Source: Ochromonas danica (Eukaryota > Sar > Chrysophyceae > Chromulinales > Chromulinaceae). From it: a DNA stretch of 64,000 bases. A model generated the notes under the pieces. The model did not search any database and was not told where the DNA came from. It saw only the letters and a list, made by a program, of their open reading frames with translations. Positions 1 through 64,000 of this stretch are shown piece after piece. The position numbers and the translations under genes were made by a program. Within the stretch, counting starts at the first letter, position 1. Each line of letters begins with the position of its first letter. The stretch is taken from NCBI GenBank assembly GCA_015146655.1, contig VKHL01000043.1:62001-126000 (forward strand), read 5' to 3'.

Positions 1-44
1 TAACGTCGAATGAATCAAAGCAAACACAGTACAGTACACTATAA

Positions 45-2451
45 TCACTTCCTCGATAGACGTGCTATTGTCGCTGATGACCGCAAGGTGGAAGAGGATG
101 GCCGTCCCGTCAGTGTGCTGCTGCCAGTGCTGTGTCCTGTGCGTGAAGTGAATCTACTTTCATCATCTCCCTCACCTCCTCCTCCTCGCTGTGAGACCTT
201 GTTGCGAGTGGAAGAACGACTCGATGGAGCAGGCTCATTGGCAGTGGAGGAGGAGTACTGAGTCAGAAGAGAGGTGAGCTTCACCTTCCTCACCTGCTCC
301 TCGTCCAGTGCCTCCCTCAACACAGCCATCTCCTGGTCTCGACTAGCCACCTCCTTCTTCACCTAATTGTCCACCAAGCAATAGATAAGTCAAGGATGAT
401 AAACAGGAATGTAAAGGAAGCAAAGGTCTTCCTACCGTGGCGTCTAATCGAGCCAATTCCGCTGCTTGTAGACTCTCAGACCGCCCCATCTCCTCCTCCC
501 ACTGCTCTTGCAGCTTCTTCATTGCTCTGCGAAGATCTTCACATTCTTCTTGCATCTCACGAATGATCGGGACATACTGCAATTGTAACTCACGCAGTGC
601 CAGTCGCTGCTGGTTCTCCTTGTCTTTCGCTTCGTTGTCGCGCAGAGAGAGCTTCTCTTTGTAAGTCTGCAACTCATTCTGCAAGGCAGCTACTTCATCT
701 CGTTCCATCCCTTCCCGTGTTGTGAGAGTCTGCAAAGACTGGTAGATTTGCTCTCGCTCCACGACATAGTCTGCGATCTCTTCAGTCAGCTGCATGCACC
801 TTCGCTCCAGCTGTTCCTCCTCTCTCTTCGTGGTGGTGGAGATGGCAGACTTCTCTTGGTCAGCTTTTGCTCGCCATTCCCTCTCCAATCGCAATATTTC
901 AGCTTCCATGCCACGAATTTCAGCTTGCAGAGTCTTATCGCGTGTTTTGATTGCCTCCGCTCGAGCCTGCTCCAGCTTCTCTTGCAGATCTAGAGGTAGG
1001 CTAAGCGAGCTGACATCAAACGAGCTGCTCGTAATGAGTGGCGAAGAGGGAAGACGAGGAGGACGCGCTCGATCAGAGGAGGGCTTGGTGATTGTGGTCT
1101 TTGGCAAGGGAGAGCGAGGAGAGGGAAGGTCTTCATCATCGTCATACTTGAATTCCTCGTCAATTGCGCCGCGAACACGTCGCTTCGTGCGAGAGGGAGG
1201 ATGTGGAGAAGCGGTAGTGGACGAGGAAGAAGAAGAAGGATCGAGTTGGCCAATCTCCCTCTGCAATTGCTCTTGCAGGCAGTGCAGGGCTTTGTGGTGA
1301 TCTTTCTCCTCCTCCTCCAGCTGAGCCAGATGGGATTTCTTCAGGTCAACCAGCTGCTTCTGATGGTCTGACTGCAGGGCAAGCAGCGCATCGCTGTGGG
1401 CACTGCGCAGTCGACCAGCTTTCTCCGCCAGCCTCCTGCGCGCCTTCTCCATTTCCTTTTCCCCCTCCTCCTCCACCTCCTGCAGGTGGCGACGATGGTC
1501 ACGAAGAAGAGAGTCAATCTCACGGGCATACCGATCTTGCAGCGCCTTTGTAGACAGGGAGAGTTCGTTCCGCGCCAGCGCCTTCTCCTCCTCCAGCTGG
1601 CTCTGCTCGCGCTGCTGAAACAATTCGCGCAACTTCCTCTCTTCACTTCGCAGAGCGCTTTGGACATCATCCAACTCTCGCTCATGCAAAGCCTGCAGAC
1701 GAGCAAACTCTGGCTCCAAAGCCTTCTCAGTGGAGGCTTTGAACTCCGCGGCTTTGCTCGCGAGGAACTGTGAGGAGGAGGAGAGAAGGGATGAGACACG
1801 AGCATGAAGTCAGAGTAGGGTCAGATCCAGTCAGATACCTTTTGTTGACGCTCTTCAAAAGAGGCTTTGAAGGACTTTCGCTCTTGCTCGAGTTGGTCTT
1901 CTGCCTGGCGATTGAGTGCGCGCGCTTCGGTGGCGAGGTTGCGGTCGTTCTCTTTGACGGCCTCCACCAGACTCTTGCACTGCTCGAGAAGCTTCTCTTT
2001 CTCCTCCATCAGCTGGTATGGGAGACAGACAGTGTTTGGTTAAGTTAGTGGGGAGGATGGAGAGGCCAGTGAGTCAGTGAATGTGATGGGAAGCACCTGT
2101 CTGGACTTGGCTGTCCACTCGTTGCATCTCTCTTCATGAGCTCGGTTCTCCTCCTGGCAGAGACACAAGAGAGAGAGACATGTTGGTGTGAGAGTTAGTG
2201 GTAGTCTTCCAATCATTCGTTCATTCCTAGTCACTGTCACTTACCTGCAGCACAGCTTGGCAGCGCTCCTTCACCTTCTCCTCGATCTTCGGCAAGTGCT
2301 CTTTTATCGCAGCAACATTCCTCTTCAACAAACTCTCTATCTTGCACTTGTCATCAAATTCAAGAGACAAAGCCACGAGCTGATCCTTCAGCATGTTTGG
2401 ATCATCCAACAGGAGTGGTTTGATTTCGGATGTCGGGGATACTTCAGACAT
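45..2451 (-). CDS. coiled-coil protein, centrosomal type
   Basis: About 695 residues from five exons read on the minus strand: 2245-2451, 2097-2153, 1839-2012, 436-1767 and 45-362, all with GT-AG introns that keep frame. The start is the ATG at 2451 (MSEVSPTSE). Nearly the whole protein is heptad-rich Glu/Lys/Arg/Leu helix; there is a Ser/Pro-rich linker after about residue 290 and a Ser/Thr/Arg-rich basic tail ending IARLSRK. No enzyme motif is visible. The composition resembles centrosome or basal-body coiled-coil proteins, but coiled coils look alike and I do not assign a family. Exon structure is well supported by continuous frame; function is unknown. Confidence 0.75.
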
Positions 2452-2530
2452 ATTATTAGATGCGTGGTAACTTCCAAATCGTCAAATTCTGGAATTGTAG
2501 ACTAGCTGCCCTCTGTTTCATCTGAATGTC

Positions 2531-2672
2531 ATGACAATAAAAGCGATCTGCCAGGATGAGCTGAAGCCCAGACCCAGAGCCACCAACAAAGTACTCAAGG
2601 CCTGCAGTTGCTGTGCAAACCCCTCACCTAGCGCCTTGGAGACGAATCTTGTCTCTCCAGCAAGTTGGGCGG
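2531..2672 (-). pseudogene. copied fragment of ABCB exon 4
   Basis: These 142 bases repeat positions 5911-6052 in the same orientation with two differences that I can see. The source lies inside the fourth exon of the neighbouring ABCB gene (first half-transmembrane block after NBD1). The copy has neither the flanking exon sequence nor splice sites, so it is a stray fragment, not an exon. It sits just before a perfect snap-back repeat and an AT-rich kinase-like gene, suggesting that this gap has been patched by insertion or break repair. Confidence 0.9.
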
Positions 2673-2714
2673 AGGTTGCGTGATTCTGCTTGTCGTCTCC
2701 TTGGTGTTCTTTCC

Positions 2715-2795
2715 CACATTACGAGTTAAAATCGATGATGGTCTTTAGTTCTTTGATCTCACTGAAGACCATCATCGATTTTAACTCGTAATGTG
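2715..2795. repeat. perfect 31-bp inverted repeat (hairpin)
   Basis: Left arm 2715-2745 and right arm 2765-2795 are exact reverse complements, separated by a 19-base loop. The arms begin CACATTACGAG and carry ATCGATGATGG. There is no poly-T run as in a simple terminator. It could be the scar of a fold-back element or of snap-back repair synthesis; it directly precedes the kinase-like reading frame. Confidence 0.95.
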
Positions 2796-3782
2796 ATTCC
2801 GTATATTAGCTCAGCGGGGTTCTCGATTCAATTTGGTGCAGTTTACTTGATGGCAGATTGCTTTCCTTGTGCTGTTACTCTATCTGAGCAGTTGTCTGTG
2901 ACATATCCTGCCCACATCCTTCTCATTCATAAATGGGTGAAGGCTTTATCCAACCATTGCCATAGAATGATTGAAACATTATTATCATCAACTGAACAAT
3001 TGGAGAAGAGCAAAAAGATGGGTAATAATATTTATTTAAAGAAGAAATGTGTATTGAAACCAATATGTGCCCTGGACAAGCAGTATGCAAGAAGTGCCAT
3101 GAACTATGTCCTTTTGATGTTCTACAGGTTATGGCACAATAATATCGATAGGAGACGTTATGTTCATTTCCCAATTGGTATCATGGGATATCCGAGTCGT
3201 AACCCCTTGAAAACGTTTGTCAAGAAAAGATTTGCTTGGTTAGGAGAAGTAAGTGGAAAGGGTTATGATTATTATCAATCTTGGCTGGAGTCTGGTTATC
3301 CTATCTTGGCATATGACCTCCTAGAAGAAGATTGGAGATTAGCAGTACATTTAAGAGAATATGCTGAAGTCAATAGAGATGTTATTATCGACAAGTTCTT
3401 ACTACAAGTCCAAAATGCCCTAAATGCAGTGGCCTTAGCGGGAGTGATCCATCTGGATTAAAACATATTCTATCGAGTTAATACCTTAGCAAGTGAATCC
3501 ATTTCAGAAGAAGCAAACGAAATAGAAGTGGAAATACGAATCATCGATTGGGACGATTGCATGCTAGAAGGAGATAGTGTTGACATGTTATTGTTTGAAA
3601 GCATGCAGAGAGATTGGCGCTATCCACATGGACAGAAGTTCCAGATTGCGTGCAAAGAATATCATGATCACTTTTATCAAATAATCCAAGAAGAACTTGC
3701 ACCACCTCAAGAAGAAAGTCATGAAGAAGAGACACATGAAGATGAACCACACCACAAGAAAGCAAGACGAAGTGGCAAGTAG
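2793..3782 (+). pseudogene. kinase-like gene, broken
   Basis: Two collinear plus-strand reading frames (2793-3461 and 3528-3782) look like parts of one protein-kinase-like domain. The first ends in a GVIHLD segment resembling the catalytic-loop HxD, and the second opens with IIDWDDC, resembling the metal-binding Asp of kinase or aminoglycoside-phosphotransferase folds. The C-terminus is acidic then basic (EESHEEE, KKARRSGK, a possible nuclear signal). The reading is not continuous, so I call it broken. The region is much more AT-rich than its neighbours, which suggests foreign origin or relaxed selection. The family is not certain; crinkler-type effector kinases and mobile-element kinases are alternatives. 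Confidence 0.5.
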
Positions 3783-4110
3783 TACTAAGGCTATGATAAC
3801 CTGCCTATAATAACACAGGATTGGTCATATGACATTGGTAGGTCTTGACTGTGGCTCAACTCATTGATGATGATGGAATGAGTGGAGCAATGAGATAAGA
3901 TAAATGGTGTATAATGCACAGTGTTGATGCTTTAAGGGTGAACTAAGAACACCATGGGATGAATAGATGATGGATCCTCTTAATGACAGCAAGACCCTCA
4001 TAGTCTAGTATTGATATTACCATAACCTCGAGATTCAACATGACGAAAAGGAATACAAAGACCTTCTAGACATACAACACAACACAGAAAACGAAACTCG
4101 AGATGAGTGG
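3783..4110. other. intergenic, AT-rich
   Basis: This gap lies between the kinase-like remnant and the 3' end of the ABCB gene. I see no gene and no clear repeat in it. It probably contains the ABCB 3' untranslated region, since that gene ends at 4111 reading leftward. Confidence 0.5.
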
Positions 4111-7100
4111 CTATTGTTTTCCTCCTTGAGACTGCTTGAGGAAGAGTTGGCGGTAGAGGCCATCCTCTCTGGCCATGAGCTCTTCATGGGACCCTACCTC
4201 CTTGATCTCTCCCTGGTCGATGACGACAATTCGATCAGCATTGACGATAGTGCTCAAGCGATGCGCCACGATGATGACTGTGGGGCGTGACTGGATTGGA
4301 CCAGATTGGTTCCCCTTCTCTGGTAACTGGGTGAGCGTATCGATGGACTGCTGGATGAGGTTCTCAGACTGTGCATCCAAAGCACTTGTGGCCTCGTCGA
4401 GAAGGAGAATCTTGGGTCGCTTGAGCATCGCTCGCGCCAGAGCAATGCGCTGCTTTTGCCCACCCGAGATCATATAGCCTGACCCCATGGCACTCACAAC
4501 GGTCTGATATCCGTCAGAAAAGTCGGTGATGAATGAGTGGGCATGGGCAAACTTGGTCGCTTCGATGAGATCGGCTGGCACGCCTTCACCGTTGGAGCGC
4601 CCCTGTGCTTCTTCGATATCCTCCCTTTGCTCCTGTTCTTGCGGCACAGGCACATGATAGGAGCTCTGCTTGGCCGTCCAGCAACAACAAGAGGCAGTGC
4701 AAGAGTAGCCTTGACCTTGCATTTTCTCTTGGTGCTGATCACGAGCCTGGCTCAAGACTTCAGAGAGTGGAAGTAAAGGAGAGAAATTCACTTCATAACG
4801 ACCGTAGTTGAGGTTGTCTTGTACGGTGCCAGAGAAGAGAACGGGCTCTTGCCCCACATATCCGATTTGAGAGCGCAAATAACGTACATTGAGACTTTTG
4901 ATATCTACTTCATCGATAAGAACAGTTCCCTGGTCAGGATCATAGAAGCGGAGGAGCAGGTTGATGATGGTGCTCTTGCCGGACCCTGAGGGTCCAACAA
5001 AGGCCACCACTTCTCCTGCAGCTATAGTGAGGTTATATCCCCTGCAAACGGTAATATCTGGACGGGAAGGATAATGGAAAGAGAGATTTCGAAGCTCGAT
5101 CTTGCCTTCCAATTGATGTAGTTCATGCGGAGGTACAGATGTCAAATCACACGCTCGGGGCTGTTGGCTGTTGGACATGAGAACCAGACCTTTATTCGAA
5201 GATAAGCCATCAATAGTCGAGTCATTAGCGGAGTCGATGGCCTCGAAGATCCACTTTGCGGAGTCAGCGCCCTTCATCTGATCACCCATGTCACTTAGTG
5301 CTTGGCCAAGACCTGTAGCTCCCAGCATGAGAGTCATGATAGCGCCCATGAGCTCTTCGAAGTTGATGGTACCATCTTTGATGAAGCGCGAGCCCACCCA
5401 GAAAAGCAATGCATAGATGAGGTAGCGACTTGTATAAGACCCCCCGAATCCCAACCCTGCGACAACACTGCGAGCGATTCTTCTCTCCACGATCTGCTGG
5501 GTGAGTTGGGCGTAGTGAGTTGCCACCTTGTGTTGCATGGAGAACGCGGAGACTGTACGCATGTTAGTAAATGCAACACCTAAAACAGCACTGTGACTGC
5601 CTGCCATGATTGAGCCTTGATTCGCGCCAGATGCTGCAAGGTCTTGCTTGCTGTCCTCGTCTGATTTTTGAGAGTGTGGAATGGAGTTATTGGGGTCTTG
5701 TTTGGAGCCTTTTTCTCTCTTGCGGGCATTTTGTTTGTCATTCTCTGATGCAACCTTCTGCTCATCATCTTCGTGGTCATACCTAAGATATAGAACGCAT
5801 GAGTTACGGATGATGTATGACATGTAGATATGGAGAAAACAACGTACTGCATTCCTCTCATGGCTTTCATTCGAACAGCGCCAGCTGCAATCGTTAGAGG
5901 GAAGCATGCGATGACAATAAAAGCGATCTGCCAGGATGAGCTGAAGCCCAGACCCAGAGCCACCAACAAAGTACTCAAGGCCTGCAGTTGCCGTGCAAAC
6001 CCCTCACCTAGCGCCTTAGAGACGAATCTTGTCTCTCCAGCAAGTTGGGCGGTGAGTGTTCCCACGGAGTGTTGGGGCTGGTCGAAGAAGGCGACTGGAT
6101 GGTGAAAGAACGACTCAAACAACGCTGATCGCATCTCCATCGCTACATGCTCCCCAGCAGCAACAACTCCATAATACATGGCCAAAGAACTCAAGAAGGA
6201 CACTCCCGCAAGCATGATGTAGAGGAAAGCGTAGAAACGAGCTCTATCCTCTATTTCATCTGGATCTGATAAGAACAGAGAAGTTTGGGTCTTAGACAAC
6301 ATGTATCCCCAGCCTATTATGTCAAAAACAACAAGGCATGAGTACGATAATGCACATGAATAAGTGATGCTCATTTAAGAGATGCTCACATGGGAAGATT
6401 GCGCCAAAGAAGAGAGCACCGAGCAGTCCCAGCGTGGCGTAGCCTGGATATTGACCAACCATGGCCAGCACTCGTCGAGTAAGGCGCCGCTTTTCATCCT
6501 TGGAAATGACTACCTCTTCTTTTTCGTTCTGCTGAGGATCCGTGGGAAGTGTCGAAGAAGGTTTGTTGCCACATGAAGATGTGTCAAGTTCGTCATCTCT
6601 CAACAGCTGAGGTTCCCGACTTTCAACCATCGCCTTCTCTTGTACTACTTCCACAGCTTGAGTACCCAACAAATGAACATCAGAACAGTCGCTCTCATGT
6701 GGATGCTCTCGCTCCTCTCCAGAAAGCATCTGCATGCGCACGAGGTCTGCGTAGACTCCATTGGGTACTTGGATGAGATCTTTGTGCCTCCCCTGTTCCA
6801 CTATATGGCCGCCTCTCAGTACACATATGCGATCAGCATTGACAATCGTGCTCAATCGGTGAGCTACAATGATAGTCGTTTGTGTCTTAGCTTGACTGAG
6901 TCGGTCGATGCTGGCCTGCACTACCTTCTCAGAGTTGATATCCAATGCGGAGGTCGCTTCATCGAGCAGCAGAATGGCTGGCTTTTTGATAAGAGCACGA
7001 GCAATGGCGATGCGCTGTTTCTGTCCTCCAGACAAGGAAGATCCGCTACCTCCAACATCTGTTTTGTAGCCCTCGGGGAAGGACACGATGAAGTCGTGAG

Positions 7101-8754
7101 CATTAGCAGCCTTAGCAGCCTCCTCAATTAGAGCGTTGAGCTGGCTTTCAGACATGGAAGCACATTCTTGAGGATCAAGACCATAAGCGATATTATCTCC
7201 GATGGTTCCTGTGAAAAGCACAGGCTCTTGACCAACATATCCAATCAAGGAGCGCAGGTATTTGATGTTTAACGAACGCAAATCATGGCCATCGAGGGTG
7301 ATGCTGCCTTGATTTGGGTCGTAAAATCGAAGCAACAAATTAACTATCGTGCTTTTTCCACATCCAGAGGCTCCAACCAGAGCCACAGTCTCACCATGTG
7401 GGATGTCAAGAGACATTCGATCACAAACCAAGACGTCAGGACGCGAGGGATAGGCGAAAGAGATTTCTTGCAGAGCGATGTTTCCTTGGAGAGTTTTCTG
7501 AGGAACCAGACCCGCTTCGCTAAGACCATCGATGAGAGGCGTCCGTTCCAAGAGGTCGAAGATCATGGCGATGGACGACTGTGCACTAACGAATGCTGTG
7601 AGAGGAGGAGCAATCTGTCCGAGAGCCATTGAACCTATGATTATACTGAAGAAGACAGAAATGACCGTTCCTCCAGTGATGCAGTCGTTCCCCGAGCAGT
7701 CGTGTTCTAGATCGTGGGCGACCAAGCGACCTCCATACCAAAAGCCGAGGGCGTATGTGAGGAAGGCCACACCGAAAACAGCTCCATTGCCAATACCAAC
7801 CTGGGCACCTTTGAGCACACCAACCCTCAAGGCTTCTAGAATGAAGCTTCGATACTTAGCGATAAAAGTAGGCTGTAAGTTGAATGCATTGATTGTGCGG
7901 ACAGATCCGATGGCTTCCTGAGCAACAGCCCCAGCTCGAGCATACTGCTCAAATGCTTGATGAGTAGCCGCGGATACAGTCTACAGTTTTAAAAAGTGAC
8001 ATGTTAGCGCAACCCATAATTCGGTTTGAATAAATAGAAGAAGTGGTGGGCTTACTTTGATCATGTATGTTGCTGCCACAGCTAAGCAAGGGATGCACGC
8101 CAAAAGGACAAGAGTTAGCTCCCAGCAAAGATAGAAAGCTACTACTAGGGAGCCAATTACTTGGATCCCATTTTGTAACAAATCTCCAATCTTGCGACTC
8201 AAGCCATCTTGAATCTCGCCAATGACCTCGGCCACCTTCGTATTCAACTGACCAGCACCTACCGTGTCGAACCAGCCAATTTCCTGCGACAATAATGCAT
8301 TGACGTAGCGCTCACGGAAGCGCTGCGTTTGCCGCTCGCCAGTTGCAGTCCAACAATAGACTTGTAAGTAGCCTGCAAGCATGTTAACCACGCCCACAAT
8401 TACATAGGCAATGCATAGAGTGTCAATTCGTTCTGAGAAGCTGTCAGGATTCTTGTTGAGAGCATTAATCATCTGCCCAAATATGACATTGGTCACAGGT
8501 GTTGAGGCGCCCACAGCCAGTGCGCCAATTGTGCCCAAAAACATGAGAAGGTAATCGTACTGATCAGCGTTGCTGAAGGTCTGTGACATATCAAAGGGTG
8601 TATTAGTATAGTTTAAATCAAGAGGTAGAAAAGCATTCGATCTTCAAACCTGACTGAAAGAAGCTCGCTTGGGGTTTGCTTTCTCATGAGGTGGGTCACT
8701 TTCGTTTTCTTGCTTCGTTTCCAAAGAAGAGCTTTTATCAATAGTGGATGCCAT
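4111..8754 (-). CDS. full-length ABCB (MDR/P-glycoprotein-type) transporter
   Basis: Five exons on the minus strand (8650-8754, 8056-8580, 6390-7980, 5848-6313, 4111-5782) give about 1,452 residues, the usual size of full ABCB exporters. Order is TMD1-NBD1-TMD2-NBD2. NBD1 has Walker A GASGCGKS, signature LSGGQKQR and Walker B LLLDEATSALD; NBD2 has GPSGSGKS, ISGGQKQR and the same Walker B, each followed by the H-loop AHRLST. Family role: ATP-driven export of lipophilic compounds at the plasma membrane. Oddities: a Lys/Asp/Ser-rich hydrophilic insert after YDHEDDEQ inside TMD2, and a Gln/Glu- and Cys-rich insert in NBD2 between the Q-loop and the signature motif (about 4590-4790). The ATG at 8754 was chosen because exon 1 (35 codons) splices in frame to TFSNADQYDYL. 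Confidence 0.93.
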
Positions 8755-9424
8755 CTTGAAGACTAGGTTGGTTAACTTTGCCCAATCAAAGTTCTCAGTC
8801 TGAGTCGCTGTTCAAGGGATGGTTTGTTTGTGATGGATACGATCTTGCTTTGGCATTCGCATAACATGCTGTTGGACTTTCAACACGCGGACTTTCAACA
8901 ATTGGACTTTAAAGTCTCCAAAGTGGAGATTTGGGCCGACCACCCCTCGTACGTACCGTCATGTGATGGACAAGAGGTGGGCGAGTGGGAGAGAGGCGGT
9001 TGGTGTTGTGCGACTTTCCCGCACAGTCTTGTTTAAGTTCACATTAGAGCCTCCAAAAAACAGATTTTTTATCAGTCAAGAGGGAGGTGACTCGTGTGGA
9101 AACAAATTACTGTTGCTAATTGAACATGTAATGCCAAGAAACTCTCTTTGTTCTCACCAACGTATCTTGATGTAGAGTCCACTAGTCCTTTATCATCATG
9201 CCCGTGCCCACTAGCTCTTTACAGACTATCTCTCTTTGCTTTGCATACATACATTGCTTTTACTAAAGTTCAGTTCACCTTTCAACAAATGGGGCCGAGG
9301 TTCGAAGGATCGTAAAGCCCAATCAAGATAATGGAGGAAGAGAAGAGGGTAGCGTCTTTAGGTTATGCTTCAAATCTAAACAGACTGCTCAATACATATA
9401 TAATAAAGTCGCTCATTGCATTAT
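8755..9424. other. ABCB upstream region and OYE1 downstream region
   Basis: No gene is seen in this gap. Its left part is the promoter side of the ABCB gene and carries the GGACTTT repeats listed separately. The right part is presumably the 3' untranslated region of the first OYE gene. Confidence 0.6.
8874..8916. promoter_or_regulatory. three GGACTTT repeats spaced 15 bp apart
   Basis: GGACTTT occurs at 8874, 8889 and 8904, a regular 15-bp step. The first two copies continue as CAACA; the third forms the palindrome GACTTTAAAGTC (8905-8916). The array lies 120-162 bp upstream of the ABCB start codon, a sensible place for a transcription-factor array. The binding factor is unknown. Confidence 0.45.
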
Positions 9425-10534
9425 TTATGTTGACTTGGCAGGACCGTACGTCAGGTAACCTTCTAAAGTCTTGGATGGATCGGCGTCGTGGGCATACCAA
9501 TGGGTAAAAGGAGGGTCTCCAGCTAAAGGAAGATTATTCTTGAATCTCTCCACAAGATCTGGATTGGACAAATAAGCTCTACCAAACGATATCAGATCTA
9601 CAGCTCCACTACGAAGAACCCCCTCCGCGGTGTCCTTGGTGTAGGTAATGTTGCCGATGATGGGACCTGGGAACTCCTTCTTGATATCAAAGAGAGTGAC
9701 AGGCTTGCATAAGTTATGGAAGCCAAAGCCAAGACCATCCATTACGTGCAAATAGGCAAGACCATATTTGGCAATCTCCTTGGCCAAGAAGGGAAAGAAA
9801 GTGTCATTGTCTGCACTGCCCATGCCACCGAAGACGCCATTAGGAGCGATGCGCACACCAATGCGGTCATGAGGGAAGACTTCCGCAATCGCGGTAATGA
9901 TCTCATGGAGAATGCGCACGCGATTCTCAGGACTTCCACCGTACTTGTCTGTGCGCAAGTTCGTGCTGGACTGGAGGAAGGTATCGAGCAGATAGCCGTT
10001 AGCACAATGAATCTCCACACCATCGAAGCCACTTTCTTTCGCAATACGAGCACTATGCTTATATTGTTCTGGCAGTGCTTCCACCTCTTCAGTGGTTAAG
10101 GCTCGAGGAGTGACACACGCAGCAATGCGGTCTTGAGCATCACGAACACTACTATCACCGGGCATCTTGATTTCAGAAGGAGCGACGATCTCGTTGTTCT
10201 CATGAAAGGAAGGGTGAGATTGTCTTCCCATGTGCCACAGTTGAACGAAGATCTTGCCTCCTTTGTTGTGTACTGCCTCGGTAATGCGCTTCCAACCTTC
10301 AGCGTGCTCCTGGGTATAGAGTCCTGGAGAGCCGAACCAGCCATAGCCTTGTGAACTAATAGCAGTGGCTTCAGTGATGATCAAACCCGCGCTGGCGCGC
10401 ATTTCGTAGTACTGACGCATGTAGTCATTGGGTGTACGAGAAATTCCCGCTCTGCCTCTCGTCATTGGGGCCATGACAACACGGTTGGACAGCTCAAGGG
10501 TGCCGAGCTTATAAGGAGACAACAACAGAGACAT
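9425..10534 (-). CDS. Old Yellow Enzyme family NAD(P)H:flavin oxidoreductase, copy 1
   Basis: An intronless 369-residue protein, full length for the OYE/12-oxophytodienoate reductase family. It is a FMN-binding TIM barrel that reduces activated C=C bonds (enals, enones, some nitro compounds) with NAD(P)H. Visible marks: MAPMTRGRAG in the first strand region, the substrate-binding His176 and Asn179 with the proton-donor Tyr181 (HCANGYLLDTF), KYGGSPENR, and the FMN-phosphate end GRAYLSNPDLV. No targeting peptide is apparent. It is the first of three tandem, same-strand copies; about 490 bp of its middle is identical in all three, whereas its ends differ (here SSVRDAQDRIAACV around residues 128-141). 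Likely role: detoxification or oxylipin reduction. Confidence 0.93.
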   Translation of the reverse strand: MSLLLSPYKLGTLELSNRVVMAPMTRGRAGISRTPNDYMRQYYEMRASAGLIITEATAISSQGYGWFGSPGLYTQEHAEGWKRITEAVHNKGGKIFVQLWHMGRQSHPSFHENNEIVAPSEIKMPGDSSVRDAQDRIAACVTPRALTTEEVEALPEQYKHSARIAKESGFDGVEIHCANGYLLDTFLQSSTNLRTDKYGGSPENRVRILHEIITAIAEVFPHDRIGVRIAPNGVFGGMGSADNDTFFPFLAKEIAKYGLAYLHVMDGLGFGFHNLCKPVTLFDIKKEFPGPIIGNITYTKDTAEGVLRSGAVDLISFGRAYLSNPDLVERFKNNLPLAGDPPFTHWYAHDADPSKTLEGYLTYGPAKST

Positions 10535-10651
10535 ATTTTCAGGAAGCTTTCCACTTAAGATTGTGTGTGTGGATCGTTACAGGCGGAGGTGGGTTTGACA
10601 CAGGAACCGTTCCATCGCTTCCATCTTCACTTCCATCTTATTCTCATCCCT

Positions 10652-10671
10652 TTCCATGGAATGTCTTGGAA
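10652..10671. promoter_or_regulatory. OYE upstream motif, copy 1
   Basis: TTCCATGGA followed after 6 bases by TGGAA, about 120 bp upstream of the OYE1 start. Similar motifs precede OYE2 and OYE3, so this is a candidate shared control site for the cluster. Confidence 0.4.
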
Positions 10672-10774
10672 GATGTGGCTCCACGTTGTCATCCTTGGAT
10701 TCCACACGTGGGCGACGGTTTCTCTCACGTGTGGGATTAGCGCCACCACAATTTCGTTCACCGACTTTGTTTAC

Positions 10775-10947
10775 TGCAAGTGGATGAGCTCCAAGGGCTT
10801 TTCCACAAATTCCTTCCGAACCATCAGCTAAAGGGTTTTGGCATTTTCCTCCTAGCTAAGAGAAGCAGGCGTCCCTTTGCTTGGAAAAAACTGCCAAAAT
10901 CCTTTAGCTGATTTTGTGGAACAGCTCTTGGAGCTCATCCACTTGCA
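10775..10947. repeat. imperfect 173-bp fold-back element
   Basis: The outermost 20 bases (10775-10794, starting TGCAAGTGG) are the exact reverse complement of 10928-10947. Inner segments also pair: TTCCACAAA with TTTGTGGAA, and CAGCTAAAGG with CCTTTAGCTG. The whole can fold into one long, interrupted hairpin. It looks like a small non-autonomous fold-back/MITE-like element, or alternatively a structured RNA precursor. Confidence 0.7.
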
Positions 10948-11225
10948 CGAGGTAATTACATTTCTGTTCGATTTCAGGATTAAGTATTTCTTAATGAATT
11001 CATGCTGTGATTTCGTTTAGATGATATGTTCACTTTGTTTCCACGGGTGTGGTGGGCTCGCTGGCCACTACAGGTATGTTTGATCTGATTGCGCCTTCGG
11101 TTTTTATTTTGTATTCTGATCGTGTCCCTTCTATTCTTTGTTCAGACATGAATACCAAGCTGCTGATTCACACCAAGAAAAAGTCGACTGGATTCACATA
11201 CGCGTCATGCTTTGTACTCCTCTAG

Positions 11226-11860
11226 CTACATTGCCACACATCGGCCTCTCAGGTTCCTGCGAACGACAGGACGGTCCTCGCGCACTTCATTGAGAGTGTA
11301 GCCCAGCTCGCCCACAGAGTCCTCGCCATTGTCTTCTTCCTCTCTGATGCTCGACTTGAACTGCTCCGCCAGCTGCCGGCGCACCTTGTCCAGTCTGGGA
11401 GGAGAAGTTCGCAGGCTCATTCTCGTCGATGGACAGGTTGCCCTTGTATTTCTGGTAGATGTAACAGCACAGCGTGTGGCAAGACAAAGCTCTTCTCGAC
11501 ACTCTCCACGAGGCAGGGATGTTGTGCGGGAAGGCCTTCGTAGGCTAGTCACCAATCGTGGTAGCTGCCTGGCGCGTTGCATGACATCGCTCTGCATCTC
11601 AGCGGCAGTGCCCACCTTCACTGGATCGCTCCACAAGCAGGATCCCAGATCCTGAGTCTGAGGAGGACATCGGTGTGCAGCATGTCCTCAGGGGAGAACG
11701 AGATCTTCATGGAGTCGAAGGCGTCCTCCAGGCGGACATCGAGGATCATGAAGTACTGGGCACAGCGTTTCCTCAAAGACGACTCCACGAAGAACAAAAT
11801 CAGATTACCAATCAACTATCAAGCTCCACCAAGCATCATCTGAAGGCTGGAAGGTAGATT
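11226..11860 (-). pseudogene. degenerate coding remnant of unknown gene
   Basis: The minus strand contains several short overlapping frames that look like pieces of one protein: one near 11618-11815 (SSLRKRCAQYFMILDVRLED), one near 11287-11502 (CCYIYQKYKGNLSIDENE) and a terminal piece ending near 11226 (LDKVRRQLAEQFKSS...). The frame changes between pieces and no splice pattern reconciles them. GC content and codon use are gene-like. I do not recognise the parent. It lies between two OYE copies, so it may have been carried in when the array expanded. Confidence 0.4.
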
Positions 11861-12014
11861 CAGTGCTGTTCTTCCATCTCAGTCAAGTGATGAAAAATGA
11901 GCCATAAAACATGGTGTAAAACAAGAGCGCATCTTTAGGTTATGCCTTCATATCAAAAATAGGCCAATAAATGTATATACGATGAAGCCCGCCCTAACTC
12001 TGGCACTACAGTGT

Positions 12015-13124
12015 TTACTCTAACTTGGCAGGACCGTAAGTCAGGTAACCTTCTAAAGTCTTGGATGGATCGGCGTCATGGCCATACCAATGAGCAAATG
12101 GAGCATCTTCAGCTAAAGGAAGATTATTCTTGAATCTCTCCACAAGATCTGGATTGGACAAATAAGCTCTGCCGAATGCTATCAGATCTACAGCTCCTGT
12201 GCGAAGTGCTCCCTCCGCGGTGTCCTTGGTGTAGGTAATGTTGCCGATGATGGGACCTGGGAACTCCTTCTTGATATCAAAGAGAGTGACAGGCTTGCAT
12301 AAGTTATGGAAGCCAAAGCCAAGACCATCCATTACGTGCAAATAGGCAAGACCATATTTGGCAATCTCCTTGGCCAAGAAGGGAAAGAAAGTGTCATTGT
12401 CTGCACTGCCCATGCCACCGAAGACGCCATTAGGAGCGATGCGCACACCAATGCGGTCATGAGGGAAGACTTCCGCAATCGCGGTAATGATCTCATGGAG
12501 AATGCGCACGCGATTCTCAGGACTTCCACCGTACTTGTCTGTGCGCAAGTTCGTGCTGGACTGGAGGAAGGTATCGAGCAGATAGCCGTTAGCACAATGA
12601 ATCTCCACACCATCGAAGCCACTTTCTTTCGCAATACGAGCACTATGCTTATATTGTTCTGGCAGTGCTTCCACCTCTTCAGTGGTTAAGGCTCGAGGAG
12701 TAGCATATGGAACAGGTTGAGCGTTAACATCAAAAACACGTCCGTCACCAGGAATCTTAATGGCGGAAGGAGCGACGATCTCATTAGTTTCATGAAAGGA
12801 AGGGTGAGATTGTCTTCCCATGTGCCATAGTTGAACGAAGATCTTGCCTCCTTTCTTGTGCACAGCTTCTGTAACATGCTTCCAACCTTCAGCGTGCTCC
12901 TGGGTATAGAGGCCAGGACCGCCGAACCAGCCATACCCTTGTGGACTAACAGCAGAGGCTTCAGCGATGATCAAACCCGCACTGGCACGCATTTCGTAGT
13001 ACTGACGCATGTAGTCATTGGGAAGGCGAGAAGTTCCAGCTCTACCTCTTGTGAGAGGGGCCATGACAACACGGTTGGACAGCTCAAGGGTGCCGAGTTT
13101 ATAAGGAGACAACAACTGAGACAT
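12015..13124 (-). CDS. Old Yellow Enzyme family oxidoreductase, copy 2
   Basis: A 369-residue intronless OYE with the same active-site His176/Asn179/Tyr181 set and flavin-binding signatures as copy 1. It shares with copy 3 a distinct segment around residues 120-142 (GDGRVFDVNAQPVPYATPRA) that copy 1 lacks, while its N-terminal third differs from both (TSRLPNDY, GWFGGPGLY). Such mosaic similarity indicates recombination or gene conversion among the copies. It ends ...GPAKLE like copy 3, whereas copy 1 ends GPAKST. It should have the same chemistry, with possible substrate differences from the N-terminal third, which lines part of the pocket in this family. Confidence 0.93.
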   Translation of the reverse strand: MSQLLSPYKLGTLELSNRVVMAPLTRGRAGTSRLPNDYMRQYYEMRASAGLIIAEASAVSPQGYGWFGGPGLYTQEHAEGWKHVTEAVHKKGGKIFVQLWHMGRQSHPSFHETNEIVAPSAIKIPGDGRVFDVNAQPVPYATPRALTTEEVEALPEQYKHSARIAKESGFDGVEIHCANGYLLDTFLQSSTNLRTDKYGGSPENRVRILHEIITAIAEVFPHDRIGVRIAPNGVFGGMGSADNDTFFPFLAKEIAKYGLAYLHVMDGLGFGFHNLCKPVTLFDIKKEFPGPIIGNITYTKDTAEGALRTGAVDLIAFGRAYLSNPDLVERFKNNLPLAEDAPFAHWYGHDADPSKTLEGYLTYGPAKLE

Positions 13125-13551
13125 ATTTCTTGACGAGATTCAGTGTTTGGAAATGGTAAGAATTAGATTGTGATCGATTGCGATGCCGGCTGCAGGTGCG
13201 GATGCAGAAAGTTCACACCATCTTCTCACTTCCCACTTCACTTGCCCACTGCTCCCACTGCAGAGGCGTTCTTTCCATCTTATTCTCTCAACCTTCCATG
13301 GAATACTCCGTGGAATGACGGCCTATGTACTCCCGCGCAAAACTTGTACCTCAAGCGATCCGTACTGTATGACGAATTTTGCACCCCTGCAAGTAGACAA
13401 CCTTTTTTTGTTTCCATAGACCGGCGAAGTCTTTCTTTGAAGCAGAAACTGTGGAACTGCTGAGGAACAGAGCCTGGGTGGCAGTCGGGAAGTCCATAGG
13501 GACGGCAGTATGGCCAACCGAGAAAAGCAGTGTTTGAATAAGCCTCGAAGG
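13125..13551. other. OYE2 upstream region
   Basis: No gene is seen. The stretch holds the second copy of the OYE upstream motif (13294-13316) within pyrimidine-rich sequence resembling the region before OYE1, then an unremarkable stretch up to the transposase fragment. Confidence 0.5.
13294..13316. promoter_or_regulatory. OYE upstream motif, copy 2
   Basis: TTCCATGGA, 8 bases, then TGGAAT, about 170 bp upstream of the OYE2 start. The layout and spacing are the same as in copy 3 at 15635-15657. Half-sites TCCATGGA and TCCGTGGA suggest a dimeric binding protein. Confidence 0.45.
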
Positions 13552-14187
13552 TTAGAAATGCTTCTGCGTTGACCGTTCGAATATCTGTTCGTCCATCCTC
13601 GCAACGGTGGAGGGACTCGGCATGATCACAGCATCGGGATCTTTCTTATACTCTTTGTCTGTGGTGCGCAATGCCTCTTGGAGGAGCTCTTTGTACTCAA
13701 TGTCGTCGACATTGAAGTCTGTGCGTCGCAGCTGCCGAGTCAGGACATCACTTGCTCGGCGGCTGATAACTCTGGGCCTTCCTTTCCCCTCTCCATGATT
13801 ACAAAGGCCTTCCTTGTATTTTCTGGCCCATCTTTGTATCGTCTTTATGTTGATCGAAAGACGATCGCTGATATGTCTCGTCATGTGCCCATCCATGATC
13901 TGCACAGCCAGCCAGTCCTTCACCTCCCCACTGAGCTTGTTCGGGTCTATCTTCATCCTATTGCTATTAGTGAGGGCTTTCGTAACTCGTTCCTTGCTGG
14001 GATAGGGTGCCATTGGAGCAAATTGCAAAAACGTCAAATTCAAAAAAATGCCAGGGGTACAGGCTTTGACTGAGGTACAACTTTTGCGTGGGAGTAGAAA
14101 TGGAAAATCGATAATCACAATGAAGTTAACATAACGTTCTAAAACAAATCCTCCTCCCACATTTGAGATGAATAAACTGTGCCACAA
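13552..14187 (-). mobile_element. Tc1/mariner-like transposase N-terminal fragment
   Basis: The longest minus-strand frame has 211 codons; the convincing part begins near residue 57 (MAPYPSKERV). Residues of roughly 80-150 form a helix-turn-helix as in transposases of the Tc1/mariner/IS630 kind: MDGHMTRHISDRLSINIKTI followed by QRWARKY and the GRPR basic turn (GKGRPRVIS). No DDE/D catalytic domain follows, so only the DNA-binding end is present. Terminal inverted repeats were not found. A domesticated HTH protein cannot be excluded, but its position among tandem OYE copies fits a truncated DNA transposon. Confidence 0.6.
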
Positions 14188-14377
14188 TATAAACTGTGCC
14201 GAAGTCGATATCGATTAAAAGAATCTGCTTCAGTAAGACTCAATTAATATAACTATGGAGTCACAACTGAATGCGTGATTATGTGTGAACTCCAGTGCAC
14301 ACAACGCAAGACCAGACAAGAAGTCTGATATACTACCTATCTAACTTGAATACCTCAAACATCACAACCCAGACATT

Positions 14378-15487
14378 TTACTCTAACTTGGCAGGACCGT
14401 AAGTCAGGTAACCTTCTAAAGTCTTGGATGGATCGGCGTCGTGGCCAAACCAATGAGCTAATGGTGCATCTTCAGCTAAAGGAAGATTATTCTTGAATCT
14501 CTCCACAAGATCTGGATTGGACAAATAAGCTCTGCCGAATGCTATCAGATCTACAGCTCCTGTGCGAAGTGCTCCCTCCGCGGTGTCCTTGGTGTAGGTA
14601 ATGTTGCCGATGATGGGACCTGGGAACTCCTTCTTGATATCAAAGAGAGTGACAGGCTTGCATAAGTTATGGAAGCCAAAGCCAAGACCATCCATTACGT
14701 GCAAATAGGCAAGACCATATTTGGCAATCTCCTTGGCCAAGAAGGGAAAGAAAGTGTCATTGTCTGCACTGCCCATGCCACCGAAGACGCCATTAGGAGC
14801 GATGCGCACACCAATGCGGTCATGAGGGAAGACTTCCGCAATCGCGGTAATGATCTCATGGAGAATGCGCACGCGATTCTCAGGACTTCCACCGTACTTG
14901 TCTGTGCGCAAGTTCGTGCTGGACTGGAGGAAGGTATCGAGCAGATAGCCGTTAGCACAATGAATCTCCACACCATCGAAGCCACTTTCTTTCGCAATAC
15001 GAGCACTATGCTTATATTGTTCTGGCAGTGCTTCCACCTCTTCAGTGGTTAAGGCTCGAGGAGTAGCATATGGAACAGGTTGAGCGTTAACATCAAAAAC
15101 ACGTCCGTCACCAGGAATCTTAATGGCGGAAGGAGCGACGATCTCATTAGTTTCATGAAAGGAAGGGTGAGATTGTCTTCCCATGTGCCATAGTTGGATG
15201 AAGATCTTGCCTCCTTTGTTGTGTACTGCCTCGGCGATGGGCTTCCAACCTTCCGCGTGCTCCTGGGTATAGATGCCTGGAGAGCCGAACCAGCCATACC
15301 CTTGTGAACTAATAACGGAGGCTTCAACAATGATCAAACCCGCACTGGCACGCATTTCGTAGTACTGACGCATGTAGTCATTGGGAGTGCGAGAAGTTCC
15401 AGCTCTGCCTCTTGTGAGAGGGGCCATGACAACACGGTTGGACAGCTCAAGGGTGCCGAGCTTATAAGGAGACAATAACAGAGACAT
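14378..15487 (-). CDS. Old Yellow Enzyme family oxidoreductase, copy 3
   Basis: A 369-residue intronless OYE, third of the array, with all family residues intact (His176, Asn179, Tyr181, GRAYLSNPDLV). The middle is identical to the other copies at base level on both strands; the segment around residues 120-142 matches copy 2; the first 100 residues (GSPGIYTQEHAEGWKPIAEA) look more like copy 1. It is divergent from SAICAR synthetase with 293 bp between start codons, so the upstream motif at 15635 could serve either gene. Confidence 0.93.
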   Translation of the reverse strand: MSLLLSPYKLGTLELSNRVVMAPLTRGRAGTSRTPNDYMRQYYEMRASAGLIIVEASVISSQGYGWFGSPGIYTQEHAEGWKPIAEAVHNKGGKIFIQLWHMGRQSHPSFHETNEIVAPSAIKIPGDGRVFDVNAQPVPYATPRALTTEEVEALPEQYKHSARIAKESGFDGVEIHCANGYLLDTFLQSSTNLRTDKYGGSPENRVRILHEIITAIAEVFPHDRIGVRIAPNGVFGGMGSADNDTFFPFLAKEIAKYGLAYLHVMDGLGFGFHNLCKPVTLFDIKKEFPGPIIGNITYTKDTAEGALRTGAVDLIAFGRAYLSNPDLVERFKNNLPLAEDAPLAHWFGHDADPSKTLEGYLTYGPAKLE

Positions 15488-15634
15488 CTTTCTTGACTTG
15501 GCCCTTCTGGTATGGTGAGAATACTAATAAGATCGCGGCGGCTGGGGGTTGCGAAAAATTCCCCGCCTCTTCGGTCACTTTAACTTGTCATTGATCGAGA
15601 AAAAATCTGTTTCCAACAAGATTCCACACAGATC

Positions 15635-15657
15635 TTCCATGGAGTGCTATGTGGAAT
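15635..15657. promoter_or_regulatory. OYE upstream motif, copy 3
   Basis: TTCCATGGA, 8 bases, then TGGAAT, about 150 bp upstream of OYE3 and 125 bp upstream of the divergent SAICAR synthetase gene. It has the same spacing as the motif before OYE2. Confidence 0.45.
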
Positions 15658-15780
15658 ATGCAAAGACAGCAGAATATTGGTGGAGACAATATTCAGGGAC
15701 TGATTGTTGTGCCTGCTGTTGCTATACTTCACCATTTTTCGCATTGATCTATTCTAGTGGATTGAGAAAACAAGAGAGTT

Positions 15781-16938
15781 ATGACAGATTTCACCAATCC
15801 GACATTTCAAGCTATCAATGCGCGCACCACGACTTACGTCAATGAGTTCATCGATCCTGCACGAGAGACTACGCTGAAAGAAACCCACCTTGATACCTCA
15901 AAGCTTCCTGGCTTTCAGAAGAAGTGTGTAGGCAAGGTCAGAGACATGTACCTTTGTGATGACTTTGTGCTGCTCGTCACAACGGACAGACAGAGCGCTT
16001 TTGACCGCCAGCTCGCGTCCGTTCCGTATAAGGGCCAAGTACTCAACCTTTCTTCTCTCTGGTGGTTTGAATCAACGAAGCATCTTGTTCCAAATCACGT
16101 TTTGGCGAGTCCGCACCCCAATGTTACCATTGGCAAGAAGTGCACAGTCTTCCCCGTGGAGTTCGTTATGCGTGGCTTCATCACTGGTAGTACCTCCACT
16201 TCTCTTTGGACCAACTATCAAAAAGGTGTCAGATATTATTGTGGACACGACTTCCCGGATGGTTTGGTGAAGAACCAAAGACTAGAACAGAACAAACTGA
16301 CCCCCACGACCAAAAGCGATGAGCATGATGAACTAATTAGTGCTGAAGATATCATAGCCAAAGGACTGATGACTGCCGAAGACTGGGAAATTTGCTCTAG
16401 ATATGCCCATCAGTTGTTTTCTTTGGGTCAACAGCTTAGTTTGGAAAGGGGTCTATTGCTGGTGGACACAAAATATGAGTTTGGCAAAGATCAGGACGGA
16501 AACATAGTCGTAGTCGATGAAATCCACACGCCAGACTCTAGCCGCTACTGGGTTGCTGAAACATACGAGGCTCGCATGGCTGCTGGAGAGGTAAGATGCT
16601 TTCGTTCAGAATTATTACTTTTGGCCACTAATGCCAGGAGATATCAACTAGGAACCAGACAATATTGACAAGGAGTTCCTAAGAAAGTGGTACGCTGCAC
16701 ATTGTGACCCTTACACTGCGGAGGTTTTGCCTGAAGCACCACCTGAACTGGTCAATGAACTCTCTCGCAGGTTTGAACTCCACCATCTTGTTACATTCTG
16801 CTTTGAGATTCATTGGAGATGGTGTTTAGATACATCATGATCTATGAGATCATGACCGGGAAGTCATTCAAAGATGATGCAATGAAAACCATTTCCTCCT
16901 TAAACGAAGATGTCGCTCACTACTTCTCCTCAAATTAA
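15781..16938 (+). CDS. purC: SAICAR synthetase (phosphoribosylaminoimidazole-succinocarboxamide synthase)
   Basis: Three exons (15781-16590, 16652-16770, 16830-16938) with introns of 61 and 59 bp encode about 345 residues. The enzyme joins CAIR and aspartate with ATP to give SAICAR in de novo purine synthesis. Seen: VGKVRDMY nucleotide-binding strand, TTDRQSAFDR, VMRGFITGSTSTSLW, the LVDTKYEFG and VVDEIHTPDSSRYW motifs that bind substrate and metal. The second exon restores EPDNIDKEFLRKWY and the third YIMIYEIMTGKSF, both expected in the family. It is a stand-alone enzyme rather than the animal PAICS fusion. The start is the ATG at 15781. Confidence 0.93.
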
Positions 16939-17061
16939 ACATAATTAGCACAGAACAGATATTGCCTTTGTTCTGCTAGGCTACAACAAAAATGGTACCG
17001 GACGGAGCAATAATAGTAAGAGTGTGCATGCTGCAGTAAAGTAAAGAGAAAGAGATGTTGT

Positions 17062-18354
17062 TCAGCGTTGCTTCTTGTCTTTCTCCTGAGACTGAGGCTC
17101 CGCAGAGTTAAGAGGAAGAAGCTGGGTATTAGGATGAGAAAAAGCGACCACTTCATCGTCGCGAGGATGGACTAGACGAAACAGCACATATCCCTCGGGG
17201 GCGTTATGTACTGGGAGTTCTGATATTTTAGGTCGTCCGATGGCTTGCCTGCCTGATCTTGACTCATTGGACATGCGAATATCGAACTCATAAACGTTCT
17301 CGGTGAGGGAGTTTAATGTTGCATTAAGGTCGTAAAAGAAATGGGGTAGTGGAAGTCCGAAGATGTCGTACGCCACAAGGCTCCAATACTCTTGCCTATT
17401 GCGGTCGATCTTGCCCCTCACAGCCAGCTCCTGTCCAGGAGGAATAGTATAGCGCATGAAGTAATACTTGTGAATTTTAGAGGGCTGAGAGCCTTTGGAG
17501 CTCTTTTCCAAGTCGCAATGATAGAGTTTGTTTGGCTCTGGGGCGAGTTCTTGTCCCAAGACAGCCATGCGCCGCTTGCCCAAATAGAACAACAAAGAGC
17601 GAGCAGCCACTGTCAAGGCAACCGCGAAGACAGAGAAGAGAGCATTGAAGAACAAGGAAGAAGCAGACCATCCTCTCAATAGTATCACGCTTAACCAGAC
17701 CAGCAGGTGGTAGAGAGCGATTTGCGCTAAAGTCGAAGGCAGAGCGGAAGGCTGGAGATGCAGCACAGCAGAGCCAGCGCAGAGATGCTCACTGCCTCGG
17801 ATCACCTTTCCACTTGACTTTTGGACAATCTCAGGGGTGCGCACAACAGTGCCAGGGGGGACGAGGTAGTTGCGCATGACCACCATCCCTGCCGGAACAG
17901 ACGAATCAGCCACGATGAGAGTCTCTGCTGAGGTCTCTGAGTGGGTCTTGTCAGGATGCTGGATGGTGATTTCAAACAGACCGCGGGATGCATCTTTATT
18001 CGCATGCAACTCCAAGGATTCCGGCACAGCGCCCAGGCCAGCATAAAGTGAACACGAGCTGAAGCGACTGGGCGGCAGCTGACCGCGTACAAGAAGAGGC
18101 TCCTCAAAAGGAACCTTTGTCCAGACGATGTTGAAATTGTTGGGTTCTGGCATGGTTCGGAGCAGAGAGATGAGGGAGAAGTCGAAGACGTGGGGGTTGC
18201 CGGGGATGTCCGAGGTCACTGTCTCGTGCACAGGATGATTCCTGCTGCCAACCAGTCGCCACAGTATCGGCATTAAAGCAAAGATACTTGCTATCGCCAC
18301 TGGCAATGCCAACAATATTCCCACAATAACTTCCACCACAGTGATCATGACCAA
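17062..18354 (-). CDS. membrane protein with two similar extra-membrane domains
   Basis: 430 residues in one frame. Hydrophobic segments lie at about residues 5-33 and 210-265; after each comes a beta-rich domain of similar design. Domain 1 opens LLVRGQLPPSRF and later has VPAGMVVMRNYLVPP; domain 2 opens LAVRGKIDRNRQEYWSL and later has APEGYVLFRLVHP. This suggests an internal duplication, faintly like DUF1214 domains, but I cannot confirm that. The C-terminus is polar (SQEKDKKQR). It is divergent from the four-TM gene at 18567, with 212 bp between starts. Confidence 0.7.
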   Translation of the reverse strand: MVMITVVEVIVGILLALPVAIASIFALMPILWRLVGSRNHPVHETVTSDIPGNPHVFDFSLISLLRTMPEPNNFNIVWTKVPFEEPLLVRGQLPPSRFSSCSLYAGLGAVPESLELHANKDASRGLFEITIQHPDKTHSETSAETLIVADSSVPAGMVVMRNYLVPPGTVVRTPEIVQKSSGKVIRGSEHLCAGSAVLHLQPSALPSTLAQIALYHLLVWLSVILLRGWSASSLFFNALFSVFAVALTVAARSLLFYLGKRRMAVLGQELAPEPNKLYHCDLEKSSKGSQPSKIHKYYFMRYTIPPGQELAVRGKIDRNRQEYWSLVAYDIFGLPLPHFFYDLNATLNSLTENVYEFDIRMSNESRSGRQAIGRPKISELPVHNAPEGYVLFRLVHPRDDEVVAFSHPNTQLLPLNSAEPQSQEKDKKQR

Positions 18355-18566
18355 ACAATTTCCAATTTGATTTGGATTTGATTTCTATTTCTCTTGTGTG
18401 ATGGGAGAGAATGGGTTTGGATTTTCGACTAGATCTGGCTATCTGGCTATTTGGTTATCTGACAGTCTAGAGGTCTAGAGGTCTAGAGATCTGGAGATAA
18501 CCCGCCGGTCATCATGGAGGTTAGCAGTGAGAGAGATAGTCTAGACCAGCATCGATCAATGCGATC

Positions 18567-19886
18567 ATGAGCGCTCTGTTGGCCCCTGCAGTGGACTTTG
18601 TTTTAACTGGAGGCGGTCTTCTTCAGGATTATTACCAAAATGACCGAGAGATCGCCTTGGAGCAGGAGCAGCACGAGGAAATCCTCAAGCAAATGAAGGA
18701 ACAGTTCGATCAGGAGTTAGAGCAGGAGAAGAAGAGCTACCTCGTCGCTGCCTACAATGACATGGAGCGTTACTTCCAGGAGATCAACGAGAACCTCATA
18801 AACAGCACGCTGGACGCAGAGCGAGACATGATCGACCAGCGCAACCAGCAGTACCAGACCATTCTCATCGCGTCCACTATGATGTTCACCGCCTTGATCT
18901 CCATCCTCTACCAGGGAGGCCTGCCTTCCAACTCACAGCCCTATTTGAAGATCTGCTACGCGCTCTTCAACAGCTTGTCCCTCGTCCTCCTCCTGCTGGC
19001 CATTGCCCTCTGCGCTCTCATCGTGAAGAACGTCACCTCCTTCATGTTGAAGCGGTCGAAGGATGGGAAACGCCATCTTTCTCAGGCTATTAAGCACACA
19101 AAGAAAATCCGAGATGATGTCAAGATGATGGGCTTGGCTTCTTCTATAGACCGCCAGCACTGCCGAGAGGCGGCAGAAAGCAAAGAATCTCTCCACGCCA
19201 CAGACCACCCGCAGCAGCAGCAGCAGCAGTCACCAGCAGGGAAGATGTCGCCGACACGAACTAGTGGTGGAAGTGGAAATGCTCATCATCTGGTGGATCT
19301 CAAGGAGGAGGATATCGAACAAGTGTGGCGAGGACATGAAGCCTTTATCCAGGAGTTGCTCTCAAAGCGTGCTGAGATCGTGGCGCACAAAGAACAGTAC
19401 TTGATTGTTGATAGAGCCTTTGAGTTGTACTGGGCAAGTCATTGCAAAGGCCTCGCAGAGGTCTCACTTATCGTCTTCTACTTGGGCACGGCCTTCATGC
19501 TCGTGGTCACATTCATCTTCACTGGCGCACAGTTTGCTTTCGAGTACCACTCCATGACGGCGTCATTGGCGTCAGTGATCATTTTGGGATCTTCTATTTT
19601 GATGGGTCTGGGAGTGGTCTTCTATCTGCGGAAGTTTGACCCTTACCTCATTCGCTTCGATGAGAGCTTGCAAGAGGAGGCGCACCAAGATCGAGCAGAC
19701 ATCCGCCACAGCATCATCCAGCTGCTCACTCCACAGTCAACTCGCTCTTCGGTTGATGATCTTGAGAGCGGTATGGGCAGTGGAGATAGAGAAGGCCAAG
19801 GTCAGGGGCTGTGGAGATGGAGTCTCATCCGCAGTGCTTCTTCCTGGATGAAAGGAAGGGGCAACAAGAAGCACAAGAATCGTTAG
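18567..19886 (+). CDS. four-TM protein with N-terminal coiled coil
   Basis: 439 residues without introns. Residues 25-90 are a Glu/Gln-rich coiled coil (EQEQHEEILKQMKEQFDQEL). Two membrane segments follow (about 93-112 and 125-152), then a 145-residue cytosolic-type loop with a poly-Gln run, then two more membrane segments (about 297-322 and 332-352) and a polar tail ending GNKKHKNR. The topology, with a helix-rich N-terminus and a last segment SVIILGSSILMGLGVVFYLR, is loosely reminiscent of Orai/CRAC channel subunits, but the acidic pore residue expected in TM1 is not evident, so I leave the function open. Part of its loop and TM3 approach (19145-19437) is duplicated downstream. Confidence 0.75.
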   Translation: MSALLAPAVDFVLTGGGLLQDYYQNDREIALEQEQHEEILKQMKEQFDQELEQEKKSYLVAAYNDMERYFQEINENLINSTLDAERDMIDQRNQQYQTILIASTMMFTALISILYQGGLPSNSQPYLKICYALFNSLSLVLLLLAIALCALIVKNVTSFMLKRSKDGKRHLSQAIKHTKKIRDDVKMMGLASSIDRQHCREAAESKESLHATDHPQQQQQQSPAGKMSPTRTSGGSGNAHHLVDLKEEDIEQVWRGHEAFIQELLSKRAEIVAHKEQYLIVDRAFELYWASHCKGLAEVSLIVFYLGTAFMLVVTFIFTGAQFAFEYHSMTASLASVIILGSSILMGLGVVFYLRKFDPYLIRFDESLQEEAHQDRADIRHSIIQLLTPQSTRSSVDDLESGMGSGDREGQGQGLWRWSLIRSASSWMKGRGNKKHKNR

Positions 19887-20288
19887 CAGAGCACTGAGTA
19901 CTGAGAGCACACACAAACACCTTTTTATCCCTTTGGATTGTACATTATGAACAATTATGATAATTTCTTTGATATGTAAATAGTCTACTTTTAATCATTA
20001 CTGAATCTGCTGTGCATCATCATTCGAGAGTTATTCAGCACAATGGATGCAATGACAACTTCTCTAATCTCCAGAGTCACATCTGAGACATCTACTATCT
20101 ACCATATCTGCCTCTTCCATTAGTCTAGTAGACTAATCCGCAAGAAACCCGCGGGCAACCCAACGGGCTTCCATCGGGTCTGACGCCTCTGCAGCACACT
20201 CACTCCACAGTCGCATTTACAAACTTCGCAATTTGGGAATATCATAATCAACCCCTACACTACATTTGGTTTTGCTTAACATCCTTAA
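19887..20288. other. intergenic, presumed 3' UTR of the four-TM gene
   Basis: AT-rich right after the stop codon, then an ordinary stretch. I see no gene or repeat before the duplicated segment at 20289. Confidence 0.5.
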
Positions 20289-20581
20289 TATAGACCGCCA
20301 GCACTGCCGAGAGGCGGCAGAAAGCAAAGAATCTCTCCACGCCACAGACCACCCGCAGCAGCAGCAGCAGCAGTCACCAGCAGGGAAGATGTCGCCGACA
20401 CGAACTAGTGGTGGAAGTGGAAATGCTCATCATCTGGTGGATCTCAAGGAGGAGGATATCGAACAAGTGTGGCGAGGACATGAAGCCTTTATCCAGGAGT
20501 TGCTCTCAAAGCGTGCTGAGATCGTGGCGCACAAAGAACAGTACTTGATTGTTGATAGAGCCTTTGAGTTGTACTGGGCAA
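20289..20581 (+). pseudogene. 293-bp direct repeat of part of the four-TM gene
   Basis: Identical, as far as I can read, to 19145-19437 and in the same orientation 1,144 bp downstream. It contains codons for the cytosolic loop including the poly-Gln run, starting at the Ile-Asp-Arg-Gln-His point and ending at the residues before TM3. It lacks start, membrane segments and stop of the parent, so it is a gene fragment. A chance open frame runs through it but is not a credible gene. Confidence 0.92.
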
Positions 20582-20794
20582 ACCACGATCTGGGCAAATC
20601 AACATCTCGCTTGACGATACAAGTGAGCTGCACTAATACTGTACTTGTAGTAGCTGCTACCCTGCGACTAGTCTTAATGGCCGTTAGACTCTGATGGCTG
20701 CTGTTGTCTCATGGCGGAGAGATTTCACGCCTTTGCATTCATTTGCAGGATGGTTAACACGACAGAGCGAAGAAAAGCGGAGGAGGAGGAGTCG

Positions 20795-21446
20795 CTAGCC
20801 AGTGCGGCGAATGCTTTCCAAATTCTTTCTCACGGACTGCACGGAGTCGATCACTTCTTGGGCTTGCTGGTGGTTAGAGGCGAGCTTGGCCTGCATGTGC
20901 TTCGCCGTGGCCCTATAGAGACGCTGGCTCTGATACACCAAACACCATCCACACAGCATAAACCATGTCAGACACACCATAACGTTACCCACAACACATC
21001 ATATCTCATATCATATCATATCATATCAACCCACAGAGGGGAAGGGGTTGACTCACATTTTCAGCATCAACCCGCCTCTTGTTCAGAAACTTCATCTTCT
21101 CGATGAGTTCGGCTTCCAGTCGTCGTCGCGGGAAGTCACTCGCCTTGTCGTCTGGGCTGGCCTCCGAGGGGAACGGCTTGACTGCCGCCAGCCGCTGAGA
21201 CACGCTGGCCACACTCCCCGCGCTGCTCGAATCTTCCGCTGACTCTCTCTGTCTCGCAGAGAAGGAGGAGGGCGTGATGCGTGGCTGGCAGCGGTCCTGC
21301 GGGTGGAGGATCTGATAGCTCGAGACCGTGGAGCTGGTTGAGAGGTCTTTGGCGGAAATCTCTCCTGCAATGACCTGAGAGAACTTTCCCGGCTTGATCA
21401 CTTTCCTGGGAGATCGAGAATCCCCTGGAGATGTGCGAGACTTCAT
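20795..21446 (-). CDS. small coiled-coil protein, possibly KxDL-like
   Basis: Two exons (21057-21446 and 20795-20929) joined across a 127-bp intron give 174 residues. The first 100 residues are Ser/Pro-rich and disordered. The rest is helical: LEAELIEKMKFLNKRR, then across the splice SQRLYRATAKHMQAKLASNH and a final RKNLESIRRTG. The helix length and the K-x-L-x-x-I end recall BLOC-1/BORC-type KxDL proteins of lysosome positioning, but the motif is not exact. The intron contains a short ATATC tandem repeat (about 21000-21028). Confidence 0.65.
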
Positions 21447-21792
21447 AGTCCACTGCTAGACCAGACTTGTCTATATCTGAATAATATGGAATAGATTACA
21501 ACGGAGAGGGCAACTTCCATCTTAAGTTAACATGGACATGTTCAGTATAGTTACCCTGGTGTAGCCTATGGTGTAATCTACTGTACTAAACGAAACTAAT
21601 AAATGGACTACATAGACTACAGTGCTTGTATAGGACTAGTATAGGACTTGGTTAAGTACAAGATGATATCTTAAGTAGCTATCAAGCAACAAGGGACTAA
21701 TTTACAATCTTGTTATGTACTACGATAGTATATAATAGACTAATAAGCAAGCAGAACAGATAGAAAGAGAAAGAGAGATCCATAGCGATCGA
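21447..21792. other. intergenic, AT-rich
   Basis: AT-rich spacer with many short CTAGTATAGG-like and TAGACTA-like words but no gene. It should contain the promoter of the small coiled-coil gene and the 3' end of the ABCG transcript. Confidence 0.5.
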
Positions 21793-24700
21793 TCACCTCT
21801 TCTCGAAGTCCAGGTAAGCCAGCAAGAGATAGCTGAGGACTGTGTGAATAACTACAAAGGCCCACAAAATGGCACCGCATTGCCAGGCGTCGAGTTCTTG
21901 GAAGCCCAAGTTGGAGAGATAGATCTCCTCGAGGGGCAGCTCAGAGTTACCAGAAAACTCGTTAACCACGACAGCCTGGAAGGAGAAGCGCATGTAGGAC
22001 AAGTTATCAGCCCATTGCAACCACTTGGGAAACTGAGGCAGATAGACAATGAAGCCTTCAAAAGCCATTGCGAAGAACAAGGCGACAGGGAAGAAGCTCA
22101 TAGCAATCTCAGCGCTGGCCGAGACGTAGCTCACCATCTGGCAGACCATACAGCCTATCCAATCCGTCACCAAGACAATGTAGAGAAAGCAGAAGAAGGC
22201 GGACCATTCTTTGCGAAGACCTGTGAGACAGTACAGGATTATGCTGTAGCAGGTCACGTTGATTGCAGAGAAAGGAAGCACAACAATCACATTCGTCAGC
22301 CAGTAGGCAAACGTGCAATAGGCCGAAGCAGCTCGCTCTCGATAGAAGAGCATGCGATCTTCCAAGAGAGCTGGGATGTCTTCCTGATGACCCATGAGGA
22401 CCAGCAGCAACGTGAAGAAGAGAATGCAGAGACGATTACTATAGCAACTAGTATCTGTGCCAGTAGGCAAAGCATAGAAGACCGAGCCATAGAATAGAGC
22501 AATGAACATGTATCGTAACGAGGTGGCTAACAACAGCGAAGGAGTGCGAACACGTTGCAAAACTCGACGGCGAACTAAGACCGAAACTTGGTGCCCCAGA
22601 GATGTCGTGGCCGTGCCCCATCTACTGGCGATAGCTCTGCTGCGCTTGGAAGGAGAAAGCACTCCACTTTTGGCCTGATCCTCCGCCTCTACGCCTGCAA
22701 GCATGGTTGAAAGACTCTGTCCTTGCATGCTGCGGGCGAACAATGCGTCCAAGTCTGCATTGGTTAGTTTTTCCGCACCAGCGCTCCGACTTGCCATACC
22801 ACTCACGACTTCGATGAGGAAGTCTGCGGGGTTGATGTCAGCAGCACAGATGAAGTTGCAAGGAGAGCCCTGGAAGTATCTTGCAGCTTCTGTAACAGGT
22901 CCAGCGAAGACAAGCCGCCCTTCTGCGAGGAGGAGAAGGTTGTGGAAGAGATGGAAAGTGCGGACAGAGGGTTGGTGGATAGTGCACAGAATAGTGCGAT
23001 TGAATTGAGTGAGACCTTGCACAATGGAGATCACTTCGTAGGCCATGGAGCTGTCCAATCCTGTCGTTGGCTCGTCCAGAAAGATAAGATTGGGGAGATG
23101 GATGATCTCGATGCCAATGGCCAGGCGCTTTTTCTGTCCGCCTGAAATACCGCGACGTTCTTCATCTCCGACCAAGGAATGAGATATTTCGTCAAGCCTC
23201 AGGATTGACATGATCTCCTTGACTCGAAGGGCTTTCTTCCCTTGGTCCCATTGCTCGGGTAGGCGCAGGGCCGCAGAGAAGGCAAGTGTCTCCTCCACAG
23301 TCAAGCAAGGAAGGAAGACGTTGTCTTGCGTGACATAGGCGGAGATGGCTCGCAGGTCTTGTCCCTCGCTCTCTCGGCCATTCAAGAATATCTTCCCGCC
23401 AATTTGTCCCGTCGTCTTGCGATGAGACAATACGTCGAGCAAGGTGGACTTGCCAGCACCGGAAGAGCCCATCAAAGCGCACAGACTGCCTGCTGGAATG
23501 ATGCCAGAAAGACCTTTCAATATGGACAGAGAGCCAAAGTCGTAAGTAATCCGAAGAAATGCCAACTCTACTCCACTGCCTGGCACCATCATGCTACCAG
23601 TTGAGGTGCCGGGAAGGTCGCGCAGAACAGGATCTGGAGGTGGAGGTCGCTCGATAGTGACGGAGTCCATTAACTTCTCCGAGAGATTCGATCTGTCCAG
23701 CAATGGATTGACACCCACTGCTTGGCTCTCAGCAAGCTTATCCTTCGTTCCATTTAATAAATCACATAAAGCAAGTTTCTTGAGGTTCTTGCGAGGAGGT
23801 CGCATGGCGAGATAGGCCAGCAACACGTTGAACACGACCACGATGGAGAGAATCCAGTAGGAGTTGTATTTGTCATATCCGTCGAAGCCAAACATCTCCA
23901 GGACAGAGGGATATCCGTCGTTGTCTTCAGGCGAGGAATAGTCACTCCATTGGTTCACCATGGTGCCTTGGAAGGCCCAGCGAATGTAGCTGACATAGGG
24001 CGCCCAGGACCACATGGCTGGCACGTCGTCTACAGGGATAGCATACCCTGCGAAGAGCGAGAAGAAGAGGAAGGACAGAGGGTAGAGGATGAAGGACATT
24101 CTCTCATCATTTGTCCATGCTGCTAACGCCATTGCCAGGTAATAAGATGATAGCGAGGCGATGAGTAGCAAGGAAGAGAAATACCAGAAATAGTCCCATT
24201 CCAGCGGGAAAGAGCACAGGAAATAGGTTGGTATTGCAAAGAAAACGAAGCCTACCACTTGCAAAGGAATGACGGAGAGACTGTTGGCCAGCCAATAAGG
24301 AGAAACAGAGTAAGCGAAGGCCAGCACTTCTCTCTGGAAAATGCGATGCAAAGAGCAGAGCTGTGGAATACTTTCCACATTGGAAACCATGGTGTACATC
24401 ATACCAAAGAATAGCAATGCCGATATGTTGTTGACTTCGGCTTGAGGCACACCAAACATGTCAAAGAGAGGCAGAGTGACCTCCACCTGGTTGAAGAAGA
24501 TCGTGCCGATGAGTCCTCCCACCAACGCATTCTTTGCCAATTGCGCGATGATTTCCTGTCGATTACGCACAATCGCCGTGCATTGTCTTTTTAAGATATG
24601 TTTGAATTGTGTCCATTTCGTGGTAGCATGGAGGCGGTGGCGGTGGTGGAAGGGCATAGACGAGGTGGGGCCTGTCTGAGAGGAATTGTCTTCACTTGCT

Positions 24701-25815
24701 CTCACCTGACAAGGCTGGTCCACTTCTCGTCGCAACTCGCTATTGTTGTAACACTCCACTAGTTGAAGAGCGGTCATGGACCCGAAAGACGAGGAAGCCA
24801 GCATGCCTTGAGAGACTTCAATAACAAATTCTGCGGGATTTTCGCCAATTTCGCAGTTGAACCCCAAAGAAGTGAAATAACCCACTGCTCGACGAGTTGG
24901 ACCATAATATATCAGCCTTCCTTCAACAATCAGAACCAAGCTGTCGAACAAGGCGAAGACTTGAGGAGAAGGTTGGTGAATAGTCGACACACACGTTCGA
25001 TTTTGGTCGGCAAGCTTGCGAACCGTTTGCATCACCTCAAGCGCCATGAGACTATCCAGCCCTGAAGTTGGCTCATCTAAGAAGATACAATCGGGTAAAG
25101 ACACGATCTCCACCGCGATGGAGAGGCGCTTCATCTGTCCTCCTGAGATGCCGCGAATCTTCTGTCCTCCCACGTAGCTGTGCTGGATGGAGTTCAGCCC
25201 CATGAGGTCAAGGAGCATGTTCACTCGCTGCTCGATGACATCCAAGCTAGTCCCTTCAGGGAGGCGCACTTGGGCGGAAAACAAGACAGTCTCTCGCACA
25301 GTGAGGGTGGGGATGTGCAGGTCGTCTTGCAGGATGTAGGCGCTGTCTCTCTGGAACCACTTCGAGCGACTGCCTCCATTGAAGAGAATCTCTCCAGACC
25401 ACTCTCCTTGAAACTTTCGATCGGCTAAGAGATCCAACAAGGTGCTGTCATAGCACAGAGATGTCAATGACAGCACAAGGTCCACACAGTCAATCACTCA
25501 CCTCTTACCGGAACCAGAAGGTCCCATAAGAGCACAAAGGGACCCAGGAAGCAAGCTGAAGGTCAGGTCCTTCAAGATCAGCTTCTTGGAGTCCGCTTGA
25601 GTGCCAATGGGAACGGAATAGTGAAGGCGCTGCACATCGATTTGACGACCTCTGCATTTGGTCGCAATCACTGCGCTTTCTTCTTCAAACGAAGGATCAT
25701 TATTCGAACCTTCCACTGACATCCACGTTGAGACGGTGGAAAAGTCCTGCCAAGATCTCCAACTCTGACTGGGAGAAGAGACAGACTGTGAGTGTGTTGT
25801 GGGAGTCAGACCCAA
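21793..25815 (-). CDS. full-size ABCG transporter (tandem NBD-TMD)
   Basis: Two exons (25502-25815, 21793-25444) with a 57-bp intron that cuts the first Walker A motif after GKS encode about 1,320 residues. The order is NBD1-TMD1-NBD2-TMD2, the reverse (ABCG) arrangement. NBD1: GPSGSGKS, signature ISGGQMKRLSIA, Walker B FLDEPTSGLD. NBD2: GSSGAGKS, ISGGQKKRLAIG, FLDEPTTGLD. Both ATP sites look canonical, unlike fungal PDR proteins where site 1 is degenerate; it resembles two fused WHITE-type half transporters. Membrane parts contain the usual six-helix blocks (FILYPLSFLFFSLFAGYAIP in TMD1). Likely role: export of lipids, sterols or xenobiotics. Confidence 0.93.
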
Positions 25816-25994
25816 CGGAAGCCCATTGGGTTGCCCACGGGTTTCTTCCCAAAGCCAGACCAGATCTCCAGATCGTGTTTCCGTTGCGTTGTTACGGTGA
25901 GATTATGTTATGGTGATCATCTCAACGCAACCAATTCATCCATTCACTCGGTCTGTACTTTATCACACTGGTCGATTAGCTACTTGAAAAAAGA

Positions 25995-27170
25995 ATGGTT
26001 TGCAAGATCTTGCGGGGGTTTCTCCTCCTCCTCTGCGCCAGCCTCTCCTTTGGATCGCATTTCCAAATGGTGAGGGACTGCTTGACTGTCTGTCTCCTTG
26101 ACTTGACTGACTTGACTTTGCTCGTGCTCTGTCCCTAGCTCGAAGAAGAGGAGGTGATGGCGATGATCCACAAGGCGGAGGCCCATGACTTGAGCGGGCA
26201 GGAGGGCGAGGCTGCAGTGTCTCATCTGCTCCACAGAGGGCGAGAGGTCGTCTTCGATCTCTCCGCCTCGCCCACCCGCAGCCCAACTTTGGCACCAACT
26301 GCTGACCACACGACCTTTCCTTCCTTTTCCCCCACTGTTGACCACACTGCCTTTCCCTCTTTCTCGCCCTCGAGCATGACCGAAGAGCCCACAGTAGCCC
26401 CCACCTGGTCTCCCTCCCTTGCCCCCACCCGCAGCCCCACTGCCTCTCCCTCAAGGCTGCCGACCGTCGCCCCCACGCGCTCTCCCAGCGCCATTCCTTC
26501 AGTTGCGCCAACTGCCACGCCAAGTGCCACCCGAGCCCCTACGACTGCCCCGACCGCTCAAACCCAGCCAGTGCTGACCTTCTCTTCCTCCTTCACCATG
26601 GCTGGATTGACCTCCGCGACTCTCTCAGCCGCGGATCAGGAGGCTGTCTTGAATGCCCAGGCAGAGATCCTCGCCATCTCTGTGAACTACATTGTCTTCG
26701 TCAGCGCCACTGCACAGACTCACATGCGACATGTCGCGAGTGTGGAAGTCACTGTGATCACTCAGACCACACTGCCACTGGTGGACTTCCCTCAGTACGG
26801 AGGCGATGCCACCTCTCTCTACCAGAGCATGACCTCCACTTTGTCCTCCTCTGTGGCTGACGGAAGCTTCTCTTCCACTTTGACTGTCCAGGCCTCGAAC
26901 TCGGGCTCGACCAACCTCGCGACTGCCTCAGTGTCGTCGGTTGACAATTCTGACGCCGTGGTCGACAGTCCTGACGATGACGGCGGAGACAAACACAAGA
27001 AGCTGTCCGACGGCGCGATTGCTGGCATTGTCATCGGCTGCGTCGTTTTCGTCGCGCTCTTCATGCTCGCCTACTATTATTGCTTTTCTTGTTCAGGCTC
27101 GAACAGTAAATTCGTCAGCCCTAGCTACAACCAGGCGGTGGTTAATCCCAGCGCGCACACCCACATGTAG
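25995..27170 (+). CDS. secreted/type I membrane protein with Pro-Thr repeats
   Basis: Two exons (25995-26069, 26139-27170) encode about 368 residues. Exon 1 is a signal peptide (MVCKILRGFLLLLCASLSFG). Next comes a stalk of repeats such as SPTRSPTLAPT, SFSPT and APTRSPSA (about residues 60-160), typical of stramenopile surface proteins and probably O-glycosylated. A beta-type domain of about 130 residues follows (SSSFTMAGLTSATLSAADQE...), then one membrane helix (GAIAGIVIGCVVFVALFMLA) and a short cytosolic tail. Likely a cell-surface protein; the ligand is unknown. Confidence 0.8.
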
Positions 27171-27596
27171 AGGCCTGGTCTTAGTGTACATGATCCCATT
27201 CCAAATCCTTGATGTCGCACCTGTTCTAGTTTCCCTTTATTCCTCGCTTGGCGATGTTACCTTCGCTGTGTGTGTTTTGTTCTTGTTTTGTATGAGATGG
27301 TGTAGAGTCTTCACTTAGTTTAACACGGTAAGTCTTAGTGTACTGTTACTAACATACCACTGTTAGACTTTGGGGTTATTACTGTAGAAAGAGTTTATAT
27401 AGTACTAGTCCACAATCTATTGACTATGTAAACTATGTGACTATGTTAGCTATATTACAATGTATAGACTGCTGTACAATGTGGGGCGATAAACAGCTTC
27501 CGGCAGAGGAAAGAGAGAATCGCGTTTCTTCCCTCGCAAGGTAAGAATAGTGCGAAAGAAAGGGATGGGCTTGTTTGAAAGCGAAAGAGAGAAGGA
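27171..27596. other. intergenic between the PT-repeat gene and the LRR gene
   Basis: AT-rich 3' UTR-like sequence, then the upstream region of the LRR gene. No gene is supported. A possible upstream exon with a donor at about 27540 was examined but does not give an open frame into the LRR gene. Confidence 0.5.
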
Positions 27597-28780
27597 ATGA
27601 GTTTCATACGAGAAATCCCTTCTCTTCAGGTGCTGGTCTTGAAGCAGATCGCAAACACACCCGTGAAGTGTGTTCATGAGCGCGGCTGCCACGCTCTGCT
27701 GGAGGCGATGGAGAAGGGCTGCTTCTCTGACCAGGACATCGTGCAGACCATCGTCAACTACATCACCAACACGGGGCGCATGACCGACGATGCCGTGCCC
27801 CCTGTCTTGTTGAGGAATAGAGAGAAAATCTGCCTCACCAACTCCAAGATCTCTGGTTAGCACTGCCTCTGCCTCTATAGAGTGACTGAGTGAGCGATAG
27901 TAACGCACTGTGTGTACTCTGTGTGTACTGTGTGTGTGTGCGTGTGTGTGTGTGTCACAGGCCGCTACCTTCTCAAGGTGGTGACTCTAAGCAAAGGCCA
28001 GCTGACTCACTTGGACGTCTCTGGCTGCTTCCAAGTGGACCACTCCATCCTGCAGGGAGTCTTCCGCGACTGCCCCTCTCTCACTCACCTCAACTTGCGC
28101 TCTTGCCGCAAGCTGGGACAGAAGTTCATCGACGTCATCACCTCGATGGCCGTGCCTCCTTTGGTCAGCTTGAACCTCGGAGGCAACTACAACATCGACG
28201 ACCAAGCCATGCAGCGCTTCCTGCGCGGCTATCCCAAACTGCGCCTGCTGCAGGAACTGAACGTCTCGGGCATCGCCATGAAAGACAACACCTTGCTGCT
28301 CCTGGTCAATCAATGCCCCGCCCTCAGATCGCTGGGGCTGGGCTATCTTGACGTCAACGAGCAGACGCTGAGGGAAGTCTTCTTGCGGCTGGGCGGGCAA
28401 GTCGAGCGGCTGGATCTGTCCTGGCTGTCCACTACCATTCCCTCGTACAACCTGCCGCCCTCGCCAGAGTTCTTGGTTGATAGTCTAGTGCTCTACTGCA
28501 CGAGGTTGAAAGAGGTGGATCTCAGTGGCAATCGCGTCATCTTCGCTCCTCATCTCGTCGATCTCATCGAGCGAAAGCTCGCTCAGGTAATTCCCACCCG
28601 CTGTCCAGTCAAGTTGATCTCATATCTCTCTCTTTCCTGGTCTCTCTGCAGCAACAAGAGGGCAGTATGGTGGAGAGCAGTCCTCTGGAGAGCCTCATCG
28701 TCAAGTTCGTGGGGTCGCCCAAGTCAACAATCGAGAACAATGTCAAGGCCATCTATCCACAGCTCAGAATCACATGCTGA
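27597..28780 (+). CDS. leucine-rich-repeat protein (AMN1/FBXL-like repeats)
   Basis: Three exons (27597-27855, 27961-28586, 28652-28780) give about 337 residues. Repeats of about 26 residues with the Cys-containing LRR consensus are clear: LTHLDVSGCFQVDHSI, LTHLNLRSCRKLGQKF, LVSLNLGGNYNIDDQA, LQELNVSGIAMKDNT, VERLDLSW, LKEVDLSGN. No F-box is seen at the N-terminus. Such proteins often select substrates for ubiquitin ligases, but without the F-box this is a guess. Intron 1 holds a GT microsatellite next to its acceptor. Confidence 0.8.
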
Positions 28781-28810
28781 TCTGATCTGATCTGATGTGA
28801 TCTGATCTGC
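28772..28810. repeat. CTGAT microsatellite
   Basis: Short tandem repeat of (A/T)CTGAT units directly overlapping and following the stop codon of the LRR gene. Simple sequence, no further function inferred. Confidence 0.7.
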
Positions 28811-28949
28811 GGAGATCACTCTTAGTCGTTCAACTAGTGGTGTGTTAGATTAGGTAGGAAATGTATAGTAACGCATTTAGACGGAGGGGAAGGGAAATGT
28901 CAACTGCGCTACAATTGGTTTCTGTGCTAGATGCTGGTAGGCAATGTTT

Positions 28950-31742
28950 TCACCGCTTGGGCATGCGAAGGGAAAGGTTTGATTGGGTCTGAGGGGCGGC
29001 GCGAAGGGCTTCAACGCGTCGTTTATAAGCTGCATAATATCCTCGTCGATGGCTCTGCGTGTCCACGACAAGAGTCGAGAGGCTGTGATCACTTCCTCCC
29101 GCTTTGAACATACTGCGACTGGTCCTGGTAGTTGAGCATGAGGACTGCCTGCTAGTGTTGTTAGTGTTGTTATTGTTGCTGTTGGATGGCGAGGCATTCT
29201 CTCTTCTGGCTTGAGAGAGAACTTCTCTCTTTTGGTCCAGATTGATCAACTTGCGCCTACTCGTTGGATTAACAACCACTTCAGGAATAGACCCATTTAG
29301 CAATGAATGCGACTGGTTGAAGGCGATGATGGAAATACCCGCCGCAGTATCGCTAAGATCTGAGAGGCTATGGGGAAGGGAAATGCCTAACGTCCTCACC
29401 ATGACTTGTCGATTGTAAGTCTCTACCCATGCCCGCAGACTTTTCCTTCCCACCATTCGCAGCTGAATGCTCTTCAAGACAGAACTGCCTGTGCACAAAG
29501 ATCTCCGCCAATGCCTCCAAACAGACAAACATTGAAAATAGATGTGTTTCGTCTCGACTGCTTGGACGGCGCATTGAATGCGATGGAGACGTCGAAGAAT
29601 CTCTCCTTGACATCTCTTGACCTGCAACTGTTGACTCGCTCTGGCTCTGTTGAGTCTGAGCCATCTCTGCAGATAGACTACTAACAGCAAAGCATCGGGG
29701 GAATGCCTGGACAGAAGACGAGATGAATATCGCCATCTCAATGCCAGCCACGCCTTGCCTTTGTCTTTCTTGCAAGAGTGAAGGAGTCGACGAAGACGGT
29801 CTCTTCTCCAAGCACGGCATTCCTTCGCCTTTCTCCAGCAATGCATAGCGCGAAACAACGAGTGCTTAGCGCAGGCGATGCGATCATATTCTGCAAACCA
29901 ACTCTCCCAACATCTCCTCATACGCAGAAAGTTCTGCTTGATGGCGCAGTGCTGTGTTTGCTCTCTTTCCCAGCGACGAGCAGGAACAAACAGACCTGCC
30001 CAATGCTGCCAAATGATAGCCATGACCTTTCGATTGCGATGGACGAGGACGAGCTTTCGATCAGCTTCTCCTCCCTCGTCCCCTTCGTCTAACCATCGAT
30101 AGTCAAGAAGTCGATCTCCATGATGATTCGCCTCTAGACGATGACTGTGCAAATCATGCAGCGAACTGTATCTGAGGCTGTGAAGGCGTTGATACACTTT
30201 CAGCCGTCTGCGAAGATCCGCTGATCTCTGACTTCGGCCATACCACAGCCTGAACACTTTCCACGCGGTGTAAATCTGATACCGCAGGTCTGCTCGATAG
30301 TGTATTTGGCGAAACACTCGCTGTGTGACCAGCACTTGACGTCTCCACCGCCTGAGCAGAGACTGACAGCGCATGCGCCGCACTGCTGACCTCACTTTGA
30401 TCTCTCTGACTACATGCTCCCTCCACTGCAGCAAGAGGAAGCGACGAAGCGCCTGTCTTCGTCGAAAACTGTCCGCGACGGCCAAAGAGAACTTCGCGCT
30501 CTTCGCCTGCGACCAGCTCTGCCATTGCCGAACAGCCAAGCGCAGACTAACCAGCTCATTGACTTCTCGCAGCTTCTTCTCGTACTTCCTCAGTTGAATT
30601 CTTGTCCTCCAATACCGCAGTCGACCTCTGAGGCGGCGGAGGCGGAGGAGGTCGTCTTGCTTGGCAATGTATTTGAAGCGAATTTGATCAAACCACCGCT
30701 TGAACCATTTCCGTCGTTGGAAGTTTCTGCACTTTTCTGGGTGAGTTAAATGGTTTGACCTCCACCTCACTTGACGGATCCACAGACTCCACGCGCTGTG
30801 GACTCGTCGAGTTCGACCAAACGTCTCTGCCAGCTGCAACTGATCCTTCTGAAGACGCCATGCTATGGCCGTCCTTAGCCAAACCTGCCTCATCATCTTT
30901 CTCATAACGGGTAAGAAGTGCTGCAATCGTTTGAAAAGCGTCAGTCGATGGCGATGGATTGCCTTTGCACGGCGCCGCCACTGCCGCAGAAGACCGACCA
31001 GATGGAACTGCCGACCTAACTCCATGCCTGCTCTTTGCAGTCCAAGTGAAGCGGGTCCTCTTCTCCTTTGCATCACTCCACGTTCTCCCCAATTCCCTCC
31101 AGGAAGGAAGCGACCATCATTGCCTGCCAAGCACCGCCAGCTGGCAAAGGAGAGGCGGAGATGGAACCGCCGCCACTGCTGAGCGACTCTGGGCCATCGC
31201 GCTCTTCTCCTCCACACAATCACGGCAGAGCGTAGCTCTCTGCGTTGCATCAGATGCTTCACAGCACACACTCTCTTGTAGAGGTTGGCCCAGGAGGACA
31301 GGGCGAGGCGCTTGGCTCTCCTGCGCAGACGAGATCGGACCAGCCAGAAGCGCAAATACTTCCTCTGCTTGCCGACCACTCGAAGAGGAAGCACCAGGCG
31401 CTGAGTCAATGCTAGCTGGAAGGCCCAGCGCCTCCGCCACTTCCGCAGCGCGCGCACAGTGACGAGGAAGCGCCTCCACGCAGGCAGGCGGTGCACCTCC
31501 TCCTCCTGCCGCCTTCTGCCTTGTCTGGTGAGGTAGTAGCGCCTCCACCTCCTCCAGCCATATTCTAAAGAACTCCTTCTCAGAGCAAGAGGGTGCATCT
31601 CGTCCTCGTGGTCGTCTGCCGGTTGCAAGGGCACACTGCGCAGCTGAAGGCGAGGCTCGAAGAGAGAAGAAGGTAGATCGGATGGCAGGCTATCGAGCCA
31701 TGACAGAGCTTCGAACAGGAGAGCTCGGTCTTTCTCGACCAT
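28950..31742 (-). CDS. SFI1: Sfi1-like centrin-binding repeat protein
   Basis: 930 residues in a single frame. Residues 60-780 are a long run of helical repeats with spaced Trp and basic residues, for example FRLWYGRSQRS, ALRRFLLLQWREH and LRSAVIVWRRRARW, the pattern of Sfi1 repeats in which each W-rich helix binds one centrin. The C-terminal 150 residues are disordered, with an Asn run and Ser/Thr-Arg stretches. Sfi1-type filaments span the bridge or half-bridge of spindle pole bodies and basal bodies. Divergent from MOCOS with only 190 bp between starts, so they probably share a promoter region. Confidence 0.85.
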   Translation of the reverse strand: MVEKDRALLFEALSWLDSLPSDLPSSLFEPRLQLRSVPLQPADDHEDEMHPLALRRSSLEYGWRRWRRYYLTRQGRRRQEEEVHRLPAWRRFLVTVRALRKWRRRWAFQLALTQRLVLPLRVVGKQRKYLRFWLVRSRLRRRAKRLALSSWANLYKRVCAVKHLMQRRELRSAVIVWRRRARWPRVAQQWRRFHLRLSFASWRCLAGNDGRFLPGGNWGERGVMQRRRGPASLGLQRAGMELGRQFHLVGLLRQWRRRAKAIHRHRLTLFKRLQHFLPVMRKMMRQVWLRTAIAWRLQKDQLQLAETFGRTRRVHSAWSLWIRQVRWRSNHLTHPEKCRNFQRRKWFKRWFDQIRFKYIAKQDDLLRLRRLRGRLRYWRTRIQLRKYEKKLREVNELVSLRLAVRQWQSWSQAKSAKFSLAVADSFRRRQALRRFLLLQWREHVVREIKVRSAVRRMRCQSLLRRWRRQVLVTQRVFRQIHYRADLRYQIYTAWKVFRLWYGRSQRSADLRRRLKVYQRLHSLRYSSLHDLHSHRLEANHHGDRLLDYRWLDEGDEGGEADRKLVLVHRNRKVMAIIWQHWAGLFVPARRWEREQTQHCAIKQNFLRMRRCWESWFAEYDRIACAKHSLFRAMHCWRKAKECRAWRRDRLRRLLHSCKKDKGKAWLALRWRYSSRLLSRHSPDALLLVVYLQRWLRLNRARASQQLQVKRCQGEILRRLHRIQCAVQAVETKHIYFQCLSVWRHWRRSLCTGSSVLKSIQLRMVGRKSLRAWVETYNRQVMVRTLGISLPHSLSDLSDTAAGISIIAFNQSHSLLNGSIPEVVVNPTSRRKLINLDQKREVLSQARRENASPSNSNNNNTNNTSRQSSCSTTRTSRSMFKAGGSDHSLSTLVVDTQSHRRGYYAAYKRRVEALRAAPQTQSNLSLRMPKR

Positions 31743-31855
31743 TTTCTCATTTTCGCATTGAATTTTCTTCTTTCAAACTTGCCGTTTATTGATACGAAAA
31801 GTCTGTTTCTGCATAAATCGCGTTATCTTCTCTTGTAAACTTAACGTTTGCTTGA

Positions 31856-31884
31856 TTCCATGTGGATTTCCACGTGGATTCCAT
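31856..31884. promoter_or_regulatory. TTCCAyGTGGA-type repeat in a divergent promoter
   Basis: Between the Sfi1-like and MOCOS genes lie TCCATGTGGA and TCCACGTGGA half-sites back to back, flanked by TTCCA and ATTCCAT. It resembles the motif before the OYE genes and lies 50-75 bp upstream of the MOCOS start. Confidence 0.35.
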
Positions 31885-31932
31885 TCTGCCTTGGCTATCC
31901 CAATATCTTCTCTATGATATGCTGGGAATGCG

Positions 31933-34886
31933 ATGAAAGAAAGTGAAGAGATCAACGACTTGCTTCATTTTTGCACAGGTAAAAGAAGCAAAGATGTACT
32001 TGTGCTGTCCCGTCCAGGCGAGGAGCAGCGGTTAACCTACTTGGACTACGCGGGCAGTCCTCCGCTCTGCCGGCCTCTGCTGCAGCGAGTCTTCGAGGAG
32101 ATAGCGGCGCACTGCCTAGGCAACCCTCACTCGACTGGAGGTGGACCTGCCAGCTCGCAGTCTGTGGACGTGCTGAGAAGGGGCAGAGAGCTGACGCTGG
32201 AGCACTTCGGCCTGGACCCCTCCGACTATGACGTGGTCTTCACAGCGGGCAGCACGGCGTCGATCAAGCTCGTGGGCGAGGTCTTTCCATGGTCGCCACA
32301 GAGTGTTTATGCCTATTGTGAGAATGCTCACACGTCACTATTGGGCTTGCGCTCCTTCGCGCCGAAGTTTCAACCTCTCCCCGCGCTGCCCTTCTACCAC
32401 CCCAGCGATGAAGAACACAGTGACGACGAAGAAGCTAAAGTGAAGCGCATTCTCACTATGTTTCAGAGAGAGCTAGAGAGCATGCCTAGCTCTTCCTCGT
32501 CGTCTTCTGTGCCTTTCTCACTGTTTGGCCTTTCTGGCGAGTGCAATTTCTCTGGAGCTGGCCTGGATTTCCTGTTGGCTCGCGATGTTCTCAAACAATT
32601 AGAGCGCGTGACGGGCCATCGCTGGCTGTGGCTTGTGGATGGCGCAAGATTGATTAGCCGGCCTTCTCTCCCTTGCCAGCCAGACCTGATCGCTCTGTCA
32701 TTCTACAAGCTGCTGGGATATCCCACGGGATTGGGAGCCCTGATCATCAAGAAGACTGTCATGCCTTTGATGAAGAAGCAATATTTTGGTGGTGGAACTG
32801 TGCTGGCTGGTGATGCACGGACTAACTTTCTCGTGCCTGTGCCTGCGACCTCGTCGACTCACTTCGAGGATGGAACGCCAAACTACCAGGCGATAGCTGC
32901 TTTGGGCCCTGTGTTCAGCTTTTGGAAGGAGCTTGGAGGAAGTGGTCGTGTAGGGAGATTTGTAGAGCGGCTGAGAGTAAGGGCAGTGCAGGCCATGAAG
33001 CAAATGATCCATCGTGATTCTGGTCGACCGCTTTGTCTGCTTTACCACAGCCAAGCCTCAGCCTCAGCCTCAGCAGATGGAAGCCTTTCATCGGCAGCGA
33101 CAATCGAAACAAGGAATTGGAATACTTATCAAGGTACTGCTATTGTTCTTCTTTCTCCTTTTCCAAGGTAACACCTTGTAACCACATGGTTGTGGACTTT
33201 GTGAAGGGCCCATAATTGCCTTCAATTTGCAGGACAGCGCTGGAGGTCCCATCGGCCATTACAATGTGCAACAACGAGCTCAAGCTTGCCGCATTCAATT
33301 GCGCACAGGTTTGCAACACTTGTTTATTTGATCCTTTAGCCTGACATTCGCTTGTTGTGTTTCAGGTTGTTTCTGCAATCTTGGAGGATGCCAGGATGCT
33401 TTGGGTATCTCCAGTCAACGCTGCAAGGAACATTTTGAATTGGGCAAGCGTTGCTCAGCAGCGGTGGCGGAAGAGCAAGAGGATGGCCTGGACATTATCC
33501 ATGGTCAGCATACAGGTTAGATGACAGCCTCATTCAACACCAGGCCTTGAGCTGAGTGGTGTGTATGGTGTGCATACAGGGGCTTGTCGAGTTAGCTTTG
33601 GATATGGTAGCACCGTAGAAGATGTAGATACCTTCATCAACTTCTTACGAGAGGCTTTCTTAGATGCTCCCATTCCGACTCCACCGTCGATGAGATCAAT
33701 CATCCATCCTTTGGGAGTGGAACAAGAGGAGATGCTCTATGAGCAGCACCAAGTTTGGCCTTTCCCCTTGATGCCTCGCCCTCTTCCTTGTGAAACGACT
33801 AAGGATGACCAAACAACGGTTCATCTCGCAGCGATCTTTGTCTTCCCCATAAAGAGCTGTGCTGGAATGCGTGTAAGCCACTGGCCCGTTACCAATCAAG
33901 GCTTGCTGTTTGATCGAATGCTCGCCATTCAATGCGATCAAACTGGTTCTGTGTTAACTCAGAAGAACTGCCCTGCCCTCTCGTTGTTGAAACCAATCAT
34001 TTCCTACCAAACCGCCCACAAGAGATGGGTGATGAGAATAGAAGCAAGTGGCTCTGTGGAAGACTTGGAGGTGTGTCTGAGTTATGGAGACAAGGTCGAT
34101 CAATCAGCTCAAGTCGATGCAGGCGGAGCCGTTGAAGATATCAATGTGGATGAAGATGTTCATGTGGATGTAGCGGTGTGTGGGAGACAGCTTCGCGCCA
34201 AGAGGATTTCCAAGGATGCTGGCGCATGGCTGACTGATTTCATTCATCGACAACAGCCAGAGATGAAATCTAAATATACCTACAGCCTTGTGCGAAGTAA
34301 TGTGAGGACTGGTGGCAACTTTGCCAATACTGCTCAATATCTCTTGCTGTCACTTCCATCTGTACAAGCGTTGGTCTCCTTGGCCAAAGAAACCCCCGAT
34401 ATGGCTGGACATCAAGTGAAAGTTGAGAATTTCCGGCCGAACTTGGTTATATCAAGTCCTGAAGGAGAGCCTCATATGGAGGATAGCTTTTCTGCAATTC
34501 TTCTTCCTGCTTTGTGCCACCACGAAGAGAAAGGAGATCAGAAAGAAGATCTTGCAGAGGAATGGATATCGCAGAGTCTCACACTTTCTGTGACAGGGCC
34601 ATGCGCACGTTGTTTGATGGTGAATATTAATAGCTCGACGGGCAAGCTGGACGGGAAAGTCTTCCAGGCACTGCGAACATATCGCAAAATTGATCGCAAC
34701 GTCTATTTCGGTCAGTTCTTGCAGCTTAATGAAGAGCTGTTGGACGCATCACTAGTTGACAAGATCTCTTGCAGGAGTTTGTCCACGAAGGAGATATCTG
34801 CTTTGCCAATGTTAGTTGTGGGCTCTCCTGTCCAGGTAGTACCAAAGAAATCCCAAGAATCGGCTGATTGCCATACTCACGGTTAA
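31933..34886 (+). CDS. MOCOS: molybdenum cofactor sulfurase (NifS-like + MOSC)
   Basis: Four exons (31933-33133, 33207-33308, 33366-33515, 33580-34886) encode about 919 residues, full length for MOCOS/ABA3. The enzyme takes sulfur from L-cysteine and places it on Moco, activating xanthine dehydrogenase and aldehyde oxidase. The N-terminal class V aminotransferase part has LDYAGSPPL, GNPHST, and SFYKLLGYPTG with the PLP-lysine at residue 259. Exons 2-3 restore GPIIAFNLQD and the persulfide cysteine loop RTGCFCNLGGCQ. The last exon carries the MOSC domain (FPIKSCAGM, FRPNLV, GPCARC). Introns are 57-73 bp. Confidence 0.93.
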
Positions 34887-35190
34887 CTACAAATGAGATC
34901 TTATAGACAGATAAGATCATGTACTGTTGAAACAAGCTAGCAGTCTAGCCAGCGCAGTCGGTATTGATCGACGCTTGCTGTCTGCTAACTACTCAATCCG
35001 TTTGTTCATTGAATCATTAATATTTATTAAATGGGCACAGAAACCAACAAGCAATTTCATCACATATTTGAACACTTAAAGAAACAACAAATACGCAAGG
35101 AAAGAATTAAAATCCACCACACACACGAGAACAATTTGGCGAGACATTAAAGATCCATCACGCCTTCAAATCAGCATGTCGCCAGCTAGT
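34887..35190. other. convergent 3' ends, nothing else seen
   Basis: AT-rich gap between MOCOS and the ankyrin/WW gene, which converge here. It is presumably both 3' UTRs. Confidence 0.5.
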
Positions 35191-38100
35191 CTAATCGAAT
35201 ACAACGCCTTTAAACATAGACAGGTCCTGCACATTATATTTATTGGCTAGAGTAATAAAGAGCTCGGTGTATCTGTCCTTGTAGACCGCAAGAATATCAT
35301 TCATCTCTTTCACTTTCTCCGGGTTGAACTTTTCGTAGAACATCTGCAGTAGCTCTCTGGCTTTGTCGAATTTAAGTTCATCTACTGGGTGCATATCGAA
35401 CAGATCTGGCCGGTCCCACTGGCTCGCGTTCGTGATGTGATCAATATAGTAATAGGCTTTGTAGTCAATATCATACGCTTTTGTCCAACGACCACCATAG
35501 TAAGTGATGAAAGAAGCATACATGGGAAAATCAATTCCAGCCCCAAAGATTTCCTCTTGGCTCTGTCCAGCAGTACGCCTTTGCTCAACCGCTTCCACGT
35601 ATCGCGCGATATGAATATGATTGGCCTTTTTCGCAAGGTCTGAAGCGCGAAGCTTCCCATTGTTTTCTTCGTTGCGAAGGTAGTAAGATAAAAGCACCGC
35701 GCAAGATAGATGGCCACAAAGACATGCTGCATGCAATGCAGTGTCTCCTTGGATATCGCGACCGCGAAGAATCTCGGGAACAGCGAAGTTCTTTTGGGAA
35801 GACTTGATGGCCGATCCTGGTCGACTGTTATTAATGCTTCCCCTTCCTTGAGAAGAAACAGGCCTGCTTGAAGAAACTGATGGATTGGTGGTGCGAGCAA
35901 GATTGACAAGCATTTCGATACAATCAGTGCGACCGAAGAAGGATGCAAAAAATAATGGCACGCGATCTTTACTGTCTTTGACCCATAGATTAGCTCCTTG
36001 TTCATACAAAACCTGCAGCACACGAGCGTTTGCTGCAACATGGCAAACGGTATGCTGCTTCTTATTCAAGACGTAGAGATCTTCCATATTTGGCAAGTGG
36101 CGACAAAGCACCTCTACTACTTGATGATGACCCTGGGCACTAGCTTTATGTAAACAAGTTTCCCCTTCATTGTCGGGCCACAGAAGGAAATTCTTGGGGG
36201 TTACTTGGCATAAGAAATCTGCACAATCGCTTCTTCCTTCAAAGCAAGCAAACCAAATCGGCATCCGAGACTGGTTATCAACGCAGAATAACTGTGCTCC
36301 TGCCTTTTGCAAGATCAGCAAAGCTTCTTTGGAGCGGGCTAAATGGCTCGGAGTGAGACCTTGGAAGTTAGCTGTGTCAGGATGTACTTCACAAGACAAG
36401 AGAAACGCCAACACTTGCACACCATTAGAAATGGCTGCTGCATGCAAAGGAGTATCTCCTTTTGCGTCGCCTACTTCGACCCACTGAGGATCTAACGCTA
36501 CTAATTCAACCACACAGTCCAATCGATTGGCCAATGCGGCGTAAAAGAGAGGAGTACGACCCTTCTTGTCCATAATAAAGCAATCGAAATACTTGCACAA
36601 GAACTTCAGTACCTCGACATGTCCGAAGTAAGCAGCATGATGAGCTGCAGAAAACATGGACGTATATAAGCATTCCTCCCAACCGGGCAGCTTAGTGGGA
36701 TCCTCCATTTCGATCGCCTCTCCTTCCTCGCCACCTTCCTCTCCAATATCGTCTGCGTCTTCAACAACTTCGACCATGGGAATACCATTGCCATCTACCT
36801 CAGAGACGTGTATAATTGGAGTAGAAATACTTGAAAGTAGCGACTCTTCCTTGGGTTGCTTAATACTACCTGAAGGGCGATGAGAAGAAGAAGAAAGAGG
36901 CCTTTCAGCAATGGCCTTGACGCTTCCTTTCCCTGCACTTGGCGGACGCGTCTTGCTGCTACCAGATTGCACCTGCTCGATTGATTTCATGGCATGATTC
37001 AGATCTTGGGTTATTTGCTTGAGCTTGTCAATGTATCCCAAAGGATCATTGTTCGGGGAAATCTCTTTGAGCAAAACCGCAATATCCATTGATAGCATTG
37101 TCATGTTTCTACAAGATGACTGATCTTCCTCCTTCAATCGAGTGACATCGTACTTGCAACCAGCCAGAATAGATAAAGTGCGCTGAGCTTCACGGAGGAC
37201 ACTTTCAATTTTCTTGAAGGTGGATGTCTCTGCGGCTGCGACCGAAGCAGGTGTGATTGCGATCGCTGCGGAAGATGCCGACAATTGAACATCTTTTCCC
37301 TTCATCATCCCCTGGGATGAAGCAGAAGAAGCTGCAAGGTCCTTCCTCAAAGAAGCTGAAGAAGGGGGTTTGCCTTCGGAGTGACCTTGTTTAACTATTT
37401 CCAGATCTGCGCTCACTTGCTGAGCTTTCTTGTTGTCTACTAAGGCAATGAGGTCTTCCAGGCGCTTGCTGACCAAATCACCCTTCACAGTTAGCTCTTG
37501 GAGTTTGCGATCGATCTCCGCGTCATGGTCGTCTTTGCTAACTTCAAATGAAGCACGTTGGCGTTGCTCCAAACGCAGGCCTCTTTTCTCTGACATGATT
37601 TCTTGTTGCCAAGCTCTCAACTCATTCTCAGAGGTAGAAGACTGAACTTTCGCCAGGAAGGCGACTGTAGCTTCTGTCAGAGGCTCTTGCGTGGCTTTAT
37701 TGGGAGAGCTTGGGGAGTCGCTATCGTTCTTTCCGCCATCCACGCTATTGTTGTCTTTGAAAATTGCCAGGTCTAGATCTTTCATAGAATTTGCCCTATT
37801 CAACCCTGGTGCAGGATCAACTATTAATGGGCGCACAACAGCAGGTGTTTCTCCAACGTTCTGCACATCAGCTTCTGCCGTGGGTTTTGGGGGTTCCACA
37901 ATCATTGCAGCGCTCGCGTTGGCTTTCAATTCCGCACTATTGGCGGAATCTGTAGCGCGCATTTTCTTGGAAACAAACTTTGCTCTGTTTTGGATTCTCA
38001 GCTGCTTGTTGATGCGGTTCCCTTCTTCTCGAAGCTTCTCTTCGTTGGCCTTGCTATCACCTGCCTGTTGCATTTGTCGCAACTGCTCGAGTTTCTTTCG

Positions 38101-39068
38101 CTTTTCTTCCAACTCTGCAAGACGCAATTTGCGCTGCTCTTCTTCTAATTGGTCTTTCTTCTGCTGCTCTCTCTCCCATTCTAATAGTTTCTCGCGCTCT
38201 CGTTGCTTCCAAAGTTTGCGTTCCAATAGTTCGCGAAAATCTTGTTCTGCGAGGGCAGAGAGATTGTCTTCAATCGTCATCTGCGCTTGATCTGTAAGGT
38301 GTCGCTCTAGCGCCGCCCTCTCTCTTCGGACCTTCTCTTCTTCAATCCGTTGCAAAGCTTCTTCGGCTTCTCTTTTCCGTCGCTCTTCCAGCTCAGCCTG
38401 CTTGCGGATTCTCTCCACCACCGCAGCTCGCCTAGCCTCGGCAGCTTTCCTTCGCTCTTCTTTCTCTGCAAGCTCTTTGGCCTTTCTCTCCTCCACTTCC
38501 AGCCGAATCTTTTCTCTGAAGCGCTGCTGGTCGTATTCCTTGAAGACAGCCTTCAGCATTACGGACTGAGCATCTTCCGTCTCCCTGTACAATCACCAAT
38601 CATTCACTAACAATGGCACAAAGGAGACGACGGGAAGAAAAGGCGTTCGCACATTAGTAGTCTCTCCTCTGCTATTTTCAAATGTGAGGTGGCCTCGCTG
38701 TTGGTCAAGTCCTCCAGCTCCATTAGCCTGCGCTCATAGGACTGCCTCTCAGCCTCCTGCCTCTTCTGGCGGTCAGCCACATTGTTGCTGAAGACAGCAG
38801 AGTTGTTCAGCTTGAGGGAGGAGGTTGAAGCAGAGGATTTCTTGTTCTTTTGACTTTGAATGAAGCGCAGCAAGTCGTTGGCGGAGTTGGGAATGGCCAG
38901 ACCACATCCCTCGGGGACTGGCGCGCACTGGCTGTTGGAGGGCACGGAAGGCAGCATGGCTGGCGACTGGAGATGGCTGATGGCTGACTGCTGATTGATG
39001 ACTTGGCAATGGGTGGGAAGGGGAGGGGAAGGCCAGGGCTCAGAGGCGGAAGATACGGCGCCTTCCAA
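35191..39068 (-). CDS. coiled-coil, ankyrin-repeat and WW-domain protein
   Basis: Two exons (38653-39068, 35191-38584; 68-bp intron) give about 1,269 residues. Order: Ser-rich N-terminus, coiled coil (about 110-360, dense EERRKAAEA-type heptads), a Ser/Pro linker, a block of about eight ankyrin repeats (GRTPLFYAALANRLDC, GDTPLHAAAISNG, GETCLHKASAQGHHQ, GDTALHAACLCGH), and a C-terminal WW-like module (KAYYYIDHITNASQWDRP). These are protein-protein interaction domains; no catalytic part. The same WW style occurs in the giant protein at 42-50 kb, suggesting a related scaffold role. Confidence 0.85.
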
Positions 39069-39193
39069 TCAATTTCACAATCCTCACACTGAAAACCTGA
39101 AACTGATTCTTGCGCGGGTGGCAATAATAATCACCAACAAGAAGAAAAAGTGACAACCATTGATTGAGTGGCCTTCTTCTCTCTCTTGAGATC

Positions 39194-39538
39194 ATGTCTT
39201 CATGGCCTTTCTGTCCGCAGTGTGGGTCTATTTTAGACCATCCTGTTGCTGATCATGTCACATGTGATTGCTGTCTATTTTCGTGTAAGTTCGCTGACTT
39301 GCAAGTGGCCGAGGTGGTGACGCGCAGTGCGCCAACCCCGAAGCCTGCCTGGCTAGTGGACGAGGTCGAAGAGACAAACAAAGACAAGAAGAAGCACGCT
39401 ATCATCGAGGAGCCCTGCCCGAAGTGCGCGCACCCCGAGCTCTACTTCTACACGATGCAGCTGCGCAGCGTGGACGAAGGCTCCACAGTCTTCTACGAAT
39501 GTCCCAAGTGTACTCACAAGTTCTCTGTAAATAACTAA
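39194..39538 (+). CDS. RPA12: RNA polymerase I subunit RPA12
   Basis: 114 residues with two zinc ribbons. N-terminal: CPQCGSIL...CDCC. C-terminal TFIIS-like ribbon: CPKCAHPELYFYTMQLRSVDEGSTVFYECPKC, split here only for length: key residues are the four Cys, QLRS and DEG. In this family the C-terminal ribbon reaches the Pol I active site and stimulates RNA cleavage; the acidic DEG pair is present. The first ATG in frame is at 39164, but the one at 39194 (MSSWPFCPQCG) fits family length. Confidence 0.93.
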   Translation: MSSWPFCPQCGSILDHPVADHVTCDCCLFSCKFADLQVAEVVTRSAPTPKPAWLVDEVEETNKDKKKHAIIEEPCPKCAHPELYFYTMQLRSVDEGSTVFYECPKCTHKFSVNN

Positions 39539-39692
39539 CTTAATTACCTCTCCTCATTACTATTTTGACTTGCTGGGAGGATCAGATCGGTACATGCAGA
39601 AGGGATTAACTCTATGACTTCCCAGTCACTACGAGGCCCGCCTATTGATCCAAATTATTACTTTAACAAAGCGATCAAAATTTGCTAGAGGT

Positions 39693-40628
39693 TTACAGGA
39701 ATTGAGCGAGCCACTTGAAGCCGTCGCCGTAACCCATTTTTTTGACCACAGAGCACATGTAGAGCTCGATGGGTCGGATGTTTGAAGACTTATCAGCCTT
39801 TGTCTAGCAATCAATCATTCAAGCAGACACCGTCACAGTGAGCAATCATCGTCGATGACAAGACAGCAATACAGAGGGGTAAGAGCACAAACTCACTTCT
39901 TTGCCATATGTCTCGTAAAGTCCGAGTTGATATCTCAAGTCCTCTTCACTTGGCGCAGTGCCAAGGTCAATCTTATTTCCAAGAACGAGGAAGGGAATAT
40001 TTGCGAGCTCCTCTTCCGAGAGCAAGGCATCCAACTCCTTTTTGGCCTCAGGGAATCTCGCCCGATCCACTGCATCTACGATGAAGACCACGCCGTCTAC
40101 CCCTGTGGCGAAGTACTCCTTCCACAGCTTTCGAGCTAGACAGAATCACAAAACAATTCAGAAACTACGCTCTAGCTCTATTCAATTCATAGTCATCAAA
40201 GGTTAAGTCAGTCTCACCAGTTTCGTGTCCTCCCAAATCAAAAGTCTTGAACCGAATCTTGCCAATAATTAACTCGTCTTGGTCTAGAGAGAGGATTCAT
40301 GGACATTGAAACAAGCATGTCAGCACGACAAAGACAAGAGTGGCGGAGCTTAACAGTGACAGCTTACTGGGATGGATGGTGGGGTTGTGTATGGCCACGC
40401 GGCCTTCCTTGAGCATGTGCAAGAGAGTTGTCTTGCCTGCATTATCCAACCCCAAGAAGAGAATCTTGGCGCTCTTGTGATATAATCCTGGAATTTATCA
40501 GATGCACAGTCCGGCCCCACCCCATGAGTGCAAAGCGAGAGAATGATAGAGAGTGTGTGAGGAGAGGCAGTCTGGTCTCACTCACCTAATGCTGCCAGAA
40601 CGCCATAAAACCAGTCAACTAAGAACAT
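39693..40628 (-). CDS. SAR1: SAR1-type small GTPase (COPII coat)
   Basis: Five exons (40586-40628, 40368-40487, 40218-40283, 39897-40135, 39693-39803) keep frame and give 192 residues, the normal SAR1 length. The N-terminus [15 protein letters not shown] is the SAR1 amphipathic membrane helix and lacks the myristoylated Gly2 of ARFs. GTP motifs: GLDNAGKTT (P-loop), FDLGGHE (switch II, with the His that replaces Gln), NKID (base recognition). C-terminus [14 protein letters not shown] is diagnostic. SAR1 recruits Sec23/24 to bud vesicles from the ER. One residue pair after GKE is encoded across the last intron. Confidence 0.95.
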
Positions 40629-41089
40629 CTTCAACACTGTTTCTCTATTTTACCACAAGAGAGGTGTAGGAGTAAGAGAAAAATAACGAAACTGAGAAAT
40701 GGCGTTGGATATGGGAATGTTCGAGAAAATACACGAAAACAAACAAGAGAAGGAATGAATTGTCATCCTAAGCACACTGACCCGAAAGAAAATTAAGAAA
40801 ATAAATAATTTGAAGGAGCAGAATAAAGGCAGACGGAGTGAGATTCTCTCAGAGGAGGAGACAGTGAGGATGGCTGCTGGATGAGATGATTTCTCTTCCC
40901 CTTGGCTTCTCCTTCCCTCGAAACAGATGACAGACACAGACACCGCCGGACACACACACAGTCACACTACTTTAACTTCCCCTTTCTTGCACGCATCGTA
41001 GTAATAGAGGCATGGATGGCGGAGTTAAGTTGTCATTATTGCTTGCACTTCCTGATACTGCCACCTCAATAACAAAAGTCTTGGTCAGC
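40629..41089. other. SAR1 / TatA intergenic region
   Basis: Divergent promoters of SAR1 and the TatA-like gene. No additional gene is supported. A frame from 41012 extends the TatA-like protein upstream by 26 codons but is probably 5' leader. Confidence 0.5.
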
Positions 41090-41593
41090 ATGGGTTTCTC
41101 ACAGTCTTTACTCTTCGGGTTGCTTGCTCTATTGGTCTGCCTCGTTGAAGTGCGTGGATTTGTGCCATCCACTCGATTACCTTCTGTGGCCGGCCGCTTC
41201 GTCCAACAGCAGCCACAGTCATCCAATGCTCAGCCAGCCAAGTTGCCCACCTTTGGTGCGAAGCTGATCCAGACTAGACAGCAGCCTCTAAGAGATTTGC
41301 TGGGCCTTGGCCCCGTGGAAATTGGCTTGACGTTACTTGCAGCGTTGGTTCTCTTCGGCCCGGAGACCCTCAAATCACTTTCCAAGGACGTCGGCAGAGC
41401 TGCCGCTGAGCTGAAGGAAATTCCGAAGACCTTCAAAGAAGGCATGGACGAAGGTGCCGAGTCAGCGCAGGTGTCTCGCATGAAGGCCATCGCGGCGGAG
41501 AAGAGGAAGAAGAGAGAAGAGAAGCTGCAGGCTAGCGGCGATGACGACGAAGAAGCCGATGAGAGCGCAGAGGAAGTCAAGAAAGACAAATAG
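41090..41593 (+). CDS. tatA: TatA/Tha4-like thylakoid translocase subunit
   Basis: 167 residues from the ATG at 41090 (MGFSQSLLFGLLALLVCLVE). The leader is a signal peptide ending VRG, followed by FVPSTRLPSVAGRF, a basic transit-peptide-like stretch whose Phe at +1 is the hallmark of import into red-derived complex plastids. The mature part has LGLGPVEIGLTLLAALVLFG, the Phe-Gly hinge and an amphipathic helix (LSKDVGRAAAELKEIPKTF), the TatA layout; the acidic/basic tail is family-typical. Role: pore component of the twin-arginine pathway in the thylakoid membrane. TatB/Hcf106 is the alternative. Confidence 0.85.
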   Translation: MGFSQSLLFGLLALLVCLVEVRGFVPSTRLPSVAGRFVQQQPQSSNAQPAKLPTFGAKLIQTRQQPLRDLLGLGPVEIGLTLLAALVLFGPETLKSLSKDVGRAAAELKEIPKTFKEGMDEGAESAQVSRMKAIAAEKRKKREEKLQASGDDDEEADESAEEVKKDK

Positions 41594-41727
41594 ACTGCAA
41601 AATTGTGTTAATATCGCTACTATCTATGAGACCACCAGGGCTGTTGATTGACAGGCTTTATTCTATTTACAATGATGTACATCTCACTATTAGAGGTCAG
41701 CATAACGAGGGATGGATGACCAGGCCA

Positions 41728-42206
41728 TTATATATCTTGAAAGGAAATCTCTTTCACAAAGAGGCCGTCGCGTGTCAGTATGACCACTTTGAGGTCTCCC
41801 CCGCTGAGAATGTCTCGCTGAAAGGCGAGCCGCAAGCACCTCTCTGTTAACTTCACCAGCTGCAGAGCGTCCAAATCTGGCACATAGAGAGCTTCGCATA
41901 GAGCATGCAGCTGCGTGGTGGCACTGCCAGTGACTGCGAAGGACCGACTGGCGGTCATCGCGCCTAACGAGTCCATACTGCACAGATAGGGTCTGCCGTC
42001 GAGCTCGAAGCCCGCAATCACAGGGGTGATATAGAAGCTCTTCTCATAGAGCAAGTTCGAGAGAAGGCGAGCCACAGCCGGCGCGGCAACCTCAGATTGG
42101 AGATGATTGCAGACCTTCCCTCTCAAGAGCTCCATGATCAGCTCGCCGTCCGCGTCCAGACCATAACATCCCACAATGGATTTGTCTCCCACACGATACA
42201 CCGCAC
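41728..42206 (-). pseudogene. PSMB3: proteasome subunit beta-3 (PSMB3), 3' part
   Basis: The minus-strand frame carries the C-terminal two thirds of a beta-3 subunit: AVYRVGDKSIVGCYGLDADG, then LLSNLLYEKSFYITPVIAGF, CSMDSLGAM and the end DGLFVKEISFQDI. LLYEK and PVIAG are beta-3 hallmarks. Upstream of 42206 the frame runs into an inverted copy of the rsmE 3' end (42216 onward), so the N-terminus is missing. The missing N-terminal half lies at 54131-54360 on the other strand. Beta-3 is a non-catalytic, essential ring subunit, so another intact copy or allele is expected. Confidence 0.9.
42102..42206. repeat. 105-bp inverted duplication, left copy (PSMB3)
   Basis: Reverse complement of 54256-54360 with no difference that I can see. 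It is the overlap shared by the two halves of the broken PSMB3 gene and marks one staggered break of the inversion. Confidence 0.92.
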
Positions 42207-42215
42207 CAAGAATAC

Positions 42216-44528
42216 TCTTTAGGACCAAGAATACTGCGAACAGATACGGCTGTGGCGGTGTTAATGGGACTAGTGAATGAGTGGCTCGCGTCGCGGTCAG
42301 GGCCTGCACCCTGTTAGTCCATTTAGACAGCAATGTAATAGAACGACGATAGAACAGATAAGATGAAGAGAGGAGAGTTATTTACAACAGAAACATGTTC
42401 GTACAAGGTTGGATGGGAAGGGGTCGGGGTCTATTGGTAGGAATCGGTGAGTGCGAAGTACTCGAAGTAGTCCGCAGTGAGCGGATCGTAAAAGGACTGC
42501 AAGCCGTACTCGCCCGTGCTCTCCTGCAAGATGGATCGAGCTCGGCGAATGGCCCATTCCTCTTTGAAGTCAGGATTCGTGTCTCGCTCTTCTCCAGTGG
42601 CGGGGTTGTACCAATAAGGGTGTTTGGCCAGAGCGAAGCGCTTCGAAGCGCCGAGGCGGTCGTCTTCCACGAAACACCAGCCAGCCCATGCGCGGCTTTC
42701 GACCACTTCTCGGCCATGAATGATTTTGCGCTTCTCAGAGTTAGGGTCTAAAGGTAAGCCTGCCCTCCGCATGAGCGAAGAGTAAAGAATTTGTCTCTCC
42801 GGGAAGCGGTCGCGCAATAACTTCCAAATCTCCATCACGCGCTCATCGAAGGGCGCCAAGGCCAAGGCTCGCCGCAACAGCTTCTCCGCCACGTAACTCA
42901 ATCTATCCGGATAGAGATAGCACTGCACGATAGCGAGGTTGAGCAAAGTGCGGACATCGTAAGGCTTGCGAAGGCACGCGAATTGGAAGAGGAAATAGGC
43001 GAGTTGGAAAGTTGGCGCGCCGGGATCTCGTCGTTCGGCATCTTTCAGCAACACCATGGCTCGCTCGCGATTGATTCCCACAGGCGCTGGGCATGTCCCA
43101 ATCAAAAAGAAAGCATAGGACCGCGTGACGAGAGGGTTTGCCTCGGACAGCTCGACTGCCTGGCGGTAGAGTTCCTTCGCCGACTCTTCCTCCAAGTCGA
43201 CCACATGCTCCGCCAGGGCGTAGTTCACCACAGCTGACAGCTTTAACCCTCCGCCGCCATTCGTTTGATGATACTTCGGCTCGGCAGAACGATACATGTG
43301 TCCAGCTTTGATGAAGTCTTTGAGAGGCATGGATATCGTCTTGAGCAGGTAATTGCGAGCCAGCGCCTGAAGAATGCGGGCGGCAGCATCGGGAAGCAAA
43401 TGAGTGTACTTGCCAGTGAACGGGTTGACGTAGTGCTCGTGAGGTATCCCTTGCTCGTCGTAGTAGTAGATGGTCTCCCAGTGAGAGGTGGGGATGGTGG
43501 GCAAGTCGCACGGCCCCAACAGCTTCGGCTTCTCCCATGCACTCGCGCCAGTGTAGCGATTGAGATAATAAGACGAGTCGGGATCGCCCGGGACAGAGTA
43601 GACCTTGAGCATCACTGCATCGAGCATGCGCACAATAACAGGACGCACCAACGCTCTCCTCCAGACGGACTGGATCTTGATGATCATCTCCTTCTTCTTG
43701 CTCTTCAGCAGATGGCAAGCAAAGAGCACCTTGAACTGACCGTGCCTGGTGTCAATAGCAAGGTGCTGGACTATCCAGACATGGAAAAGCTTTCGATTCT
43801 TGGGCTTTAGAATGGGAGGATCGGAGAACTTCTCCATTTCCTCCTTGCAGTTCACTTGGTATTCCTCTGTTATCCAGGCGCGCATCTCCTTCATGGGCAT
43901 CTTGCAGGTGAAGACCTTGCTGGAGACTGTGTGATAGCATTGAACTGCCACGTCATCCACAGTCTCGAACACTTTGCACACGAAGAAATGGCCTTGAATG
44001 CGAATGGCTCGGGTCAACGCCTTTTCTCCGCGCTGGCCCAGAGCGTGTTTGGAGAGAATGACCGTCGGGGGCGACTTGGCGTGCAAGCCTTTGCTTTGAT
44101 GGACAATGAGACGAGCCGCCATGAGTCGCTTCAAGTTGCGGATGTCCATCATCTCTCCCACAGTCACTACCTCGACTTCCAGCTCCAGCGCCATGTAGCT
44201 GCGCAACTCGCTGTCCTCCAAAGTGAAGTGGAAGGTTGTCTGGCTGATGGGCGCGTACACTTCGATGTTGATTCCGTAGTCTTTGGTGTAGTTGCGAGGA
44301 TCCTTGCGCATGACAGTGATGAACACCATCACTCCGCTCAGCCGCACGGCTTCAGCGTAAATGACAGCTTTCTTCTCAGCTTGGCGCAACTTCTTCAACC
44401 GCTGCCGCCGCGCCTTGACAATAATGATTTGCTGGCGCTTGATCTGCTCCATGACATGCAGATACCAACATCGTTTGAGGAATCTGCGGATCCAGGCGTT
44501 GATTCTTGTCACGTAGTAATAGCGCATG
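42216..44528. repeat. 2,313-bp inverted duplication, left arm
   Basis: Reverse complement of 54360-56672. It contains the last 698 codons of the giant WW/IQ gene, the intergenic bases, and the last codons of rsmE (antisense here, about 42216-42311). The translated frames of the two arms are identical, implying no or almost no divergence. Confidence 0.95.
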
Positions 44529-47500
44529 CGATAGGCCCAATCTTCATAAAGCAAGGATCGAACAGCTGCTGTGCGGCGGGCAGATAGCTTGCGGCGGATA
44601 TTGGCCTGCAATTTGATGTGTTGCTTCAGAAAGTTCAAATATTTCCCTCTGGCCAGCCAGCCGCGCAGAATTGCCGCCAAACGAGTGGCTGCACAATAGG
44701 GAAGCGCTTCTTTCTTCATGGCCATGACCTTGGCCTCTTGCCAGGGCACTTCATACCAATGCGGATAGAGCATCAAGTAGTCCAAAACGAACTTCTGCAG
44801 AGCAAATTGCATGTGTTCCGGGTCGATCCAGGGGGTAGCGGACTCCTCCTCGGGGACATTCTTGAGCGCTCGCTTGTTGCTATTCAGCGTGGAGTTCTTC
44901 CTCAACATGGTGCCACGAGTTAAGCTCGTCGATGAAGGATTGCGGCCCAACGACGAAATGGTTCGAGACATCGCTCGCTTCAAAGACGATCCAGCTGAAG
45001 TATTCCCTCCGAGCCCTGGCCCTCCTTCGTCGCCAACACTGCTCAGGTCGTCCGTCATGAGAGAACTGTTGTCATCGTCCTCCTTCTCTTTCGAGGACGG
45101 CGCGTTGCTATTGATGGTGGCCTTTCTCTTGGACTGCTGCGGGTTAGAAGAAGCGACACTTTGCTGCTGGCCGTCTTCGTCGTCGCCGTCCTTCTTGTTG
45201 CTCTTCTTCTTGGGAGGGAAGCGCAACAGAGAGACGTCTTTCACCCACTGTACAAACCCAACGAAGGAGAGGTATTTTTGAACTATGCCCATGTCAGTCT
45301 TGACCAGCTTTTGGAAGAGTGCGTCAATCTGTGCAATGCGAGCGGGTCGTTTGAGATCGGGAAAGGCCTGCACTTCCTTGAGAAGCTTCACCAGCTTGTT
45401 GCGATCCACGCCTTTCCGATACACAGGCAACCATTCAGTGAGACGGTCAAAGATTGTGCGCAGGTAGAATTCGAAAGGAATATTCCGCATTTCTTGTACT
45501 CGTTGACTATGAGGACAAGCGAGACGTTGATCTGTGCAAAGGACTTCGAGATAGGAATAGTAAGCCCGAACACGGAAGAACACGAAGAATTCGTCGCTAT
45601 TGGTCAGCGAGTAGCTGTAGTGGACCAGTCCATCGTCATAGAGCTGTCGCCACTTCGGCCGCGTATCTTCCTTTGCTGGAATGCATTTCCAGATCCAAAC
45701 ATCCTCGAAGGCGCGGAGGAGAGGAGGGCGTGCAGACTTCTTCGTCGCTTGGCTCGCACTGCTCGCAGTTGTTGCAGTATGCCTTGAAACGTCATCACCG
45801 CCTGCTCCGGCGGTAGCAGAACCTCCGACTCCATCTTTCAAGGATTGGCCATCGCCAGCGACATTCGCGGCCGTGGAGAGAAGCGGCGCGGAGGGATCGA
45901 GAGCGGCCGCTTTCTTGGCCCACTGAATAGTTTTGTTGATCTGCAGACCAAACTCTTCCGGGTAAGTGTAGACATTTTCGACTTTTCCCTGCCCCTGCTT
46001 TGCTTGTTGTTCTGGTTGTTGCTGTTGTATCTTATCCTTGGCGGGATGTAGCAACTGCATTGGTGCGCCAGTCTCTGGATGATAATAGATGCCAGCAGTC
46101 TTCGCAGGCCAAGGAGTGCGTCCCTGGATGGGCATGTGAAAGTCTGGTTCAGTGAGCAAATCATACTCTGGGTCGATGAAGACTACCGTGTAGTCGATGC
46201 GGTCCTCATCTACCCGCCTGCCCACTGCTGACACGAGGTAGTCCCTGCCCAGCACGTTGCCAATGCGGATAATATCTCCAGGTAAGAGAAGGTTTTGAGC
46301 ATCATGGAGCAAGTAGATCTCTCCCTTCCCTTCATAGATCGAGCAGAGTGTAGGCAGAGGGACTGGATGGTAGCGGCCAGGCACGCGGCGCTGACCTTTC
46401 ACCATTTTCCTCATCACCGCTGGCCCTGCATCATTCTTCTTAGCCAAATGGGGATTCAGTAAGCGCTTTTGAAGGATATCATCAGTCTCGATGGCAATCT
46501 CATGGCTTTGAAGAGCCTTGGGCAGCAGGAAACAAGTGGGAAGGCAGTCCCAGGCTCGTCGGAAGCTTTCTTGCCGTAGAGAACAAACCACTCCTTTGTA
46601 AAGAAATCGAAACTGCTGAGGCAGTTCGTCTGGATCCATCTCATGTTTGATGAGGATGCGCAGGTCAGACAGTGTTTGTTGATTATTGATCTCCACGCTG
46701 CCAAGCTCTGCTTCCTCTTGATCAGCTTGTGCCAAGCAAATAACTGTTATCATGCGCGTCTCCACATAACTAACCAGTTCCAGGCGTTGCCGCCCATTGT
46801 CAGTGATGACCTTCAGCTTGTCGAGCAAAGCAGTGGAAAGGTTCTTGCGCTCTTCGTAAGCGAGCAGCTTGACAGGCCAGCCTTCAGAGAGCACAATCTC
46901 CTCAACTTCCTGCTCTGTTAACCGCCGGGACACTATCCGTTCAGCGCTTGCATCCTCCTTTGAATGATTCTTGGCTTGGACAGGCTGTGGGAAGACTGCG
47001 ACTTCACCTCCGAATGCCTGAACAGTGAGCAGGAGAACCTGTTGGGACAACGTGCGCACTTCTCTCGCTAACTGCCGTTCAAACACCAACTCCCAACTGT
47101 CGACTGACGATTTATACGGATGACTAACTGATCCTTTGAAGTGAACAGCAAGTCGATTGAGAACGTTCCACAGCAAACTCTCAGGATGACTTTCCACCTG
47201 TTCGCGATCCTTTGACGTCGTTATGGCGACGGCTTTGCTGTTAATGAGAGGAGCGTGACCGAAAGCGAGCAACTCCGCCCGAGTCCATTGAAAAGACAAC
47301 GTGATCTTCTGGCTGGCTGCTTCTCCCTGCGCCTCTTGCCGCTGGGCGTCTTCCTCAACGCCATTGTCGTAAGGATCCTCATCATCCGAGAACTCGTCGA
47401 GGTTGACCATGTCGAGATTATCATTTTCCACAGAGTTGGCGAGTAGTCGAAGGTACGCTTTCTTGCTGGGCAAGGTCAGGTTGATTTCGAGGCGCAGCAT

Positions 47501-50419
47501 CTCCAAGTCTTGCCGCGCCACCAATCCGCACTCCAAGCCCACGATCTTGGGCAGATTGCGTGATTTCCAGTGTTCAATGAGCTGAGGGGAGAGTGCAATC
47601 TGACGATTGAGCTCGACCTCGAGCAACAGCAAAGTGTTAAGATTGACTGTTCCTGTGGCCACCTCGCCACCCACCTCTTGGCTCTCCATTTCGTTCCTGC
47701 GAGGCGTCAACGTGATTTGAGATGTCACAGAGACATTTTCATCGAGAGGTTTCAAAGTCTTGGCTAATCGGGAAGTGGTGCCTCCCAAGGAAAGAGCGGG
47801 CACTTTGCGAATCTTAATTTGTGAAGCGAGCCATTGCGCAATGATTTGCAACGAAGACCACTTCACCATGGCTTGCTTAAACAGAGCGTTTTGATTAATG
47901 AGGAGGACCTCCAGCTCGCGGTCGTGCAAGTCAATGACCACAGGCCCTGCCCCTCCCGCTGCGCCACTTCCACGCGCACCAAACAGCCCCGCGATGGGAG
48001 TGACATAGACGACGAGGCCATCACAGCGGTCATTTCTGGATATTGTGAGGTCTACGAGGACCTGGTCCTCAGTAAATTTACTGTTCAGAAGCACACGATT
48101 GAAGGGTAGCAGCACTTCTTGCTCTGCATCCGACTGTCCCTCCACTCTCGTGAGAGACGAAGACATTCCTGTGTTCTGAGCCAACTTCACTAACTCATCC
48201 ATAACAGGTGCAACCATACTTTCGCGCTGCTTTGCCTTGGCTGCGATGAGGTCGTCGAGGGTGTTGGAGGTGATCTGCGAGTACATGAGCTGCGACACAC
48301 GGCTGCGCTGCAAGAGAATCTGCTCCTGCATGTTAGCTGAAGCAGGTAGAGGCTTTACACGCTGATCATCAAGTAGGTGGTACGTCAAAGCATAGCCAAG
48401 GGTGACAGAGATCTCTCCCCACAAGCACCGCTGATCAACATCCATTTGCAGAGACACCATCGCAGAGTATACTTCTCCCTCCTCTCCTCCCCCTCCACCG
48501 CCACCAATAGTGGCGCTGCCTATCCTATGGCGATAGCCTACGAGAGGAATCGTCCTCTGGGCCACAAGAAGAGGTGTCGAACCTGCTGTTCTTGCCGAGG
48601 GTTTCTTGGGTCGTGAAAATGGATCGAAAGCGTTGACACCGGGAACAGTGAGACCGTGTCTTGCAAGCATATGCGCGTCCAAACTGCTCACTTCGTAGTG
48701 TCGAGGATCCAAAACATGCCTACGCAGCAGCTCGTTTTGCATTTTCTGCACCTCATACCGCAGGGAGCTGAGCGTCTCCTGCGCCGGGAAGCCTTCTTCG
48801 TCAGCTGCTCGAAGCAATCCCAGCTCCCGAATAGCTTTTTCCACTTCCACTTTGATCTTCCTGCGAATAATCGCAGGAGGGGCGGCTGATGGGTCGAACT
48901 CCATGCTCTCCACAGGAGCAGGAGCAGGTGGAAGAGCCTTACGCTTCAAAGGTCTGCGCAAAGGCGAAACATCCACAGCAGCATTGGAATCTTGGATTAT
49001 CATGTCCGTGCCGACTTCCTTCGTCTGCATTGAAGAGGAAGGAGGAGGTTGAGTCACTTGCTGATGATGAGGTCTGGCAGCGGGAATTGAGGTTCCAGGT
49101 CGCCCATCCAGGCGGCGAGGAGAGAAGGTAGTGAGTCTTTTCTTCCGCTCCGCATCCACAACAGTTATCTGCTCGTGGGTCTTCTCGAAATCATCAGCCT
49201 GCACCTCCACGGCTAAGGCATTAGGAGGAGAAGCGGTGCGAGGAGGGGAAGGGAACTCTTCCTGCCCCATTCCTGCCTCCGCGATACGCTCCATCGTAGG
49301 CGGTCGACTCATTCTCCTTCCTTTAGCTGATCCAGATGGCAAGCCGGGCAGTCCAGAAGCAGTGGTGGAAGCAGAGGCGGTGATCCGAAACTCCGCTGAA
49401 ACCCCTGTTTTGGACAGTTCTTGAGTTGCATTTAGGACAAGCTCCATCCACTCGAGAAGAAATCTCGTGATGGGGTCATCGAGATAGTCCAACGTGCACT
49501 CGCGCAGGTATTGTCGCACAGCAACTTGCACATCAATGCGCATAGGCTGCGCGCCTTGGAATTGATTCAAGCGCATGAGAAAGTCATGGGCTTCAATATT
49601 GAACACGGGACTTTGGAGGCAGTTCAAGTTGGCTTCATCTTGCTGGTAGTTGTTGGTGTGGTTCGAGTCGTTGTCCAGGAGGACGCAAACCGATCGAAAC
49701 ACCTTCTCCAGGTTGAGGTCGTCGCGCATCCTTTCCAGCAGAAGTTCCAGTTCGTACAGATCAATTGGGAGGCGGTTAAGCACCTGTGCCTCTGCGCGCA
49801 ATAGAGCCCGCGAGGCTCGCTTATACCGCAACAGCTCGAGCACTTTGACCTCTTCGTCCACATTGCCCGGCTCGGGATGAGGAGGCTGCGCCACGGCCAG
49901 CTCGTCGATCGTCTTCCCCAAGAGAAAAGGGTTTCGGCGGTTTGGAAAGACGACAGGCAACATGACTTTAATGTTGGGGATGGAGAAGAGGTCGTTGACG
50001 TCGTCGATGATGTCGACCATCGCGTAGATGTCTTCCTTCTCCTCCATCGCCTTGAAGCTCGTGATGGGCGGCAAGCGGCCGAATTTGAAGGCTCTGTGCG
50101 TACTCTTGGAGCTCGACATTCTCGCCCTGTACTCGATCTCCAGCGCGTCTTCGATGAGCGAGAGGGTCGTCTGGCGGATGTCCAACAGCATCTTGCGCAA
50201 CATGGGCAGAGGCGTGGAGCTGTCCAAGGCCGCCTCGCGCAGGCGATGGATCATGCCCTGTCGCTTCTTGACGGCATGGAGAAAGTCCTTCCAGATGATG
50301 GTGGACTTGTCCACGAGGTTGCCCGTCGTGCCCGGCCGCGGAGCCACTGGCTGGCCGTAGGGCGAGAGCTTCGACCCCGCGGACTGGATGTCTCGCACAC
50401 TATTCACGACAGAATACAT
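42431..50419 (-). CDS. giant WW/IQ/TPR-containing protein
   Basis: A single 2,662-residue frame with no intron. The N-terminal 1,500 residues have no domain I recognise, with Pro/Ser linkers and acidic stretches. Residues about 1,950-2,350 hold IQ-like calmodulin-binding segments (LAAILRGWLARGKYLNF, IIKIQSVWRRALVRPV, AARILQALARNYLL), a WW-like unit (SSYYLNRYTGASAWEKP) and further Trp-Pro modules (YYDEQGIPHEHYVNPFTG; YWYNPATGEE). Near the C-terminus lie TPR-like helical pairs (LYRQAVELSEANP, LLNLAIVQCYL, LLRRALALAPFDE). Likely a cytoskeletal or axonemal scaffold. Its last 698 codons lie in the inverted duplication, but this copy is complete. Confidence 0.85.
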   Translation of the reverse strand: MYSVVNSVRDIQSAGSKLSPYGQPVAPRPGTTGNLVDKSTIIWKDFLHAVKKRQGMIHRLREAALDSSTPLPMLRKMLLDIRQTTLSLIEDALEIEYRARMSSSKSTHRAFKFGRLPPITSFKAMEEKEDIYAMVDIIDDVNDLFSIPNIKVMLPVVFPNRRNPFLLGKTIDELAVAQPPHPEPGNVDEEVKVLELLRYKRASRALLRAEAQVLNRLPIDLYELELLLERMRDDLNLEKVFRSVCVLLDNDSNHTNNYQQDEANLNCLQSPVFNIEAHDFLMRLNQFQGAQPMRIDVQVAVRQYLRECTLDYLDDPITRFLLEWMELVLNATQELSKTGVSAEFRITASASTTASGLPGLPSGSAKGRRMSRPPTMERIAEAGMGQEEFPSPPRTASPPNALAVEVQADDFEKTHEQITVVDAERKKRLTTFSPRRLDGRPGTSIPAARPHHQQVTQPPPSSSMQTKEVGTDMIIQDSNAAVDVSPLRRPLKRKALPPAPAPVESMEFDPSAAPPAIIRRKIKVEVEKAIRELGLLRAADEEGFPAQETLSSLRYEVQKMQNELLRRHVLDPRHYEVSSLDAHMLARHGLTVPGVNAFDPFSRPKKPSARTAGSTPLLVAQRTIPLVGYRHRIGSATIGGGGGGGEEGEVYSAMVSLQMDVDQRCLWGEISVTLGYALTYHLLDDQRVKPLPASANMQEQILLQRSRVSQLMYSQITSNTLDDLIAAKAKQRESMVAPVMDELVKLAQNTGMSSSLTRVEGQSDAEQEVLLPFNRVLLNSKFTEDQVLVDLTISRNDRCDGLVVYVTPIAGLFGARGSGAAGGAGPVVIDLHDRELEVLLINQNALFKQAMVKWSSLQIIAQWLASQIKIRKVPALSLGGTTSRLAKTLKPLDENVSVTSQITLTPRRNEMESQEVGGEVATGTVNLNTLLLLEVELNRQIALSPQLIEHWKSRNLPKIVGLECGLVARQDLEMLRLEINLTLPSKKAYLRLLANSVENDNLDMVNLDEFSDDEDPYDNGVEEDAQRQEAQGEAASQKITLSFQWTRAELLAFGHAPLINSKAVAITTSKDREQVESHPESLLWNVLNRLAVHFKGSVSHPYKSSVDSWELVFERQLAREVRTLSQQVLLLTVQAFGGEVAVFPQPVQAKNHSKEDASAERIVSRRLTEQEVEEIVLSEGWPVKLLAYEERKNLSTALLDKLKVITDNGRQRLELVSYVETRMITVICLAQADQEEAELGSVEINNQQTLSDLRILIKHEMDPDELPQQFRFLYKGVVCSLRQESFRRAWDCLPTCFLLPKALQSHEIAIETDDILQKRLLNPHLAKKNDAGPAVMRKMVKGQRRVPGRYHPVPLPTLCSIYEGKGEIYLLHDAQNLLLPGDIIRIGNVLGRDYLVSAVGRRVDEDRIDYTVVFIDPEYDLLTEPDFHMPIQGRTPWPAKTAGIYYHPETGAPMQLLHPAKDKIQQQQPEQQAKQGQGKVENVYTYPEEFGLQINKTIQWAKKAAALDPSAPLLSTAANVAGDGQSLKDGVGGSATAGAGGDDVSRHTATTASSASQATKKSARPPLLRAFEDVWIWKCIPAKEDTRPKWRQLYDDGLVHYSYSLTNSDEFFVFFRVRAYYSYLEVLCTDQRLACPHSQRVQEMRNIPFEFYLRTIFDRLTEWLPVYRKGVDRNKLVKLLKEVQAFPDLKRPARIAQIDALFQKLVKTDMGIVQKYLSFVGFVQWVKDVSLLRFPPKKKSNKKDGDDEDGQQQSVASSNPQQSKRKATINSNAPSSKEKEDDDNSSLMTDDLSSVGDEGGPGLGGNTSAGSSLKRAMSRTISSLGRNPSSTSLTRGTMLRKNSTLNSNKRALKNVPEEESATPWIDPEHMQFALQKFVLDYLMLYPHWYEVPWQEAKVMAMKKEALPYCAATRLAAILRGWLARGKYLNFLKQHIKLQANIRRKLSARRTAAVRSLLYEDWAYRMRYYYVTRINAWIRRFLKRCWYLHVMEQIKRQQIIIVKARRQRLKKLRQAEKKAVIYAEAVRLSGVMVFITVMRKDPRNYTKDYGINIEVYAPISQTTFHFTLEDSELRSYMALELEVEVVTVGEMMDIRNLKRLMAARLIVHQSKGLHAKSPPTVILSKHALGQRGEKALTRAIRIQGHFFVCKVFETVDDVAVQCYHTVSSKVFTCKMPMKEMRAWITEEYQVNCKEEMEKFSDPPILKPKNRKLFHVWIVQHLAIDTRHGQFKVLFACHLLKSKKKEMIIKIQSVWRRALVRPVIVRMLDAVMLKVYSVPGDPDSSYYLNRYTGASAWEKPKLLGPCDLPTIPTSHWETIYYYDEQGIPHEHYVNPFTGKYTHLLPDAAARILQALARNYLLKTISMPLKDFIKAGHMYRSAEPKYHQTNGGGGLKLSAVVNYALAEHVVDLEEESAKELYRQAVELSEANPLVTRSYAFFLIGTCPAPVGINRERAMVLLKDAERRDPGAPTFQLAYFLFQFACLRKPYDVRTLLNLAIVQCYLYPDRLSYVAEKLLRRALALAPFDERVMEIWKLLRDRFPERQILYSSLMRRAGLPLDPNSEKRKIIHGREVVESRAWAGWCFVEDDRLGASKRFALAKHPYWYNPATGEERDTNPDFKEEWAIRRARSILQESTGEYGLQSFYDPLTADYFEYFALTDSYQ

Positions 50420-50925
50420 TAATTATTCACTCTTCTTAATCTTCTTCTTTCTCTCTACAAATTCAAAATCTGCGAGGAGAAGGCATAGTCTAGTGGAAGT
50501 GCAGGAAGATCAAAAGCGGCCAGTGGGTTGGTTGGGCTGCGGTTGTCTCACTAGCTGTCTTAAGTAGAGGTAGTAGACAAGATGTTCGCTCTAGTAGTAA
50601 TGGTAGTAGTGGGAGTAGTAGTCTAGCAGTAGTTTGTGCTTGTCCACATCAAGAAACGGAAAGACGCCTTAAATTAAGTAAATACATAAAACAATTAAGC
50701 AATAAACTAATTTACAGTAATGTTACAAAAGGTACAGGCTGGGTGCACAGATGGGGTAGCTCTGCCGTGCCGCAGCAATTCCCATTGCAATACTTCTATG
50801 GTAGCCCATTGAAGTTGTTGTATGAAAGAGGCAGCAAAGAGCAGAGAGACAGAGACCCACAGACCTATTAGCTGATGCTATTTCACCATATCCATGAGAG
50901 GTACAGTACACTTTCTTCTTCAGAT
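50420..50925. other. promoter region of the giant gene; simple sequence
   Basis: No gene. Contains AGT/TAG-rich simple sequence around 50560-50640, then AT-rich sequence that probably includes the 3' UTR of the gene at 50926. Confidence 0.5.
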
Positions 50926-51492
50926 TTAATCAGAGAAGCGATTAAGACGAGCTTCCCGTGCTGCTTTTGCCTCTTCGTTCCCTCCGAGCTGCCTGCCATT
51001 ACTCTGTCCCTTCGCAAAGATTCCGCGCAAGAACTGCACCGCATTTGAGGCCCAGGCGACCACGTCAACGCGCTCTCTCAGAAAGAGGAAGGCGCTGAGA
51101 AGACCGACCATGCAAGTAGTCGCGATCCACTTTCCTCTGCCACCATCTCCAGACCAGAAGGAGGAAGAGCCCGCAGCTGCCTCCATGCGGTCGTCCTTCT
51201 CCAACTTGCCGCACAATGCCTTTAGCTCGGTCTTCCTCGTCTGCCACTCCTTGGGCAGCAGGGACGGGTTGTGCTCGGCTTGCTTGAGGAGCGAGCAGAG
51301 GCGGCGCAGGTTGGCGCGGTATTTGGCGGAGAGCGGCAGCGAGTCATCCTCTCCGGCTCTCTGGAAGGAAATCTCTGTGGCAGAAGCCAGGGTCACCACC
51401 TTCTCCTTCTCCACAAAATTCAGCCAAGTGCTGATGGTCAAGGAGAGAAAGGCAAGAAATAGCAGGCTTGCTCTCATGGCGGGACTGCTCAA
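50926..51492 (-). CDS. small membrane protein with two hydrophobic segments
   Basis: 188 residues (the second ATG, MRASLLFLAF, may be the real start). Residues 8-25 form a signal peptide or anchor, residues 30-115 a charged helical region (KYRANLRRLCSLLKQAEHNP), then a membrane helix at about 122-138 (WIATTCMVGLLSAFLFL) and a basic tail ending AAREARLNRFSD. No family is recognised. It is divergent from the gene at 51603, with 110 bp between starts. Confidence 0.6.
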   Translation of the reverse strand: MSSPAMRASLLFLAFLSLTISTWLNFVEKEKVVTLASATEISFQRAGEDDSLPLSAKYRANLRRLCSLLKQAEHNPSLLPKEWQTRKTELKALCGKLEKDDRMEAAAGSSSFWSGDGGRGKWIATTCMVGLLSAFLFLRERVDVVAWASNAVQFLRGIFAKGQSNGRQLGGNEEAKAAREARLNRFSD

Positions 51493-51602
51493 GATGGACT
51501 GGTTGACTGCTATTAAGTTAACGAATTCGGTCTTATTAAGTTAAACACACATCTTTTGGAAATAATAAATCGGAAGAAGAAGTTGAGTCACATCTTCATG
51601 AG

Positions 51603-52490
51603 ATGACGATCGAGATGTTTCCTGAGGACGAGATTTTGGATTGTCTTATCGACCTTCTCCCAGGGCAGCCTAGCACCGCCGACCTCTGCCCCACAGCCTC
51701 TGCCAACACGTCTCTCTCCTCGATGCTGGCAAAGCGCAGTTCATGCTGTCGTGAAGAAGATTCTTGGTCTACTTTCCTTGAAGGAGAAAGTCGTTCGTCA
51801 GATAGTACCTGTCTGATGAAGCGTCCGCCGTCCTCCTTGTCTGTCCCTGGGGCAAGTGTCAAGCGAATGAGACATCGCAAACCTCGACAGCGCGTCTCGC
51901 CCTTCCCTCGCATTCTCAAGAGAGACATTCGCCGAGACTACCCCGCTATGTACGCTAATGTTCTCAATACCGCGGAGAGAAGTTGTATCGAGGCCTTCTT
52001 GCGCACCTTCTGCGTGCCCAGCTGCGCCATGGAGGACTTCTACCTCCACCAGACCTCCACCTCCCTCGAGAGAATCCCTGTCGTCAAGCTCTTCTCGGTC
52101 GATCGCATTGTGAATCGCTTGTCCACCGAGATTGAAGGGGCGCCAGACTTTGCCATGCGCCTTCTAAAGGCGTAGATATTTCGACACATCCACGAGCCAG
52201 GCAGCAAGGTCGTCATGGACGTGAGGATTCAATCTTTCAACAACGACCAAGATATGGTACATTATGTGGATGAAACCAAGCAGATGAGTCACATTGTACC
52301 GCGTTTTATATACGAGAACATGTCCGAGAGCGATCGTATGGATACCACGGTCATCGAGAGCTTCCGGTCGACGTACGACTGCAACATGCCGGGGAAGATA
52401 GTGCTGCATCTGGATGGAATTAATCGAATCAACTACATGGAATTCGTGGGCACGGTCACACAGCAGTCATTGGGGCTAGAGAGTGTGTGA
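51603..52490 (+). CDS. unknown protein with one in-frame TAG
   Basis: One frame runs from the ATG at 51603 to the stop at 52488-52490, interrupted by a single TAG at 52173-52175. Both sides read as coding: upstream YPAMYANVLNTAERSCIEAF and FAMRLLKA, downstream IFRHIHEPGSKVVMDVRIQS and VHYVDETKQMSHIVPRF. There is no GT-AG intron that neatly removes the TAG. The N-terminal 100 residues are Ser/Arg-rich, as in transcription regulators; the C-terminal part (VPRFIYEN, DGINRINYMEFV) has the feel of an NTF2/SnoaL-like fold, unconfirmed. Options: recent nonsense change, base-call error, read-through, or two separate genes. Confidence 0.5.
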
Positions 52491-52675
52491 GTATAACATT
52501 AGCTTGTGTCGTAGGTATTTACTTGTTAGTTTAGTTCAATTAGAATGCGTGATGGAGCAGTTTTCAATACTGCATGCAATATAAAGATGTTAACACAAGA
52601 TTGATGCTAAATCTTCTCAAAAACGTTCACTTTGGAAGGATAGAGCCCATCTCAGTAGAGCTCGAGCAGCTTTGG

Positions 52676-53757
52676 TTAGAGCTCATCAGATGCCTCTGCT
52701 TGTTCGTAGATATTGAGATAATTGACAAGCCAGTAGGTCTCTTGAAATTGTTCAGGATTGGATGCCACGAAAGTCACACAGTCAGTGGAGCTGTACTGAG
52801 GGCAAGAAGAGGACCAGACTGCTCCAGCCCAGTCACCACAGAAAGCAATGTTAAACACGATCTTGTGGTTTTGGAACTTATTTGAAGGGCAATTGCTCCC
52901 CAGCGTCCACTGTCCCACAGGTTTCCCCCAAGAAGAGGGATTGGGGTTGGCAGAGTTCACGTCCGAAGGACTCTGATCGCGACTGAAGACGAAGACGCGA
53001 ATCAACTCATTGGTCCACTCCATTGCGTAAACACCCCCTCCATTAGCATTGAAGCCCTCACCAAAGCTCCCAGCAGAGCCAAGCACACCGCAGCCAGCAT
53101 TGTCTGTCATCCTCACATCGCAGTTGGTGTTCAGCCAAGTGCCAGTGAAGGAAGATGAAGATTCTGGGGGCATGGCACACCCAGAACCAGTGTGCAAAGT
53201 CTGAATATTGGCAGTTGGGTTATGCACTTGCTCAATAATGTCGATTTCCCCATTGTTGGGCCAGTTGTCGCCGTAGGTCCAGAAAGCAGGCCAGCTCCCG
53301 CAGCCGTAGGGCATGTGTGCCAAGTCGAGAACGAACAGTCCTCTGGTATAGAGCTCTTTGCTCTCCAAACGCACGGAGTCGCGAAATCCGCCGTAGGTCG
53401 TCGTATCAACTCCACTGTGACCACAAGCAGAGTCAGCGAGAGTATTCAAGGAGGATGGGGGAGGGAGGGGTGCATTACATGTAGACTTGGTCTTGCGGAT
53501 TGACCGAAATTAACTGCTTCGAGGTGGCCACATCTTGAGACACGTAAGTGACTTCCGAACAGAAGCATTCATCAACAGGAGAAAAGAGTTGTTTGGGTGC
53601 AGCAGTCTGTCTTACCACTTCCATGAGTGGGATCTGGTGCCGTGAAGAAGTTGAAAGCGTCGAAGAAGGTCTTTCCGCTGTGCGCTTCCTTCAATACATA
53701 CGCTGCATGGCTTCCTCTCACGAGGAGCACGAGCAAAGCCAGACTGAGAGAGATCAT
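52676..53757 (-). CDS. secreted GH16 beta-1,3(-1,4)-glucanase
   Basis: Three exons (53616-53757, 53479-53551, 52676-53414) encode 317 residues. Signal peptide MISLSLALLVLLVRGSHA. The fold is the GH16 jelly roll with the catalytic signature GEIDIIE (Glu128, Asp130, Glu133), preceded by CGSWPAFWTYGDNWP, as in fungal and oomycete-type endo-beta-glucanases; aromatic subsite residues are kept. Exon 1 ends with FFTAPDPTHG, exon 2 supplies VTYVSQDVATSKQLI, both normal for the family. Role: hydrolysis of laminarin- or chrysolaminarin-like glucan, either for feeding or for storage/wall turnover. It lies inside the inverted segment. Confidence 0.92.
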
Positions 53758-54130
53758 GATATTGAAAGCTCAAATGGATTGAGAATGGACGAGACGAGAC
53801 GAATGTCCAGAACAACGAGCCGCAGCAAGCGCTTATCCCGTACTGCACATTGCCATTGTCTTCAACAAGAATTTTCCCCGCCAGAGCAACCGGAACGAAC
53901 CGCAGAGACTCCAGCGGGAGTGGGACCGCCCAAAGACAAGAGACAAATCCCTCTAAGCCGAAGAACGCGTTCGTCTTCGGAGAAAAGCGCGATTCCTCTC
54001 TTTATGTATTTCCTTAATTTCTCCTGTGTTGACAGACGAAGAGTTCATCTCCTGGGTTCAGTGGATAGTTCACAATGATTTTCCTAATATTTGAATTGCT
54101 TCTATCTCTATGTCTGCCTTGGTATCTGTT
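53758..54130. other. region between GH16 and the PSMB3 5' fragment
   Basis: Promoter side of GH16. It probably also contains a short first exon and intron of PSMB3, since a good splice acceptor (TTGGCAG) ends at about 54136, but I could not settle the PSMB3 start codon. Confidence 0.45.
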
Positions 54131-54136
54131 GGCAGG

Positions 54137-54360
54137 GGAGAGCTTCAACGGCGGGACGTTCCTCGCCTTGGCTGGGAAGGAGAGCGTGGTGATCGCCACG
54201 GACTCTCGCTTCTCTCACCACCGCTTCTCTTCTTTGCTCTTGGGGCATCACCCTCGTGCGGTGTATCGTGTGGGAGACAAATCCATTGTGGGATGTTATG
54301 GTCTGGACGCGGACGGCGAGCTGATCATGGAGCTCTTGAGAGGGAAGGTCTGCAATCATC
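54137..54360 (+). pseudogene. PSMB3: proteasome subunit beta-3 (PSMB3), 5' part
   Basis: Reads GESFNGGTFLALAGKESVVI then ATDSRFSHHRFSSLLLGHHP, the N-terminal strands of a beta-3 subunit (family pattern SYNGGxxxAxxGxxxVAIAxDxRF, no catalytic Thr), then AVYRVGDKSIVGCYGL. At 54360 it stops abruptly and joins, out of its own frame, the truncated copy of the giant gene. The last 105 bases are shared with the 3' half at 42102-42206. The resulting chimeric open frame (54075-54512) is not a real gene. Confidence 0.88.
54256..54360. repeat. 105-bp inverted duplication, right copy (PSMB3)
   Basis: Reverse complement of 42102-42206. Its right end coincides with the left end of the 2,313-bp arm, sharing one base (C at 54360). 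Confidence 0.92.
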
Positions 54361-56672
54361 ATGCGCTATTACTACGTGACAAGAATCAACGCCTGGATCC
54401 GCAGATTCCTCAAACGATGTTGGTATCTGCATGTCATGGAGCAGATCAAGCGCCAGCAAATCATTATTGTCAAGGCGCGGCGGCAGCGGTTGAAGAAGTT
54501 GCGCCAAGCTGAGAAGAAAGCTGTCATTTACGCTGAAGCCGTGCGGCTGAGCGGAGTGATGGTGTTCATCACTGTCATGCGCAAGGATCCTCGCAACTAC
54601 ACCAAAGACTACGGAATCAACATCGAAGTGTACGCGCCCATCAGCCAGACAACCTTCCACTTCACTTTGGAGGACAGCGAGTTGCGCAGCTACATGGCGC
54701 TGGAGCTGGAAGTCGAGGTAGTGACTGTGGGAGAGATGATGGACATCCGCAACTTGAAGCGACTCATGGCGGCTCGTCTCATTGTCCATCAAAGCAAAGG
54801 CTTGCACGCCAAGTCGCCCCCGACGGTCATTCTCTCCAAACACGCTCTGGGCCAGCGCGGAGAAAAGGCGTTGACCCGAGCCATTCGCATTCAAGGCCAT
54901 TTCTTCGTGTGCAAAGTGTTCGAGACTGTGGATGACGTGGCAGTTCAATGCTATCACACAGTCTCCAGCAAGGTCTTCACCTGCAAGATGCCCATGAAGG
55001 AGATGCGCGCCTGGATAACAGAGGAATACCAAGTGAACTGCAAGGAGGAAATGGAGAAGTTCTCCGATCCTCCCATTCTAAAGCCCAAGAATCGAAAGCT
55101 TTTCCATGTCTGGATAGTCCAGCACCTTGCTATTGACACCAGGCACGGTCAGTTCAAGGTGCTCTTTGCTTGCCATCTGCTGAAGAGCAAGAAGAAGGAG
55201 ATGATCATCAAGATCCAGTCCGTCTGGAGGAGAGCGTTGGTGCGTCCTGTTATTGTGCGCATGCTCGATGCAGTGATGCTCAAGGTCTACTCTGTCCCGG
55301 GCGATCCCGACTCGTCTTATTATCTCAATCGCTACACTGGCGCGAGTGCATGGGAGAAGCCGAAGCTGTTGGGGCCGTGCGACTTGCCCACCATCCCCAC
55401 CTCTCACTGGGAGACCATCTACTACTACGACGAGCAAGGGATACCTCACGAGCACTACGTCAACCCGTTCACTGGCAAGTACACTCATTTGCTTCCCGAT
55501 GCTGCCGCCCGCATTCTTCAGGCGCTGGCTCGCAATTACCTGCTCAAGACGATATCCATGCCTCTCAAAGACTTCATCAAAGCTGGACACATGTATCGTT
55601 CTGCCGAGCCGAAGTATCATCAAACGAATGGCGGCGGAGGGTTAAAGCTGTCAGCTGTGGTGAACTACGCCCTGGCGGAGCATGTGGTCGACTTGGAGGA
55701 AGAGTCGGCGAAGGAACTCTACCGCCAGGCAGTCGAGCTGTCCGAGGCAAACCCTCTCGTCACGCGGTCCTATGCTTTCTTTTTGATTGGGACATGCCCA
55801 GCGCCTGTGGGAATCAATCGCGAGCGAGCCATGGTGTTGCTGAAAGATGCCGAACGACGAGATCCCGGCGCGCCAACTTTCCAACTCGCCTATTTCCTCT
55901 TCCAATTCGCGTGCCTTCGCAAGCCTTACGATGTCCGCACTTTGCTCAACCTCGCTATCGTGCAGTGCTATCTCTATCCGGATAGATTGAGTTACGTGGC
56001 GGAGAAGCTGTTGCGGCGAGCCTTGGCCTTGGCGCCCTTCGATGAGCGCGTGATGGAGATTTGGAAGTTATTGCGCGACCGCTTCCCGGAGAGACAAATT
56101 CTTTACTCTTCGCTCATGCGGAGGGCAGGCTTACCTTTAGACCCTAACTCTGAGAAGCGCAAAATCATTCATGGCCGAGAAGTGGTCGAAAGCCGCGCAT
56201 GGGCTGGCTGGTGTTTCGTGGAAGACGACCGCCTCGGCGCTTCGAAGCGCTTCGCTCTGGCCAAACACCCTTATTGGTACAACCCCGCCACTGGAGAAGA
56301 GCGAGACACGAATCCTGACTTCAAAGAGGAATGGGCCATTCGCCGAGCTCGATCCATCTTGCAGGAGAGCACGGGCGAGTACGGCTTGCAGTCCTTTTAC
56401 GATCCGCTCACTGCGGACTACTTCGAGTACTTCGCACTCACCGATTCCTACCAATAGACCCCGACCCCTTCCCATCCAACCTTGTACGAACATGTTTCTG
56501 TTGTAAATAACTCTCCTCTCTTCATCTTATCTGTTCTATCGTCGTTCTATTACATTGCTGTCTAAATGGACTAACAGGGTGCAGGCCCTGACCGCGACGC
56601 GAGCCACTCATTCACTAGTCCCATTAACACCGCCACAGCCGTATCTGTTCGCAGTATTCTTGGTCCTAAAGA
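54360..56672. repeat. 2,313-bp inverted duplication, right arm
   Basis: Reverse complement of 42216-44528. Here the rsmE 3' end belongs to a complete rsmE gene, while the giant-gene part is the truncated copy. Confidence 0.95.
54361..56457 (+). pseudogene. 5'-truncated copy of the giant WW/IQ gene
   Basis: A 698-codon frame starting at an internal Met (MRYYYVTRINAWIRR) and identical to the C-terminus of the gene at 42431-50419. It has no promoter of its own and is joined to the PSMB3 5' part. It keeps the WW, IQ and TPR-like modules and an intact frame, so a truncated product is conceivable if the PSMB3 promoter drives it. Confidence 0.85.
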
Positions 56673-57545
56673 AGTGATAATAAATCCATGCTGAGCGAAG
56701 AGCTGGACTTCGCCGGCTTCCCATCCGCCCTCAGGCCCGATGGCGAGGATGACGCGATCCTTTCCCTCCCACCGCTCGTCCGGCCGCCTGAAGATCTCGT
56801 GTGCTTCTATCGACTGTAATGTAGAAGGGCTTCTTTGTGCATCAGATGGAATCGGTGGATGGGCGATGAGGCGAAGGGTTCGGCTGGGCTCGCGGTCCAT
56901 CCCCGCCAGCTCGTCCCTCAGAAAGGAAAACAAGTTCTTGTGCACGACAACTTGCGGCAGGTGACAGTCCATAGCCGCTTGAGACAGACCCTCTATTAAC
57001 AGATCCTTCATGGCCTCTGGCCTTCGCAGCAGGTGGGAGCCGAAGTAGTCCTTCTCGACTTTCTTGGCGCCCACCAGCGCGATTTGGTCCACGCCAAGGC
57101 AGGTGATCACTGGAATCAGCCGCTCCAGCCTCATTGGGCGAGGCAAGGCAAGGATGAGACTAACGCGAGGCTTGGGCGGCTGCTTGAGGCCCTGCGCTGG
57201 GCCTAAAGTGATCTGCACGCCCTCCCCCGCGGCTGGGAAGGACACGACGCCAGCGTCGGTGATGCCTCGATGGAGGATGCCGCACTTGATAGGGTCTCCT
57301 TCCTCCAGCTTCAAGACGCGTTCGATGTGATTGGCTCGAGGGTCGAGAGGCGGCAGGCGCACGACGAGTCTGTCCACGTCCTTCTCGCTGACCACCTCGT
57401 CTGGCTCGAAGAGAATGCGATTGAGAAAGCGCTTGCTCCCCACAAGTCCCACTCTTCCACGACATGAAAAGAGGGAGGGCCGCAGCATAGAAGCTAAAGG
57501 GAGGTGCCAAGCCAACCAAATCAAAGCAAGAAAGATCGATTGCAT
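56571..57545 (-). CDS. rsmE: RsmE-type 16S rRNA (uracil-N3)-methyltransferase
   Basis: 324 residues, longer than bacterial RsmE because of a hydrophobic leader (SIFLALIWLAWHLPLASML) followed by Ser/Arg-containing sequence, consistent with organelle, probably plastid, targeting. It is a SPOUT (trefoil-knot) enzyme that methylates the uridine equivalent to E. coli U1498 using SAM. Seen: NHIERVLKLEEGD in the PUA-like part, SLILALPRPMRLE, and the SAM-knot motifs LAIGPEGGW and LGPRILRTDTA. Its last 34 or so codons lie in the inverted duplication. Converges with the truncated giant-gene copy, 113 bp apart. Confidence 0.9.
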   Translation of the reverse strand: MQSIFLALIWLAWHLPLASMLRPSLFSCRGRVGLVGSKRFLNRILFEPDEVVSEKDVDRLVVRLPPLDPRANHIERVLKLEEGDPIKCGILHRGITDAGVVSFPAAGEGVQITLGPAQGLKQPPKPRVSLILALPRPMRLERLIPVITCLGVDQIALVGAKKVEKDYFGSHLLRRPEAMKDLLIEGLSQAAMDCHLPQVVVHKNLFSFLRDELAGMDREPSRTLRLIAHPPIPSDAQRSPSTLQSIEAHEIFRRPDERWEGKDRVILAIGPEGGWEAGEVQLFAQHGFIITSLGPRILRTDTAVAVLMGLVNEWLASRSGPAPC

Positions 57546-57821
57546 TCCATCACAAAATCACGAAGTCTCGCCTTCTCTTCTTAAGTTAACTCTTCTTCTT
57601 AGTAAGTTAACGTTCTGGTGACAATTGGATGGCAGTGTTACGATTAGTTTAGCCATTTGATCGAGTCGTCGTGCGAGTTAAGCTCGTCAACGAAGATGCT
57701 CTCCATACATAGCATCGTTGTGCTAGTAAATCTAAATCACACACACACAAATTCACAACATTTTATATAAACACACCAATTCTAACGCAACAAGTCCACC
57801 AGTTAGACCAGACTAGAGGGT
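57546..57821. other. intergenic between rsmE and the long coiled-coil gene
   Basis: AT-rich, with an ACACAC run near 57738. Promoter side of rsmE and 3' UTR of the coiled-coil gene; no other feature. Confidence 0.5.
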
Positions 57822-60800
57822 CTAAGGATTGTTGGTGTTGGGAGCAGCCATGGCGGCCGTCTCCCTCACTGGCGATCGATTAGATTGCTGTTGTGCATAT
57901 CTATCGAGATAGTCCAGAGGAATACCACCTTGCTGGGCATAGATTCTCATGCGCTCCATCAAAGCATCGGACGAGAAGTAGTCAGCGGGATGAGTCTGGA
58001 ATGCAGACTCTGACGGCGCTGGCTTGGAGGAACTGTCGAACGCCATGGCTGCCAAAGCAGCAGATGAAGAAATGTCCCCATCGCCAGCAGCATTTGGCAG
58101 TCCTACGAAGCTCGCTCGGCTATTGGTTGTATTTAGGCCTGCCTGGCGACTGGCTCGTCTCTGAGGCGAGGCATTGGCTCCACCTGCAGTAGTTCCGCCA
58201 CGGAAGTTAGTCTGAGCCACTGCGGATTTCTTGTAGAGGTCCTGCGACAAAATCTTCAGGTTCTTGTAGAACTCTGTCATGAACTTCGGGTCGTTGTCAT
58301 TGGATAAGTCCCCGGGGTTCACCTGTGCAGACCAAGTATTAGCACCAACATTGATGATATCAATTTGAGCAAGAAACAGAGATTAGAACTCACCTTGATG
58401 TGAGAGAAAGCGTGGACAACGACTAGACCAAAGTCTCCCGAGGAAGAGAGGCGCTGGTTGTGAACTAAGAGACAGTTCTCTGCCGCGCTGTAATAGTAGC
58501 TGTTGCAGAAAGCATTGTTGGTGGCAGTGGAAGGAGGGAGAGAGGCAGCTGCACGGATCTCCAAGGTCTTCAAGCCCACCATGACAGCCAATCGACGGCC
58601 GAAGTCTAAGCGAGCGCGCTCTTGTACTGCTAGGTCTTCTTCGGCAACGAGTTCCAGCTTTTCTCCAGGAGTTGGCTCGTCGCGATCGCTGTAGCTGGGC
58701 AGTCGAGGAGCAGGGGCTACCTCGACAGGTGCAGGGGTAGGGGTAGGGACAGGTTCAGGCTCAGGGGCTGGAGCAGGTACAGGAGGGGCCACAACGGGAG
58801 GCGCGGCAGCAGCGGCGAGTGCGCTGGAAATGCCCGATTTCTCCAATGCCGACACAACTTTCTCTATCCGCTCCAACTTGCTTTCGATTACCTGCATGGA
58901 TTGCTGGAAAGCATTAAAAGCATGGTCAGGCAATACTGCGGCCGACGCGGTGGTAGAGCCAGCAGCCGCAGACTTGACCAATGTCTTCATACTCTCTGCC
59001 TTGGCTAGAACAGCTTCAGAGCTCTTAACCAGCTGCTCGGAAGGTTGTTGGGTTGGCACGACAACAGCGGCATTTCTGCGACGGTTGAGGCGATCCGCGA
59101 GTTTGGCCTTCTTGTTTTGCTTCTCTCGATCGAGTGCCTCCAGAGCCGCGGCTTGTTCCTTCTCAAAGTTAGTCATTATACGCTGCTTTTCTAAATGATC
59201 CAACGTGCCCATGTCCTGCTCTTGCTTCTTGCGGAGCTCTTCTTTCTGTCTTTCCATCTCCTGACGTTTGCGGTCGAACTCTGCCTCAGCCTTCTTCTGC
59301 TCTTCTTCCAAATCTTTCTGAATCTTAGCCATATCTTCTTGTAATTTAGCACGGAGTGCTGCTTCGGACTCTATACGCTCCTTATTCAAGGCCTCCTCTC
59401 GAGCACGTTTTTCAGACTCAATCCTGGCCTTGTAAGCCGCCAAAGCCTCTTCCTGAGAGACACCAGAGGCTTTTTGGATGCGAGCAAGAGTCTCCGGGTC
59501 AGTATAAAGGGCCACAATCTTCGCAATCTCCTCCAAATGGGACTTCTTCAAATTCATCTGGGACTGTATGTGCTTCTGTTCCAATACTTGAGTGGACGCC
59601 TTTTCAACACTCAACTGCTTCTGATTGTATTCCTTATCCAGATCTACCATGGCCGCCTTGATTTGATCCTCTGAAGCACCTTTCGCAGCCAGAGATTCCA
59701 CGAGAGAAATCTTGGCATGCGACTTTTCCTCAATCACCTTCTCAACAGCACTCTTCAAGGCCGACATGCGCTCATCGAAGTTGGCTGTCAATAGATCGGT
59801 CATGGCTTGATCATGACGAGGTTTCAATACAATGCTGACCGCTTCATTCATCTGCACGTCAGGTACAATTCGGCGGCCAAGAGTCTCCTGAAAGCAATAA
59901 TCTTCCGTCTCGCTGGGAGAAAGTCCCAATGTTTTGGACTTGGCCATGGTCTCCTGAACTTTCTCCATCCAAGACAACTTGGCCACACGAAGGCGTTCCT
60001 TTTCTTCTGCTTCCGATTTCTGTCTCGCGGCGAGTTCTTTGAGAGCCTTTTCCTCTTGCTCTTTTAGCTCTCGTTCGCGCTTTTCTTTCTTGGAGGCCAG
60101 TCTCTGGGCGAGTCGATCCTTTCCTTGGCCCTGGGCCTGAGCGGCTTCTTCTTGGCGTTTCTTTTCTTTGGCCTCGTGTGCCGCACGAAGCCTTTGCACT
60201 TCTCGCATATTCAGTTCTGCTTGGGCATGATCTTGCATTTCCTTGACGCCTTTCATGGCTGCCTCTTTAGCAGCCGCAATTGCGACATCCATTTCGGCCT
60301 TCTTGGCTTCCTCCAACACCGCGGCCATCCGCTCTTCTTGCTCACGACGCAACCGTTCCTTTTCTCTCCATTCCTCTTCAGCCGCCTCCTTTTGCAGAGC
60401 AAGAAGTCGTTGGCGCTCCTCTTCAGCGAGTTGATTTTCAATTTCTTTGCGGGCATTAGCGTCAGACGCTCCTCGCAATTTCGCCTCCTTTCTCTCAGCC
60501 AAGCGCTGCTTCAGAGCATTCTCTTGTTGCTGACGATTGGCAGAAAAGCGATTTTCCAATGTTTTAAGTTCATCATCATGCTCTTTCCGTAATTTCGCCA
60601 ATCTGGCTTGGAGGTCATCCTTGTTCGATTGGGCATTAGCAGCGGCAGCGGCAGCGCGCTTAAGTTCGCGATCGATTAGAGTGGATTGGGCTTCGACAAA
60701 TTCCTTCTGTCTCTCACCAACAATTCTATCACGCTCGGCATCCAAAGTATCGCTGAGCTCTTGCATCAATTTGGCTTCTTCAGCGGCGACTATAGCAGCA

Positions 60801-63800
60801 GCTTCCTCTGGCGACTTGCCCTCTTTGCGCAACTCCGCGACACGACGATCCCTCTTGGCAGCCAAGCGTTTAGATAAATTGTTCTTCTCACGTGTTGCTT
60901 TCGCAAGAAGATCATCGCTGAGCTTGTTCATGGTTTTCTCGTGCTCTTCACGCAGCCGGCGCAACTCTGCTTCCAAGTCGTCTTGCGCATTTCTGGAAGC
61001 AGCGCTTGCTGCATCCCATACTGTGGTAGCATTTTGGTGCTCCATGTCGACCATTTGTCTTTCTTTCTCTTTCAGCTCAGCACGGAGCGCCATTGCCTCT
61101 GCATCGTCTTGCAGTGCTTGCTCTTCCTTAGCGGAGCCCATGAGGTTGTGCAATTTATCCAGCGCGGCTTTCTTTGAGTTTATCAATTCTTCGGTTTCCG
61201 CTTCCAGTGCTTTGGTCGCTTGCTGTATCTCATCCTCGACGCTTATTTCACCCTCTGCTAAAGCAGCTGCCTCTTTCTTGCTTGCACCAGCTTTAACGAG
61301 CTGTTCCACTCGTTGCTTCTTTCGCTTTTGCAGTCGCTCTTCGACATGCTTGGCCTGCAATTTCTTTTTTAGTTCCAGAGAAGCTTGCAACCCGTTCAAG
61401 CTAGCTTCATTGGCAACTCGGATCTCACGAGCTCTATCTGCGAAATTGTCTTCTGCAATATGCTTCAATTTTTCGGCTGTATTCCTAACGAATTGGCCGA
61501 TGGAAGACTTTTCCTTCTCGAGGGCATGAAGAGCTTCTTGTTCAGCCATAGCTCTCGCTTGCTCTGCTGGTATTCCTTGAGCTTCCAACTCTTTCGCGCG
61601 AGTTATCTTCTGTTGTTCAATACTCTGCATGGCTTTCTCCAATTCTGCGTTTGTTGCTTGAGTAACACCCTTCTGCAGAATCTCTCTGCTGACATCCAAC
61701 TGTCTCGCCAAATCATTCAACAAGGCCTGGAATTGATCTTCAATTTGTTTCTTGAGAGTACTAAACTTTTGGTTCAATTCATTGTCAAGATCTTCTCGGG
61801 CCTTGCGCTCCGCTGCCTCTCTTTCTTTATGAGCAATATCCCGCGCCTCCTCTGGTGCTGTGCCAGATGAAATAAGCTCTTCCACACGAGACTTCTCAAT
61901 GCCGTCGAGCTCTTTTTGAATAGCGCGCTCACGTTCCGCACGCTCCGTTTCCAAAGAAGATGCCAGCTGAGCAAGTGCAGCCTCTTGATCTTTCTTGACA
62001 CTGTTCATCTCCGCTTCATTTTCAAGAGCCAGCGCGTTAACAACAGAATCCACAATGGCATCCGGGACTGGTTTGTCATTTTCAATAGCACTTTGAGTTG
62101 CATTTAATTGGTCTTTCAATACGTTGGACTGTGCAGCAGTGGCTTCTTCTGCTTTCTTTTCAACTTCTCTTAGCTGTTGATCATATTGTTTGTTGACGGC
62201 GGCCATGTCCTTCTCGAGCCGCTCGACCATCTCTTCTTGTGCTTTCTTTTCAGCTTCAGCCTTGCTCATCCCACCATCGACTAATTCTTCAACTCGTTCA
62301 TCTCGACGGACCTCTGCCGCGGCTTTGAGGAAATCAATAGCCTGATCGCGCTTGTGCTCAAGGACTACACGCTGTCCATCGATTTCACTTTCCAACGCTG
62401 CTTCCGCATCTTCCAGATCTGCTAGTCGTCCATGTTGTGTACTCAAAAGCTCGTTCAAGCGATCCATTTCAGAGGATTCAAACGTTTTCTCCATTTTCTC
62501 GGAATCGTGGAGCATTTTGTGTCGCAAATGGCGCAGCTCATCCTCAGACTTGGCTTGCCCAACAAGCTTGCTTATCACAGACTTGAACGCATCCAACAAT
62601 TGACCAAGGAAGCTAGCATCTTCAGTAATAATATTTGCCAACACTGCGCTACCTTCCGATTTAAGTTTCGCGTCATTCTTTGCTGCGAGAAGTTGTTGTC
62701 TGGCACCTTGCCAAGCATCAATAATTCTACTCCTTCTGTCAGCATGAGCTGCCACCAGACCATCAACATCCTTTGCATACTCGCTATGAATCACCAGCTT
62801 CGAAGAAATGGCCTCGCTATAGCTGCTTTGAACTCTCCAAAGCTCTGCTGCGGTCGCGACGTCAATGCTCTTATGCTCTTCGGTGGTGCGAATACGAATA
62901 TCGTCAAAGAGCTTTTTGAGATCTGCAGCCGGTCTCCCGAGCTCCAATAAGCGCTTTTCTTCGAAGTCTTTGTAGAGGGCTGCACTCATGCTAGCTTTGG
63001 ACTTCATCTTTGAGTCTTCAGATCGGGCAATCGCCTCCATTATATGCTGCTCACAGAGAGAGGAGTATTCTGAATAAGCGGAGACAAAATCAGTGCTTGG
63101 CTGAACGCCTAGCACAACATCAGTCGCATAACGTTCACATACAACCAACCCCTCCTCAAAAGTATCATAGGCAAGTTTCATTTCCAAGTATTGTCTTGCA
63201 GACTCAGCCTCGATCTTACGAATGGCCCAAGTTTTAGCCTGCGGATCAGTCGTGAACTTATCAATCTCCTTCATGAGCACTTCATTTTTCCTTTTGAGAG
63301 CTTTCTCAACTTCTAATTCAATAGAACGCAGCGATCGGTGCATTTGCAGTTGCATTTTGAGCTCTTGGTGGGCCACCACGGCAATCATCAAAGCCCTTTC
63401 TTTCTCAAAATTAACCTCAACCTCTCGCTGGCGCTTGAGTTCCGCCGAAGTTTCTTTGCTGGCATTGTCTTGCAACTGTTGAGCTAGGGCCGCTTCTTCA
63501 GCATCTTTTTTATTGTCGAAGTCTTTCAACTGTTGCTCACACGCTTCTTTACTCGTTTTCGAAGCACGAAGGTCGGTCATGAAGTTCATCTTCTCAATCT
63601 CTTTGCGCAATGAGAATTCTGTCATAGCAAGACGTGTCTGCATGGATACGTGCACTTGCAAACTACTAACTACACTCAAATGCAGTTGGCCTTGCTTTTC
63701 AATTTCCTTCTCAGACAACGGACCCAGATGACAGTCATCCAACGCTTGCAAAAGCAATAAATATTCATTGTCCAGTATGCGCATATCATCATCATTCAGC

Positions 63801-64000
63801 TTCTGTAAAAGAATTTCAAGGGAAGAGGTCTCCGCGTCCAGGCTTTGCATTATCGCCTCGGAATTATCTTTACCAATGCGACTGCAAGCCTTCTTCATGG
63901 ATTGATGACGAAGATCTTGAGCGATTGTGAGATTGGCTTTGATTGCTTTGCAAAGAATTTCTGCTCTTTTCTTTAGGCCAGCTAGACGATCAGAACACTC
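57822..64000 (-). CDS. very long coiled-coil protein with a recurring G-x-S-x-E-E-A unit (partial)
   Basis: The frame is open through the right edge of the window, so the N-terminus is missing; at least 2,050 residues are visible (exons 58394-64000 and 57822-58322, 71-bp intron). Almost all is charged alpha-helix. Between residues of about 530 and 1,490 counted from the Met at 63898, a unit of roughly 25 residues recurs at least seven times: RVEELVDGGMSKAEAEKKA, RVEELISSGTAPEEARDIA, RAKELEAQGIPAEQARAMA, RVEQLVKAGASKKEAAALA, RVAELRKEGKSPEEAAAIV and others. A Pro/Ala/Val/Glu hinge (APAPEPEPVPTPTPAPVEV) near residue 1,720 leads to a Ser-rich tail. Structural, probably flagellar or cortical; family unknown. 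Confidence 0.85.

What the first reader, a model, noticed from the sequence alone, without database searches (positions are those of the whole stretch)
42102..56672. 12-kb inversion with inverted duplications at both breakpoints
Two pairs of inverted duplicates share the same two junctions: 2,313 bp (42216-44528 / 54360-56672) and 105 bp (42102-42206 / 54256-54360). Reading across the junctions, the simplest ancestral order is an intact PSMB3 on one side and giant gene followed by convergent rsmE on the other, with everything between flipped. Staggered breaks filled in before rejoining are known to leave exactly this signature at natural inversions. The lack of visible divergence means it is very young, kept identical by conversion, or an assembly error.
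Basis: partly seen in the sequence, partly recalled or inferred. Interest (0 to 1): 0.85.

Follow-up and report, generated by a model that had tools for sequence, protein, structure and literature searches.

The report
Algal inversion flanked by paired duplications
A 12-kb piece of what looks like an algal chromosome sits flipped, with a copied stretch at each broken end and a small repair scar at one join; it has cut a proteasome-subunit gene in two, and is a tidy example of a known type of rearrangement rather than a new system.

Summary
The repeats are real and exact: 2,313 bp (42216-44528/54360-56672) and 105 bp (42102-42206/54256-54360), both 100% identical. Joining the flanks in the un-inverted order restores one 219-codon proteasome beta-3-like ORF; the 2,663-codon giant ORF is open in both orders. 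Additions: (1) the 9 bp at 42207-42215 are a templated filler, part of a 12-nt direct repeat copied from 19 bp further on; the other junction shares 1 bp. That is an alt-end-joining scar, hard to explain as an assembler error. (2) The broken gene is probably not the housekeeping PSMB3: it is divergent (best 94.7 bits; human beta-3 scores 194-247 against eight distant entries, 129 against a ninth) and starts with a signal-peptide-like segment, fitting the periplastid 20S proteasome of heterokont algae; an intron could mimic that segment. (3) An isomer exists with the same junctions: a 2.3-kb insertion into beta-3 with 105-bp target duplication. Orientation, zygosity and read support cannot be tested here. 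Known kind, new member.

The parts
42102..42206 (+). Duplication A, left copy (beta-3 coding sequence, attached to its native downstream half)
   Evidence: 105 bp, 100% reverse-complement of 54256-54360
42207..42215 (+). 9-bp filler at left junction, templated from 42226-42234 (rsmE copy at 56654-56662, minus strand)
   Evidence: with the flanking AC and T it is a 12-nt direct repeat 19 bp apart (42205 and 42224); the 9-mer occurs nowhere else in the window except the mirror copy
42216..44528 (+). Duplication B, left copy: 3' end of the giant ORF (attached to its native 5' part) plus the orphan 3' end of rsmE
   Evidence: 2,313 bp, 100% reverse-complement of 54360-56672
44529..54255 (.). Single-copy middle of the inverted segment (5' part of giant ORF, small ORFs, GH16 glucanase-like gene, 5' part of beta-3)
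54256..54360 (-). Duplication A, right copy (attached to beta-3's native upstream half)
54360..56672 (-). Duplication B, right copy: orphan 3' end of the giant ORF plus the native 3' end of rsmE; shares 1 bp (54360) with the right copy of A
54075..54512 (+). Beta-3 5' fragment: 95 native codons (signal-peptide-like start) then 50 novel codons from B
41728..42204 (-). Beta-3 3' fragment: last 158 of 219 codons; first Met of its stop-to-stop ORF (41728-42381) is at native residue 85
   Evidence: (Pfam Proteasome E=2.7e-21)
42431..50422 (-). Giant ORF, 2,663 codons stop to stop, open in this order and in the un-inverted order
54361..56457 (+). Truncated copy of the giant ORF's tail: 698 codons beginning with an ATG right after the shared junction base, downstream of the beta-3 5' fragment on the same strand
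56571..57557 (-). rsmE-like RNA methyltransferase ORF, not cut; its last 34 codons (stop included) lie in the right copy of B
   Evidence: (PF04452 E=9.4e-29)
40976..41593 (+). TatA/Hcf106-like ORF next to beta-3; from its second in-frame Met it would start with a hydrophobic segment followed by FVPS; a weak lineage clue
   Evidence: (PF02416 E=0.0011, 18.6 bits, below the cut-off of 21)
52676..53509 (-). GH16 beta-1,3-glucanase-like ORF inside the inverted segment
   Evidence: best PDB match 5jvv_B, E=2.3e-62

Best explanation
A young dupINVdup rearrangement in what is most likely a plastid-bearing heterokont (ochrophyte) alga. Ancestral order: beta-3 downstream half - A - beta-3 upstream half ... 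giant ORF - B - rsmE. Two breaks occurred 12 kb apart, one inside beta-3 staggered over 105 bp and one across the giant-ORF/rsmE 3' ends staggered over 2,313 bp. The ends were filled in, which doubled A and B, and the middle was rejoined backwards. One join shares 1 bp. The other was sealed by alternative (polymerase-theta-like) end joining: an AC end primed on rsmE sequence 10 bp inside the partner end, copied CAAGAATAC, and annealed on T. Net effect: beta-3 is split into two parts that should not work, the giant ORF and rsmE stay whole, and two orphan gene tails are left. Shown from sequence: the order, the exact duplications, the filler, the restored ORF. Inferred: staggered breaks rather than replication, the repair enzyme, the lineage, and that the arrangement exists in the organism.
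For: Exact paired inverted duplications sharing both junctions. The joined order restores a 219-codon beta-3 with no stop or frameshift; giant ORF unchanged. The filler is part of a 12-nt direct repeat 19 bp apart; a random window 9-mer lies within 30 bp of a random point on either strand in 265 of 200,000 draws and within 50 bp in 500 of 200,000; 6 of 63,940 window positions start a 12-mer repeated within the next 30 bp, this being one of the 6. The template copy lies in rsmE coding sequence within the Pfam match, so the direction of copying is clear. SD-MMEJ is described as leaving a direct or inverted repeat that includes the microhomology (PMC7407515, passages read).
Against: No reads, no second strain and no whole genome were available (none held). 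A 2,313-bp stagger is long for filled-in ends. Zero differences in 2,418 duplicated bases and no decay of either beta-3 fragment are also what a recent culture mutation, one allele of a diploid, or an assembly fault would give. The 1-bp overlap at the right junction is uninformative on its own. In D. subobscura most of the inversions named in the passages read (O8 and five others) have duplicates from one breakpoint only.
Confidence: 0.6

Rival explanations
1. Duplicative insertion plus flip: one break in beta-3, staggered by 105 bp, captured a 2.3-kb inverted copy of the giant-ORF/rsmE 3' region from about 10 kb away, giving X-A-[9 bp + B]-A-middle-B-Y; the middle was then turned by homologous recombination between the 2.3-kb inverted arms, or is placed in this orientation by the assembler.
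For: Turning the inner 9,831 bp in a script gives exactly this isomer: direct A copies at 42102 and 44528 flanking the insert, giant ORF intact, beta-3 still broken. The junctions are the same, so the filler fits equally. The window has two further local copies in direct orientation: 293 bp at 100% (19145-19437/20289-20581) and 142 bp at 98.6% (2531-2672/5911-6052), so short-range copying occurs in this genome.
Against: Needs a second step unless the assembly orientation is arbitrary. The 293-bp copy shows no target duplication at its edges; the 142-bp copy's edges were not examined.
Confidence: 0.15
2. Single replicative event (MMBIR/FoSTeS): a fork switched template from the end of A to the far end of B on the other strand, copied back 12 kb, and switched forward again at B.
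For: Explains a 2.3-kb duplication without long overhangs; replication-based mechanisms are the authors' preferred origin for human complex SVs including a dupINVdup (PMC6286558, passages read).
Against: That study reports at least 3 bp of microhomology at all eight junctions; here there is 1 bp at one junction and a filler with 2-nt and 1-nt anchors at the other. It leaves the same product, so sequence alone cannot separate it from staggered breaks.
Confidence: 0.15
3. Assembly or library artefact: the junctions do not exist in the organism.
For: Perfect identity of the arms; a broken proteasome gene without any decay; no read evidence available.
Against: An assembler misjoins at shared sequence, but the right junction shares 1 bp and the left none; a 9-nt filler copied from 10 bp inside the partner end, with anchors on both sides, looks like a repair product. 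Two independent chimeric joins would be needed in one contig.
Confidence: 0.1

Closest known systems
dupINVdup (paired-duplication inversion) class of human complex structural variants (PMC5338099, PMC6286558; passages read)
   Same: Inverted segment flanked by a duplication at each end; two novel junctions; the dupINVdup of PMC6286558 (P4) also has inserted sequence at a junction
   Different: The two cases in the passages read involve inversions listed as 458 kb and 5.1 Mb, against 12 kb here; P4's insert is a 100-bp Alu sequence, here 9 nt templated from 10 bp inside the partner end, in an algal-looking genome
Staggered-break inversions of Drosophila subobscura, such as O4 and O8 (PMC5080602; passages read)
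   Same: [quoted passage not shown] O4 has duplicated gene parts at both breakpoints
   Different: Those inversions were compared with a non-inverted arrangement; here that order is inferred from one sequence. O8 and five others carry duplicates from one breakpoint only
Alt-end joining / SD-MMEJ / polymerase-theta templated insertions (PMC7407515; passages read)
   Same: Direct repeat that contains the filler plus the anchoring microhomology, near the break
   Different: The repair enzymes of this organism were not examined
Periplastid 20S proteasome subunits of plastid-bearing heterokonts (PMC5070193, PMC5756292; passages read)
   Same: Host-type gene for a divergent beta-3 with an N-terminal signal-peptide-like segment
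   Different: Here the gene is split in two; localisation and the signal peptide itself are untested

Membership tests
dupINVdup / staggered-break inversion | Inverted segment with a duplication at both ends, the copies in inverted orientation and sharing the two junctions | tested here: met
dupINVdup / staggered-break inversion | Un-inverting the segment with single copies restores the disrupted gene | tested here: met
   one 219-codon ORF
dupINVdup / staggered-break inversion | Non-inverted arrangement seen in a relative or second haplotype | not testable with these tools
   no genome held for the window; scans of viral contigs confirmed no relative of beta-3 (0 of 4 pattern matches) or of the giant tail (0 of 21)
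Alt-end-joining (SD-MMEJ/TMEJ) junction | Filler copied from sequence near the break, forming a repeat that includes microhomology | tested here: met
   AC + 9-nt filler + T repeated 19 bp on
Alt-end-joining (SD-MMEJ/TMEJ) junction | Dependence on polymerase theta | not testable with these tools
   needs genetics
Proteasome beta-3 subunit | Best sequence match to beta-3 among beta subunits | tested here: met
   (60 best of 178 shown): the top 16 sequences are named beta-3/PUP3 (13) or plain 'proteasome subunit beta' (3: 8oix, 7qve, 8ysx, which match human beta-3 best); the first differently named chain, beta type-1, has 72.6 bits against 94.7
Cytosolic (housekeeping) PSMB3 | Level of similarity usual between distant eukaryotic beta-3 subunits | tested here: not met
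   best 94.7 bits, against 194-247 bits for human beta-3 versus eight distant entries (7qve, 10mt, 1g65, 8u6y, 8oix, 6qm7, 9f9p, 5fmg) and 129 versus a ninth, 8adn; no heterokont entry was identified, so the yardstick is indirect
Periplastid 20S proteasome subunit | N-terminal signal peptide | tested here: inconclusive
   hydropathy peak 2.65 over 12 residues, but the same stretch could be the pyrimidine tract of an intron ending at 54135; 8 candidate first exons were listed. No signal-peptide predictor was run
Periplastid 20S proteasome subunit | Location in the periplastid compartment | not testable with these tools
   needs imaging or fractionation

The most novel reading that the evidence does not exclude
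A natural and possibly reversible knock-out of the periplastid proteasome: the 2.3-kb inverted arms let the middle flip, and in the flipped isomer the two 105-bp copies of A stand as direct repeats 2,426 bp apart, so one further recombination would excise the insert and restore beta-3. If the inverted order is fixed in a living strain, the heterokont periplastid 20S proteasome is dispensable or being lost there.
Probability: 0.1. Interest if true: 0.6.

Novelty: new member of a known kind. Interest (0 to 1): 0.38.

Why it matters
It is a base-resolved, undecayed inversion that keeps both duplications and a repair scar, so it records how a small inversion was made before mutation blurs it. The one paper search aimed at algae (staggered, inversion, inverted duplication, alga) returned 0 papers, which is a narrow search and no proof of novelty. 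If the inverted order is real and homozygous, it would also be a natural test of whether heterokont algae need the 20S proteasome in their periplastid compartment, whose role is described as unsettled in the passages read.

Tried and rejected
Whole-genome search was not possible: no genome is held for this window, so a second PSMB3 copy, read depth and relatives could not be checked. Scans of viral contigs with the joined beta-3 and with the giant-ORF tail confirmed no relatives (0 of 4 and 0 of 21 pattern matches); a 24-nt pattern across the left junction found 0 matches in genome contigs, as expected for a eukaryote. A transposon reading of B was rejected: it is the 3' ends of two convergent ORFs and has no match in the window other than its partner at E up to 1e-6. 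The four ancestral nick sites were printed side by side and share no obvious motif by eye; no motif test was run. A misassembly at shared sequence was judged unlikely because the junctions share 1 and 0 bp. The 293-bp direct copy at 19145/20289 was examined as a possible second case of the same process: no target duplication and no filler apparent by eye, and collapsing the two copies shortens the ORF from 448 to 336 codons, so it supports only that local copies occur. Paper searches for 'DNA duplication associated with' (8 of 97 papers listed) and for the Helicobacter equivalent (2 papers) did not list the work I recall on duplication associated with inversion in that genus; nothing of it was read. 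A search for templated sequence insertions (2 papers listed) was not followed up.

Considered and left open: staggered breaks versus template switching, since both give the same product.

Full report
Observation. Two inverted pairs lie exactly where the finding says: 42216-44528 / 54360-56672 (2,313 bp) and 42102-42206 / 54256-54360 (105 bp), each 100% identical. In a self-comparison of the whole window (E up to 1e-6) the other inverted matches are a 62-bp pair at 84% and two self-palindromes. The order is X - A - 9 bp - B - middle - A - B - Y, the second A and B being reversed, so this is not one long palindrome but two duplications that share two junctions.

Un-inversion test. Keeping one copy of A and of B and turning the middle gives X - A - (middle reversed) - B - Y. 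In that order a single open frame of 219 codons appears where the present order has two fragments: 95 native codons plus 50 novel ones on the right (54075-54512), and the last 158 codons on the left, in an ORF whose first Met is native residue 85. The fragments overlap in A. The 2,663-codon giant ORF is open in both orders; rsmE (56571-57557) is not crossed by a junction. The present order also leaves a 698-codon copy of the giant ORF's tail starting with an ATG at 54361, downstream of the beta-3 5' fragment on the same strand, and an orphan rsmE 3' end at the left. No stop or frameshift has accumulated in either beta-3 fragment. With 0 differences in 2,418 duplicated bases the 95% upper bound on divergence is 0.00124: the event is young, the copies are kept alike by conversion, or the sequence is wrong.

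Junctions. The right junction has one shared base (C, 54360). Read with the last two bases of A (AC) and the first base of B (T) it is a 12-nt direct repeat of sequence 19 bp downstream (42205 and 42224), which is rsmE coding sequence within the Pfam match. The 9-mer occurs in the window only in the filler, there, and in the mirror copy. A random 9-mer falls within 30 bp of a random point on either strand in 265 of 200,000 draws, within 50 bp in 500, within 100 bp in 1,164; 6 of 63,940 positions begin a 12-mer that recurs within the next 30 bp, this one included. A repeat that contains both filler and microhomology is the published mark of SD-MMEJ (PMC7407515, passages read). I see no way for an assembler to invent such a scar; it argues that the left junction, at least, is real DNA (inference).

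What was broken. The joined protein is a beta-3 by best match, but a very divergent one: 94.7 bits at best to any PDB chain. As a yardstick, human beta-3 scores 247 bits against 7qve, 242-244 against 10mt, 1g65 and 8u6y (PUP3, yeast type), 236 against 8oix, 222 against 6qm7, 214 against 9f9p, 194 against 5fmg, and 129 against 8adn. From recall, 7qve is a plant, 5fmg Plasmodium, 6qm7 and 9f9p trypanosomatid, 8adn a fast-evolving microsporidian. No heterokont beta-3 was available for comparison, so the yardstick is indirect. The joined protein also begins with a signal-peptide-like segment of about 20 residues (hydropathy peak 2.65 over 12 residues; three other ORFs looked at nearby peak at 1.74, 2.13 and 2.38), just before the part that matches canonical beta-3 from about its residue 5. 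Plastid-bearing heterokonts are reported to carry host-encoded 20S subunits that reach the periplastid compartment by a signal peptide, without the 19S cap; haptophytes and apicomplexans are reported to lack them, and several but not all cryptophytes encode them in the nucleomorph (PMC5070193 and PMC5756292, passages read). A neighbouring TatA-like ORF (Pfam E = 0.0011, 18.6 bits, below the curated cut-off of 21) would, from its second in-frame Met, start with a hydrophobic segment followed by FVPS, as plastid proteins of such algae do (the motif is recalled). I therefore read the host as an ochrophyte and the broken gene as the periplastid beta-3. Against this: the hydrophobic stretch could instead be an intron's pyrimidine tract ending CAG at 54135, with a short first exon; a scan listed 8 such candidates. 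If so the gene could still be an unusual cytosolic beta-3.

Mechanism. The simplest history is one event: two staggered breaks, fill-in, and rejoining of the middle backwards. This is argued to be the prevalent mechanism in D. subobscura, where O4 has duplicated gene parts at both breakpoints, though O8 and five other inversions carry duplicates from one breakpoint only (PMC5080602, passages read). The product is the human dupINVdup class (PMC5338099, passages read; PMC6286558, passages read). Template switching during replication gives the same product and handles a 2.3-kb duplication more easily. A third history deserves attention: because the two copies of B are perfect 2.3-kb inverted arms, the inner 9,831 bp can be turned by recombination, or wrongly oriented by an assembler whose reads do not span an arm. 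The turned isomer is a 2.3-kb copy inserted into beta-3 with a 105-bp target duplication. It has the same junctions and the same filler. Two other exact or near-exact local copies in the window (293 bp, 100%; 142 bp, 98.6%) show that short-range copying occurs in this genome, though the 293-bp one has no target duplication.

Verdict. The class of rearrangement is known. What could lift its interest is biological: whether a living alga is homozygous for the broken periplastid beta-3. That cannot be answered here, since no genome, reads or sister strain are available.

Noticed in passing
9425-10576, 12015-13139, 14378-15523: Three tandem ORFs for old-yellow-enzyme-type NADH:flavin oxidoreductases on the minus strand; two copies are 97% identical in DNA over 1,121 bp, the third 92-93% to both over 1,106 bp, the matches ending near the ORF edges.
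   Followed up: partly
19145-19437 and 20289-20581: A 293-bp stretch of a membrane-protein-like ORF is repeated exactly, in direct orientation, 1,144 bp downstream beyond the ORF's end; no target duplication or filler apparent by eye.
   Followed up: partly
2531-2672 and 5911-6052: A 142-bp direct copy at 98.6% identity; the second overlaps the edge of the ABC-transporter ORF 4111-6003.
   Followed up: no
2715-2795: An 81-bp stretch 86% self-complementary (hairpin), overlapping the start of a 231-aa ORF (2766-3461) with no Pfam match at E 0.001, in the window's most AT-rich 2 kb; could be an inserted element.
   Followed up: no
42431-50422: Uninterrupted 2,663-codon ORF with no Pfam match at E 0.01; its tail looks WW-like by eye.
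   Followed up: no
52676-53509: GH16 glucanase-like ORF without a Pfam match at E 0.01 yet with strong PDB matches to beta-1,3-glucanases/laminarinases (5jvv_B, E=2.3e-62; 22 sequences in all).
   Followed up: partly
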